Assembly: GCA_036768485.1 (NCBI GenBank)
Contig: JAVLUZ010000052.1
Location: forward strand, 1-64,000
Source of the DNA: Mermis nigrescens
Lineage: Eukaryota > Nematoda > Enoplea > Mermithida > Mermithidae
Reading direction: 5' to 3'
Length of the DNA stretch: 64,000 nucleotides
Shown here: positions 1 through 64,000 of the stretch, one piece after another
Numbering within the stretch: position 1 is the first letter of the stretch
How the letters are laid out: each line of letters opens with the position of its first letter
Program-made: the position numbers and the translations under genes
The notes under the pieces: generated by a model
The model's database searches: none
The model's input: the letters and a program-made list of their open reading frames with translations, nothing else
Told to the model about the DNA's origin: nothing

Positions 1-724
1 TAGATATTTATTTTAATCTGTTGGCCGCAGAATATACTTCGATTTTTTGCGTTGCTTAGAGAAAGTCTGATTTTTAGCAGATTTTGCGACTTTAGGTAGA
101 TTTTTCCTAGTCCTCTCCTTTTACATCCTTAATAATCCACAATTCCAAGTATATTCATCTTTTTTGTTCCATCGGAGCATTTTTCTTTGCTAGTACCCTA
201 CTTTTAATTAGCAAGATTTGGTACATCAGTCAGTAAACACATACAGTAACATGCCACAATAATGACAGCAGTCCAAGAACACGGAAAACAATATTGTTCT
301 TAACATCAGTATTATCCTTTTCAAACAAGACAACCTTGCATTATTTTAACAGATCAAAGTTTTTCAGCATTAACTTTATGCAAATATCAAGTGTAAGGAA
401 CACTAACGCTCAGATTTGGAAGTAAAATTAATTCGTAGTATAAACTACATTTTAAAAACAAATGATTAGTGCAAACTTTACACAACTACTAGGTGTAGAG
501 AAAACTAACAGTCAGATTCCCAATTCTGATTTTACGTAGAACATTTTGAAAAAAAATTAAGCTTCCGCAAGGCTCTAGAACAAGAGTTGATATGCAGTGT
601 AAACTTTACACAACCACAGAGTTTAAAGAAAATTTCAGTCGGATTCGTAATTCTGATATTACAATCAACATCTGAAAAAATTAAGTCTCCACAATGGCCT
701 AAGGACAAATAACTATCAGATGTG

Positions 725-2665
725 TAAACGTAGACTCAAGCTACGTTCACTTCGCTTACTTAACCCGAATCTCAAGCTTATGCGCTCACACGGGGTTCTC
801 GCCCTTTTTAGGGGGTCGATCACCAGCTAGCGACTCGGGGGTAAACGGCCCGGCCTGTTCAAGGTAGCCCGGCCCTCTACGCACGCACCTAGTGAAACTT
901 ACTTACTTAAACCCTTTGAGATTAAGTACCTAATTAAAGTAAGTTACCCGGAAACCTAATTGAGGGCTCAAAAAGATTATTATTTAACTTGTTTTGGACC
1001 GAATTCCGGTGCTTGAAAATATTGAGGGTTCCTAAGTATAGTGTAGCACAAGGACAGAATTCAACAGCACGGAAATTCAACCGAGCCCAGCATCGTTAAT
1101 TGAATAATTAATTTTTACAATATTTTTTGGACAGAAAAATTATGAAGCAATTAAAAAGCGACAGTATGGAGGATACATGCTGCCAACCGTCGTGTTATGC
1201 TAATCGGGTAAAATCGAACAATGTAATTAAACAAGGGCACAAAGCTCTGCCAAAGGCATACAACTGATGCCAAAAACACGAATGATTAAAAACAAAGCGT
1301 ACGGCGAAAAGAAACGTGCACAGTACGCTGGAAAACTAAAGCCTCATTCATACTTCACGCAGGATCGCGTCGCAGGATTATATGGCGTGACTTTTTCTAA
1401 AAATAGCGCAACTTGCGAAAATCGTGCGAATTGACGTATCGCTTGATCCATTCATACTTCCTGCGAAAAATCGCGCGATAATTCGCAAAATCAATGCATC
1501 GCGTGTTCCATTCATACTTGCTGCGAATTTTCGCAAATTAGGTTTTCCTGCGACGCAACGTGCGATTTTTTCTGCGAATCTTGCGAAATATCGCACGATT
1601 ATTTCGCGCATTTTTTCTTTGTCCTTTTCTCGACTGACCTCATTACAAATTCAACGCTTTCGACGTTTGCGTCATTTGCATAATGGCCGACTAGGGCCGT
1701 AAATCGTCAAAATTGACATTTCAATTGGAACTGCGTGCATAAAAAAATGCGAATTCGCGTCAAGCCCCAATTTTGCGAATTCGCGTCCCTCGTCAATTTG
1801 TTGCTAAAAATAGTAACTTTTGACACTTTTCGCGCAAAAACACGCGATGAAGTATGAATTGGAGCGCGAATTATCGCACGATGAAATTTATGGATTGCGC
1901 GATTTATTCTGCGTTGCAATTTTCGCAGAAGTATGAATTGAAAAATCGTGTCGCAGAAAATCCTGCGATTCGCGCGAACAATTATTCGCGCGAAAGTATG
2001 AATTGAATTCGCGTGCAAATCTGATCCTGCGAGCCGCGATTTCCGCAATTTCGGCGCGATGCGTGGAGTATGAATGAGGCTTAACAGACGAGTTCTGCAG
2101 CCAAGCAGATAAAAAGGCACGTACGGAGTCTGCTCACGTACGGCGACGAAAAGAAAAACAGACACGCTTAGCGCGGAAGCTGGCGGAGAGGCTCTCAAGC
2201 TCAAAAACTAATTGTTAAATGAAAAATCTTAAAGTGCCGTCAAAACTGCGCTTGCACGCAATTCTAACTGACGCGGAAAAAGAGGCGTAACAACACGAAC
2301 AAAGAGATATGAAATGGATCTACGAATACGACAATAGGCATATGGGCAAAAGCTTCGGTAAAGGTATATACAAACGAGACAGGCACAAATATGAGACACA
2401 CACATACGAACTTTTAAGACACGTAAGATATGATAACACACATACTAATTCGTACTCAAGTCGCATTAAGCCCGAGTGCCCATTTTCCTATCCCGGATTT
2501 TGATTGAAAATATGTGTGGGAAAGGAATGAAAAATATGATAATTTTTAGGGGAAGGTGGTCCCGAGCGACTCGATTAAGCGTTGCGCTTAACGGTCGTGT
2601 ACGTGCGTATGGACGGAAATTCGTTTTGATCCAACGCGGCGAAACGGCGTGTAGAGGGATCTCTA
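725..2665. mobile_element. Segment inserted into copy 1, flanked by CAGATGTG
   Basis: This 1.94-kb segment interrupts copy 1. The 8-mer CAGATGTG occurs on both sides (717-724 and 2666-2673), and copy 3 lacks the segment at the corresponding place (about 9331-9345). The ends (TAAACGTAGACTC and, reverse complemented, TAGAGATCCCTC) are not clear inverted repeats. The same segment is in copy 6 (61340-62806, inverted). It contains a nested MITE at 1340-2081. No coding capacity is recognised. The superfamily is uncertain; an 8-bp duplication would fit hAT-like elements. Confidence 0.55.
1340..2081. mobile_element. TAA-flanked MITE with long terminal inverted repeats
   Basis: The ends are AGCCTCATTCATACTTCACG and its imperfect reverse complement, with the 3-bp target TAA on each side (1337-1339, 2082-2084). 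The inverted relative in copy 6 has the empty site with a single TAA (TTA at 62185-62187), which proves the insertion and the duplication. A 3-bp TAA target is typical of PIF/Harbinger-derived MITEs. The interior is unusually rich in TTCGCGAA-like palindromes. Apparent open frames inside are by-products of this sequence. Confidence 0.85.
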
Positions 2666-4142
2666 CAGATGTGAACCACTTTACACCACTGTTAAGTGCA
2701 AACAAACTGGCGTATCACATTTGGTTTCTGGTTCATTTTTAGACTTGATATTATGTCCAGACTCATAACCCAGAACTTGGCAGAAAAAAACAAAACAGAA
2801 ACACGTTTAACTCCCCCATTTTTGGACTTTACACCTCCCGAAAAAGCTAAATATTTATGTAAACAAACGCAATTCGCTGTGATGCGTACCCCTTAGAAAG
2901 TACTTTATTTTTGTCCTATTTGACCTCTCCCGAATTCTGAACAGAGAAAGTGGCGAACAAAAATATGGACAAACACGTATTTTTCACTGTCCACCACATT
3001 GTAAACTTTAAAAATCTGAACCGAACGCTACATTGAGTGTAAATAAATTCGGTTTGGGCCAGTTTGTAGCCCTTTGATTGTAGTACGTTTGTATGTGCCA
3101 AACTTATGTTCCGCAAAATATTTGATATGATTTACCAATTAAATACTAAAAAACCTGTTTTTTTCGCCCATTTTACACCTCAGATTTCGGACTTTACACC
3201 CCCATAAACAACTCAATATTACGTTTTTTCGAACGCGGTTTGCTTCGACGTGTAGCCCTTAAAAGTTACTTTATTTTTAGTTATATAATTTATCCCAACT
3301 CGTAACCGAAAAAAATGGCAGAGAAATCTTGGACAAAATCTGTTTTTTTACTCATCCACTAGAGTGTAAAGTTTAAACCCCTGGTACTGTGTATTGATTG
3401 AAGAAAAGTTTAAAGGTCAGATTCGTTATTCTGACCTCACGGAGAACATTTTAAAAAAATTCATCATCCACGACGCTCTGGGCGAAAAACATTTTTGCAG
3501 TGTAAAGTTTACACCTGCACTAATAACGCAATATTGATTGTAAAGAAACAACAATAAATTTTGACGTGTAGCGCTTAAGACGAGGCATTTAAAGGTAGTT
3601 ACCACGTTCTGTCTACTAAGTGGAGAATATGGCAAGGAAAAAATATTTTTTTGTCCCAGACTCTTTACAATAAACCGCCTCTAAATTCGAAAATATTACT
3701 TTTTGAAAAAAATAGAAAAAGTCTCCCCCAGATTTTATAACCGTCTACCTTTTGAAACCAATCAGACTGCATAGAATGTAAAACTGAGTTTGATATGCTT
3801 GGGCACATGAAAACAGTAAAAAACCGTCTAATTTACACTCCTGTGCAACAACCAAGGAGTGTAAAGAAATTGTAAGACCAGATTCATAACCTACTAATTA
3901 GGGAAAACATTATAAAAAAAATTGGCTCTTCGCAAATCATTTGAATTTTTGGTGTAAACTTTACACACTCACGACTCGCTCGGTATTGAGCGTAAACAAA
4001 AAAAGGAGGTCCTAAGTTTTTTTTATTATCTAACTTTAAAAAAAACCGCACCTCTCAGATGTGTGCCGTTATAGCTGTGAGGGGGGCATATGTTGGGGGT
4101 ACTCAAGTATATTATAGGTACGCGCTAACGCGCTACCTATGA

Positions 4143-4343
4143 TACATATAGTCTATTTCAAAATTCTTAAGGCTTTTTTGCAACAAGGTGATTCGAAAGC
4201 TGTACAAATTCAGCCAATCGGCGTAAGGCCTGTCATCCGGTTTGCTATCGTCTATTGCACGTTATTTGGTTCTTGTGCTTCGGCACTCTACAGTTTGGCT
4301 CTTATAGTTTGTTTCACACAAGTTCAGTCATCTATAATATTAA
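4143..4343. other. Spacer between element copies 1 and 2
   Basis: About 200 bp of single-copy-looking sequence separates two same-orientation copies of the hairpin-ended element. A short open frame crosses it, but nothing in it is recognised. Confidence 0.4.
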
Positions 4344-5126
4344 CTAGCAAAGAAAAATGCTCCGATGGAACAAAAAAGATGAATATACTTGGAATTGTGG
4401 ATTATTAAGGATGTAAAAGGAGGGGGGACTAGGAGAATCTACCTAAAGTCGCAGAAATCTGCTAAAAATCACACTTTCTCTAAGCAACGCAAAAAATCGA
4501 AGTATATTCTGCGGCCTCTAAAAAAGTCTTTTTTAAATAATTTTCAAAATTTCAGATAATAAACGAAATCTATAATGTTTCCTTTTTTTAAATTGCTGGC
4601 AAGTAGCAACACTGACTAGCTTCGTATCCTGCTTGAAAGAAAACTTAGTGGTATTGTATTTAAAGTTGTTTTATTTTGGTATGAGCATTATAGCAAGCAA
4701 AGCAGGGGCCGATTGATTAGTGTACAAATTCGTTACGGGAGTGTACCTACATTTAGTCTGTTTCAAGTCAACTCACGCGTTTCCTACTGTTTTGAACCAA
4801 CATTTCTTGCAATTGTTTTGGATGCATCGATGTTTGCTATTTCATTCAATTGGCTTAGAAAGACTTGTTACTCGATATCATTTCCCATAGCTGCTGCAAA
4901 GCTAACGTGCTGCTTTTTCAATCATTATTATGGTTAAATATTTATTCTAATGTGTTGACCGCAGAATATACTTTGATTTTTTGCGTTGCTTAGAGAAAGT
5001 GTGATTTTTAGCAGATTTCGCGACTTTAGGTAGATTCTCCTAGTCGCCTCCTTTTACATCCTTAATAATCCACAATTCCAAGTATGTTCATCTTTTTTGT
5101 TCCATCGGAGCATTTTTCTTTGCTAG
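4344..5126. repeat. Fold-back block of copy 2
   Basis: The block begins CTAGCAAAGAAAAATGCTCC and ends with its reverse complement. Arms of about 170 bp enclose a loop of about 430 bp. Equivalent blocks lie at 8048-8794, 22034-22797, 63349-64000 (cut by the window end) and 1-193 (cut by the window start). Confidence 0.85.
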
Positions 5127-5459
5127 TACCCTACTTTTAATTAGCATGATTTCAGTACCTCAGTCAGCAAACACATACAGTAACATACCACAATGACAGC
5201 AGTCCAAGAACGCGGAAAACAATATTGTTGTTAACATAAAATTAATTGCCTCTAAATTTAAAAAAAATATTGTCTTAAAAAAAGACTCCCTCGATTTTAT
5301 AACCGTCTACCTTTTGAAATCAATCAGACTGCATAGAATTTAAAACTGAGTTAGATATGCTCTTGATTGTCGGAAGTATAAAGTTTACTATTTTTTATTA
5401 GCTATAGTAAATATATGTTACATTCTAAAGAGTCCTGTAAGTTATAGAGGTCGTTCCAC

Positions 5460-6170
5460 ATTTAAATTAACTTGGAAACGACATATAACGTACCTACGGG
5501 ACTTGCATAAATACACTGGCTACACTTAGCGCTGGTCAGGTTGCTGAGGGCGAAACGCCGGACTCAACCACACGACCCTCAATAACTACGGTCTCAAACC
5601 CCTCGGACCTAAATTCGTCCGTACCTACGGAGCTATTGGCAGCTATGCCTAAAAAACCTAACGCAGTAGTAATTAAGTAACCCCGGAATTTCGCCCTAGG
5701 TCAGTTGACCTATTTTGGACCAAAATAATAATTAACGCAAAAAGCTTTGTTAACTTGCTTTCGCCAGAGAATACCTATGGCGAAAAACTATTTCTTTTCT
5801 GATTCCTACGAGCACAATGAACAATGAAAACAACAAAAAAGAGCTCTTAACCAGCCAGTCATCTTACATAAAAATTATGAAATAATTTTTATGACTTTCA
5901 AATGAAATTTGGGTGTTTGAATTTGCGATAAAGAAAATAATCAAAAGACAGTCACTTGGATTATTTAAGCCGAGTAATAAAATAAGGGCCGTCCACCAAT
6001 TCCGAACTAAACGCGATTGATCACTATGAAAAAGTTTTGAAAAATGAGCTTGCTAAGCGAGAGTTGTAAACCAAGAGAAACTTAAAGTTTAAACCTACCA
6101 TTAAATTATGAAGAGAATTGTAAAAGATTTTAAACTTTAAGAAAATTGAAAAGGTGGGATGTTGGTAAAT
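5460..6170. repeat. Structured repeat shared with 41206-41950
   Basis: Shared landmarks in the same order include TAGCGCTGGTC, ATTAAGTAACC, GAATACCTATGGCG, GAGCTCT and an AAAATTATG/AATAATTTT stretch. The downstream part (5930-6170) also occurs inverted in copy 5 at about 21400-21640. It looks like a fragment of an older repeat carried inside the hairpin-ended element. No coding potential is recognised. Confidence 0.5.
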
Positions 6171-8046
6171 TAAAAAACAAAGTTTTTCGGCAAAAATTCC
6201 AAAATTTCACGCAAATATCAAGTGTAAGGAACACTAACGCTCAGATTTGGTAGTAAAATAAATTTGTAGTATAAACTACATATTAACAACAAATGAATTG
6301 TGCAACCTTCACAAAACTACAAAGTGTAGAGAATACTAGCAGTCAGATTCCCAATTCTGATTTTACGTAGAAAAAAACTAGAATTTTACTTTATTTTTAT
6401 CCTATTCGACCTAGCCCGACTTCTGAACAGAGAAAGTGGCGAACAAAAAATGCTTCATACACTGTACACCACATTGAAAACTTTAAAAATCTGAACCTAA
6501 CGCCCATTGAATGTAATTTGGTTCGGGCCAGTTTGTTGCCCTTTGATTGTAGTAGGTTTGTATGTGCCAAACTTATGTTCCGCAAAATATTTGATATGAT
6601 TTATCAATCAAAATACGAAAATACCTGTTTTTTCGCCCACTTCACACCTCAGATTTCGAACTTTACACCCCATAAACAACTCAATATAACGTTGTTTTGA
6701 ACGCGGCTCGCTTCGACGTATAGCCATTAGAAGTTACTTTATTTCTATTTTATTTAATTAACCCCAACTTTTGGTAGAGAAATCATGGACAAAATCTGTT
6801 TTTTTACTCATCCACTAGAGAGTAAAGTTTAAAACCCTGGTACTTACTGCGTATTGCTTGTAGAAAAGTTTGCTGGTAAGCACAAGATAGCCCATGATCC
6901 GAAGTACATTTCTGTCAGAAAAAATTTCCTAAAACTATAACTGGAGTTGTTGGCAGACATAAACAAGTCGAAAACTCGGCCAAAATGTGTCTTTTCGCCC
7001 CCAGATTTTAGCACTCTTCACACTCCCATTCGAGAACTGAGGCGAAATTCAAAAAAACAAAAAAGTGTTATCTGCAGAACCTAAATAGATATATGAGTCA
7101 AATGAAGTACATGGTTTTGCCAAAAGTTTTGAATAACATGGAAAAAGTCAGCATTCAGAATATTCGAACCCATTATTCTTTGTTTAATACCGCATCCGAG
7201 AACGGAGTTGTCAACCACTGCGCCAACTCGACATATCAGCAGATTTCAGCTTGATTATCCTATTTTGAAAGATATTCATCATTCTACTGAAGTTTAAGAA
7301 TAGTGCATTTATGATGATAAAAATAATTATTTATTAAAGACGAGTCAAAAACCTCTGAAATACGAAAAATCTGATCAAAAATATGCAATACGGAGTTATC
7401 TATTGGCATTAGAAAATAGATGTAGGTATAATTCAAAGTTCACCTCTTTATACCTCAACAAACACTGGCTGTAGAAAAGTTTAAAGGTCAGATTCGTTAT
7501 TCTGACCTTACGGCGAACATTTTAAAAAAATTCATCATCCACGACGCTCTGGGCGCAAAAATGCTTCTCGGTGTAAACTTTACACTTGTGCTAACACCGC
7601 AATGTTGGTTGTATAAAACAAAATAAACTTGGATCTGTAACGCTCAGGGCACCTTTTGAGCATAATTAGCATGTTCCGCCTACTTAGCGGAGTAGTTGAA
7701 GAGATATCGTTTTTCGTCTCGAACCCTTTACACTAAAACGATCACAGATCAAGAAATATTGCGTTATAACGAAGAAAAAAATCGATTTGAGATTTTGCAA
7801 CCCTCTACATTATAGAACCGAGTGGGGTGCACAGAAACCAAAATTGAGTTAGACAAGCTGAAGGACACGCAAAGAGTAAAAAACACGTATACTTTACACT
7901 TTTGTGCAACAACCATTGAGTGTAAAGTAATTTTAAGGTCAGATTCGTAATCTGCAGCAGGAGGGCAACATTCTTAAAAAAAGGGGTGCGCAGGTGTTAG
8001 GGGTACCCAAATATATTATAGGTACGCGCTGACGCGCTACCTAAGA

Positions 8047-11000
8047 ACTAGCAAAGAAAAATGCTCCGATGGAACAAAAAGATGAATATACTTGGAATTG
8101 TGGATTATTAAGGATGTAAAAGGAGGGGACTAGGAAAAATCTACTTAAAGTCGCAAAATCTGCTAAAAATCATACTTTCTCTAAGAAACGCAAAAAATCG
8201 AAGTATATTCTGCGGCCAACAGATTAAAATAAATATTTAACCATAAAATGATTGAAAAAGCAGCACATTAGCTACGCAGTAGCTATGGGAAATGATGTTG
8301 AGTAAACTAACAGTCTGTCTAAGCCAATTGAATGAATGGTTTAAAACGCGTAAGTTGACTTGAAGCAGACTAAATGTAGATAAACTAGCATGCCCTTAAT
8401 GATTGTATGCACTAATCAATCGGCCCCTGCTTTGCTTGCTTTAATGCTCAAAACAAAATAAAACAATTTTAAATACAATACCACTTAGTTTTCTATCAAT
8501 CAGGATACGAAGCTAGTCAGCGTTGCTACTTGCCAGCAATTTTAAAAAATTAACATTACAGATTTCGTTTATACACTCTTATCTGAAACTTTGAACATCA
8601 TTTAAAAAAGACACTTTTTTAGAGGCCGCAGAATATACTTCGATTTTTTGCGTTGCTTAGAGAAAGTGTGATTTTTAGCAGATTTTGCGACTTTAAGTAG
8701 ATTTTTCCTAGTCCCCCTCCTTTTACATCCTTAATAATCCAAATTCCAAGTATATTCATCTTTTTTGTTCCATCGGAGCATTTTTCTTTGCTAGTACCCT
8801 ACTTTTAATTAGCATGATTTGAGTACATCAATCTGTAAACACATACAGTAGCATACCACAATAATGACAGCAGTCCAAGAACGCGGAAAACAATATTGTT
8901 CTTAACGTCAGCATTATCCTTTTTAAACAAGACAACCTTACATTATTTAAACAGATCAAAGCTTCTCAGCATAAACTTTACGCAAATATCAAGTGTAACG
9001 AACACTAACGCTCAGATTTGGAAGTAAAATAAATTTGTAGTATAAACTACATATTAACAACAAATGAATAGTGCAAACTTCACACAACTACTAGGTGTAG
9101 AGAAGAACTAACAGCCAGATTCCCAATTCTGATTTCACGTAGAACATTTTGGAAAAAATTAAGCTTCCGCAAGGCCCTAGAACTAAAATTAATATGCAGT
9201 GTAAACTTTACACAACCACAGAGTGTAAAGAAATTTCAGTCGGATTCGTAGTTCTGATATTACTCTGATATTACGATCAACATTTATGAGAAAATTAAGT
9301 CTCCACAATGGCCCGAGGACAAGTAAATATCAGATGTAAACCACTTTACACCATTCTTGAGTGCAAACAAACTGGCGTATCACATTTAGTTTCTGGTTCA
9401 TTTTTAGCCTTGAGATTATGTCCAGACTCATAACCCAGAACTTGGCAGAAAAAAACAAGACAGAAACACGTTTAACTCCCCTATTTTTTTGACTTTACAC
9501 CTCCCGAAAAAGCTAAATACAGATGTAAACAAACGCAATTTGCTGTAACACGTACCCCTTACAAAGTACTTTATTTTTATCCTATTCGACCTCGCCCGAC
9601 TTCCGAACAGAGTATATAGTGCCAAACTTATATTCCGCAAAATATTTGATTTGATTTACCAATCAAAATTCGAAAAAACCTGTTTTTTTCGCCCTCTTTA
9701 CACCTCAGATTTCAAACTTAACACCCTATGAACAACTCAATATTACGTTTTTTTGAACGCGGCTTGCTTCGACGAGTAGCTATTAGAAGTTACTTTATTT
9801 CTATTTTATTCAATTCATCCCAACTCATAACCGAAAAAGTTGGCAGAGAAATCTTGGACAAAATCTTTTTTTACTCATCCACAAGAGTGTAAAGTTTAAA
9901 ACCCTGGTACTAACTGCGTATTGATTGTAGAAAAGTTTACTGGTAAGCACAAGATAGCCCTTGATCCATAGTACATATCTGTCAGAAAAAATTTCCTAAA
10001 ACTCATAACCGGAGTTGTTGGCAGACATAAACAAGTCGAAAACTCGGCCAAAATGTGTCTTTTCACCCCCAGATTTTCGCACTCTTTACACTCCCATTCG
10101 AGAACTGAGGCGAAATTCAAAGAACAAAAAAGTGTTATGTGCAGAACCTAAATAGGTGAATTAGTCCAATAAAGTGCATGGTTTTGCTGAAAGAATTAAA
10201 AAAATGAAAAAAGTCAGCATTCAGAAGATTCGAACCATCATTCTTTTTTCAAGACCGCATCCGAGAACGAAGTTGTCAACCACAGCGCCAACTCGACATA
10301 TCGAAAGCTTTCAGCTCGATTATACTATCTTGAAAAATATTCATCATTCAACTGAAGTTTAAGAATAGTGCGTTATGATGATAAAAATAATTATTCATTA
10401 AAGACGAGTCAGAAACCCTCTGAAATAAGAATAATCTGATCAAACAATGTGCAATACGGAGTTATCTATCGGCATTAGAAAATAGATGTAGGTATAATTC
10501 AAAGTACACCTCTTCATACCTCAACAAACACTGGCTGTAGAAAAGTTTAAAGGTCAGATTCGTTATTCTGACCTTACGGAGAACATTTAAAAAAATTCAT
10601 CATCTACGACACTCTGGGCGCAAAAATGCTTCTCGATGTAAACTTTACACTTGTGCTTATACCGCAATATTTGGTGTATAGAAACAAAATAAGCTGGGAT
10701 CTGTAACGCTAAGGTCAGGGTACCTTTTAAGCATAATTAGCATGTTCCGCCTACTTAGCGGAGTATTTAGAGAAATATCGTTTTTCGTCTCGAACCCTTT
10801 ACGCTAAAACGATCACAGATAAAGAAATATTGCATTATAAGTGAAAAAAAATTCTGTTTTGAGATTTTGCAACCCTCTACATTATAAAACTGATAGGACT
10901 GCACAGAAACCAAAATTGAGTCAGATAAGCTGAAGGACACGCAGAGAGTAAAAAACACGTATACTTTACACTTTTGTGCAAAAATAATCGAGTATGAAGA

Positions 11001-11305
11001 AATTTTAAGGTCAGATTCGTAATCTACAGCTCGGGGGCAACATTTTGAAAAAAATTGGCCCTCCGCAAATTATTTGATTTTTCGAATGTACACCTTACAC
11101 GCTCATTGCTAACTCGGTATTGAGTGTAAACAAAAAAACCGACATCGAATTTTTTAGTTATCCATCGATTAAAAAAACCGCACCTCCCAGATGTGTGCCG
11201 TTATAGCTGTGAGGGTGGACACAAATTTCGCACTCGCTGTGATAAACATATAAGAAAAAAGGATGACCAAGTATATTATAGGTAGCGCTATCGTGCTACC
11301 TATGA
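8047..11305 (-). mobile_element. Copy 3 of the hairpin-ended repeat element
   Basis: A 3.26-kb minus-orientation copy with the fold-back block at 8048-8794, a GTGTAAA-rich body and the hairpin terminus at about 11276-11305 (RC preceded by A, starting TCATAGG). It directly abuts copy 2. It lacks the segment present at 725-2665 of copy 1 and so serves as the empty-site reference. Confidence 0.75.
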
Positions 11306-11880
11306 TTTCGAGTTGTCTGTGTATGTGTACCCCTGAGAAAATCGTTTCTACTGCAATATCAAGTAATCCTTATATTTTGACTCATTGAGTATTCCGAGCC
11401 CCTGATTCCGATTATCAAGATGGCTTGATCAGGCTTGTGAAACACGGGAACGACGGATTACTTTAAAATGTTTCAGCGGCTCTATTATACGGCTTCTGTG
11501 TTTGCCGCGGGACAAATATTTTATGCCTGCCTAAACCAACGTTTAATGCGCTAGCGACTGGTGTAAACCATTTTTTCCAACAGTGTAAAATGACGAAAAA
11601 TCGTAAAAAAACGCATTTTAAGGTTGCATTTTTCTTTATATTTCGAATCGTAAGGGCTAAATTTCTTTTGAATTCTAACTATTTTTAGGTAATATCCCGA
11701 CTGACCTTAATGTAGATTTTGAAGAAAATTCAAGGATTGATTTTTGAAATACAGGAGCCCAAACATACCCTATCCATGACGTAAATTTTGAATTTTTGTC
11801 TTTCTTTTTTCTTTTGAATCACAGCTTGGATTGTACTTCCCAAATTAAGCCGCCCTTGGGGTTTATTGGACCTCTGATGA
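11306..11880. other. Unannotated intergenic stretch
   Basis: Low-coding sequence between copy 3 and a hAT-type repeat. No gene, RNA or repeat end is recognised in it. Confidence 0.3.
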
Positions 11881-11881
11881 A

Positions 11882-12317
11882 CAGGCACGTAGCTGGCCGT
11901 CCTATTTTGGGGGAAAAACACCAATTTTTAAGGGACCAAGCCCAAAAAAGCCAAAAATAGCACAAAATAACGTGTAAAAAGTCAGGTTTTTTCTGAATTT
12001 TGGGGGTCCGGACCACACCTGGGCGAGGGGAGGGGTTTAGGGGGTATGCACCCCCCCCTCCCCGAGAAACCAAAACACCCCCCCCGAAACCGAAATACCC
12101 CCAGAATTCTATTAATAAAATTTTTTTTTCGTTTTTTCGCAATTTTTTGATGCCAATAGATAGTGCTCAATGAGAAACGTCGAAAAATGGTGTTTTTCGT
12201 TATACCACTACTTTTAAGGCCATTTTTAGACCTTTGAAAAATCTTGCACCCCCCAGAATTTTCTTGCTGCTCACGTATGGTCTGGACCCCCCCATTCTTC
12301 CCAGAGATACTTGCCTG
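11882..12317. mobile_element. CAGGCACGT MITE with a second MITE nested inside
   Basis: The ends CAGGCACGTA and TACTTGCCTG match the complete short copy at 44935-45107. The interior is interrupted by another MITE at 12014-12279. The family has hAT features (CAGG start, 8-bp duplication at the other copy). Confidence 0.65.
12014..12279 (-). mobile_element. CATA..TGGGC MITE (family of seven), nested
   Basis: Begins CACACCTGGGC and ends in the complement of CATACGTGAGC. It is flanked by GTCCGGAC (12006-12013) and GTCTGGAC (12280-12287), an 8-bp target duplication with one mismatch. Other copies lie at about 43731-43957, 45720-45954, 49733-49990, 52396-52660, 55781-56026 and 61806-62080. Each carries a G-run near one end and a conserved core around CTCATCGAGCACTATCCA. 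The form is hAT-like and non-autonomous. Confidence 0.75.
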
Positions 12318-12794
12318 CTGATTCCGAATTGATTACTTGAAATGCACGATCTGGCGCCTTAAAACGCGTAGGGAACGGGTTAAAAGGTAATAACGGAAGG
12401 TTTGGAAAACCATGATTCCTCATTGAGGAAGCTCACAGCAAAGCAGGATATCAAATTATAAATTGTCTTTTGAATAGTTTAAACCAGCGTGAGGGCGATT
12501 CAAAGTAAACAAGCCAAAAGCAGCAAGCGCATGGCTTTTGAAATTGCTTAATACGATTTTAAGTATCTCGACTCGACTTCCAGCAGCTAATTTTACGTTG
12601 AACTTTTAGCATTTGTTTGCAAATTAGTCAACTTTTATCTTCTGCGCAGTTAACAATGCCCTCTATTTGTCATACGAGCATAAAAAGGAGGCAAGAAACG
12701 TTAATAAGTAAGAAAATAAAATCAGTCGCTGTAAAGTGACTAAGAAATCAGCCTAGATGAAATTGTAACATTAGTGAACATGGCAATTCACAGT
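12318..12794. other. Unannotated intergenic stretch
   Basis: AT-rich sequence with no recognised gene, RNA or repeat boundary. Confidence 0.3.
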
Positions 12795-12865
12795 CTGTTT
12801 CACATAACTTCGTGCATAAATTTTGAGAATTTTCATCGACAGTAAGCCCAGGGTTACGATAATTA
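12795..12865. repeat. Half of a GTCTGTTTCACATAA fold-back MITE
   Basis: This segment matches, inverted, one arm of the complete MITE at 42888-43057. It is cut by the insertion of element copy 4 right after it (A followed by TCATAGG at 12866). Confidence 0.6.
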
Positions 12866-14835
12866 TCATAGGTAGCGCGTTAGCGCGTACCTATAATATA
12901 CTTAGGTACCCCTAACACCTTTGCACCCCCTACAGCTATAACGGGACACTTCTGGAAGGTGCGGGTGTTTTTTTAAAGAGGAAGATGATAAAAAATTCGA
13001 TGCCCGTGTTTTTTTGTTCTCTTGAAACCAGTGATCGTACGGGGACCCCGACCCCGACCCCGAAAAACCCCCGGCCTAAACCCCGACCCCGACCCCCGAC
13101 CGGAGGCATGATTTTTCGAGTCGGGGTTGAACCTTTTTTGGGGGTGAAATAGTATTTTATTTGTTGGTACTTAGAAGAATTGTATAAATAGCAAATAAAT
13201 TCGGAACAAGGACGATTCATTCACCAGCAAAATTAATATGTTAAACTCGACACTCGCAATATTTCATAAAAAGTCATACATGTCCGCAAATTTTCCATTA
13301 TGAAGTGCGCCGAAATTACTGCAGAATCACAGGCGTAGCCGGGGGGGAATGGAGGCACATGCCCCCCGGAATTTTTCAGAAATTATGTTGATTTTTCTGG
13401 CGCAATGTGTCCAGAACATTGAGTTTAAAAAGGCACAAACGTCAAAATTTTCCGGCGCTTCGCGCCGAGTCATTATTATTTATTGTTATATAGATACAAT
13501 GAATTTAAAAGCTTAAATCTGTTAAAATAATCCAGCACTTCGCAGCACTTTAGTGATTTAATGCACTATTAGTTCATTGAATGAAACTGCACATGCTTGT
13601 TGAACAAAATAGTAAAAGTGCGAAAATGTTTGCGTACCAATTTATCTATCCTCTGCTTTGTTTATCTTTCTTTACAAGGACACATAAATCTATCTTAAAT
13701 GAAAGGAAAGGCCAAATTTTCTTGTGTTTCTGCGCATTTTCTGTTTTCTGAACTAGTTAATGAGAAGGCCACAAATGGGCCTGAAAATGGTAAGAACAAA
13801 ATTCTCATTGATACATCTTTCAATGACTTATTGGTTGCGTTGCGACCCCTTGCTGCGCTATATACTTAGCAGAGGTCGAAAAACGCATTTCAGCTCAGAA
13901 GTTTTGTGCAGTGTAGGTGTTCATCAATTTTAAGTATTTTTTGGACTTAATTCAGAACCGAGATTTTGCTAATTTGCGAAAAATTTTAACTTTACTAATT
14001 AAAAATTATAGTGCTTTTTTACAAAATTTTCGATGGTTCTGCTCTGGACCTCGCTGGTGGCGCTTGAGCGCGCCACCCCAGACCCCTAGTCGTACAATCT
14101 CGTTCTACATGTTGAAAGAGATTTTTAGGAGGACAGAAAAAGGTAAAAGGATTAGAAATTTTTAAAAATTTTTGGCGCTTCGCGCCGCAATTAGTTTATC
14201 TGCTCTGTATGATTTAAGCGGTATAAATTGAGTTTAAAGAGTAAAAACGTCAAAATTTTTCTGCGCTTAGCACCGCCGATTATTGTCTTAGGGCGGTAAA
14301 ATATGACTGAATTTCTTGATGCTTTGCGGCACTTATGATTTCCGAACTGTTTGTCAATAAAAAGACGTAAATTCTACATGAAAACGGTAAAAATTTCGAA
14401 AATTTTCGCCGCTTCGTGCCATTGGCTCCTCTACAATCAGTGCGCCATAGAAAACCGTTATGAAAAAACTGTGGAAAAATACGGAAAAGCGAGAGCGATT
14501 AGTGATTAAAATTGAAAGTAATGCTAAATTGCTAAAACCGTGCTTGAACTTGGAATGAAAATAAAATGTTGAACATAACCAGCTTTATTAGTATGCTCTA
14601 CAAACAAGTGAAGGTATCGTTTTTATCCTTTTCAAATTGGTATGTAATCATGCAATGTTAATTGTTAATCTTCAACCCCGACCCCGACTCCGACTCGACC
14701 GAAAACCGGGGTTTTTTCATCCCCGACCCCGACCCCGATCGGGGGTGAAAATCTGACCCCGTACGATCACTGCTTGAAACTCAAAACTGGCTGTGTAAAG
14801 AAGGTGTAAAGTTTTTGTGTAACGTTATAACATAG
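12866..14835 (+). mobile_element. Copy 4 of the hairpin-ended element, interrupted and truncated
   Basis: The hairpin start (12866-12900) and proximal body are present. A hAT-type element (13029-14772) splits the copy, and the body resumes at 14773. It then runs into the 100-base N gap and is not seen beyond it. Confidence 0.7.
13029..14772. mobile_element. hAT-type non-autonomous element, 1.74 kb
   Basis: It has perfect 16-bp terminal inverted repeats (CAGTGATCGTACGGGG and complement) and a perfect 8-bp target duplication CTTGAAAC (13021-13028, 14773-14780). Arrays of CCCCGA-like units occur just inside both ends, as in hAT subterminal repeats. Inside are GGCGCTTCGCGCC palindromes near 13455 and 14173. 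No transposase frame is recognised. Confidence 0.9.
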
Positions 14836-14935
14836 NNNNNNNNNNNNNNNNNNNNNNNNNNNNNNNNNNNNNNNNNNNNNNNNNNNNNNNNNNNNNNNNN
14901 NNNNNNNNNNNNNNNNNNNNNNNNNNNNNNNNNNN
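14836..14935. other. Assembly gap (100 N)
   Basis: Exactly 100 undetermined bases, probably a placeholder of unknown true length. Confidence 0.99.
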
Positions 14936-16265
14936 ATTCGGTTAGGTCCTATGTTCGACTGTGTCCCTTTTAATTTCGTTTATTTTGTTGGCAAGTCGTT
15001 GGGGTTTGATCGTATTTAAATGATTTAATTAAGAAATTTTCATAGTTTTCATTTTGGTCGTTAAGGTTGTTGAAACCAGAGTTAGGTCGTACATGCGCTC
15101 AAAAAAATATAGCAGTGGGAAGAGCAAAGCTTTGTTCAAAAATTCATATAGAACGTTAAAAATTATATAACGTCGTGAATTTGAGTTTTTATTCTTTCTT
15201 TTCAATGCTTTATCTAACAAGTTAAAGTGAGGGTTTTATTCAGAGGTTTCTAAAAATCCTCTTGCACTAATCATGTCAATTTTGTTATTATTTCGAGTTT
15301 TGCAGATGAGTGGTGGTATTTTATCATATTTTCGTTGATTCTTCTTGTTGAAAACTATATTTCTGACGATTAGTTTTTTATTTTCGGCTTATTAGTAATA
15401 CACAGTTTGCATATGCAAGTTTTACGAAGAATTACATTTTCCTTATGTATCAGACAGGTTTAATGTGTTGAATTTTATAAGACAGTTCAATGTGTTGAAT
15501 TTTACATGGTTTGATAGAGACGTTGAGAATTTCTATAATCAGTCGTAGAATCTGAGGTTTTAAAATCTTTCTTTTCAATGATTTATCTAACAAATTAAAA
15601 CGGAGAATTACGAATTATTTCAGCGTAGCATTCGGATAGAGAGCTAATTTAAGCAATTGTTTGCTTGATCGATTTTCATCGCGTACGATCGTGCGTCGTT
15701 ATTGGGCGTTGTCCAATTCTGCAATGTCCATTGTGTTGTCAATTTGTCAGCAAAAAGGGCGTTTGTCCTTCTGGCAGATTCAAACTTATGAACGTGAATT
15801 CGGCTTAAATTTAAAGAAAATTTTCGAGCCTCCGCAATGGAATTTTAAAAAAAAAATGGTGATCAAACGAAAAAAAATTTCGCCATACGAATTGTATTCT
15901 AAATAAAAGTAGAGAATAAAAAAATTGGGAAAAAACTGTATTTTGCACTCTTTAGTCGAGGTTTTAAATGTATTTTTTCACTGTTTTTGAAAATTCTGGT
16001 TGCGTTAACGACCATCTTATTACGAAACTCCTAGTTTGTTATTCATTCCATGTAACCGATTGTTCCATCGCCACTCTTTGACACATGTAATTTTGAATAA
16101 TTGAATAATTCTATACTATTTGTGCGTTTTGTGTTTTGTGTTTTGAGTAGGAGGATCTGTTTGTGTACATGTTTTTTGCACACTTCTGCAAATTTGATAT
16201 ACAATACATCACTTGCAGAACGTTTAGTTTATTCGCATAAGTACTTAATCTGCAATTGCTCAATT
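14936..16265. other. AT-rich flank left of the Polinton
   Basis: About 1.3 kb without recognisable genes. One 81-codon frame (15661-15906) has no recognisable motif and starts at TTG. No Polinton similarity is visible, so the element boundary at 16266 appears real. Confidence 0.4.
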
Positions 16266-16680
16266 ATTAACTATACTACATGTTGAAGCATAGGCGCGAA
16301 GCGCCGAGCTCAGTACACTTGTACTTGAAGGCACAAGTGCACTGTACCCCTTGAAATACCAGGGCAAGCTGGGGCGAGCTAGTCCTGGGGCAGGGGGTTC
16401 GGGCCATACCCTTGAAGTCCCAGAGCTAGCTGGGGCGAGCTAGCTCGGGGGCCCAGGCTGTTCAGCCTGAGCATATTCTCTGCAATTCCGTCGAATGTAA
16501 AGGAGACTTGAAACATCATTTTCACGGGTTTAACTAGGAAGTATGATTCATCATAAGTACACTCGTACTAAACTAAGCAACTTCACAACCTCTTCAGAAT
16601 TTGGTTCACATAATTTTTAATAAACCATTCATTGATAAAAGGAACAGTTTTAACCATTTCAGAACATTTTCTTTTTTTAT

Positions 16681-16760
16681 AAAATTTGATGCCTTCAAGA
16701 ATCGAACCTCAGGTTCTGAAATCGTAAGTTCCACCTTCTACCACTAGACTAGACAAAGTG
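16681..16760 (-). ncRNA. tRNA-like Pol III unit in left terminal repeat
   Basis: The mirror of the unit at 35991-36070: B box complement at 16698-16708, A box complement at 16741-16751, T-run complement at 16681-16684. Read on minus, the anticodon arm can pair around a TAC triplet. The acceptor stem does not pair well, so it looks tRNA-derived and not a working tRNA. Confidence 0.5.
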
Positions 16761-16819
16761 TCGCTACAAAAATTTTATTCTCTATACATTCCAAGGGCGT
16801 TTACACTGAATAGACATTT

Positions 16820-16827
16820 CTTTTATA
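16820..16827 (-). promoter_or_regulatory. Outward TATA box in left terminal repeat
   Basis: TATAAAAG on minus in the context AGTCTATAAAAGAAATG, the same context as the promoters at 32205 and 32608. It points outward through the tRNA-like unit. Confidence 0.55.
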
Positions 16828-16986
16828 GACTACATGCATAATTTTTATCCATTAATTTAAAAATGCTGTGATCAGGTTACAACAAGTGCTGTATAGGTGG
16901 TATGATTAATCACATATTGCTCAGATACATGCTCTTTAAATCGTGTATTATTTAGTTTGTTGGCTAAAAATATTCTTTATGCTCAT

Positions 16987-17747
16987 CAGGGATTTTTTTT
17001 AGCGCCACCCCCATTTGCGCAGCCGCTAATGGCCAGGATAGAGCGTTTGCGCGCGGAGCTTCTCATTAGCGCACCAAAAAACCTTTAAATGCTTGGCGAT
17101 AGGCAAAAATAAGGGCATTTTTGAACTTCTGATGCGCTCCATGTACTGCTGACTGACAATAAATTCTGGCAAGAAATTTAAAAAATTCTTACTACTGGTT
17201 CCAACTCGAACAAGAAATCTAATGGTAAAAATATCAATTTGATACCTGATTTCCCATTGCCTTGCCTATACTAGACTGAGCGATTTCTTCAAGCTGTCTT
17301 TGCAGTTTGCACTCAATTTTCGTGTATTGCAAAATGCAACCGCTATACAGAAACCAATAATTAGATGCAAAGCGCCTGAAATTTTGGCATCTTCTCAATG
17401 TGTATCTCAAGGCTGGGCTATTTCAAAGATAAATTTAAAATGAAAACAATTAATTTGGCACCATGCACCACAAAAACAAGGATTCATTACTGCAAAGATG
17501 CTAAAGCAGGGATTCGCTTATGATGAAACAGGAAAGCGGTGGTTGGCAAACACAATTAATTCATTCTTAAGAAGTCGGCGCCAAGCGCCGAAAAAATTTT
17601 AAAAATTTTTAAATCAAAATGCAATATAAAATGTTTAAATTTCTAATTTTTTGCCCAAAAAAGCCTTTGCGCATGGCGCTAATGAACGAAATGTCCCATT
17701 AGCGCAGGGCGGGTTTCCTTTGCGCCGCCCTAAAAAAAAAAACAGTG
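16987..17747. mobile_element. hAT-type MITE between left terminal repeat and polymerase gene
   Basis: Begins CAGGGATTTTTTTTAGCGCC and ends in AAAAACAGTG. It is flanked by a perfect 8-bp duplication ATGCTCAT (16979-16986, 17748-17755). It has no coding capacity. It inserted into the Polinton after the Polinton arrived. Confidence 0.88.
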
Positions 17748-17940
17748 ATGCTCATTATAAAAAATTGCCGACACATACTAAGCATTTTTAACATTTTTAA
17801 ATACTAAAAATACAAAAAAAATCGTTTCACTTTAAAATAACTATGAGTCATCGTGTTAGTCATATGACTGAGTCCAAAGTCCAACAAAAGCTACAATTTT
17901 TCAGTTTTTTCCGGTTTTTTTCGATTAGTCATCTCAAAAG

Positions 17941-17948
17941 TATAAAAG
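17941..17948 (+). promoter_or_regulatory. TATA box of the DNA polymerase gene
   Basis: TATAAAAG, 67 bp before the ATG at 18015. Confidence 0.7.
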
Positions 17949-18014
17949 GAGAGAGCGAACTAGCAAAAATCATTCTCCAAAATCTTTGCTCCAGAAGAAG
18001 GTGACTTTTTAAAA

Positions 18015-18926
18015 ATGGGCTCCAATATTGAAATGGAAGAATTATTAACGCAAGATGCATGGTACGAATCGGACGAAGAAATGCGGGAGGAGCAAGAGGA
18101 AGACCTTGAAGTTGTAGATGAGTGGTTTCCCGCAGAAGAATTTTATGAACTGGGGGAACCAGAAATCCAAAAGATAAAACGATTCAACACAGAAGGACGC
18201 GCGTACATGTTGAATTTCAAGAACCTCGATCATCTCGATTTGGAAAAAATTTGGCCGAAATTTTTGATAGCGCGATCATGAAAATCATGGATGGGACAAG
18301 TGCAACGGAGATGGTGGGCGTGCAGGTCACGCATCCGACGCTGAAGAAACCGGCGATTGTACCTTTCCGAAAAGGCGAACAAATAAACAGCGAGCAAATC
18401 GTACATACTATCGAGCGCATTTTGCAGTCTAATGAAGAAGTAAAGCTCGAACAGCCGGAAACGCGGATAAAAATTGTACAGGTTAGCCCTCCAAATGGTT
18501 CAGGACAGCATAAACGTAGATTTATAAATTTGGAAAAGGAAATGATAATGAAAAACTGTTCTGTAAAAATTAAAAACAATGATGATTTATGTTTGCCCCG
18601 AGCATTAGTAGTAGCAGAAGCGCGTGCGTTGCACATGGAAAAGCCTGACGATAAAACTCTTAAAGCAAAATATAAACACATGTGCAGAGGTGATGCACGT
18701 CGATACACTATGCAGCGAACAAGAGCGCTAGAATTGATGAATCTTGCTGGCGTAACAGATCATATAGGCCCTTGCAGTATAGCAGAGCTGCAAGCATTAC
18801 AGGCTGCAATGCCTAATTTTCAAATTAAAGTTTTCAGCGCCGATTTCTGTAATGCCATAATTTTTGAAGGACCGTCCACAGAAAAAGTAGTACACTTGTA
18901 TCATAATAATAATCATTTTGACGTTA
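18015..18926 (+). pseudogene. POLB: Protein-primed DNA polymerase B, N-terminal part (broken)
   Basis: N-terminal extension of the Polinton polymerase. An acidic leader (residues 1-50, many E and D) is followed by the region characteristic of Polinton polymerases, with the NDDLCLPRALVVA segment and NHFDVI just before the break. The first 90 codons (18015-18281) and the rest (from about 18251) are in different frames, consistent with a one-base loss in the T-run near 18260. At 18926 the gene is interrupted by the 3.87-kb element 18927-22797. The ATG at 18015 is chosen because a TATA box lies shortly upstream and acidic leaders are usual here. The continuing frame into the transposon (to 19003) is not native. 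Confidence 0.88.
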
Positions 18927-21900
18927 TCATAGGTAGCGCGTTAGCGCGTACCTATAATATACTTGGGTACCCCCAACACCTGGGCACCCCCCTACAGCTA
19001 TAACGGGACACTTCTGGAAGGTGCGGTTTTTTTTAAAAGAAAGATAATAAAAAAATTCGCTGCCCGTGTTTTTTTGTTTTTCTTGAAACTCAAAATTGAC
19101 TGTGTAAAGAAGGTGTAAAGTTTTTGTGTAACGTTATAACATAGGACAAATTTTGGGACCTTTTTACTGCGGCATGTGGACAACTGAGTATTGATGACTC
19201 GAAGGATTGAACAGAATAGGATAATAGAGGGATGAATTCTACAGATGACACTTTTTTTGTTTTTTGAAATTCGCATTATTTATCGAACGGCAGTGTAAAG
19301 AGTGCGAAAATCTGGGGGTGAAAAAGCACTTTTTGGTCGAGTTTTCAACCTTCCTATGTCCGATACTAACTCCGGTTATGAGGTTTTTAAAATGTTTTCT
19401 GACAGAAATGTAGAGCGGATCAAGGGCTACATTCTGCATATAAGCAAAGTCTTCTATGCTCTATGGTGAGTTAGATCCTGGGGTTTAAAGTTTACACTCT
19501 AGTGGATGGTGTAAAAAAACGGATTTTAACTAAGATTTCTCTGCCAAATTTTTCCGCTTATGAGTCAGTGCAAATCGAAGACAGCATTAATAAAGTGCCT
19601 TACAGGGGCTAAACATCGCAGCAAACCGCATTTAAAAAAACGCAATATTGAGTTATTTATGGGGGTGTAAAGTTCGAAATCAGAGGTCAAAAATGGGCTA
19701 AAAAACACGTTTTTTCCGATGTTTGATTGATAAATCATGCCAAATAATTTTTGCAACAGAATTTTGGCACACAGGAATGTACTACGATTTAAAAGCTACA
19801 AATTGTACCAAACCGAATTTCTTTAAACTCAATGGGGAGTTCGGTACGGAATTTTAAAGTTTACAGTGTTCTAAATGATGGAAAATACGTTTTTGTTGCG
19901 TTTTTTGTTCGCCACTTTCTCCGTCCAGAAGTCGGGATAAGTCTAATAGAATAAAAATAAAGTGCTTTATATCGGATGCATGTCAAAGCAAATTGTCTAT
20001 ACATTAATATTTAGCGAGTGTAAAGTCAAAAATTTGGAGTCTAAAATGCGTTTCTGTCTTGTTTTTTCTGCCTGCTTCTCCGGATACGAGTCAGGGACAC
20101 GTTTATCAAGTCTAGAAATGGACCAGGAACCAAATTTGATATGCCAGTCTGGCACATATGTTTACACTCTACGGTGTTGTAAAGTAGTTTACACCAATTG
20201 TTAGTTTGCCCATAGAACATTATGTAGACTTAATTTTTTCATAAATATTAATCGTAATATCGGAACAATATCAAAATTACGAATCTGACTAAAATCTTTT
20301 TTACACTAGGTGTTTACATGAAGTTTAAACTACATATGTATTTATCTTCGTTTTTGAGCATTCCAGAAACCTAATTTTTTCCTGGAGTCTAGAAGTTTTC
20401 AAAGGATCATATGTGAGACGTCACGTAGGTGCGTTTGTTTACATCCAACAGTGATGTAAAGTAGTTTACACTCATTGTTTATATGTCCTCAGACCATTGT
20501 AGAGACATAATTTTTTCATGAATGTTGATCATAATATCCGAGTAATTTTTTACACTGCATGTTAGCCTTTGTTCTAGAGCATTGCAAAATCCGAAATTTT
20601 TTCCTGAGATATAAAAATTTACAGGGAATGAAATATATACGTCAGTTGGGCGCGCTTGCTTACACTCAGCAGTATTGCAAAGTGGTTTAAACCTAATGTT
20701 TATTGTCTTTAAAACATTATGGACTCATTTTTAAATAAATGTTGAAAGTAATATGGGAGCAATATCAAAATTACGAATCCGACTAAAATATTCTTTATCG
20801 CTATGTGTTTGTGTAAAGTTTACATTACGTGTTAACCTTAATTCGATAGACTTGCAGAGACTTTGTAACTGAAGTCAAGAAATTTTCAAGGATTCATATG
20901 TGAGACATCAATTAAGTGAGTTTGTTTACCCTCAAAAGTAATCTAAAGTGATTTAAAAATTATGTTCAAGTGTCCTTAGATCATTGAAGAGATGTAATTT
21001 TGTCTTAAATGGGTTGCATTAAAGTTAAATCCTTCTTAGCCGTGTTTATAATATGTTTCACAAAATCTTGCACATGGAGAGCTATCGTTTAATTGATGTA
21101 AATTGCCTGCAAAAGTGGTTTAAAATGAACCAGCAATCACACTACTGTGCACAGAAGTCGACAAAGATATGCAGCTTTATTGTAATCATGTACATTAATA
21201 AGCCGTAAACTGTTAGTATTCTCTACACCTAGTAGTTGTGTAAAGTTTGCACTATTCATTTGTTGTTAATATGTAGTCTATACTACAAATTTATTTTACT
21301 ACCAAATCGAAGCGTTAGTGTTCCTTACATTTGATATTTGCGTGAAGTTTTTGAATTTTTGCCGAAAAACTTTGCCTCCTAATTTACCAACATCCCGCCT
21401 TTTCCATTTTCTTAAAGTTTAAAATCTTTTATAAGTCTCTTAATAATTTAATAGTAGGTTTTAACTTTAAGTTTCTCTTGGTTTACAACTCTCGCTTAGC
21501 AAGCTCATTTTTCAAAACTTTTTCATAGTGATCAGATTAGTCGCGTTTAGTTTGGAATTGGTGGACGGTCATTATTTTATTACTCGGCTTAAATAAACCA
21601 AGTGACTATCTTTTGATTATTTTCTTTATCGCAAATTCAAACACCCTATTTTCAATTTGAAAATTGACCCAATTTTCAATTTGAAAATTGATCCAATTTT
21701 CAATTTGAAAATTGAAAATTGGGTGTTTTCAATTTCAAAAGTCACAACACATTGTGCTTGTGTATTGATTGAGTGAGGATTTGCAATGTGAATTCGTTGG
21801 TTAAATATTTGTGCTTGATTATAAGTGAACTGCACATTAAGAAGAAATAACTTAATGGAGTTTTAATTTGAAAATGGATGGTGTCAATAAGGTTGTCTTG

Positions 21901-22797
21901 TTTAAAAAGGATAATGCTGATGTTAAGAACAATATTGTTTTCCGCGTTCCTGGACTGTTGTCATTATTGTGGCATATTACTGATTGTGTTTACTGACTGA
22001 TGTACTGAAATCACGCTAATTAAAAGTAGTGTACTAGCAAAGAAAAATGCTCCGATGGAACAAAAAAGATGAATATACTTGGAATTGTGGATTATTGTGG
22101 ATGTAAAAGGAGGGGACTAGGAAAAATCTACCTAAAGTCGGAAAATCTGCTAAAAATCACACTTTCTCTAAGCAACGCAAAAAATCGATGTATATTCTGC
22201 GGCCTCTAAAAAAGTGTCTTTTTTAAATAATGTTCGAAGTTTCAGATAAGAGTGTATAAACGTAATCTATCAAGGTTACTTTTTTAAATTGCTGGCACCT
22301 GATTGATAGAAAACTAAGAGGTATTGTATTTAAAGTTCTTTTATTTTGTTATGAGCATTATAGCAAGCAAAGCAGGAGCCGATTGATTAGTGCATACAAT
22401 CGTTTCGGGCATGCTAGTGTATCTACATTTAGTCTGTTTCAAGTCAACTTACGCGTTTCCTACTGTTTTAAACCAACCATGTCTTCAATTGTCTTCGATG
22501 TTTGCTATTTCATTCAATTGGCTTGGAAGACTGTTAGTTTACTTAATATCATTTCCCATAGCTACTGCATAGCTAACGTGCTGCTGTTTCAATCATTGTT
22601 ATGGTTGAATATTTATTTTAATCTGTTGGCCGCAGAATATACATCGATTTTTTGCGTTGCTTAGAGAAAGTGTGATTTTTAGCAGATTTTCCGACTTTAG
22701 GTAGATTTTTCCTAGTCCCCTCCTTTTACATCCACAATAATCCACAATTCCAAGTATATTCATCTTTTTTGTTCCATCGGAGCATTTTTCTTTGCTA
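18927..22797 (+). mobile_element. Copy 5 of the hairpin-ended element, inserted in the polymerase gene
   Basis: The only copy with both ends in coding sequence, so its limits can be read. The polymerase frame resumes if the insertion lies between A18926 and T22798 with no target duplication. A 2-3 bp duplication (AT or TAT) is an equally exact alternative reading. It starts TCATAGG with the hairpin GGTAGCGCGTTAGCGCGTACC, has a GTGTAAA-rich body, a short tandem repeat of CCAATTTTCAATTTGAAAAT at 21650-21730, and the fold-back block 22034-22797 ending CTTTGCTA. No coding capacity. Confidence 0.88.
22034..22797. repeat. Fold-back block of copy 5
   Basis: Inverted arms of about 165 bp (CTAGCAAAGAAAAATGCTCC at the left) enclose a loop of about 430 bp. 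It forms the far end of the element. Confidence 0.85.
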
Positions 22798-25792
22798 TTG
22801 GTAGTATGACCGGCTTTATGAATCGCGGTTATTTTTGCGAAGCTTGTAACAAGGGTTATAACGATAAGATTGGTCACCGTTGTTCTAAACTTTGCCCATG
22901 TTGCTACGGTTCAGCATGCCCAAATGTTGCTCTCGTGGAATGTACAGACTGTAATCGCCTATTTAGAGGTCGAAGTGTTTTGAAAATCATAAAAAAGTCG
23001 GAAAAAACGAAAAGTCGATTTGTCAACAAAAGATGCTCTGTAAAAATTGTGGTCGGCATGTAAATAGAATCGATAAAATACGGAAACATAAATGTGGTCA
23101 CTTTTATTGTAAAACGTGTAAAGCTGACCTGCCTATTAACGATCATAAATGTTTTATGCAAGTCATAGCCGAAGGAAAAGATGAAAAGAAAAAAACAAAA
23201 TACGTGTTTTTTGACTTCGAAACCAGGCAAGAAAAAGCATGTGGTAATTCAAGGATGGAGCATGAACCAAATTTATGTATAGCGCATATTGCATGTACAG
23301 ACTGCCTAGCAAAACCGATTGGACTATGCGATAAATGCGGCGAAAACAAGCGCATATTTTATGGCGAAAATTGCACAGATGCATTTTGTGATTTTCTTTT
23401 TGGCCTCGAAAATGCTATAGCAATCGCTCATAACGCTAAAGGTTTTGACGGACACTTTATTTTAAAATACCTGTTTAAACAAGCTGTCGCGCCCACTATA
23501 GTCACAAAGGGTTTAGAAATCATGAGCCTTAGTGCAGGATCGATAAAATTAATTGATTCATTCAATTTTCTGCCTATGGCCCTAGCTGCTTTGCCAAAAA
23601 CGTTCGATGAGCCTGAGTTAAAGAAAGGCTTTTTTCCGCATCTTTTCAATACACGTGCAAATGAAAATTATGCAGGTGAGTGGCCAGATGCGTGGTACTA
23701 CTCCCCAGCCACCATGAGCCCAAAAAACAAAGAAAGTTTTCAAAAATGGTACGCTGAACAAAAGGGCAAAATTTTTAATTTCAAGTCGGAACTTTTGGCT
23801 TATTGTGAGTCTGACGTCGACATTTTAAGGCGATGCTGCCTTAAATTTCGCGATTTATTTATGGCCGAGACGGGCATGGATCCTTTTGAGTGTTCCTTAA
23901 CAATAGCGAGCGCGTGTAACAAAGTTTTCCGGTCGACTTACTTACAGCCAAAAACAATAGGTATAGTACCGCATGGCGGATATAGGCGAATGGAAAAGCA
24001 TTCGATAACAGCCATAAAATGGTTATAGTGGATCAGCGAAATGAATAAAATCAATATTAGACACGCACGCAACACGGGCGAGCAAAAAGTGGGCAATTAT
24101 CGCGTAGACGGAATTTATGAAAAGACAGTGTACGAATTCAATGGATGCTTCTGGCATGGGTGTCCGAAATGCATGAAAAAACGAACACAAATGACGGCAG
24201 ACCAAATAACATCAGCCGAAGAAGCGTTTCAAAATACAGTACGACGGCGCAAAACAATTGAAAAAATGGGGTATAATGTAATAGAACTCTGGGAGTGTGA
24301 ATTACGACGGGAATTGAAAGCAAATCTTGTAATGAAACAATTTTTCGATTCAATAAAGATTGTTGACCCGCTTGACCCCAGAGAAGCGTTTTATGGTGGG
24401 CGCACAAATGCAATAAAGTTATATGAGAAAATTGAACGCAGTGAAAATGGCGATCCTTTAGAACATATCATATACACAGATATCTGCAGCTTATACCCGA
24501 CCGTAAATAAATACGGCCTGTACCCTATTGGCCACCCACAAATTTTGACTGAAAATTTTTCTGAAATCGCAGTCGACAGCAGACCGTATGAAGGTTTAAT
24601 TAAAGCAAAAATTCTTCCACCCAGGAATGTATACCACCCTTTATTGCCCTATAGATTTGGCGAAAAATTGTATTTTCCACTATGCAGAACATGCACTGAA
24701 ACGCATCAAACAACAAGATGCGAGCATAGTGACGAAGAACGTGCAATAGTGGGCGCCTGGGTAACGCTCGAAGTGTATAAAGCGCTAGAATTGGGGTACA
24801 AAATAATGGAAATATATGAAATCTGGCACTATGAAAAGACTGAGCAATATGATAAAATAAATAACCCAGACGGTGGTCTATTTACATCATATATTAACAA
24901 ATTCATGAAACTAAAGCAAGAATCGGACGGTTGGCCTGCATGGGTAAAATCGGATGACGACAGAGCTTAAAACGTGCAAAATTACAAAGATAACGAAGGA
25001 ATCGAACTAGATGCCACAAAAATTACGAAAAACGGCGGTATGCGCGCTCTCGCAAAACTAATGTTGAATTCATTCTGGGGGAAATTTGGACAGCGAAATA
25101 ACATGTCAAAAGTTTCATTTTTTACCGATCCGGCCCCATATTTCGACTTAATTTTTGACCCTTCAAATATAATTTACTCAATTAACGCGATTAATGAAAA
25201 TCTGATGGCCGTTACACATGCGAAAGAAGATGAATTCGCCGATGTGATGGGAAATACGAATCCTGTGCTCGCAGCTTACACAACATCTCAAGCGCGACTC
25301 AGATTATACGAACATTTAGAAAAACTTGGCGATCGTGTCTTATACTTTGACACAGATAGTGTCATATTTAAAAGCACACTTGGCAATGATGAATATCGAG
25401 TGCCTATAGGATCATATTTAGGAAATATGACAAATGAATTGAAAGATTACGGTGAAGGCAGCTACATTGACGAATTTGTTAGTGGCGGACCTAAAAATTA
25501 TGCGTATAAAGTATGCTCAGCAAGGGATGGTAAAATGTATTACCATATAAAGGTCCGTGGATTCACATTGTCGTCAGTGACTGCCACAAAAATTAATTTT
25601 CAATCATTATTAAAAATGGTAAAAATGTTTGTACAGGAAAACAATATTGTTGAAAAAGTTGTATATTTTCCGCAAATTCGACGCTTGCCTGATCATACTA
25701 TTGTGACAGAAGATGCGTCAAAAAAGTACAAAATTGTTTATAATAAACGTGTTGTAAAGCCCGATTTCTCTACTGTGCCGTATGGCTTTTAG
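22798..25792 (+). pseudogene. POLB: Protein-primed DNA polymerase B, zinc, exonuclease and polymerase parts (broken)
   Basis: Continuation of the interrupted polymerase. A Cys/His-rich region (CEACNKGY, CPCCYG, CTDCNRLF) precedes the 3'-5' exonuclease motifs: Exo I FFDFET (about 23210), Exo II AHNAKGFDGHF (about 23427) and Exo III YCESDVDIL (about 23800). Then come polymerase motif A DICSLYPTVNKYG (about 24480), motif B KLMLNSFWGKFG (about 25060) and motif C YFDTDSVIF (about 25342). It ends in FSTVPYGF, as in relatives. Lesions are a frameshift in the A-run near 23025, an in-frame TAG at 24026-24028 and an in-frame TAA at 24968-24970. All catalytic motifs survive. With 18015-18926 the gene would be about 1,300 codons, normal for Polintons. 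It would replicate the element from a protein primer. Confidence 0.93.
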
Positions 25793-26274
25793 TCTTTTTC
25801 TGTATATTTTTTTGTTTACCCCGTGCCTTATTTTATTATTTAACCCTCTGACCATCATTTTTTGTTTATTTCGTTCCTATGGCCAGTACCTGTCTTGAAA
25901 CACAGCGTGACTGGACAAGACGTCATTTTGCTTGGTCAATCTTTTTGTTTATTTCGTTCCACTGGCCAGTACCTGTCTTGAAACACAGCGTGACTGGACA
26001 AGATGTCATTTTGTTTTGTTCGTATGATGGTTATGTTTACTATTTTGTTTTGTTCTCGCCTGCCTGCCGGATCTCCCTGAAAAGAGCAAGTGCCGGTAGG
26101 TAGTCGAAACACGGGTGGTCTAATTTTTGTTGAAAAAAAATCAAAAAAAAGAAAAAACAAAAAAAAGGTGCCGAAGTACGCCCACCTCCAAGTGGTGGCA
26201 CCGGGCAACGCATTATGCGGCAAAGAGGCGTACTACATAGTCTGTAAAAGCTTTTGAAGCATTAATTTTTAAAA
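25793..26274. repeat. Hairpin-rich intergenic region with an 83-bp tandem repeat
   Basis: A unit of about 71 bp (25861-25931) recurs 83 bp downstream (25944-26014). Each contains CCAGTACCTGTCTTG and, 13 bases on, ACTGG, able to fold. Further hairpins follow: CTGCCGG paired with CCGGTAG (about 26060-26100) and GGTGCC paired with GGCACC (about 26167-26202). They may mark transcript 3' ends, which is inference. Confidence 0.6.
26243..26250 (+). promoter_or_regulatory. Variant TATA box of the 51-aa gene
   Basis: AGTCTGTAAAAG differs from the element's AGTCTATAAAAG by one base and lies 25 bp before the ATG at 26275. Confidence 0.4.
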
Positions 26275-26430
26275 ATGATCAACGATACTAGCATAGATAG
26301 GAATCATCTGCAGCCCATTTATAATGAAATAATGGGTTGTATTATAATTGTAATAATATTATCTATCCTAATTTTATGTAAGCTTTTGAAAAAACAGCTG
26401 GAAAAGGTATATAAGAGAGTGCATAGTTAA
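26275..26430 (+). CDS. 51-aa single-pass membrane protein
   Basis: An ATG-to-TAA frame of 51 codons. Residues 21-36 (GCIIIVIILSILILCK) form one hydrophobic helix, followed by a basic tail rich in K and R; the N-terminal 20 residues are polar. This would be a small type I or III membrane protein. It sits between the polymerase and the Cys-rich gene, and the TATA box of the next gene (26408-26415) lies inside its 3' end. The function is not recognised. Small membrane proteins are common in virus-like elements, but no homology is claimed. Confidence 0.55.
   Translation: MINDTSIDRNHLQPIYNEIMGCIIIVIILSILILCKLLKKQLEKVYKRVHS
26408..26415 (+). promoter_or_regulatory. TATA box of the Cys-rich gene
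   Basis: TATATAAG, 28 bp before the ATG at 26444. Confidence 0.55.
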
Positions 26431-26443
26431 GGTTCTAGCAGAA

Positions 26444-26881
26444 ATGAGTCTCCCACAGTGTCCTCTGTGTTTCCTAGTGCCAAAATCAACATACCATTAC
26501 GAAATATGCAGCTTCCTCTGTAAAGAACCCCATTTTTTGCGACGATGGTGTAGATTTTTTAAGCCAGGATGCAAGCACTGCATTTTAGATATCGTTAGTG
26601 ATAAAAATAAATTACGTTTTACATTTAGATTGTGCCTAAAATGTTCTGCCGAGGTGAATGTTGTCAAGAAAAATAAATATATGTTGTATTTTTTACTTGA
26701 AGATGTAGACGGACCTCGATCTAAATCAAACGATATAAGCTTTGCAGTCGAATGCAAACATTGCATTTTAAAAGTTACTCGAAAAAATACTACTCTGAAA
26801 ATTTTTGTAAAATTCTGCAAAAAGTGTTCTAATCAGTTTTGTACGATCGCAAAAGGGAAAAACGCATTATATTTCTATTAA
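26444..26881 (+). CDS. 145-aa Cys-rich protein with three zinc-binding CxxC pairs
   Basis: Unrecognised protein. It has three cysteine units: C6xxC9 with C22/C26, then C43xxC46 with C64xxC67, then C104xxC107 with C125xxC128. The last two units are an internal duplication: CKHCIL, a basic strand of about 17 residues, then FxxCxKCS. Each could bind one zinc in a ribbon-like fold. It is intact and has its own TATA box. The stop is followed 2 bases later by the integrase ATG at 26884, suggesting a compact pair. A nucleic-acid or regulatory role is possible but not shown. Confidence 0.7.
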   Translation: MSLPQCPLCFLVPKSTYHYEICSFLCKEPHFLRRWCRFFKPGCKHCILDIVSDKNKLRFTFRLCLKCSAEVNVVKKNKYMLYFLLEDVDGPRSKSNDISFAVECKHCILKVTRKNTTLKIFVKFCKKCSNQFCTIAKGKNALYFY

Positions 26882-26883
26882 GC

Positions 26884-27660
26884 ATGGAAAAAGTATATTA
26901 CGACGACCCTAAAACCGGTTACACTGGCGCAAATATTTTGTGTACCCGAGTTAAACTGCCTAGACACACGGTAGTAAAATGGTTAGAAACACAGCCTGCT
27001 TACACGGTGCATAAACCATCAAAGAAAAATACGCCCGCAATAAAGTTATAGTATCAAGAATTGACGAGCAATGGGCGATTGATTTAGCTGATTTGCAATC
27101 GCTTAAAAAACAAAACAACGTTTACACATTTCTACTAAACTGTATCGATGTCTTTAGTAAATATGCTTGGAGCGTACCTATAAAAAACAAAAGCGCGGAT
27201 GCCATAGTAAATGCATTTAGATCAATTTTAGAAGGCGGCCGAAAGCCAGAAAAAGTGCAAAGCGATGCTGGCACTGAATTTACAAATAAAAAGTTTCAAA
27301 CTTTTCTACAACAAAACGAGTTAATTGGCTATAATAACACAAAGCATCGCACTATTGGTATAGAGCCAGTTAACGTAAATTCTAAAAATGAACAAAAAAT
27401 TTTGCAAAAAGCATTCAAAATTGATACAAGTGACATTAAGTTTAAATTTGATATATCTGATAAAGTACGCATAAGCAAAGTGAAGGGCGTTTTTGAAAAG
27501 GGGCTACGAACCAAATTGGAGCGAAGAAACGTTTATAGTTGATAAACGGTTAAAGAGAAAACCGCCCGTTTACGTCCTGAAAGATACAATGGGCGAAAAA
27601 CTAAAAGGCGTATTTTATGAGCCAGAAATGCAAAAAGTCGAAGTAATTGACAGTAGTTAG
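26884..27660 (+). pseudogene. INT: Retroviral-type integrase, degenerate copy
   Basis: Polinton integrase. The N-terminal part has YYDDPKTGYTGA and YTVHKPSKK. The catalytic core keeps the first Asp (CIDVFSKYAW) and the second Asp (SDAGTEFTN). An internal deletion of about 46 codons relative to the neighbouring copy at 36579 removes the third catalytic residue (Glu of ERFNRTLK). Frameshifts lie near 27025 and near 27500. The reading ends in EVIDSS and lacks the chromodomain; exactly there (27651) the palindrome begins. It cannot encode a working integrase as written. Confidence 0.88.
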
Positions 27661-28155
27661 CCTTATTAGCCTGGCGCCTATCCTTCAGCACTACTGTGTT
27701 ATAGGATAGGCGCTGGGACCTAGCCCACTTGCTATGCTATATTGTGTGCAGCATTATAGCATAGGAGACCAAGGGGCAAGAGTGGTTTTCTTGCCCAGGG
27801 TGGCCCAACCTGCATTTTTCAGGTGTGCTTGTCACAGCTTAAGGTGTGCGGAAAAAGTGTATTCATAGTTTGAGTCCGTGGTCTAGACTACAAGTTCAAC
27901 CTCTACAGCTGGGGCCGTTTTCCACGTGGTTGAGGCCGGGCCCACCCACCGCCCCGGGAGCGCCCTACCCCACCTATATTTTGCATCATAAAGTAAGCCA
28001 AAATAGCTAGCACAGCTCATTCCACGGTTCTATAAAATGATCATTTTCTGCATGGTATAGGTACTTTTTTAGGCCAAAAAAGTAGCCTCTATATCCGTAA
28101 AACTCGTGTGCCGCCTTTTTTATCAAACAAAACGACCATAAATTGATAATGCATT

Positions 28156-28266
28156 TTATCTATAAAGGACTTGTCTTGCATAAAGCAAAAGTATTATAAA
28201 TTCCAGAAATATTAAGCATATAGTGATATTCAATGTCAGCAATAAACCGTCAATGCAATCCTCCAT
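28156..28266 (-). CDS. 36-aa membrane microprotein, left-arm copy
   Basis: An ATG frame with a polar start (MEDCIDG), a long hydrophobic stretch (LLLTLNITICLIFLEFIILL) and a short basic end. The frame is intact in both palindrome arms. Its own TATA box (28296-28303, minus) lies 29 bp upstream, back to back with the TATA box of the gene on the other strand. The conserved promoter and frame support a real gene. Function unknown. Confidence 0.5.
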   Translation of the reverse strand: MEDCIDGLLLTLNITICLIFLEFIILLLYARQVLYR

Positions 28267-28295
28267 AACTGCAAACAAAGTACAGCGCACGATTC

Positions 28296-28303
28296 TATTT
28301 ATA
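28296..28303 (-). promoter_or_regulatory. TATA box, left half of a divergent pair
   Basis: TATAAATA on minus, 29 bp before the microprotein ATG (28266). Confidence 0.6.
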
Positions 28304-28307
28304 AGTT

Positions 28308-28315
28308 TATAAATA
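28308..28315 (+). promoter_or_regulatory. TATA box, right half of a divergent pair
   Basis: TATAAATA, 27 bp before the ATG at 28343 and 4 bp from the opposite-strand box. Confidence 0.65.
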
Positions 28316-28342
28316 TGCTTAAAATCTATCATTTCATGAAAA

Positions 28343-28672
28343 ATGGAGGAAATTAAAGAAGTGAAAAAGCGAGCATTTGTTGATGAGGAGAAAAAACCAT
28401 ATGGATGATCGATTAAACCACCCATTGAATTGTGCGGTAGAAATCTTGAAAGGCCGATGTATGCTCTCATGTTACAATTGTGCTACTTTTGCCAAAAGAA
28501 CTCGTCAGAGCGCGAATTTTTCGAAACGAACGGGGGTAGGTGGTACATGAATCTTCAAATGTGCCCTCGTTGCTGTGAGTACAACCGGGCCATACAGGAA
28601 GCTGGTGCTCGGGTTTTAAAACGTTATGCAGAGCAGGAGGCGGAAGAATATAAAGCTAAACAAGCCTACTAA
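28343..28672 (+). pseudogene. 109-codon zinc-ribbon protein A, left-arm copy (nonsense)
   Basis: A small protein with CYFC (about residues 46-49) and CPRC (about 75-78), a probable zinc ribbon, and a charged helical C-terminus (RYAEQEAEEYKAK). This copy has TGA at codon 22, where the right arm has CGA; otherwise it is full length. Two relatives exist: 30021-30349 in the other arm and 38158-38488 in the second Polinton fragment, always next to protein B. Conservation across three copies shows it is a real Polinton gene. Function not recognised. Confidence 0.75.
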
Positions 28673-28677
28673 ATGTC

Positions 28678-28685
28678 TATAAATA
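28678..28685 (+). promoter_or_regulatory. TATA box of gene B, left arm
   Basis: TATAAATA in the context TGTCTATAAATATG; a second TATAAGTA follows at 28692. The ATG is at 28733. Confidence 0.65.
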
Positions 28686-28732
28686 TGAGTCTATAAGTAG
28701 GAAAGTCATACAGCTGTCAGCTATATGCTAAA

Positions 28733-29054
28733 ATGGCTTCACCTGGTGAATTAGCCTACCGTCACTTCATTGACAGACTTGTTGAAAAAGGCTGCAAGCG
28801 TTTCGTTTCTGTACGAAATGTGGAATCGATTGGCTCCTGTTTTTGGAGCCAGCTCAGTCAAACATTTAAAGAAGAACGCAAGAACGAAGATAAAAAAGCG
28901 TTCTGGCCATTTGCACAACTCCTCAAAAGCTATATTGTGAACCAGGAAAAGAAGTACTATACAGTTTGTGGGAGCACTTTGACACAAACGCGAGAACATG
29001 TGGGAGCATTTGTATGAAAACGCGATTTTGCATAAAGTGAATATGGTGTTGTAA
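28733..29054 (+). pseudogene. Protein B (about 107 aa), left-arm copy (frameshifted)
   Basis: A small soluble protein starting MASPGELAYRHF and containing VRNVESIGSCFW and KNEDKKAFWPFAQLL. Compared with the right arm, this copy lacks two single bases (in the A-run near 28950 and near 28993), so the frame stops early at 29017. Relatives are at 29635-29959 and about 37780-38100. It always lies downstream of protein A and upstream of an integrase. It is not recognised as a known family. Confidence 0.7.
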
Positions 29055-29167
29055 ACTGTTCTTGTTATTATTGTTGTTCTTTGAAAATTAAAATGAAAAT
29101 AAAACACAACAATGGTTGCGTCACATACACGCTTAACACGCCAAGCGTGTTTAGCCGTATTGATGTG

Positions 29168-29175
29168 TATAAGTA
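29168..29175 (+). promoter_or_regulatory. TATA-like box before the integrase fragment
   Basis: TATAAGTA, 24 bp before the ATG at 29200. Confidence 0.45.
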
Positions 29176-29199
29176 GAGGTGCAGACTATAGATATAAAA

Positions 29200-29398
29200 A
29201 TGAATAAGGCGTTAAGTAAATTATATTACGACCCAAAGATAGTGGGTACTCGGATGCCCACCATTTGTACACTAAAGCTCACAAATTGCATCCGCGCATC
29301 ACATTATCTCAAATTAAATCATGGCTAGCTAAACAGACTACCTACTCATTACACAAACCAGCTTTAAAACGATATAGGCGCAATAAAGTTATAGTAAG
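29200..29398 (+). pseudogene. INT: Integrase N-terminal fragment at the palindrome centre
   Basis: Encodes the start of a Polinton integrase: LSKLYYDPK, then, after a frame change near 29270, the ITLSQIKSWL and TYSLHKPALKRYRRNKVIV region. It stops abruptly where the right palindrome arm begins. The gene order A, B, INT matches the second fragment at 36579-38488, so the palindrome seems to have formed by fold-back inside this integrase. Confidence 0.8.
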
Positions 29399-29634
29399 TG
29401 CAATTTGTGAGCTTTAGTGTACAAATGGTGGGCACCCGAGTACCCTGTCTTTGGGTCGTAATATAATTTACTTAACGCCTTATTCATTTTTATATCTATA
29501 GTCTGCACCTCTACTTATACACATCAATACGGCTAAACATGCTTGACGTGTTAAGCGTGTATGTGAAGCAACCATTGTTGTGTTTTATTTCCTCATTTTA
29601 ATTTTCGAAGAACAACAATAATAACAAGAACAGT

Positions 29635-29959
29635 TTACAACACCATATTCACTTTATGCAAAATCGCGTTTTCATACAAATGCTCCCACATGTTCTTCGC
29701 GTTTGTGTCAGAGTGCTCCCACAAACTGTATAGTACTTCTTTTTCCTGGTTCACAATATAGCTTTTGAGGAGTTGCGCAAATGGCCAGAACGCTTTTTTA
29801 TCTTCGTTCTTGCGTTCTTCTTTAAATGTTTGACTGAGCTGGCTCCAAAAACAGGAGCCAATCGATTCCACATTTCAGTACAGAAACGAAACGCTTGCAG
29901 CCTTTTTCAACAAGTCTGTCAATGAAGTGACGGTAGGCTAATTCACCGGGTGAAGCCAT
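29635..29959 (-). pseudogene. Protein B, right-arm copy (frameshifted)
   Basis: Mirror of 28733-29054. One inserted base near 29875 shifts the frame after RFVSV. Unlike the left copy, the C-terminal part (through HLYENAILHKVNMVL) is open. The two arms carry different lesions in the same gene. Confidence 0.72.
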
Positions 29960-30007
29960 TTTAGCATATAGCTGACAGCTGCATGACTTTCCCTACTTAT
30001 AGACTCA

Positions 30008-30015
30008 TATTTATA
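30008..30015 (-). promoter_or_regulatory. TATA box of gene B, right arm
   Basis: TATAAATA on minus, 48 bp before the ATG at 29959. Confidence 0.6.
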
Positions 30016-30020
30016 GACAT

Positions 30021-30349
30021 TTAGTAGGCTTGTTTAGCTTTATATTCTTCCGCCTCCTGCTCTGCATAACGTTTTAAAACCCGAGCACCAGCTTCCTGTA
30101 TGGCTCGGTTGTACTCACAGCAACGAGGGCACATTTGAAGATTCATGTACCATCTACCCCCGTTCGTTTCGAAAAATTCGCGCTCTGACGAGTTCTTTGG
30201 CAAAAGTAGCACAATTGTAACATGAGAGCATACATCGGCCTTTCAAGATTTCTACCACACAATTCAATGGGTGGTTTAATCGATCGTCCATATGGTTTTT
30301 TCTCCTCATCAACAAATGCTCGCTTTTTCACTTCTTTAATTTCCTCCAT
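30021..30349 (-). pseudogene. Zinc-ribbon protein A, right-arm copy (frameshifted)
   Basis: Mirror of 28343-28672. Codon 22 is intact (CGA), but one base is missing in the A-run after CYFC (near 30200), so the frame breaks there. The remainder is readable in the shifted frame. Confidence 0.75.
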
Positions 30350-30376
30350 TTTTCATGAAATGATAGATTTTAAGCA

Positions 30377-30384
30377 TATTTATA
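30377..30384 (-). promoter_or_regulatory. TATA box of gene A, right arm
   Basis: TATAAATA on minus, 27 bp before the ATG at 30349. The opposite-strand TATAAATA for the microprotein is at about 30389-30396. Confidence 0.6.
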
Positions 30385-30425
30385 AACTTATAAATAGAAT
30401 CGTGTGCTGTACTTTGTTTGCAGTT

Positions 30426-30536
30426 ATGGAGGATTGCAATGACGGTTTATTGCTGACATTGAATATCACTATATGCTTAATATTTCTGGAATTTATAATA
30501 CTTTTGCTTTATGCAAGACAAGTCCTTTATAGATAA
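30426..30536 (+). CDS. 36-aa membrane microprotein, right-arm copy
   Basis: Mirror of 28156-28266 with one visible change (I to N in the polar start) and an unchanged hydrophobic helix. It is open and preceded by a TATA box about 30 bp upstream. Of the genes in the palindrome, only this one is undamaged in both arms. Confidence 0.5.
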   Translation: MEDCNDGLLLTLNITICLIFLEFIILLLYARQVLYR

Positions 30537-31090
30537 AATGCATTATCAATTTATGGTCGTTTTGTTTGATAAAAAAGGCGGCACACGAGTTTTACGGATA
30601 AAGAGGCTACTTTTTTGGCCTAAAAAAGTACCTATACCATGCAGAAAATGATCATTTTATAGAACCGTGGAATGAGCGCGCAGCTATTTTGGCTTACTTT
30701 ATGATGCAAAATATAGGTGATATTGATAATCTAGTGTAAACAGAAATGGTGGGGTAGGGCGCTCCCGGGGCGGTGGGTGGGCCCGGCCTCAACCACGTGG
30801 AAACGGCCCCAGCTGTAGAGGTTGAACTTGTAGTCTAGACCACGGACCTAAACTATGAATACACTTTTTCCGCACACCTTAAGCTGTGACAAGCACACCT
30901 GAAAAATGCGGTTAGCCACCCTGGGCAAGAAAACCACTCTTGCCCCTTGGTCTCCTATGCTATAATGCTGCACACAATATAGCATAGCAAGTGGGTTGGT
31001 CCCAGCGCCTATCCTATAACACAGTAGTGCTGAAGGATAGGCGCCAGGCTAATAAGGCTAACTACTACTCTGTAGTTTATACTGAAAAAG

Positions 31091-31098
31091 TATAAAAG
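31091..31098 (+). promoter_or_regulatory. TATA box of the capsid module
   Basis: TATAAAAG in the context AAGTATAAAAGAAATG, 35 bp before the ATG at 31134. Confidence 0.7.
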
Positions 31099-31133
31099 AA
31101 ATGTATATTGTAATTTTTATTCATTCTTAAAAT

Positions 31134-31478
31134 ATGGCTCCAAAACGTTTACGCAAAAATTTTAGTCACATTGACGTGCTCGCCAAGGCTAGACCTAAAC
31201 AGCGTAGAGCAATATTACAAACTGCCGATAATGATCTAATCATATGCCTATGCGAATGCATTCTCAATGTTCTTAATGGCAATATTCCTTTAAAATCTAA
31301 TGAAGTTGAAAAATTGATTAAGTACAAATCGCTGCTTAGGCGTATAATTGATAGCAATGCAACGATTAACGAAAAAAAGAACTTGCTCGTGCAAAAAGGC
31401 GGTTTTCTACCCATTCTCCTTGCGCCTATATTAGGAATTGCGGGTCAATTATTAGCGGATGCAATAATAAAACGATGA
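31134..31478 (+). CDS. pX-like small virion protein (114 aa)
   Basis: A basic N-terminus (MAPKRLRKNF), a helical middle, and a C-terminal hydrophobic segment GGFLPILLAPILGIAGQLLA at residues 88-107. The GGFLP..LAP signature recurs in small proteins of Polintons and adintoviruses that have been likened to adenovirus core protein X. By that analogy it would be a virion core or membrane-interacting protein; this is inference from family recollection. Its last four bases overlap the start of the next gene (ATGATG), so the two are probably translated from one transcript. The frame is intact. Confidence 0.7.
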   Translation: MAPKRLRKNFSHIDVLAKARPKQRRAILQTADNDLIICLCECILNVLNGNIPLKSNEVEKLIKYKSLLRRIIDSNATINEKKNLLVQKGGFLPILLAPILGIAGQLLADAIIKR

Positions 31479-32209
31479 TGCACGCAAACAAGATGATTTT
31501 AGTACCGCACGAGTTAGCTGCGGGAGAAAACAAAAGCAATGTAAAATATATGTCAGATTTAGATAATGAAATGTTAAGCATTTTGCAAGATAAGACATTG
31601 CCCATTGATGCTAAAGTAGTAAAATATAATCAAATTTTGCATAGGTATCAAATTGCTAAGCAAGATTCTGAAAAACCGCTTCAATTAGAAATTAAGGAAT
31701 TGAATAATCAGGTTTCACGTGACTCACAGGAAAATAAAGTGATTGATTCCGTAAAGGAGGCAGTGTTTAACATAGTACCAATAAAATGGCAAAAAAATGC
31801 CATGTCACTGTTACAATATGCGCGCACAAGTCCACACATTAGATGGTCTGACAAAGGTGAAATGATTATTGCTGGGAATAAAATTGTTGGTTCAAATATT
31901 GTAGATTTAATTACCGATTTTTCCCGAACAGGCAAGTCTGAGCCGGCTATAGGAGCCGACATTTTTCTGCAAAAATTAATGGACGATAATGTGCCAAAAT
32001 CATCTATTGTAAATAAAAAACGTTTAAGCTTACTGCAAGAAAAAGAGTTGTATGTATCGCCCGATATGTCTACTCCCTCTACAATGGACAAAAGAGCTCG
32101 TACGCAAAGCACACCATCAGACAATTATGAGGCGCTAACGCCGCCAGCGCTTAAAAAAAGACCACGTACGCGCAGTTTGTTGAAAAATTGGACAAAAATA
32201 AGTCTATAA
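31475..32209 (+). CDS. Conserved Polinton protein of 244 aa, function unknown
   Basis: The N-terminal half is helical and charged. Residues from about 110 on contain the recurring block RTSPHIRWSDKGEM, GSNIVDLI and DIFLQKLMDDNVPKSSIVNK, which I recognise from Polinton and adintovirus genomes next to the pX-like gene. The C-terminus is Ser/Thr/Pro-rich and basic (KKRPRTRSLLKNW), suggesting DNA binding or a nuclear signal. It overlaps the upstream gene by four bases. The promoter of the next gene (32205) starts within its last codons. Intact; probably a virion component. No catalytic motif is seen. Confidence 0.65.
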   Translation: MMHANKMILVPHELAAGENKSNVKYMSDLDNEMLSILQDKTLPIDAKVVKYNQILHRYQIAKQDSEKPLQLEIKELNNQVSRDSQENKVIDSVKEAVFNIVPIKWQKNAMSLLQYARTSPHIRWSDKGEMIIAGNKIVGSNIVDLITDFSRTGKSEPAIGADIFLQKLMDDNVPKSSIVNKKRLSLLQEKELYVSPDMSTPSTMDKRARTQSTPSDNYEALTPPALKKRPRTRSLLKNWTKISL

Positions 32210-32212
32210 AAG
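32205..32212 (+). promoter_or_regulatory. TATA box of the 140-aa gene
   Basis: AGTCTATAAAAGAAATG context, 33 bp before the ATG at 32246. Confidence 0.7.
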
Positions 32213-32245
32213 AAATGCGTGCATAAAAAATAACAAATTCTAAAA

Positions 32246-32668
32246 ATGAGACAACAATTTAATCCCGAAAATTTTAACATTTGGCTCGACTACTATAGCG
32301 ACCAGGCTTCACAGGTCGGCTATGGTAATATGATTGGATTTAAGGGAACACCTTACCAACGGGGCGCGGGTTTGGGTAACTTTTTTCGCTCACTTTTTCG
32401 AATGGCTATACCATTAATGAAATCAGCGGCGACTAGCATTGGTAAGCAGGCGCTTGCATCCGGCGCTCACGTAGCAGCTGATGTTCTACACGGTCGACCT
32501 ATAATACAATCATTCGAACAGCATGGAAAAGAAGGCGCATCAAATTTATTAAAACAGGCAAATGAAGCATTACAAAAGGGACGTGGTCTTGGGGTGCGTC
32601 CAAAGTCTATAAAAGAACCTAAGCAGGATATATTTTCAAGTAAAAAGCAAAAACGAAAATGTCATTAA
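32246..32668 (+). CDS. Amphipathic 140-aa virion protein, pVI-like in position
   Basis: Family hallmarks: a YYSDQA start, GFKGTPYQRGAGLGNFFRSLFR (20 residues at most are quoted elsewhere; residues about 32-53), then a long amphipathic Ala/Gly-rich helix through LMKSAATSIGKQALASGAHV and a basic tail with a KKQKRKCH end. The glycine turn plus amphipathic helix recalls the membrane-lytic helix of adenovirus pVI, and these proteins sit just before the major capsid gene in Polintons. The pVI comparison is inference. It overlaps the capsid gene by ten bases, and the capsid TATA box (32608) lies inside it. Intact. Confidence 0.7.
   Translation: MRQQFNPENFNIWLDYYSDQASQVGYGNMIGFKGTPYQRGAGLGNFFRSLFRMAIPLMKSAATSIGKQALASGAHVAADVLHGRPIIQSFEQHGKEGASNLLKQANEALQKGRGLGVRPKSIKEPKQDIFSSKKQKRKCH
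32608..32615 (+). promoter_or_regulatory. TATA box of the major capsid gene
   Basis: AGTCTATAAAAGAA context, 43 bp before the ATG at 32659 and inside the preceding gene. Confidence 0.7.
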
Positions 32669-33969
32669 TCGATTCACTCTCACTCGCTAGTACAAAAAGC
32701 GAGTTAGATTTTTTCACTGTTCCTCCTACCCAGGTTGCTGTGAAAAGAGGATATTGGGATGAAATCAATTTGACTAACCCGGTAACAGATGAAGGTCCTT
32801 ACGAATTTCACATACCTCCCGATCCTCATTTTTTGCAACTAAATAAAAATTACATTTACATGCAGCTTTCATTATCTCCAGGTGTTATGCTAGCAGGAGC
32901 AGATGGAAAAATTCCTGCCACGCCAGCTGTAGCGCCTATAAATTTAATTGGTAAAACATTTTTTAGACAAGTCAAGTTATTTTTAAATGGTAAACTCGTA
33001 CATGATAGCGGCGATAAATATGCATACAGAGCTTTCTTAGAGACCGAACTTAGCTATAATTGGGATGCAAAAAATTCGCATTTACAATCCGCATTGTATA
33101 CTCAAGATAATAAACGGGATTCTGAAGATAATTATGGCTTTAAACAGCGCGTTTCTTACTTTAAAGATAAAACAATAATCGAAGTAACAGCTCCGCTTCA
33201 TATTGATTTATTTTTGCAAGACAGAGTTTTATTAAACTATACCGATTTAAGACTCGAATTAAATAGAAATCCGGATGCATTTGTTTTAGAAAGCCCAGGT
33301 GGAGCAATAAATGCTCGTCTGAGTGTACAACAAATGAAATTTTTAGTAAGAAAAACCGAAATTTTAGACAGTGTGCATTTAGCTGTTGAGCAAGTGCTGA
33401 CTAAAAATACTGCAAAGTATCCTATTCGTAGAGTAATGATGATGAACTTACACATTCCCAGTACATCTCAGTCAACCCCACTTAACACATTATTTTCCGG
33501 ACAGCTCCCTAGACGCATAATTTTTGGATGCATCGATGCAGACGCGTATCGAGGTAACGTTAAAAAATCGCCATTTAATTTTAAATCATATAGCATAAAT
33601 GAAGTTAAAGTGATTTCTGGTGGCGCGACTTTTCCTTCCCATCCTCTGAAGCTAGATTTTAAGAAAGGGAAGTATATTAGAGCGTTTGATCAATTATTTG
33701 AAGTGCTGGATATTGCTAGGGACAATAAAGGAAACAATATAACTCGAGAAGGGTTCAACGATGGTCAGTGCTTTTTTGCATTTGATCTCACTCCCGACGA
33801 AGATGACGGCGCCCATTGGGATCTAATTAGGGAAGGTACGACTAGCATTGAAATTTCCTTTGCAGAAAAAATTCCAGATACAGGTATCGAAGTAGTAGTT
33901 TACGCCGAATTTGATAATTTAGTAATGTTAGATAAGCATCGAAATGTAATATTTGATTATACTGCTTAA
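32659..33969 (+). CDS. MCP: Major capsid protein, F54H12.2 family
   Basis: A 436-aa protein opening with FFTVPPTQVAVKRGYW and continuing with the family's landmarks: GPYEFHIP, a KLFLNGKLVHDSGDKYAYRA-like block (about residues 110-135), AKYPIRRV, LPRRIIFGCIDADAYRG, PFNFKSY, FDLTPDEDDGAHW and VVYAEFDNLVMLD. These match the proteins annotated as F54H12.2-like in many invertebrates, which I take to be the Polinton major capsid protein with the double jelly-roll fold. It would self-assemble into the icosahedral shell. Completely open, with no frameshift or stop, unlike the replication genes of the same element. The protease gene follows 3 bases after its stop. Confidence 0.85.
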   Translation: MSLIDSLSLASTKSELDFFTVPPTQVAVKRGYWDEINLTNPVTDEGPYEFHIPPDPHFLQLNKNYIYMQLSLSPGVMLAGADGKIPATPAVAPINLIGKTFFRQVKLFLNGKLVHDSGDKYAYRAFLETELSYNWDAKNSHLQSALYTQDNKRDSEDNYGFKQRVSYFKDKTIIEVTAPLHIDLFLQDRVLLNYTDLRLELNRNPDAFVLESPGGAINARLSVQQMKFLVRKTEILDSVHLAVEQVLTKNTAKYPIRRVMMMNLHIPSTSQSTPLNTLFSGQLPRRIIFGCIDADAYRGNVKKSPFNFKSYSINEVKVISGGATFPSHPLKLDFKKGKYIRAFDQLFEVLDIARDNKGNNITREGFNDGQCFFAFDLTPDEDDGAHWDLIREGTTSIEISFAEKIPDTGIEVVVYAEFDNLVMLDKHRNVIFDYTA

Positions 33970-33972
33970 AAG

Positions 33973-34482
33973 ATGAATACTATTCAGCTAATTAACGTTT
34001 TAAACAGCGACCAGGCGGTTGGTCGAGTTTTTTGTGGAGTTTTTCCGAGCGATAAACTACCGCCAATTTTTAGTAAACCATCTGCATTAGTTATGAATAC
34101 AGACCCTAGTAATCTGCCCGGCTCCCACTGGGTATGCTTGTTTTTCGATGCAAATGATAAATGCGAATATTTCGATAGCTACGGACTATCGCCCAGTGAA
34201 AAAACGCGCGAGTACGTACTAAAATATGCATCACACTTAAAATATAATAAAAAATGTGTGCAGAAACCTCTAACATCTACGTGCGGACAATTGTGCGTAT
34301 ATTTTTTAGTATGGCGCTGCAGAGAAGTGCCTATGAAATTGATTTTACAAAGTTTAGAAAAAAGCTTTTCTGATGAATTCGTTACCGGTTTTGTAAATAG
34401 TCTATTTAAGCTCAGCACAACAGTAGTAAATGAAGAATTTCTAGTTAATCAAATTGCTAATCAATGGATCAATTTTATGTAA
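33973..34482 (+). CDS. PRO: Adenain-type capsid maturation cysteine protease
   Basis: 169 aa. The catalytic triad is visible: His52 in NTDPSNLPGSHW, Asp68 in EYFDSYG, and Cys104 in TSTCGQLCVYFL, in the order and spacing of adenovirus protease and Polinton PRO. It should cleave virion precursor proteins during assembly. All three residues are present and the frame is intact. It lies directly between the major capsid gene (3-base gap) and the penton-like gene (19-base overlap). No clear TATA box precedes it, so it may share the capsid transcript. Confidence 0.95.
   Translation: MNTIQLINVLNSDQAVGRVFCGVFPSDKLPPIFSKPSALVMNTDPSNLPGSHWVCLFFDANDKCEYFDSYGLSPSEKTREYVLKYASHLKYNKKCVQKPLTSTCGQLCVYFLVWRCREVPMKLILQSLEKSFSDEFVTGFVNSLFKLSTTVVNEEFLVNQIANQWINFM
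34403..34410 (+). promoter_or_regulatory. Possible TATA box of the penton-like gene
   Basis: TATTTAAG in the context TAGTCTATTTAAG, 54 bp before the ATG at 34464. A weaker match than the others. Confidence 0.35.
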
Positions 34483-35216
34483 CATTACCCAGTAACACTG
34501 TTAGCGATAAACAAAATACCCCATCTGAATTTACCGTACATTTGCCACAAAAAATTAAATTGACTGGAGATTGGGAATGTGGTCTATGTCAGCTAATCTA
34601 CCCACACAATTGGGAAACGCTAAAAACTGAAAAAACTGATATTCATATAACAGACGCTGATGACGACGATCATGTAATTAAGATACCGCTAGGGTGTTAC
34701 GACTCAATACATGAATTTGTTGAGACGATGCAATTCTGCCTTCTAAATGGGGGCGAAATTGTGAAAAAGGGAATATTTTTTAAATACTTTAGTACGATAA
34801 AGCGAGTACAAACAATAGTGTACAGTGAATTTGTAAAATCAGTAACATTACCACCAGAAATAACCAAAATTTTAGGGTTTCAAGATAACAAAATAACGAA
34901 ATCAGTATGGGGCGTTAATGAACCAAATATGCACGTTGGGGGCATTGAAGTATTGTACATTTACGCAAATATTTTGGAACCACAAATTGTTGGAGATGTG
35001 GCGGCTCCCTTATTACGAATTGTTAACGTAGAAGGGTCCTACCCCAATATTATCGATAAAACCTTCGACTTTCCTCACTACGTACCCGTCCTAGTTAAAG
35101 ATATTTCAAGTATTGAAATTAATATTAAAGACGATTTAGATGAATTTGTTCCATTTATTTCGGGGAAAGTGATTGTCAAATTGCATTTCCGAAAAATTAA
35201 ACCGTCCTACTTTTAA
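34464..35216 (+). CDS. Penton-like minor capsid protein (250 aa)
   Basis: Starts MDQFYVTLPSNTVSD, with NTPSEFTVHLPQKIKLTGDW early and repeated beta-strand-like segments throughout. Length, position after the protease and the opening motif fit the second, single jelly-roll capsid protein of Polintons, which would form vertices. The fold assignment is inference; the N-terminal SNTxSxFxVxLP pattern recurs in such proteins. The ATG lies inside the protease gene (19-base overlap). Intact. Downstream, after 47 bases, is the TBP gene. Confidence 0.65.
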   Translation: MDQFYVTLPSNTVSDKQNTPSEFTVHLPQKIKLTGDWECGLCQLIYPHNWETLKTEKTDIHITDADDDDHVIKIPLGCYDSIHEFVETMQFCLLNGGEIVKKGIFFKYFSTIKRVQTIVYSEFVKSVTLPPEITKILGFQDNKITKSVWGVNEPNMHVGGIEVLYIYANILEPQIVGDVAAPLLRIVNVEGSYPNIIDKTFDFPHYVPVLVKDISSIEINIKDDLDEFVPFISGKVIVKLHFRKIKPSYF

Positions 35217-35219
35217 GGA

Positions 35220-35227
35220 TATAAATA
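35220..35227 (+). promoter_or_regulatory. TATA box of the TBP gene
   Basis: TATAAATA, 36 bp before the ATG at 35264. The TBP gene thus has a promoter its own product could bind. Confidence 0.75.
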
Positions 35228-35263
35228 CTCGTGTTTTTCAATTAATTATCATTATTAATCAAA

Positions 35264-35797
35264 ATGGCTACGATTGTGAACGTCGTTTCAACAGCTCGGC
35301 TTTCCACAAAACCCCTAAATTTATACAAAATTAAGAAAAGTTGCGATGGGGTAGAGTTCGATCATAAGCGTTTCAATGCTATGATTATTAGATTAAAAGA
35401 ACCTAAAGCAACAGGTTTGTTATTTAATTCGGGAAAATTAGTTTGTGTAGGTGCAAGGAGCGTACAAGAAAATAACGTTGCAAACAAGAAAATTTGCAAA
35501 TTATTACAAACTAGTGAATATAAGCTACAACTTACCACTCATAAAATCCATAACGTCGTTGGTTCTGGCAATATCCATAGGCGAATAAACGTACCATCTT
35601 TCGCTAGAGCTTATCGCAAAATTGTTGAGTATGAACCCGAGTTGTTTTGCGCCGCAAAACTTACATTCCCAGATAGCAGAGCTACGGCGCTCATTTTCAG
35701 TTCTGGCAAGATCGTAATCACAGGTCTGAAAACTGAGTCGCAAGTACACCGATTTTATAAAAACGTTATTTTTCTCATAAGCCCTTTCCACATATGA
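35264..35797 (+). CDS. TBP: TATA-box-binding protein (TBP) carried by the Polinton
   Basis: 177 aa, the full length of the conserved TBP core and nothing more. Repeat 1 (about residues 1-88) begins IVNVVSTARL and holds KRFNAMIIRLKEP and LLFNSGKLVCVGARS. Repeat 2 (about 90-172) begins IHNVVGS and holds YEPELF and ALIFSSGKIVITGLKTE. The four phenylalanines that kink TATA DNA (F37, F54, F128, F145) and the two central asparagines (N6, N97) are all present, so TATA binding is likely. Single exon, intact, with its own TATA box. It lies between the penton-like gene and the right terminal repeat (23-base gap), inside the element. It is clearly diverged from animal TBP, so it is not a recent host retrocopy. 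Likely role: directing host RNA polymerase to the element's TATA promoters; this is inference. Confidence 0.93.
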   Translation: MATIVNVVSTARLSTKPLNLYKIKKSCDGVEFDHKRFNAMIIRLKEPKATGLLFNSGKLVCVGARSVQENNVANKKICKLLQTSEYKLQLTTHKIHNVVGSGNIHRRINVPSFARAYRKIVEYEPELFCAAKLTFPDSRATALIFSSGKIVITGLKTESQVHRFYKNVIFLISPFHI

Positions 35798-35933
35798 GGT
35801 TATGTGTACATATAGGTTATATGTATCTGAGCAATATGTGATTAATCATACTACCTATACAGCACTTGTTGTGACCTGATCACAGCATTTTTAAATTAAT
35901 GGATAAAAATTATGCATGTAGTCTATAAAAGAA

Positions 35934-35941
35934 ATGTCTAT
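35934..35941 (+). promoter_or_regulatory. Outward TATA box in right terminal repeat
   Basis: AGTCTATAAAAGAAATG context, about 60 bp before the A box of the tRNA-like unit. No protein gene follows. Confidence 0.55.
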
Positions 35942-35990
35942 TCAGTGTAAACGCCCTTGGAATGTATAGAGAATAAAATTTTTGTAGCGA

Positions 35991-36070
35991 CACTTTGTCT
36001 AGTCTAGTGGTAGAAGGTGGAACTTACGATTTCAGAACCTGAGGTTCGATTCTTGAAGGCATCAAATTTT
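35991..36070 (+). ncRNA. tRNA-like Pol III unit in right terminal repeat
   Basis: A box TAGTCTAGTGG at 36000-36010 fits the tRNA A-box consensus. B box GGTTCGATTCT at 36043-36053 fits with one change. TTTT at 36067-36070 would terminate Pol III. The anticodon arm can form (TGGAA with TTTCA) around a TAC triplet, and the T arm has one mismatch. The acceptor stem does not pair. It is therefore likely a tRNA-derived small RNA or Pol III promoter, present in both terminal repeats. Confidence 0.5.
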
Positions 36071-36578
36071 ATCAAAAAAGAAAATGTTCTGAAATGATTA
36101 AAACTGTTCCTTTTATCAGTGAATGGTTTATTAAAAATTATGTGAACCAAATTCTGAAGAGGTTGTGAAGTTGCTTAGTTTAGTACGAGTGTACTTATGA
36201 TGAATCATACTTCCTAGTTAAACCCGTGAAAATGATGTTTCAAGTCTCCTTTACATTCGACGGAATTGCAGAGAATATGCTCAGGCTGAACAGCCTGGGC
36301 CCCCGAGCTAGCTCGCCCCAGCTAGCTCTGGGACTTCAAGGGTATGGCCCGAACCCCTCCCCCAGGGCTAGCTCGCCCCAGCTTGCCCTGGTATTTCAAG
36401 GGGTACAGTGCACTTGTGCCTTCAAGTACAAGTGTACTGAGCTCGGCGCTTTGCGCCTATGCTTCAACATGTAGTATAGTTAATCATTGTAGCGCCCCAA
36501 GGTCCAGCTGTACTACTTATGATTTAAAAAACACTGACCAATAGACTCCATTTTTGATCTTAAGATTTAACTTACTAT

Positions 36579-37640
36579 TTATAGCTTTACAATATCAGAA
36601 ACCCACGAGTCAAATTTAGGCGGGTAACCTCTCCAGCGCACCAAATAATCAGTTTTCTTGCCTTTTTTACGAATTTTTATAATTTTTTCAATTACGAATA
36701 AATCATCTGATTTTGCACTAATTTTCTGCAGCTCGGTTTCGTAGAAAATACCCTCTAATTTTTCCCCCTTTTGATCTTCGAGAGTATAAACGGGTGGTGT
36801 GCGAGCAAACCTCTCTTTAACAATGAAATATTCTTCGGTCCAGTTGGGCCAGAATCCTTTTTCGAATGTGCGTTTCACTTTACTTATACGAACTTTATCA
36901 CCAATATCAAATTTAAAAACAACGTTCGGTTTATCAATTCTGAATGCTTTGTTTAAAATTTCTCTTTCGTTTTTATAGGTAACGTTAGCGGGGGATGTAC
37001 CAATGGTCCTATGAAAACAATTATTATAATTTTTAAGCAAATCGGGCAAAATGTCAATATATTTAAATGTATTCTTTTTAGTGAAATATCGCCACATGCG
37101 TTCTTTAAGCGTACGATTAAACCGCTCAACAATACTAGCTTTCATTTCGCTTTTGGTCGTGAAAAAGTCAATAAATTGAGATTTCAAAAATTGCTGAAAT
37201 TCCTTGTTTGTAAACTCAGTTCCCTGATCCGTTTGCAGTTTATATGGTTTACGGCCCGACGATTTGAAAATTTTCTGAAAAGATGCGATAATTTCTTTAC
37301 CAGTTTTTGATTTAAGTGGCACTGACCATGCATACTTTGAGAAAATGTCAATACAATTGAGTAGGTACTTAAAATTATGATTGTAGTCGGCTAACGATTG
37401 TAGATCAACCAAATCCGCTTGCCACTGCTCATCAACCCCGCTAACAATTACCTTGTTACGCGAATAATCGTTTCTTTGCAGGTTTGTGTAGTGTATATGT
37501 GGGTTGCTTTTCCAGCCATGCTTTTACCTTTTCAAATTTTGTAGCTGGACGTAACTTTTTACTCGAGCAAAAAGTTGATTCGCCCCAGTATACCCAGTTT
37601 GAGGGTCGTAATATAATTTTGTCAACAATTTATCCATTTT
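36579..37640 (-). pseudogene. INT: Integrase with chromodomain, core intact
   Basis: Polinton integrase. The core (open from 37412 to 36579, 277 codons) has the complete D,D-35-E set: Asp in NCIDIFSKYAW, Asp in TDQGTEFTN, Glu in VERFNRTLK. It is followed by the DNA-binding part and a C-terminal chromodomain (FVIEKIIKIRK, YLVRWRGYPPKFDSW). The N-terminal zinc region is frameshifted twice (near 37560 and 37470), so the full protein is not encoded as written. It would insert Polinton DNA, and the chromodomain would guide it to chromatin. Much better preserved than the copy inside the main element (26884-27660). Confidence 0.88.
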
Positions 37641-37644
37641 TACA

Positions 37645-37780
37645 TTTATTTTATTTTTTAATATTTATGCTCTTATTGGCCGATCAAACGGATCGTTTCC
37701 GGCTCCCACCGCGTGGAGGTTAAGAGCAACGGGAGCCTGCGTTTTTAGAAAACGCACATTTTACTTGTAAATTCACAACA
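37645..37780. other. Hairpin-rich spacer
   Basis: GGCTCCC pairs with GGGAGCC and GCGTTTT with AAAACGC, resembling the gene-end hairpins of the main element. Confidence 0.4.
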
Positions 37781-38100
37781 AACGATCTACTTGTTGCAAA
37801 ATACAGTTATCATACATGTTTTCCCACATGTTCTTTCCATTTTGATCAAAAGCCAGCATACAAGCCACACAAAGAATCAACATCTTTGTTTAAAATGGCT
37901 GCTTTCAGTCTCAATGCAAAAATCCAAAATGCTTCGCGTTTATCAATTTCGCGCTGTTCCTCTTTAAACGCATCGCTCATGTAACCCCAGAAACAGGAGC
38001 CTATGCTTTGAACATTTCTGACGCTCAAGTAGCGATTGTTAGCTTTTTCAATAAGCTTTCGGACAAAATGATGGTACGCTAGTTCACCGGGTGAAGACAT
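37780..38100 (-). pseudogene. Protein B, second-fragment copy (frameshifted)
   Basis: Starts MSSPGELAYHHF and keeps VRNVQSIGSCFW, clearly homologous to 28733-29054. The frame breaks near 37850, and the C-terminal part (KNMWENMYDNCIL) continues in another frame. A TATAAATA box lies upstream at 38147-38154 (minus). Confidence 0.7.
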
Positions 38101-38146
38101 GCTTTCTTTTAATTAGCTGCTATATAATATACCTAACGCGCACCCT

Positions 38147-38154
38147 TATTTATA
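38147..38154 (-). promoter_or_regulatory. TATA box of gene B, second fragment
   Basis: Context AGTCTATAAATAAG on minus; shows the promoter type is shared by a diverged Polinton. Confidence 0.6.
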
Positions 38155-38157
38155 GAC

Positions 38158-38488
38158 TTAGTAAGCTGTTTTGGCCTTTTCCTCCTCAGCCTGCTGATCA
38201 GAATAGCGCTTCAGCACTCTTTTGCCCGCTTCCTGCATGGCTCTATTAAACTCGCTGCACCTGGGGCACATTTGGATATTCAAGTACCACCTGCCAGAAT
38301 TTGTTTCGAAAAAGTCCCTTTCAGAACTATTTTTCTGACAAAAATAGCAAAGCTGGATCATTAGGGCAGTACATGGGCCGATCCAAGTTCCTCCCACATA
38401 GCTCTATGGCCGGTTTGATGGACCGGCCATAGGGCTTCTTCTCCTCATCCAGAAAAAGACGCTTTTGGATTTCCCTGATTTCTTCCAT
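38158..38488 (-). pseudogene. Zinc-ribbon protein A, second-fragment copy (frameshifted)
   Basis: Begins MEEIREIQKRLFLDEE and has CYFC and CPRC like the copies at 28343 and 30021. The frame changes near 38365, just after RNLDRPMY. A TATAAATA box is at 38538-38545 (minus). Confidence 0.72.
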
Positions 38489-38537
38489 TTTCTCTTTAAA
38501 GTAGCTAGAAAAGTAGTTAAACAGTAGACCATTATTA

Positions 38538-38545
38538 GTATTTAT
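38538..38545 (-). promoter_or_regulatory. TATA box of gene A, second fragment
   Basis: TATAAATA on minus, 49 bp before the ATG at 38488. Confidence 0.55.
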
Positions 38546-38830
38546 AGATTTCAGGGGGAAGGTGGTTATTTCGGTCAATTCTTCCAGTTTCCTACAATTT
38601 AAACCCCATTAATAGTGTAATAACACGCTAATATTTATAATGTATGTCCCGGCGGTTCTTCTACTATATGGAACCGTGATCCGAGCCAGTACCTATCTAT
38701 GTGTGTAAAGTAAAAATGGTCGGGTCTTAGTTCGCCACCGAGTGGCTTAAGCCCGTTGCGCCCCGACAAGGCGCCCGACCGTTGCAACAGGTCTTACCTT
38801 TCTTCTTCATCCCGCTCTTCTTCCTGAAAA

Positions 38831-39215
38831 AACAGTGTAAACTTTAATCGGAATACTGTAGTTTGCTGCGCTAAAATTTTGTACATAACATATACTTAAC
38901 ATACTCTGAAAATTTGAGCCTGATCCGAGTGCTGGTTCTTGACTTGCGCCTCTTCAAAAATAACCCCCGGGGTAATAACCCCACGGGTAATAAACCCGGG
39001 GTTACCCATGGAAATTTACCTCCCCTGGCCCTGGGCCCTGGCCCTGGGCTGGACGCGCGCACTCCTCCCCGGGCAGGTTTGGGCACGCCCAACCCCTCTG
39101 GACTACCCCCGCACTTACTCTGGGCATGTCTGGACATGTTTATTATAATTGATTATTATAATTGATTTTTTGTTATAAAAAATAAAAATCTCCCTAGGGA
39201 CCCACGGTTAACTAC
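38831..39215. other. Locally GC-rich low-complexity stretch
   Basis: Contains CCCGGGGT-type short inverted repeats (38955-39010) and tandem CCCTGG units (39020-39050). Open frames here are compositional. Confidence 0.4.
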
Positions 39216-40186
39216 TAAAGTAGAAATTTTGACTTTTTCACTCACCTTTGGAAAAAATAACAGGGTATTCATTTTCACAATTTTTTAAATTGAACGCATT
39301 TACTGTAAGTTGTGCAAATCAAGCGTGAAATTTATTGCTGCAGTTAACAACTATAAAACTGCAGTGAATAAGCAAAAGATCAAAATTTATGTAAACTTAT
39401 CCTGCATTTATGTGTCAAAAAACAAGTGAAAAGGGTATATATAGTCCCATTAGAAGCATGAAAAGCTACAAAATAATGTCCTAAATGACACCCTTACTAC
39501 CGTATTTTTAGAGTTGCAGGTGTTAGAACACAGATCAGTGCAAAAAAGATGTTTAGCACAAAATTTCCTAAATTCGAATATATGTAACACTAGTGTAAAC
39601 TGAAATAGATATGACGCATATGTATCAGCGTAAACCGCTTGAGTTTAAGTTGCTAGCTTACATTTTCTGCCTGGCAGACAATCCTGCTCTTGACTATGCC
39701 TTTAATTTCTAGTTGGAGTGTAAATTGGTTGGATTATTGGAGGTAAAGTAAAAATGTTGACTTTTTACCTACCTCTGGAAAGCATCAATAGTTTTTGAAC
39801 CGATAGATTTTGTGCAATGCAGTTTGTTACAACAGAAAGTGAGATGAATGCACTGCAAAACAGTGTCTCCAAACGACCCCTTGCTATGCTAGTTTTAAAG
39901 TTGTAAGTGTTACTTATTTAAAAAATTTTGTTTACACAAATTTTGATCTTTTGCTTAATTACTATAGTTTTATGAATGCTTATTGCAGCAATAAATTTCA
40001 CGCTTGATTTGCACTAACTCACAGTAAATGCGTACAATTTAAAAAAAATGTGAAAATGAATACCGTAATCTGTGTTATATAATATGTAAGTGAAAAGGGT
40101 ATAATGGCGTTACACAAAAACCTACAGCTCCAAAAGATACTGTCCTTTTTCCAAAGGTAAGTAAAAAAGTCAAAATTTCTACTTTC
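39216..40186. mobile_element. Fold-back repeat element, about 970 bp
   Basis: The left end, AAGTAGAAATTTTGAC followed by CACCTTTGG, matches the inverted right end (ending near 40186). A second pair of arms (39310-39400 and 39915-40020, around GCAAAAGATCAAAATTT) lies inside. No coding capacity. Confidence 0.65.
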
Positions 40187-41205
40187 GTACATCCACTCAG
40201 CATAAAAGATTTGTAAAGTTACGTGAAAACCATCTATCATGGCTGCACTTTAATGTCGGCGCTCTAATGTCGTGCGCTATAATGTCCGCGTGCCACTTTT
40301 TCCAAGTCCCCGTCTTTTATATCCTCAATAATGACTGCAGCATATTTTACGTTTCAGGTTGTTGCTGCACTTTGTTTGATGTGCCACATGTTGAACGAAG
40401 CACATTAAACACTGATAAGAAGAATTTAAAGCAATTAGCAGCCACGAGAACATGGAAGAAGCCATTAGCGCAGTAAAAAACTAAAAGAGTAATAAGACTT
40501 TAGAAAAAATGAGCCGTTTGGAATGGAACAGACTATAGCTATTCACATAGGTAGGTACATCCTAGATTTTTTCACATGCTATTTCATTTAACTTTGGACT
40601 TTTCTTTTGAATTTAATCTGCATGAATTAGGCTACAAAAAGGTTTAAAATTTTGATGCAGTAACGCGGCGTAGCAATGGCAAATGCCTCACCGTAACTCG
40701 ATCTACTGTAGAACGTCATCACAACACAACAATGGCATTAGTTTAAAACATTTTTGTAGGCACTTTAAATTTGTTCAGAAACCTCAAAGGTAAATGAAAC
40801 AGACTAAATATCCCAAGAATTATTAAAGACATAATAATGTATTATCAGTTCGATGCTATAATAGAAAAAAGATTATGTCTGCCCATACTTTGCGCGAAAC
40901 AAACTAAAAAGAGATAGGTAGGTAGATACTATTGATTTTCTTTGGGTATAGTTTCAATTCCAATCATTTACAAAACAAGTAGGCACTAAAATGCTTCTAC
41001 ACAATGATGGACGAGGGACGAGTGTGCGATCTACACTCCAGAATTATATTAAAATTTATTTCATTTTTTTGATGTCAATGGATTGATGAGCAATGCCCAG
41101 AGGAAATTTACCATCATGAGAATTAGCTGCATCAGAAAACGCCTGTTTGTACTGTAACTTATAAGCGCGCTATGGAGTTAGCTGTTTAACCTAAGCCGCG
41201 TCGTT
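40187..41205. other. Unannotated intergenic stretch
   Basis: About 1 kb with no recognised gene or RNA. The region around 41040-41110 resembles degraded MITE cores seen elsewhere in the window. Confidence 0.3.
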
Positions 41206-41950
41206 AGGGACTTGCTGGTTAATTACTTGCAGTATGTGTGGATACCTAAACCGACAGCACGCCGCCGGGGAAGATACCATACACACAAACAACTACAAAA
41301 ACAACAACCCACAATAAGTACCTTCAGGGCTTACTTAAGTATACCTTGCTATGCTACACTTAGCGCTGGTCTGGGAGCTACGGCAATCTGCCTTTATTCT
41401 TCCTCTCGACCCTAAATACCTAATACCTAAAATCTCCTCGGACGTAGCTGGTCCGTACCTAAGGAGATCGCGGGAGGGAATAACCGACCGCAGAACCCAA
41501 CACAGGAGTAATTAAGTAACCCTGGTATTTACCCGGAAGTCCTCAGACCTATTTTAGATCAAAAGAATATTTTTCGCGAAAAGAATTGAAAGATTTCGCT
41601 CTAGAATACCTATGGCGAAATAACTTACAAATTGTGGTTCCAATAGCACTCTGAACAATAAATACAACAACAAAGAGCTCTAGTCCGGGCTGTCATCCAC
41701 TATAGAAATTATGTAATAATTTAAATAGGGTTTCTGGTTCGAAAGAGGAATGATGAATTTGAGAAAAAGGATAATCAAAAGGTTTTACCTAAAATTATCC
41801 GGCAGTCGAAAATGTCGAGGCCGGCCAATCCAAAATACCCAACTATCTGCGATATAATGCACCTCTAGGTAGTTGCTATCTAATTTTTTCTACACCAAAC
41901 AAATGAATTAAAAAAGAAGGCGTTCACAAAGCCAAGAAAGACACGCCAAA
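41206..41950. repeat. Structured repeat shared with 5460-6170
   Basis: Ordered matches to 5460-6170: TAGCGCTGGTC, GTAATTAAGTAACCC, GAATACCTATGGCG, AACAACAA.GAGCTCT, then AATAATTT and GATAATCAAAAG. Diverged but collinear over about 700 bp. The nature of the repeat is unknown. Confidence 0.5.
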
Positions 41951-42887
41951 CGAATATAGCACCAAAACGCTACCCCAGCCAACGAATAATAGCAGAAAGG
42001 GGGATTACAGCAAAGAAGAAAAAGAGACTATATTTTTATGTCAATAAATGGCGCTATTTGCGCTATGGATTTTTCCAGCCTTTCTGCACAGGCTTAACAT
42101 GATTAGCGGTCATGTCGCCTATGATTTGTGTGTAAAGAAAAAGGGGATTATATGGTTTCCGATGCAAACTCGCGCTGCGTGTCCCTCGTAACACGTGCAC
42201 GCGATGTAAAGTCCAACCAAATGACGCTGCGTGGCTGGGTAGCCTCCGCACGTCCTACTGTCGGAGTCTGTCCGACTGCGAACTAATCGCTTTTAGATGG
42301 CTGGATCGCCGGAATGGTAACTCAAGGACCGGATGGTCAGACTACACGCCGTAAAATTCGTTTTAGCCGTAAGTGTAAAACGGCCCGTGTAGATACACTA
42401 TCTACGGTACCGATTATTTCGGTGCAATCTTTCAAAGAAGGACAACGGGCGCATTAACAGTCCTAAAAATCGATCAAGACAAAAACAATATTTAAACACG
42501 TTTCCCAGCTATTCCGATAAATTTGTATTCAAAAGCCGAAAGAGATTTTGAATTCTAAGAGACCGACTCCCAAATCGAAACCAAACCAAACTTAATCTGG
42601 CCTAAACAGACGCAATCAGACATACGCGGGGGAGGGGTTTGGGGGCGGTCTAGACATGGGAAATTTTGTGGGGAAAACGAGGCAAAGCGAAGGCCAAAAA
42701 TGGATGAAAAATGATAATTTGCCTTCAAGTGCTTGAAAATGACACGAAAGTGTGGAATGACGTAGATTTAAAGCTATTTTAGCATGTAAATCAGACTTGA
42801 GGTCATTTTGGCCAAAAAATCTCTATTTTTAAGTACCTAACATAGTTCGGTCATGCTGTGCTCCTATGGACGTACATGACACCAAAC
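41951..42887. other. Unannotated stretch with a GC-richer block at 42150-42470
   Basis: 42150-42470 is noticeably less AT-rich than its surroundings. It was not recognised as protein, tRNA or rRNA. No clear repeat ends. Confidence 0.3.
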
Positions 42888-43057
42888 CTATAGTCTGCTT
42901 CACACAACTTCCGGTCATAAATTTTAAAACTATCTCCGACAATAATCTGGCACATTGTGATTGTAGCATTGATCTGATATATAACTATCGTAACCCTCGG
43001 CTTACTGTCGCTGAAAATTCTCAGTCTATGCACGAACTTATGTGAAACAGACAATAG
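42888..43057. mobile_element. GTCTGTTTCACATAA fold-back MITE, complete
   Basis: The left arm (CTATAGTCTGCTTCACACAA) pairs with the inverted right arm (ending GTGAAACAGACAATAG), with arms of about 45 bp and mismatches. A half copy is at 12795-12865. Confidence 0.65.
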
Positions 43058-43261
43058 TTCAATCTTCGTATTGCAAAATTTGCAATTTAATGTTCGAATC
43101 ACATGAAGTCTTTTTTAATACAGGAAAAACAACAAAATTCGAATAAAAAAATATATATAAATGGAGCTTCGAAGCGCAAAAGACGATTTAGCAAGAAAAA
43201 AGCGAACACTTGAATCACAATAAGCGAATATTTCGAACGACCATTAATTGCGGATAATGTG

Positions 43262-43602
43262 CTACGAAATTTCTAGCACCGGCTCTGGTGATGTCATCGT
43301 TGGTGGTTCCGAATGTCCATTTTTGGCAGAGTTCGGCTCCTCGATGCGGAGATTATCGATTTTTTCTGTTAATCCGCGGCAAATTTCGGCCAAATATTCG
43401 TGCAATGACGTCAGACGCTTTTGAACCGCTTCGTTGAATTCGCTCAAATCGTCCGGTTTGTACGGTAAGCAGATCAACAATTCGTTTACCGTATCCTCCG
43501 AAATTCCGTGCGATAATACGGTTTCGAAAATATCGCCGAATAAGCGTTTTATATCGCATGATGCTTTCTTACTACGTACCATTAGATTCAACGCCAAAGC
43601 AC
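43262..43602 (-). CDS. METTL13: METTL13-like methyltransferase, last coding exon
   Basis: Encodes the C-terminus of the host protein: ALNLMVRSKK aligns with the segment after the methyltransferase core, FGDIFETV and VNELLICLP match the final strands of METTL13, and a Ser/Pro/Glu-rich tail ends at the stop (43262-43264). The acceptor is AG just above 43602. Its phase (two bases completing a codon) fits the single base left over by the exon ending at 45311. The preceding intron (43603-45310) holds two MITEs. A MITE-derived frame inside it is not coding. Confidence 0.8.
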
Positions 43603-43730
43603 CTCAATTATTACTATTATACAGGGTGGCCCGAAAAACGCCACATTCTGGGGGTCTGATGAGGCTACATGGTCAAAAAATCTTTGGAAAAATTAGATTC
43701 TGGGGGTCTATCGACTTTGGGGGCCTGTTT

Positions 43731-43957
43731 CTTCTGGGCGTGGGGGTTTGGAGGGGTATGCACCACCCCCAAGAAACCAAAATGCCCGCCCCCAGAATTA
43801 AATTTTTTTGTTTTTCTGCAATTTTTTGATGCCAATGGATAGTGCTCGATGAGAAACGGTGAAAAACGGTGTTTTTTACCATACCACCATTTTAAAGGCT
43901 ACTTTTTGACCTTTGAAAAAAATTGCAGCCCCAGAATTTTGGTGCCGCCCACCTATG
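43731..43957 (-). mobile_element. CATA..TGGGC family MITE
   Basis: Family core (TTGATGCCAATGGATAGTGC) and the end CCCACCTATG are present; the other end is degraded (CTGGGCGTGGGG). Confidence 0.6.
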
Positions 43958-44529
43958 GTCCTGTTGATCCCCCATGCTCATGTCTGTTTTCCAAGTTCCT
44001 TCCAAAGACAAGCCATAAATTTTTGGTCCCCCTTAGGCCAAAAATTGAACGTCAATTACCCGTCCCCCTAAAAATGGCCGACTTCTCCCGTCCCAAAATT
44101 TTGAGCAGGTACTTGTCTCACCAACGCATTACATCATAAGCATAGATGCAGAACATGGCCGGTCAGGGGTGGGTCAGCCAGAGAGCTTTTTCAGTCGATA
44201 TGGCCTCAAAAAATGGTATAAGTGCTAAAGTAAGCAACAAGTATGTTAACCTAACGCTTCTAGTCAATTTCAAGCATTTTAAAGGATAATTTTAATTTTT
44301 ATTCATTTTTAGCCCTCATTTCGCCCCATTTTTCCGAAAAATTTTCCCATTTTTTAGTTCGAAATGAGACTAAATACTCAATGTCGAAAAAGCAAAGAAT
44401 AGTGAAAAATATAGAAAATATATCTATCATATACCTTCAGTTTTTGCGAAGCTGAAAATTCCGCGGGTCCCGTAGTATGTCGCTGGGTCAGCAACATGAA
44501 CTTGGGAGGATTGTGAGTTAAGGATTCTA

Positions 44530-44830
44530 AAAATTCGTATAAAAGATTATTTTTTAAGCGATTTTAGCTATCCATTTGCTAATTAGTGTCACATTTTTGG
44601 CGATTCGCGCCATATACTCATGTTTTGACTATATTTTGTTCAATTTGTTTGACTTATTTGGTTTTCTTATATTTTTTATGTTTTTATGCTCTAAAGAGAT
44701 GGAAAATCGTCAGAAACGCCTAAAAACGATGTTTTTGACGTGTATCCACCATTTGAGGGCCAAAAAAGCACTTTAAAAACTTCACCCCACCAGAATTCCT
44801 ATATGTACGAGTATTGTAACTTTGGGGATA
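44530..44830. repeat. Dispersed repeat with GGCGATTCGCGCC palindrome
   Basis: Shares CGCGCCATATAC, ATATTTTGTTCAATTT, TATGTTTTTATGCTCTAAA and the AAAAACG.TGTTTTT.ACGTGTA block with about 50330-50870, and inverted with about 56240-56480 and 52740-53060. Confidence 0.5.
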
Positions 44831-44934
44831 CCAACCCTTAGTCCATGCACTCAAATACGATGTGTTAAGTCAGACTTTTTGTAAAAAAATTGCTTTTTTT
44901 AATACCTTTTGAAGTGGTTTTCAGCAGGCACGTA

Positions 44935-45107
44935 TGTGGCTGGCCGTCCTATTTTGGGGGAACCAACACCAATTTTCGGGGGGACTAAGCCCAAAAAGGC
45001 CAAAAATAGCACAAAACAACGTTTAAAAAGTCCTATTTTTCCGAGTTTTCTGATATTATTGGGGGGAGGTCCGGACTTCCCCTATTCCCCCCAGAGCTAC
45101 GTGCCTG
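44935..45107. mobile_element. CAGGCACGTA hAT-type MITE, complete, 173 bp
   Basis: Perfect 10-bp terminal inverted repeats CAGGCACGTA; flanks GTTTTCAG (44927-44934) and GTTTCCAG (45108-45115) are an 8-bp duplication with one change. Same family as 11882-12317. Confidence 0.75.
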
Positions 45108-45310
45108 GTTTCCAGCATTCTATAGGTCATTCATCGATTCCTTCATAAAAACTATTTGAGGTTAATGCCCACCCGAAATTCCACGTCGCATTCCCACCCT
45201 AAGGCCACAAAAAGCCATCAGAATAAAGAGGCGACATGAGTGGTACGGAAAAAGGAATGGAAAAAATTGAAAAATGGATCATAAAAAATAAAATAAATAA
45301 ATAAATTTAC

Positions 45311-45584
45311 CTTTGGGACTCAACAATGACTTAACCCCCGCGGCGCATTCGGGAGTAAGAAAAACGGGAGGAGGGCAAGTAAGGCCTCCTTCGTACGTAT
45401 CCGAGCCAGCTACGTCAAAAATTACGACGTCGAACACGTCCTTGCGTTGGTCGGCGACTAATTTATTTAAATAGTTTACACCGTCTTCAATAACGCACGA
45501 GCATCTTTCGTCCGTTTCGAATTCGAACCATAATTTTGCTGCTTCTAAAACGACGGGGTCCAACTCGACAACCGTAATTTTAAC
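45311..45584 (-). CDS. METTL13: METTL13-like methyltransferase, penultimate coding exon
   Basis: Translates through VKITVVELDPVVLEAAKLWF, VIEDGVNYLNKL, DVVIFDV, CPPPVFL and VKSLLSPKG. This is the core of the C-terminal, spermidine-synthase-like methyltransferase domain of METTL13 (EEF1AKNMT), which methylates the N-terminus of elongation factor eEF1A. The acidic residue of VVELDP is the S-adenosylmethionine ribose-binding position. Acceptor CAG at 45585-45587, donor GTAAAT below 45311. Phase 0 at the start fits the exon ending at 51964. Confidence 0.9.
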
Positions 45585-45719
45585 CTGAATCGATGATTTT
45601 TAATTTTTTGGAAAAATTTTTATATCCTTAAATGTAAATACGTAATCGATAAGGCTTATTCACAGTATAATTTAAACTTAAAAATGAATATCTAAACGCG
45701 CATACGTACTTATCTTAAC

Positions 45720-45954
45720 CATACCTAGGCGTGAAGGGTTTTAGGGGGTATGCACTCCCCAGAAACCAAAAATACCCCCCAAGAATTCAGTTTTGAAATT
45801 TTTTTGTTTTTTTCGCAATTTTTTGATACCAATGGATAGTGCTCGATGAGAAACGTTGCAAAATGGTGTTTTTAGCCATATACCACCATTTTAAGGCCAT
45901 TTTAGACCTTTGAAAAATCTTGCACCCCACAGATTTTGCTGCCGTCCACCTATG
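45720..45954 (-). mobile_element. CATA..TGGGC family MITE with target duplication
   Basis: Begins CATACCTAGGCG, ends CCACCTATG. Flanks ATCTTAAC (45712-45719) and ATCATAAC (45955-45962) form an 8-bp duplication with one change. Lies in the long METTL13 intron. Confidence 0.8.
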
Positions 45955-45962
45955 ATCATAAC

Positions 45963-46420
45963 ATAGGTGCGCAATGTCTAATTTTCAGGGAGAAATGAAA
46001 ATCAAAAACTTGGAGATAGCTAATTTGCTTTGTGAAAACTATTCTACAGCGAAAAAGGATGATATCGCTTCAAAAACTATCGTTTTCGAGCATTTGTGTC
46101 AAATATGTAGCCTTTTGAATTCACAAATATAGCTAATAGCCGTTTGGGTCTAAAATAGATATTTAGCCCTTTTTGAAGTTGGAGAAATAGCTACATATTT
46201 TAAAACTCAGAGAAAGAACAACTATGTACCATTTCCAAGCCCACAGAATATGTTTTCGAGTCCAAAAAAGGCTATTTAGCTAGTTTTCTGATCCCAAAAC
46301 AGGCTATACAATACGACAATGTTTTTTTAGGCCGAAATGGCTATAGAGCAATCAGTTTTTCAGGGCTCAGGGAAAGTAATACTCTCTCTCCCCCAAGCCC
46401 ATGTACGAGTATGAATCATA
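45963..46420. repeat. TAGCTATATAGCC degenerate tandem repeat element
   Basis: Begins near CATAGGTGCGCAATG and ends near CCATGTACGAGTATG. The interior repeats a motif like TAGCTATATAGCCTTTTTGG every 40-50 bp. A second copy is at about 54490-54895. Confidence 0.55.
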
Positions 46421-48955
46421 CGATAAAACTTAAATAAACATGTGAACGTTTACGTTCACTTTTGTACAGAAAATTGCCCTTCGTTTTGTCACGAAAGATT
46501 CATATTCTACTTTGAAGAATAATTAAATTTATTAATTATTGTTGATTAATAATATTTATCGCGCTTTTATCGAAATACTACATATAATCGCTAGGTACAA
46601 AGTCCGTTTCTTTTGATGCTAATGTTCTTCCGTGATTATTTATTTACATTCATTCCCCCAGACTTTATTTACCCTCAAAAATGTTAAAGCAATGGGTTTG
46701 ACCCTTATTATTTGATGATTAAATATGACCTAACTGGACTGAAAAGCGAATTCAGTCAACAAATGTAGCATCTCCAATGCTTAAAGTTCTGGCTCAAACC
46801 GGAAAAATCCGAATAATAACACGCTAATTCTCCAAGCTAATTTACTCTTCAAATTACCTAAAATGGGTCATTTTACTCAAACTTGACTCCGAGTATTCAA
46901 AATATTTACCTTTCCAAATATGTCAAACTCATTACATATAGAAAGTACGCAGGGTCGTAAAAGTCAGAAGAATCATACTAGCTAATAGATTAGCTAAATA
47001 CGACAAAGATGAATTGACCAATAAGAGTTGAGGTAAACAAGCCTGGCCCCACCCAAAAAATTGGTAATAAAAGTGATAAGCACCATGTAAAGTGTCCTTT
47101 TTCCTCTTTAGCTCGGAGTCGAACAGTTAGGACAGAGTTACCTCGGTTGCACAGTTGCTCGTGTTCGCGTTTTATTAATATATTTTTGACTGATGTCATA
47201 CCGAAACTTACCTACGCGGATTGTCACCTCGACTAGTACGTACTGTTTTACAATATTATTGTATATATTCTTAGCTGGACAGCGTACTAGGTTTCCGTGA
47301 CAGTTTGAGTCTTTCCATAATTGCTTTCTTCACCATGTAACAAAATTTCCTCTTTTATGCGATAACGAGTGGGGCAGGACTGAAGTTCGGGGGATTTAAG
47401 GGGTCAAAAAGTTTAAAGGTCAAAAAGGAGTCGAAAAATTGATTTTAGGGGTTAAATCATGATTTTTTTGTTGCTTATCGAGCTCAATTTTTTGGTTCCG
47501 AAAAAAACGCGAAAAACGATTTTTGCAAATCAAAGTCTACCATATGCTCCATAATTTAGGCCCAAGCACAGCCAAAAAGGTATTTTTCATAGCCAATTGA
47601 GGGGAAATAAATTTTTTTCCGATAAGTTTGTATTTTATGAGCTTAATGGTTAGAGCGTGTTAGAAAACGTGAGAAAATGCACTTCATTTTGTGCATCGGC
47701 GAATTAATCTCGAAATATATGGTCATAAATTTCGGACCGCCCGCCCCCCCCCCCCCCGCCCCCTTAAAAATCCTGCGTACGCCCCTGCGTGTATCTATAG
47801 CATTTGACACAAAATTTTAAAAGTAATGCTTGACAATAGAAGAAAACTACCCTGAAAAAGCTGCCTGAAATCGGTTTAAATCTTACTCTCTTAGCAAAAA
47901 TATGGCTTTCAGGCTACCAGGAAAGTAAATATGTCATTAGAAGGTATTATCCGGCGCGAAGTGCTGGAAAATTTGAGAAATTATGATCAATGACGGCCAA
48001 AAATTATTGCAAATTAGATATCCAATCTTTATCTCGCCAAATATTTTTGGCCACCCACCTGCACCTAAATCCGCCCATGGTGACAATGTGCTAACGAACC
48101 CAATTGGTACACACTTGACTAAAACATGTGACTAAAGAGCATTGTACTTCATTTTTTGTCATTAGGTCATTCCATTGAACTTATTGTAAAAACATAAAAA
48201 TTGATTTAATGCACTTATAAGCAGAAGAAGAAGCATCAATTTCGCAGCATAATTTCCAGTACGATCAAAGGAAGCAAAAATCAAGAAATGACATAATTTT
48301 AATATTTACATAGCAACAATGGCAACTAATTATTATAAAGCGTATTAGGTACCTCAATGACACGATCGGACCCAAAAAAATATTTTTTCAAAAGTAGCCG
48401 CTTCTAAAATTTCTAAATCTTCAATCCTATTATTTTCTTAATAAAAAACCTTTCCCGAAAAACTTTGTTCAATCGTTATCGAAATCGGTCAAATCTTTGA
48501 CAGCTAAATTTAATCAAAAATTCAGCGTTTTTCGATCATACTTATGATTTTCAAGCAGAAACCAGCGGCACGGCACCCCAACCTCATCCAAATAAGCCAA
48601 AAATAGTTCCGAAATTCATTCGCTGTGCAGAAAACGGCATTTTTATGCGTTTTTGACGTCTAATCATAACTCGAGTCACTTTTGACTATAAAATTTCCAT
48701 AATTTTAGGCAATTATCGGTGCAAACAACAAGTTTACTGTCATTGTTGAGACGAAAAAAATAAAAATAATTCAATAATTAAATAACCAGATGCGCAGACT
48801 GCAGGTTGGCTAAGGTTATCTAGAATTATTGTTCTATTCTCCGTCGCACCAATGTTTCAAACCAAAATATAAGCCTAATAATATAAAACTTTTGAGTTAT
48901 CACCAAAAAAATTGCCAAAAAACGTCAAAAATTACCATGTTTTCCGACCCAAATC
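46421..48955. other. Intronic stretch without recognised features
   Basis: Part of the METTL13 intron. A C-run of about 17 bases lies near 47742-47757 within a repeat end (TGCGTACGCCCC at about 47775). No gene is recognised. Confidence 0.35.
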
Positions 48956-48959
48956 TATT

Positions 48960-49367
48960 GGTACAAGCAGGCCCGTATTTCGGATCCGGCCAACGAGGGG
49001 TGGGAGGGGCGGACTCAACAGAAATTGGTCTTTATTCCGGAAAATCCGTCGGGGTAGCTCGCAACAACAGCATTTTTCGCGTTTCTCGACATACTCTATC
49101 CATTAGGATAATAAAAGTCGAAATTTTCTGATGAAAAATTTTTTTTAACTTAAAATGCTATAAAAGGTGACTTTTTTGGTCGCGCTTGGGCCAAAATTAT
49201 GGAATATACTTCACATCCGGCGCCAAGCGCCGAAAAATTTGAAGAGTTTGCGACAAGGACATGCGATTTTTCCATCTTTCCGTGCATTATCTTACCTTTA
49301 AGAATTTTTTCCGGCCAAGAGGGGAAGGGCGGCCGCCCCCGCTCCCTTTAAATAAGGCCCTGCAAGT
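48960..49367. mobile_element. Candidate MITE with GCAGG.CC.TATTT ends
   Basis: The left end GCAGGCCCGTATTT and inverted right end GCAGGGCCTTATTT face each other. No clear target duplication. A GGCGCCAAGCGCC palindrome lies at 49218. Confidence 0.45.
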
Positions 49368-49732
49368 ATATAAACAACAGGATCCACAAAGTCTTCGTCA
49401 TAGAAGAAAAACTATATAAATTTAGACTCAAGAAAATTGCCGAAAACTATCAAATATAACAAATGTTTTGCTAGCAAAAAAATTAAGGCCTCTAGATTGT
49501 GCAACTTAGAAAATTATATAAGATGGCCAAAAATCTTTGGAAACACAGTGCAACGATTTATACAATCGCCCGTACATTGTTCCAGCGGGAAAGCGACCGA
49601 CCCAGAATTAAAAAAATAGGTACCGAAATTAAAAACGCATAAAAATTAGGTAAATCACGTATTAAAGGAAAATAGAAAACATATACAGTCGAACTCGGAT
49701 ATAAGACACCTTCTTGGGACCACGTTTACGAT

Positions 49733-49990
49733 CATACGTGGGCAGCAAGAAGAATTCTGGGGGTGCAAGATTTTTCAAAAGGTCAAAAAATGGCCTCAAA
49801 AATGGAGGTACGGCGAAGAAAACACAATTTTTCGACGTATCTCATTGAGCACTATCCATGGGCATCAAAAAAATTGCGAAAAAAGCAAAAAAGTTTCAAA
49901 AATTGAATTCTGGGGGTATTTTGTTTTCTGGAGGGAGGGGTATTTTGGTTTCTGGGGGGTGCATACCCCAACCCCGCGCCCAGGTGTGGT
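49733..49990 (+). mobile_element. CATA..TGGGC family MITE
   Basis: Begins CATACGTGGGCAGC and ends CCCAGGTGTG. Flanks GTTTACGAT and GTTTAGAT resemble a duplication with one missing base. Confidence 0.65.
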
Positions 49991-50329
49991 TTAGATGCGC
50001 CTTATAGCCGAGTGTCTTAAAAGCAAGGTTATGGTTTACTTAAATAAAACGTTAAGTAAGCAGTTCAATGGAAATAATCTCTTATCGAAGCTTGTTTCAA
50101 TGACTTTTCAAGATGTGCATCGCTTAGCTCTTCCACACTGATCAAAGTCGAAATACTATTCAGATCAGAGACATTTCCTTAGCATTCACACATTGCACTT
50201 CACACATCTTTAGAATGTAACCTTATTTGCAGAAAAAATTGTACATAATTTCACCTTTGTCCACATGAATTTATCGATTAGTTGAAGTGGTCGCGTCCAG
50301 ACGTGTTCTTGAAGGGGGTTGTCCCCCCA

Positions 50330-50870
50330 AAAATGGCACCTGACCCCCGCAAAATGGCTGCAACCCCAAGAATTGTCGACTTTTTTTTGTAAAAGTTGGT
50401 AAAAGTTGTAAAAAGTGTGCCTTTTTAGGCGTTTTTAGCTCATTTTTTGACTAAAAAAACAAATTTTGGGCGCTTCGCGCCATATACATTTTTTGACGAT
50501 ATTTTGTTCAATTTACTCCATTTTTTCAATTTTTTTAGATTTCCTCTAAGGTTTTTATGTTCTAAAAAGAGCGAGTATTGCCTGAACGTCAAAAAACGGT
50601 GTTTTCCACGTGTACCCATCGTTTTGTAGCCCAAAAAAGGTGCGCGACGTCAAACTTTCATTGGAGGTGTGTAAAACAGAAATTGCTCCCCCCACCCCCA
50701 AAGCCAAAAATTTTTGACCCCACGATCTTCGGGAAAAAATTGAATTTTTTTGGTCGTTTTAAGGTGTTTTCAGCCGGTTTTGGCCAAAAATTGGAGATCA
50801 TTCCCCCCTTCCCCTTAAAATGGCCGAGGACCCCACCCTACCCAAAATTTTGAGCCGTTTTGACATGTAT
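50330..50870. repeat. Dispersed repeat with GGCGCTTCGCGCC palindrome
   Basis: Longer relative of 44530-44830, with the palindrome at about 50468-50480. Confidence 0.5.
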
Positions 50871-51011
50871 GGTGGAATGAATGCCCTTCGGATAAAAATG
50901 GCAAAAAACATTTTAAAATGGTCAAAAACGCAAATGTTTGCCAAAAACATAGGCCGTCAAAAAGTTTCCGACTTCGAGGAGGATGGGGGACGACCAGCTT
51001 TGGGTGGGGAG

Positions 51012-51888
51012 TAGGGATGTACCGGTTAACCGGAACCGGAACCGGCGAACCAGCTGGAACCGACCATTTTTTGGAACCGGAACTGGAACCGAGAATCGAT
51101 TTTTTGATTTTCTAAGACGGACCGGAACCGATTTCTTGATTTTTTTAAGAACCGGAACCGATCTTTTTGGAGTCGGTTATCGGTTTTTTAAAAATAGAGT
51201 TAAAATCTAACTTCATAAAATTTAGTGGAGGCATGAAGCAGCGATTCAATCTTTTATTACCCAAAAGTTTACAGATTAAAACTTAGTATCCAAATTTTGT
51301 TCCGATTAAATTATATTTTAAAAATAACAGTCGTTCTGCTTTTTCGCCATGTGCTACTGAGCCTTAAAAAATATGAAAGATTAAATAACATAAATATCAC
51401 AGTTATCAAATCAAATGACGACGGCAGTGGTTTTAGGATAAAAAATACACCAATTTACGAATTCTAATAAGCAAAGAACAGTGGAAACACGTGTTCAACT
51501 GAATGAAAGATTGACAAGACTAAGCCAGACATGATATAATATTTTATGCAAGAAATATACATAGAGAATATTAAGTGATTTATGAGTAAATTGTCATCTA
51601 GACGTAAAACTTGTTTGAACGTGCAGTTGCCAGATTGAAACGACTTCCTGAATAATTTATCTTCCGATTATATCGTCATATGTTCCCGTGAAGTTAGGCT
51701 ATTAATAGCGTACATACTTTAATACAGGAACCGAGAACCGGAACCGGAAACGACGGTTCTCTAGTTGAAGAACCGGAACCGGAGCCGGCGGTTCCAACTT
51801 ACGCTAGAACCGGAACCGAAGTTCTTGTTTTTCAAGAACCGGAACCGGAACCGAATTTTTTGAAAAACCTGGAACCGGAACATCCCTA
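51012..51888. mobile_element. hAT-type element with GGAACC subterminal arrays
   Basis: Starts TAGGGATGT and ends ACATCCCTA, with a perfect 8-bp duplication GTGGGGAG (51004-51011, 51889-51896). Dense GAACCGGAACC repeats fill about 200 bp inside each end. Non-coding interior. Lies in the METTL13 intron. Confidence 0.9.
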
Positions 51889-51963
51889 GTGGGGAGAAAC
51901 CCCCACCCCGCTGTAACGTGCCTGCGTACACCCATGCTGAGAAATTTACATAAGCGCAATTAC

Positions 51964-52330
51964 GTTGGCGAAATGCTTCCTCAAAAAAGTAGCCAAGCAC
52001 CCGCCACCGAGACCGATAATGCAAATATTTAACGGCTCGGTGAGAAAATGGTCCGTGGAAATGGCCAGCGCCGAAACTATGGCCCGGTGGTGTAAACAAG
52101 CCAAATTTGACCAATCCAAGGCCGATCCGTCGGCCGAAAGCTTAATTCCGATTGGATCAGCGACGCGCTATCCTCGAAAATCAATTGACGCAATTTTTGG
52201 CTCCGCTCTGATTGGCTATTTTTAGAATCGGCCGATTCCAACACCTCCACGTCGCAAACCTCGAAATCGCCGCTGATTTCCGATCGAAACGTCTGCAAAA
52301 CCGTCCTCGACAGCGTTTCTTTATCGGCCC
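51964..52330 (-). CDS. METTL13: METTL13-like methyltransferase exon (contains a frameshift)
   Basis: The first part reads GADKETLSRTV, ISGDFEVCDVEV, LRQLIFEDSASLIQSEL. The second part, in another frame, reads WSNLACLHHRAIVSALAIS and CIIGLGGGCLATFL, the glycine-rich S-adenosylmethionine-binding motif I. The exon length does not fit its flanking phases by one base, so a single-base loss near 52130 is implied. Acceptor CAG at 52331-52333, donor GTAATT below 51964. Either an assembly error or real damage to the host gene. Confidence 0.82.
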
Positions 52331-52395
52331 CTGCGTTGCGACGATAAAATTTCTTATAGCGTGGGCAGCATGCGTAATCTGGAGGAGGTTGGGGT

Positions 52396-52660
52396 CATAG
52401 GTGGGCAGCACCGAAATTCTGGGGTGGGGGTAAAAAAATTTCTTGGGGGAAGGGGTAAAAAATTTTCAAAGGTCAAAAAATGGCCTTAAATATAGTGGTA
52501 TGGCAAAAAACACCATTTTTCGACGTGTCTCATCGAGCACTATCCATCGGCATCAAAAAATTGCGAAAAAAAACAAAAAAATTTCAAAAATTGAATTCTG
52601 GGGGAGGTATTTTGGTTTCTCGGGGGGGGTGCATACCCCAAAACCCCACGCCTAGGTGGC
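52396..52660 (+). mobile_element. CATA..TGGGC family MITE
   Basis: Begins CATAGGTGGGCAGC, carries the family core and ends CCACGCCTAGGTG. No clear target duplication. Confidence 0.65.
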
Positions 52661-52739
52661 CGTAACACGTATATGCATACGGTGCTTTAATGCTGTAATG
52701 ACGACTACCTGACATGCACTCAGCACTGCTGGGAATTCT

Positions 52740-53060
52740 AAGGGGTTTTATTTTAAAGTGCCATTTTTCGGCTAAAAAACGAGGATACAACACCGAAAGC
52801 ATAATTTTTCGGCCTTTCTAACGATGCTCTATCTTTCCAAAGCGGAAAAATTTTTTTTAAAAATACGAAAAAATATTAGAAATTAAATTTAAAATTGAAC
52901 AGAATATATTCAACAATAAGTGCATGGGTCGAGCGAAAATTTGATACTTTATACGAATTTTTAGGAAAATCGCAAATTCTGGGCAAAAGTAGGGGGTGAA
53001 AAAATTTCTGAACGGCGTGAATACTTTTCCGAGGAGGGTGAAGAAGACCCCAGAACCCCT
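52740..53060 (-). repeat. Dispersed repeat, inverted relative of 44530-44830
   Basis: Weak, fragmentary similarity to the dispersed family; no clean ends seen. Confidence 0.35.
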
Positions 53061-53085
53061 TAAGATCATAGTGTGACGACTACAC

Positions 53086-53312
53086 CGAGAGAAAGATACG
53101 GTATATCAGCATCTGCGGGGTTCTTCAGGTAAGAAGGGGCAAAATCGAGCACGATGCTATTAAGATCGGCTTTCATATCGTCCAGCGACTTGTTTTCAAG
53201 TTTGCGATTTTGAAAGCGACGACACTGGCTCACGACGACTAAGCGTCGAAAATCGGCCATTTTGCATAATTCCTGACGACCCTCGGCCGTTGAATAAAAA
53301 TAACCATTTTCG
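53086..53312 (-). CDS. METTL13: METTL13-like methyltransferase exon
   Basis: Reads ENGYFYSTAEGRQELCKMA, FRRLVVVSQCRR, LDFAPSYL and IPYLSLG, matching the region between the two METTL13 methyltransferase domains (STAEGR..L, RLVVVSL, VPFLSVG in the vertebrate protein). Acceptor TTTTGCAG above 53312, donor GTGTAG below 53086. Both phases fit the neighbouring exons. Confidence 0.88.
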
Positions 53313-53689
53313 CTGCAAAATAAAGCGATGAAATGCATTGTTGAATAATAGTAGATACAGTAAGAAAATCTGAACTGCAAAATGCAATAAAAACAATGAT
53401 TCAGCAACTGGCGAACCGGCGGCCAATCACAATCAACGAATGTAACTGGCTAACCAATCAATACGCAGATTAATCAGGAAGCAGTCGGCTGTTTTGAGTA
53501 TGCAACAAAAACAAGTTCATCGACCGTAAAAGAAAGCGATCGGTCAAAAATCAATTACTACCGTCGAGCAAACAATCAGACCAGCAAACCAACCTCAAAC
53601 AGCCAATTAAACAAGGATAAAACGAGAGACAAGCAAGTAGTCAATCAAAGAAACAAAAATAAGGTGAGACAACCGAAAAACTAAACACA

Positions 53690-53935
53690 GTTAAGTAGCT
53701 AACCGGAAGCAGTCTTTTTTAGACAAGGTCCGTTTGTACATGATCAAAGATGGTCCCCAAAAATCTTTGTACATTTTGTACACACAAATTTTTAGGTACT
53801 ATAATATGGTACAGTAGCAATTTAAGTGTGGTAAAAACAGAGTTTGGTAGAGTATTTTAGCTATACTTTCTGAGTCTCTAAGTGCCAAAATCCATTGAGA
53901 GTCGTCTTAAAAGGCGCAAAGCGCCGAAAAATTTG
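53690..53935. repeat. Dispersed repeat shared with 58380-58625
   Basis: Shared blocks include GACAAGGTCC/GTACAAGGTCC, CAAAGATGGTCCCCAAAAA, TTTGTACATTTTGTACACAC and CTATAATATGGTACAGTAGC. Ends undefined. Confidence 0.55.
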
Positions 53936-54270
53936 ATGGTATGACCTGCAACATCAAATATATAGGAAATAATAAAGAGAAAGATGTATAAATTAATAAA
54001 CTGAACGGCCTTAGGTCAAAAATAAGTATATTTACATGAAATTACTGTTACACGTCATTTGACGCCTTTTCACGGTTAGAGCCCTTTAAAAATCCTGATA
54101 AAGGGATACCACTTTAACCCCCCCGTGTGCATGTGAGATTAATCAAACTATCAAGGATCGTATCAGTATCTACATACCTTCTATTATGAAATTTAAAACC
54201 CCGTAAAAGCAATTTTTCAAATTTAAATAAAAAACCTCGCAGCTAAAGGTGATTCAGTTCAAGCGCTTAC

Positions 54271-54408
54271 TTGCCCTTAGGAACGACGAAAACGCCAAAT
54301 GGCCGGCCCATTTTAGGATTTTCGCGCTTATGCACCAAAGTGACGTTGTAAATAGGAATATGTGATCCGCGCTCGTAAAGCTTTATTTCAAGATCTTCAT
54401 CGAGAAGG
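54271..54408 (-). CDS. METTL13: METTL13-like methyltransferase exon
   Basis: Reads LLDEDLEIKLYERG, IPIYNVTLVHKREN and GRPFGVFVVPKG; the FxVFVVPxG strand is typical of METTL13 just before the STAEGR segment encoded by the next exon. Acceptor TTTTTTAG above 54408, donor GTAAGC below 54271. Phases match both neighbours. Confidence 0.82.
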
Positions 54409-54489
54409 CTAAAAAAGCTAAGGGCTTTATTGAATTTGAAAGCTCAGCTGAAAAAGATTAAATTTTATATCAATAATCATCATACATAT

Positions 54490-54895
54490 GTAGGTGCGCA
54501 AGGTCAAACTTTCAGGGGTGAGGTAAACCAAAAATTGCTTATGTGCTTCGTAAAAACGGCTCTATAGTCCTTTTGGGGTCGAGAAATTAGCTATATAGCC
54601 TTTTTTGGTTTCAGAAAACTAGCTACATAGCCTTTTTGGATTCACAAAGATAGCTATATAGCCTTTTCGGACTAAAAATAGCCATTAATCCCTTTTTGAA
54701 GTCGAGAAAACAGTCATATATCCTTTTGGAGCTCAAAAAAGACAGCTAAATAGCATTTCCGAGCTCAATAAAGACGATATAGCTAGTTTTCTGGGCCCAA
54801 AACAGGCTTTACAGCAATGGTTTTTCGACCAAAATAGCTGAATAGCTATCGGTATTTCAAAGCTCAGAAGTAATACCCCTCACCCCCATGCTCTT
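54490..54895. repeat. TAGCTATATAGCC degenerate tandem repeat element, second copy
   Basis: Begins near GTAGGTGCGCAAGG; interior motif TAGCTATATAGCCTTTT recurs about every 45 bp. Related to 45963-46420. Confidence 0.55.
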
Positions 54896-54899
54896 GTAT

Positions 54900-55780
54900 G
54901 ATATCACTCAGCTAGCGTACTCATATTAATATATCCCAAAACGTGCCTACAAGGGGAGATACGACCCTACATTTGAAGTCGATAATTTTTATAATTTATT
55001 TTCATCATAATGTAATATTTATTTTAATATTATTTAATTATGATAAAAAATTTTCTAAGCAATTTACCCCAGAATTTTGGGTGAAATATTACTTCTAAAA
55101 AAAACCTAAATTGTCAATCAAGACTAAAAAATATATAGAGCTTAGCTTAGCTGCACGAGGTTTCTTCCGGCGAGGAAAAGTTGATGAAAAACGTTGCGTA
55201 AAACTTTATTAACGAAATGTTTTAAAATATTGTATCTCTCTCTACAAGATACAAACAGTAGCACATTTAGATTGTCTGACAGGCGGGAGGCGAAACCCCA
55301 AATTTTCTTTAAGCGTCAAAATTTGTAAAAATTTTTCAAAAAAAAAATTCAAAAAATTTTTCGAAAAATTTCAAAAGTTTTCGAAAAATTCGTTTATTAC
55401 ACTTGAAAGAGCACCTTTTCGCCGTCCATTGGAAGGCCGAATATTTCTAATGCGAAGGAAAGTAAAAAATTTCAAAGTTCTCGGAAGTTTTATGAGAAAA
55501 ATTGCAAGATTATTACAAAAATCGACACAAAGCGCCGAAAAATACTCGAGGAATTATTTTTTGAAAACCCCAAAATCTTTATTCTGTGCAGAATTTACTC
55601 TTTTAACGTGGAAATTAGGTTTTAGAACGCCGAGAAAGTCAGTAAATGTCATTAATGAGTACTACTCAGGTTTGAAGCGCTGGAAAAATCGAGCTAAAAA
55701 TGGCTAAAACTATTGAAAAACAAACATCCATCCTTTATTGGGCCCAAATATTTTTGACAATGGAAGGGGACGGGGCGCCA
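54900..55780. other. Intronic stretch without recognised features
   Basis: AT-rich METTL13 intron sequence. Short A/T runs near 55320-55390. No gene recognised. Confidence 0.3.
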
Positions 55781-56026
55781 GACGTGGGCAGCACCAAAAT
55801 TCTGGGGGCGAGGGGTGCAAGATTTTTTAAAGGTCAAAAATGGCCTTAAAAATGGTGGTATGACGGAAAAACACCATTTTCCAACGTTTCTCATCGAGCA
55901 CTATCCATTGGCATCAAAAATCGAGAGAAAAAACAAAAAAATAATGAATTCTGGGAGGTATTTTGGTTTCTCGCGGGGGGGGGCATACCCCCCAAAACCG
56001 CCCCGAACCCCCGACGCCCAGGTGTG
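55781..56026 (+). mobile_element. CATA..TGGGC family MITE
   Basis: Begins CAGACGTGGGCAGC, ends CCCAGGTGTG. Flanks CGGGGCGC and AAGGGCGC suggest an 8-bp duplication with two changes. Confidence 0.65.
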
Positions 56027-56068
56027 AAGGGCGCCCATCCGCTCCTAGATACAAAGAAGGATGTTTAC

Positions 56069-56190
56069 GGCTGAGTTGCCTTGAAGCAAAAATACGCGTA
56101 TTGCTGGCGCGCTTTGACGCAGGCAAATAAATCATCGGCTTCCGTGAATCGGCTGGGGGCCGAATAAGCCGACGATACGAATTCATAGAG
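56069..56190 (-). CDS. METTL13: METTL13-like methyltransferase, candidate upstream exon
   Basis: A 40-codon open exon (LYEFVSSAYSAPSRF, LFACVKARQQYAYF) between a CACATTTAG acceptor and a GTAAAC donor. It ends with two bases of a codon, exactly the phase needed by the exon starting at 54408. Assignment to this gene rests on strand, phase and position more than on recognised similarity. Further upstream exons were not found. Confidence 0.55.
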
Positions 56191-56239
56191 CTAAATGTGA
56201 AAAAAACCGCGTAGCTGAAATAAAAAGTTAGTGGTGTGT

Positions 56240-56640
56240 ACCATACATGCACAGCATGGGAATTCGGGGGGGTGAAAACTTGAAGTGCCTTTTCTGGGCC
56301 CAAAAATGGCCGGTACGCGTTAAAAACATCGTTTTTTGGCGTTTCTGACGATACTCTATCCTTCTAGAGCATAAAATCATGAAAAAATTTCGAAAAAAGT
56401 CGAATAAATTGACCAATATATCGCTTAAAACATGAATATATGGCGCGAAGCGCCGAAAATTTGGCGATTTTGAGCAAATAGATAGCCAAAAACCCTTAAA
56501 AAGACACTTTTTCTACCAATTTTCAGGTAAGTTTAGAAAACTTTTGAAAAATCGCCAATTCTGGGGGGGTGAAAAATTTTCTGCGGGGGTGAAAAATAAT
56601 TCTGCGGGGGGTGAAACCCCCCCCCAGATCATGTGTGGTT
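56240..56640 (-). repeat. Dispersed repeat, inverted relative of 44530-44830
   Basis: Contains GGCGCGAAGCGCC (about 56442) and the GTTTCTGACGATACTCTATCC block in inverted orientation. Confidence 0.5.
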
Positions 56641-57317
56641 TGTATACAAACAGAACCAAAAGTCTGGCGAAAGGCTCGAAAAGTTTTTACATGCCAATAT
56701 AGGTTTAAAAATTTGTAGGTGGTAGCCAAATAAACCACCATTTTTTGATATAATCCATCGAATTCTATCTACTGACTTAAAAAATCACAAAATTTCAAAA
56801 ATTTTATTCCGCAGGTATATACTGCATTTTTCAAATTCTGGCGGTTCGAACCCCTTATCCCCCTAAATTGAGTGGCTTTAGTTCACATTCTAAGAAAGTC
56901 CGTGCAAAGATGGATTTTTACAACCTTTATTAAAGGAATTTGATTTTATAAGAATTTTAACGATTTTTCAATTTTTAATCACTGTTTCGGTACTTAACCA
57001 GAATCTAGAACTTTCCGATCCAAAGAATAAAAAACGATAAATTTTTAATACGATATTTAAAGATATTCAAAGGTGGTACGATATTTATATTGATGACTAG
57101 GTTTATACCGACTTTACTTGAAGAAAAAATATTCAGCTTGATCATTGTTAGATATGAAATTGCATAGAATATTTTGTATTCACAATCACCAGAGAATTCA
57201 TTAATTTTAGGCAGAACAGTTGAGCTCGAAATAAGCAATAAATTTAAATATGATGAGTTTGTTCCATATTCCACTTCAATTCAGGGGCGGATAAGAAAAT
57301 ATTTTGAGTCGGATAAG
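56641..57317. other. Unannotated stretch
   Basis: No gene, RNA or repeat end recognised. One 89-codon minus frame (57005-57274) has no known motif. Confidence 0.3.
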
Positions 57318-57843
57318 TAGGGCTCCCATATGTCTTTTTTTAAGAGGACAGTCCTTTTATTTGCATCAGCATCCTTTTTTAAAACTTGTCCTTTTTTTTG
57401 TCATTTTTTCGCTACTTAGCCTGAAAAAAACTCTACACAATTACCGTTGTGTCGGGTGACTGGCCATTCGCGAAGGATTTTGTTTTAAATTAATGTTGTA
57501 CCGTTATTAGTGAGCATTGCAGTTATATGATGGACGTTTTCTAGACTGACTTTTTTCTTTTAGGTTAATATATGTTTATTTACTGTACTTATTTTATTAC
57601 CCCATAATTTTGCATTATCCTGAACTGCTCATTTTGCCATAAAAAGTAGGGTTTTAAACTTTTCATGCTGCATTCAGAACGATAACTCGCTTTAGACAAA
57701 TAACCTAGCAATAAGTATGTTCATTGATCTCATTGTATTGGTCTTGTACTAACTTAGTTGTGTATGATTTCAGTAAACATTTGTCAATCTAGACTTTTTG
57801 CGAAAAATGTCCTTTTTTCTGGCATAAAGTATGTGGGAGCCTA
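57318..57843. mobile_element. Candidate MITE with TAGGGCTCCCA ends
   Basis: Left end TAGGGCTCCCATATG and right end complement TAGGCTCCCACATAC. Stretches like GTCCTTTTTT recur inside both ends. No clear target duplication. Confidence 0.6.
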
Positions 57844-59318
57844 AAAACCGAGCAGAAATATTATATTTTTGATCGTTTCTCGAAGCTGCTCTACAAAACG
57901 AAGGAGAAAAATGTTGAAAATCAAAAATTTTTCGATTAGAAATTCGAAACTCTCAATCCTTTAAAGAAAAATCAATTGTCGAAACTCGATATAACTCTTT
58001 CCTCAGCACGTGACGCAAGTTCGAAATTCAAAAATTTTGAAATTTCTGTCTTTGTGCTTAAGTTTAAGGTTTTGAACCTAATAAATAATACAGAAAATTG
58101 ATAAATCGGCACAGCAGCGGATCCAGGAAAAAATTTGGGAGGGGGCGGTCCGCAAATTCAAAAGTCAGATTTCTCTAGAACTATTAGTTAAGAGATAAGC
58201 GAAAATAAAGGCAGTTTCTCGACGAGCTCTATACGACAGTGAAGAAAAATTACTGAGTGCCACACACCTTTAACCCGATGTCCAACCAGCGTTTAGAGTT
58301 TCAACCAATAAATAGTACATCAAATCGATAAATTGGATTGAGTCGCTGGAATATTTTAGCTGCTTCAGGATTCCAAACACGATGCTGGAACCAGCTTTTT
58401 TTGTACAAGGTCCATTTGTACATGTATTATATACAAAGATGGTCCCCAAAAAGTCTTTGTACATTTTGTACACACAGATTTTTGGGTGCTATAATATGGT
58501 ACAGTAGCGATTTGAGTGTGGTGAAAACAGAGTTGTTTGACTTTTGGTAGTGTATTTTAACTAATTTCTGGATCTCTGAGGGCAAAAATCACTAAAAATC
58601 GTCTTAAAATTTGACATTTTCCTTTTGAAATGCAATTTCTGCCAGCATAAAGATATATATATAGAACACACAATCACTCATTTCGGCGAGAAGCGCCGAA
58701 AATTTTTGCGAGAATTTCAGACCTTTTTTGCAATTTTTGCCTTCCCAAAAATCTTGTCCATATACGAAGACGGCCCCGAAAAGTTTTGTACATCGGGAAA
58801 AATCTTTGCCGAAATACAAAAAACAATGGTTTGGAACACTCTATTACGAAAAAGAATGATGATTTGGCGCGAAGCACCAAAATTTTTTGACGTTTTTGCG
58901 TTTTTAAACTCAATTTTGGGCGCATTTTCTATATATGTCTGCTGCTCAAAAACTTTTCAAAAAAAAAGTTTGGGGGCGGCCGCCCCCCCCCCCGCCATCC
59001 TGGATCCGCGCCTGGATCGGCACTGTCATGAGGCCAATAAAATTTAGACATGCTTAAACCAGTGAGCCCCAGCGTAATAATATTACTTTATTCAAGCTTG
59101 ATGTAGCTTAGTCGTACGTACACAAGCAGAGACTAAAATCTGGGGTCTGCATGGGGAAAAGTCCTAAAAGTCGCAAATAAAACATGCCGAAAGTTTAATT
59201 CTGAGGGTCTACCGATTTTAGGGGGTCCACCACATTCCAGGGGTGCTGAATTCGTCTAACCCCGCCCATGCCCACGTACGTAATATGATAATATATAATA
59301 CATAATAATCATAGGTAG
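57844..59318. other. Repeat-bearing intergenic region
   Basis: Holds the dispersed repeat 58380-58625, GGCGAGAAGCGCC and GGCGCGAAGCACC palindromes (about 58683, 58867) and a GC-rich repeat end near 58970. A 140-codon frame crossing these repeats (58625-59047) is not considered a gene. Confidence 0.4.
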
Positions 59319-59573
59319 CGCGATAGCGCTACCTATAATATACTTGGCCATCCTTTTTTCTTATATGTTTTTCACAGCGAGTGCGAACTTTGTGTCTCCC
59401 CCTCACAGCTATAACGGCACACATCTGAGAGGTGCGGTTTTTTTTAAAAGGTAGATAATAAAAAAACGTAGTGCCCCCATTTTTTTCTTGTTTACACTCA
59501 ATACCGAGCGCGTCGTGAGTGTGTAAAGTTTACACCAAAAATTCAAATAATTTGCGGAGGACCAATTTTTTTA

Positions 59574-60495
59574 AAAAATGTTTTCCCTAATTAGTAGGTT
59601 ACGAATCTGGTCTTAAAATTTCTTTACACTCATTGGTTGTTGCACAGGAGTGTAAATTAGACGGTTTTTTTACAGTTTTCATGTGGTCAAGCATATCTAA
59701 CTCAGTTTTACATTCTATGCAGTCTAATTGGTTTCAGAATGTAGACGGTTAAAAAATCTAGGGAAGACTTTTTTAATTTTTTATTAAAAGTAATATTCTC
59801 GAATTTAGAGGCGGTTTATTGTAAAGAGTCTGGGACAAAAAAATTTCTTCCTCGCCATATTCTCCACTTGGTAGACAAAACGATGGTAACTACCCTTAAA
59901 ATGTGCCTCGTCTCAAGCGCTACACGTCAAAATTTATTTTGTTTCTTTACAATCAGTATTGCGTTATTAGTGCAAGTGTAAACTTTACACTGAAAAAATT
60001 TTTTCCGCCCATAGCGTCGTGGATGATGAATTTTTAAAAAAATGTTTTCCCCAATTAGTAGGTTACGAATCTGGTCCTAAAATTTCTTTACACTCATTGG
60101 TTGTTGCACAGGAGTGTAAATTAGAGGGTTTTTTTACTGTTTTCATGTGCAAGAGCATATCTAACTCAGTTTTACATTCTATGCAGTCTGATTGGTTTCA
60201 AAAGGTAGATGGTTATAAAATCTAGGAGAAACTTTTTTTATTTTTTCTTAAAAAGTAATATTTTCGAACTTAGAGGCGGTTTATTGTAAAGAGTCTGAGA
60301 CGAAAAATATTTTTTCCCTGCCATATTCTCCACTTAATAGAAAGAACGTGGTAACTACCTTTAAAATCTGCCTCGTCTTAAGCGCTACACGTCAAAATTT
60401 ATTTTGTTTCTCTACAATCAATATTGCGTTATTAAGCATGGTGTAAACTTTACACTGAAAAAATTTTTCCGCCCAGAGCGTCGTGGATGATGATT
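59574..60495. repeat. 463-bp tandem duplication inside copy 6
   Basis: The sequence around AATGTTTTCCC (59578) recurs at 60041, and the following 450 bp repeat collinearly through GCGTCGTGGATGATGA. The other copies seen carry one unit. Confidence 0.75.
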
Positions 60496-61339
60496 TTTTT
60501 AAAATGTTCTCTGTGAGGTCAGAATAATGAATCTGACCTTTAAACTTTTCTACAATCAATACACAGTACCAGGGGTTTAAACTATACACTCTAGTGGATG
60601 AGTAAAAAAACAGATTTTGTCCAAGATTTCTCTACCAACTTTTTCGGTTATGAATTAGAGATAAATTAAATAAATAAAAATGAAGTAACTTTTAAGGGCA
60701 TACACGTCGAAGCAAACCGCGTTCAAAAAAACGTAATATTGAGTTGTTTATAGGGGTGTAAAGTTCGAAATCTGAGGTGTAAAATGGGCGAAAAAAACAG
60801 GTTTTTTCGTATTTAATTGGTAAATCATATCAAATATTTTGCGGAACATAAGTTTGGCACATACAAACGTACTACAATCAAAGGGCTACAAACTGGCCCA
60901 AATCGATTTTTCAAGTTTACAATGTGGTGGACAGTGAAAAATACGTGTTTGTCCATATTTTTGTTCGCCACCCATTAAAAAGTACATTATTTTTATCCTA
61001 TTCGACCTCTCCCCGACTTCTTCACTTCATATTATTGTTCGCCACCCCTTAGAAAGTACTTTATTTTTATCCTATTCGACCTCCCCCGACTTCTGAACAG
61101 AGAAAATGGCGAACAAAAATATGGACAAACACGTATTTTTCACTGTCCACCACATTGTAAACTTTAAAAATCTGAACCTAACGCCCCATTGAGTGTAAAT
61201 AAATTCGGTTTGGGCCAGCTTGTAGCCCTTTGATTGTAGTACGTTTGTATGTGCCAAACTTATGTTTGTAAACTTTACACTGAAAAAATTTTTTGGGGAA
61301 AAAAATCGGTTGGGTTGTTTTTGAAACAGATGAAAAAAA

Positions 61340-62806
61340 CCGATGGATTGTCCAAGATGTACATTCTTGTGCTGAATTTCCATACGCACGTACACGACCG
61401 TTAAGCGCAACGCTTAAGCGAGTCGCCCGGGACCACCTTCCCCTCAAAATTAGCATATTTTTCATTCCTTTCCCACACATATTTTCAATCAAAATCCGGG
61501 ATAGGAAAATGAGCACTCGGGCTTAATGCGACTTGAGTTCGAATTGGTATGTGAGTTATCATATCTTACGTGTGTTAAAAGATCATGTGTGTGTCTCATA
61601 TTTGTGCCTGTCTCGTTTGTACATACCTTTACCGTAAGCTTTTGCCCATAGGCCTATTGTCGTATTCATAGATCCTTTTCATATCTCTTGGTTCGTGTTG
61701 TTACGCCTCTTTTTCCGCGTCAGTTAAAACTGCGTGCGAGCGCGGTTTTTGACGGCACTTTAAGATTTTACATTTTACAATTAGTTTTTGAGCCTGAGAG
61801 CCTCTTCAGTAGGTGGGCAGCACCAAAATTCTGGGGGGGGGTGAAAAAATTTCTGGGGGGGGTGAAAAAATTTTCAAAGGTTAAAAATGGCCTTAAAAAT
61901 GGTGGTATGGCGAAAAAAACACCATTTTTCGACGTTTCTCATCGAGCACTATCCAATGGCATCAAAAAATTGCCAAAAAAGCAAAAAAAAAATTTTCTGG
62001 GGGGGGGTATTTTGATTTATGGGGGAGGTATTTCAACTTCTGGGGGGTGCATACCCCCCAAACCCCACGCCCATGTGTGCTCTCCACCAGCTTCCGCGCT
62101 GAGCGTATCTTTTTTCTTTTCGTCGCCGTACGTGAGCAGACTCCGTACGTGCCTTTTTATCTGCTTGGCTGCAGAACTCGTCTGTTAGTTTTCCTGCGTA
62201 GTGTGCACGCTTCTTTTCGCCGTACGCTTTGTTTTTAATCATTCGTGTTTGTGCCAATTGGCATCAGTTGTTGTATGCCTTTGGCAGGGCTTTGTGCCCT
62301 TGTTTAATTACATTGTTTGATTTTACCCGATTAGCGTAACACGACGGTCAGCAGCATGTATCCTCCATGCTGTCGCTTTTTAATTGCTTCATAATTTTTC
62401 TGTCCAAAAATATTGTAAAAATTAATTATTTAATTAACGATGCTGGGCTCGGTTGAATTTCCGTGCTGTTGAATTCTGTCCTTGTGCTACACTATACTCA
62501 GGAACCCTTAATATTTTCAAGCACCGGAATTCGGTCCAAAACAAGTTAAATAATAATCTTTTTGAGCCCTCAATTAGGTTTCCGGGGAACTTACTTTAAT
62601 TAGGTACTTAATCTCAAAGGGGTTAAGTAAGTAAGTTTCACTAGGTGCGTGCGTAGAGGGCCGGGCTACCTTGAATAGGCCGGGCCGCTTACCCTAGAAT
62701 CGCCGGCTGGTGATTGACGTCCTAAAAAGGGCGAGAACTCCCGTGTGAGCGCATAAGCTTGAGATTCGGCTTAAGTAAGCGAAGTGAACGTAGCTTGAGT
62801 CTACGT
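61340..62806. mobile_element. Segment in copy 6 homologous to 725-2665
   Basis: Inverted match to the segment inserted in copy 1; ends at CTACGTTTA before CACATCTG. It lacks the MITE present in copy 1 (empty site near 62185) and carries another MITE (61806-62080). The distal end near 61340 is diverged. Confidence 0.6.
61806..62080 (+). mobile_element. CATA..TGGGC family MITE, absent from copy 1
   Basis: Begins AGTAGGTGGGCAGCACC and ends CACGCCCATGTGTG. Copy 1 has the uninterrupted sequence at about 2180-2195, showing it inserted after the two copies separated. Confidence 0.75.
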
Positions 62807-64000
62807 TTACACATCTGATATTTATTTGTCCTTGGGCCATTGTGGAGACTTAATTTTTTCATAAATGTTGATCGTAATATCAGAATTACGGATCCGACTG
62901 AAATTTTTTTTAAACTCTGTGGTTGTGTAAAGTTTACACTGCATATTAACTCTTGTTCTAGAGCCTTGCGGAAGCTTAAGTTTTTTCAAAATGTTCTACG
63001 TAAAATCAGAATTGAGAATCTGACTGTTAGTTTTCTGTACACTTAGTAATTGTGTGAAGTTTGCACTAATCATTTGTTGTTAAAATGTAGTTTATACTAC
63101 AAATTTATTTTACTTACAAATCTGAGCGTTAGTGTTCCTTACACTTGATATTTGCGTAAAGTTAATGCTGAAAAACTTTGATCTGTTAAAATAATGTAAG
63201 GTTGTCTTATTTGAAAAGGATAATGCTGATGTTAAGAACAATATTGTTTTCCGTGTTCTTGGACTGCTGTCATTATTGTGGCATGCTACTGTATATATGT
63301 GTTTACTGACTGATGTATACTCAAATCATACTAATTAAAAGTGGGGTACTAGCAAAGAAAAATGCTCCGATGGAACAAAAAAGATGAATATACTTGGAAT
63401 TGTGGATTATTAAGGATGTAAAAGGAGGGGACTAGGAAAAATCTACCTAAAGTCGCAAAATCTGCTGAAAATCATACTTTCTCTAAGCAACAGAAAAAAT
63501 CGAAGTATATTCTGCGGCCAACAGATTAAAATAAATATTTAACCATAAAATGATTGAAAATGCAGCACATTAGCTACGCAGTAGCTATGGGAAATGATGT
63601 TGAGTAAGCTAACAGTCTTTCTAAGCCAATTGAATGAATGGTCTAAAACAGTAGGAAACACTCATGTTGACTTGAAACAGACTAAATGTAGGTACACCAG
63701 TATGCCTTTAAGGATTGTGTGCACTAATCAATCGGCCCTGCTTTGCTTGCTTTAATGCTCAAAACAAAATAAAACAAAATAAAACAACTTTAAATACAAT
63801 ACCACTTAGTTTTCTATCGATCAGGATACGAAGCTAGTCAGCGTTGCTACTTGCCAGCAATTTTAAGAAAAAATAAACATTACAGATTTCGTTTATACAC
63901 TCTTATCTGAAACTTTGAACATTATTTAAAACAGACACTTTTTTAGAGGCCGCAGAATATACTTCGATTTTTTCTGTTGCTTAGAGAAAGTATGATTTTC

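Follow-up and report, generated by a model that had tools for sequence, protein, structure and literature searches.

Virus-encoded TATA-box-binding protein (TBP) is in itself known from large viruses. Giant viruses and poxviruses encode TBP-like proteins (PMC7221094), and B263R of ASFV has been listed among the viral TBP-like proteins (PMC5825884). In one study, TFIIB binding was assigned to a glutamate pair of TBP, and an N-lobe basic cluster was assigned to the binding of TFIIA, Mot1, Brf1, Brf2 and TAF1; viral TBPs vary both at the TFIIB contact and at the N-lobe cluster, and are nearly always paired with a viral TFIIB (PMC7221094). A survey of mirusviruses reported TBP in 59% of the genomes, as against 0% for the Nucleocytoviricota there (PMC10132985), and TBP occurs sporadically in mirus-like elements of Cymbomonas (PMC10675990). 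Polintons, Mavericks and adintoviruses share terminal inverted repeats, polymerase B, integrase, protease and a double jelly-roll capsid protein, and the words "TATA" and "TBP" do not occur in the main text of the four papers from which this description was taken (PMC4028283, PMC8097293, PMC10120064, PMC11071308). In the accessible texts that name both polinton and TBP, the TBP belongs to mirusvirus, mirus-like or giant-virus contexts. In the literature searched, in which subscription journals were thinly covered, we found no report of a TBP in a Polinton, and the first-pass annotation of the present locus had likewise known of none.

We describe here a TBP gene in a Polinton of the nematode Mermis nigrescens, located in a stretch of 64,000 nucleotides (hereafter, the window). 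Similar to the TBPs of giant viruses and poxviruses, it encodes a TBP of a dsDNA virus in which the DNA-binding residues are kept and the N lobe departs from the host signature. In contrast to the giant-virus TBPs, where the TFIIB-contact positions are reported to have drifted, the glutamate pair of the Polinton TBP is of the host type; furthermore, nearly all TBP-encoding giant viruses, poxviruses excepted, also have a TFIIB-like protein, whereas none was matched in the window element (PMC7221094). The likeness to mirusviruses is that TBP recurs among the genes of a group of eukaryotic dsDNA viruses; however, mirusviruses are described as large and with another capsid fold, whereas the window element is 20 kb long with a double jelly-roll capsid protein. 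Among the phage records, three haloarchaeal-virus TBPs were matched, including those of HRTV-9 and HJTV-2, which are likewise virus-encoded, although the host is archaeal and the identity to the window TBP is 26-31%.

The features of the element are collected in Table 1, where L001 denotes another element with a capsid protein of this family, which is described below.

Table 1. Genes, terminal repeats and upstream TATA boxes of the Polinton at 16261-36489 of the window.
Feature	Coordinates	Strand	Basis
Left terminal inverted repeat	16261..16930		660/670 columns identical to right one
Family B DNA polymerase, three pieces split by in-frame stops	23033..25792	+	Pfam DNA_pol_B_2 per piece (third below cut-off)
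TATA box, 36 nt before ORF 26444	26408..26415	+	TATAWAWR
145-aa ORF without family match	26444..26881	+	Pfam scan
Damaged rve integrase	27015..27660	+	Pfam rve 5.6e-11; core gap
TATA box, 43 nt before ORF 31134	31091..31098	+	TATAWAWR
114-aa virion-block ORF	31134..31478	+	43% to L001 ORF
244-aa virion-block ORF	31475..32209	+	31% to L001 ORF
TATA box, 41 nt before ORF 32246	32205..32212	+	TATAWAWR
140-aa virion-block ORF	32246..32668	+	39% to L001 ORF
TATA box, 51 nt before capsid ATG	32608..32615	+	TATAWAWR
Double jelly-roll major capsid protein	32659..33969	+	Fold matches
Adenain-type protease	33973..34482	+	Pfam Peptidase_C5 3.6e-8
Presumed penton-like ORF, 250 aa	34464..35216	+	Matches L001 ORF 6197-7201
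TATA box, 44 nt before TBP ATG	35220..35227	+	TATAWAWR
TBP gene, 177 aa, both lobes	35264..35797	+	Pfam, PDB TBP matches, predicted fold
Right terminal inverted repeat	35821..36489		660/670 columns identical to left one

As shown, the element has the long terminal inverted repeats, the double jelly-roll capsid protein and the adenain-type protease of Polintons/Mavericks, together with a family B DNA polymerase and an rve integrase, both damaged in this copy. The capsid model (pLDDT 80.4) matched the folds of the PBCV-1, Sputnik and mavirus capsids and of viral models. All seven ORFs of the virion block (31134-35797) are open and run in one direction; we take the ORF that precedes the TBP gene to be penton-like, and TBP is the last gene of this collinear block. 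The polymerase gene is interrupted by two in-frame stops, a TAG ending at 24028 and a TAA ending at 24970. Another genetic code was rejected as an explanation for them: TAG and TAA are both found within the gene, and TAA or TGA terminates the intact ones. At ~19.0-22.8 kb the element contains repeats of the kind seen in its flanks, including in the polymerase gene, and the integrase is short of ~47 core residues relative to that of L001. The polymerase stops, the repeats inside the polymerase and the integrase core gap, which the first-pass annotation had not mentioned, therefore indicate that this copy is not autonomous. No exact six-base target-site duplication was found beside the two terminal repeats. 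Pfam gave no match to a packaging ATPase in the window-element ORFs scanned (even the ATPase-like ORF of L001 is scarcely recognized by Pfam, with Pox_A32 at 0.0047), and no match to TFIIB or RNA polymerase among the window-element ORFs of at least 100 aa. Extending the Pfam scans to four more window-element ORFs and five L001 ORFs left the reading unchanged, and three flank ORFs had no Pfam match.

The surroundings of these genes are rich in repeats. A 3.4-kb palindrome (27652-31066) lies inside the element, with arms ~98% identical and a loop of 108 nt, and is built of Polinton-like fragments, comprising the N-terminal part of an integrase and two small ORFs. Just past the right terminal repeat, 36579-38608 is the remnant of another Polinton, with a chromodomain integrase and an ORF that has a TATA box at -54 and is related to the ORFs of the palindrome. 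Both window ends (1-4085 and 59398-63541) consist of inverted copies of a ~4-kb repeat, 90-94% identical over several pieces, and related pieces were observed near 4.3, 8.0 and 22.0 kb, the last of them inside the polymerase gene.

The ORF at the end of the virion block is a full two-repeat TBP. Pfam TBP (PF00352) was matched in two stretches of it (E 2.2e-40), residues 2-175 of the product matched solved TBPs at ~1e-29 (phmmer), and the PDB matches of the protein were TBPs. The complete 177-aa gene had been reported in the first-pass annotation, and its coordinates, length and frame proved to be right. Characteristic residues of TBP are four phenylalanines that intercalate into and kink the DNA, along with two central asparagines. 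All six residues that had been named as kept, F37, F54, F128, F145, N6 and N97, are present in the window TBP; they do not vary in an alignment of 12 rows, and in one of 36 rows each is invariant or reaches at least 90% conservation. A structure prediction, which had been proposed as a check, gave the TBP fold: the model has a mean pLDDT of 96.8 and superposes on human TBP on DNA (1cdw) with an rmsd of 1.3 Å and a TM score of 0.95 over 177 columns. A spacer of 47 nt separates the gene from the stop of the penton-like ORF, and one of 23 nt separates its own stop from the right terminal repeat; lying between that ORF and a terminal repeat whose partner is at the left end, the TBP ORF is inside the element, and its description as Polinton cargo is correct.

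The relatives of the window TBP were sought in searches that gave 216 and 1277 significant matches, of which the best 120 of each were considered. Among the matches listed, the closest were P0122 (47%), P0002 (45%), P0123 (42%) and P0125 (40%), and named host TBPs were at most 37% identical. These four proteins of 173-177 aa are encoded on contigs of 1.1-1.4 kb that give no gene context. They have 5 residues ahead of the core asparagine; this short N-terminal tail is not diagnostic alone, since the eukaryote-side rows range from 0 to 115 (median 36). For the trees, the window protein, 177 listed matches and the L001 protein were used, the three-lobe P0124 being left out, and thinning at 70% identity gave 64 rows, with no TLF row set apart, no named mirusvirus TBP and no TBP of the nematode itself. 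In the careful tree, the window TBP and its four closest matches formed one clade (100/99), which in turn grouped with the L001 TBP and P0173 (88/88) and lay outside the rows from animals. The quick tree supported the clade of the window TBP at 96 but placed the L001 TBP apart from it. A tree had been proposed as a check on capture from the host; as described, it placed the window TBP in a clade of its own among rows without the host's TBP. Recent capture from an animal was rejected only marginally, with p 0.044 in the AU test for the clade of the window TBP and five animal rows as one clade. The AU tests gave p 0.465 for the window TBP with L001 and p 0.248 for L001 with animals. Polintons may have inherited a single TBP, or they may have captured TBP on two occasions. 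P0173 is a 233-aa TBP on a 19-kb contig, which groups with the L001 TBP (95/78) and could come from a different virus or element.

L001 was found by scanning a profile of 15 capsid proteins and two degenerate peptide patterns against species genomes, where it was the one confirmed among 60 candidate stretches. It is a partial contig of 11.6 kb from a metagenome bin labelled Planctomycetota, in which we take it to be mis-binned; the bin name (Dive96) suggests a deep-sea sample. By BLASTP, six virion-block genes at 29-43% identity and the integrase are common to L001 and the window element, and the two capsids are 38% identical. L001 encodes a complete TBP of 172 aa (Pfam 2.4e-45), 32% identical to the window TBP, the gene for which is on the opposite strand and adjoins the ATPase-like gene. 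As the search that yielded L001 was made with capsid sequences, it did not favor TBP carriers, and TBP is present in one of one relatives found in this way. That a further element with a related capsid has the gene too speaks against a chance event restricted to the window copy. No relative was confirmed in IMG/VR, whether TBP or capsid served as the query.

Next, the surfaces of six element-type TBPs (window, P0122, P0002, P0123, P0125 and L001) were compared with the eukaryote consensus at positions where at least 80% of 45 eukaryote-side rows agree, many of these rows being unnamed. For P0122, P0002, P0123 and P0125, the link with Polintons is tentative, since they lie on short, unplaced contigs. 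Agreement with the consensus was observed in 74/84 cells at the positions that we take to form the saddle and in 20/24 at the TFIIB stirrup, compared with 9/24 in the N-lobe helix H2, 3/6 in the C-lobe helix and 126/234 elsewhere. Of the glutamates that contact TFIIB, E126 was kept in all six proteins and E124 in five, P0125 being the one that has lost it. At five H2 positions that are usually basic, and which only approximate the numbering of PMC7221094, the window TBP, P0122, P0002, P0123, P0125 and L001 have 3, 1, 2, 2, 1 and 2 basic residues, respectively. The 45 eukaryote-side rows have 5 (24 rows), 4 (16 rows) or 3 (5 rows), so that the window TBP equals the lowest five of them, and the 13 archaeal-side rows have 0-4. 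By their sequences, element-type TBPs keep the DNA saddle and the TFIIB glutamates and are poor in the N-lobe basic patch. From the kept contact residues, the window TBP would be expected to bind TATA DNA and TFIIB.

The upstream regions of the element genes were then analyzed for TATA boxes. As shown in Table 1, five of the eight intact ORFs of the window element have TATAWAWR within 30-60 nt before the ATG, a range that was chosen after seeing the window sequence and was then used unchanged on L001. Shuffling the upstream 150 nt gave a mean of 0.31 boxed ORFs, and five were reached in 0 of 5000 shuffles; the same motif and range occurred at 9/416 other ATGs of the element and at 5/156 control ORFs of at least 40 aa. 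The three ORFs that lack a box (31475, 33973 and 34464) abut or overlap the preceding gene. In L001, 3 of 15 hand-picked starts had TATAWAWR at 30-60 nt (shuffle mean 0.07, 0/2000), and the looser TATAWA likewise gave 3 of 15 (shuffle mean 0.23, 2/2000). The L001 capsid gene has TATAWAWR at -94, and none was found within 120 nt before the L001 TBP gene. TATA boxes were also observed at -54 to -56 before ORFs of the other Polinton remnants in the window and at -74 before the likely polymerase start, and two integrase starts had none. The boxes at the remnant ORFs and at the polymerase start indicate that TATA promoters may predate the TBP gene or be more widespread than it, and host TBP may suffice for the boxes of the element.

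Taken with the surfaces, these boxes led us to propose, at about an even chance, that the element TBP acts on the element TATA boxes and recruits host TFIIB and RNA polymerase II, partly free of host control. The TBP would bind the boxes before the element genes, and the bound TBP would recruit the two host factors; that it works with host TFIIB is suggested by the kept E124 and E126 and by the lack of a TFIIB or RNA polymerase Pfam match in element ORFs of at least 100 aa. The poor N-lobe basic patch, the site of host TFIIA, Mot1, Brf1 and TAF1, would partly free the protein from host control. The box at 35220, before the TBP gene itself, could produce positive feedback, and the outcome would be selective and strong expression of the virion block. 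The identity and fold of the TBP, the boxes at five of eight genes and at 3 of 15 L001 starts, the TBP of L001, the kept saddle and TFIIB residues and the poor H2 patch of the element-type TBPs speak for this mechanism. The boxes at other remnants, the lack of a box at the L001 TBP gene, the three box-less window genes of eight and the separate position of the L001 TBP in the quick tree speak against it, as do the three of five basic patch residues still present in the window TBP, the loss of E124 in P0125 and the choice of the 30-60 nt range on the window sequence itself. Thus, the real TBP and its place as Polinton cargo stand as first annotated; its role at the element we still infer, now backed by the placement of the TATA boxes and by the retention of the TFIIB surface.

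Alternatively, this element lineage may have picked up a host TBP transcript or gene that has no function for the element, which would be read by host TBP. Polintons carry varied cargo, and such a passenger would agree with a window copy that is dead for polymerase and integrase and with the TATA boxes of related remnants, and an open ORF of 534 nt is not proof of selection at a repeat divergence of 1.5%. However, a complete TBP is also found in a second element that is only 38% identical in its capsid, and the window TBP has kept its saddle and TFIIB residues although named host TBPs, among the matches listed, are no closer than 37%; we consider a passenger unlikely. The kept TFIIB surface and the poor regulatory patch would also suit a host shut-off factor or decoy: a small TBP core in competition for the TFIIB or the promoters of the host, by which host transcription would be lowered and for which the element boxes would have no particular importance. 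A pure decoy of this kind needs no TATA boxes, yet they sit before the element's own genes, and we regard it as decidedly unlikely.

TBP bends DNA, and its gene adjoins the terminal repeat in the window, so that bending of the element DNA for replication, integration or packaging, and not for transcription, was also considered. In L001, however, the TBP gene is located elsewhere, and the TFIIB glutamates, which are irrelevant to such a role, are nevertheless kept in 5/6 and 6/6 proteins; a purely architectural function is the most improbable of these alternatives. Returning to transcription of the element by its own TBP, we tentatively propose, at somewhat less than an even chance, a Polinton lineage with TBP as a working virus gene, which reads the TATA boxes of the virion genes, relies on the TFIIB and RNA polymerase II of the host and has lost a large part of the surface for host control. 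If this is true, a 20-kb integrating virus without its own RNA polymerase has made a selective activator out of a general transcription factor. A small integrating element that has TBP alone and borrows the rest of the machinery would follow a different strategy from large viruses with a TFIIB-like protein. Such an element would offer a straightforward explanation for the control of virion genes in Polintons, and its TBP could serve as a naturally occurring variant with which promoter binding can be studied apart from regulation by the host.

Two further observations were made on L001. A stand-alone DWNN domain of 75 aa, which is ubiquitin-like (Pfam 8.5e-7), is encoded at L001:2293-2517 beside the TBP gene. 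In addition, seven near-identical palindromes, AGTGTCNNGAYACT, are distributed over L001:1096-11553, compared with a mean of 0.0 in 200 base shuffles; six of the seven are within 30 nt of a TATAWA on either strand, and they resemble operators to which a dimeric regulator would bind.
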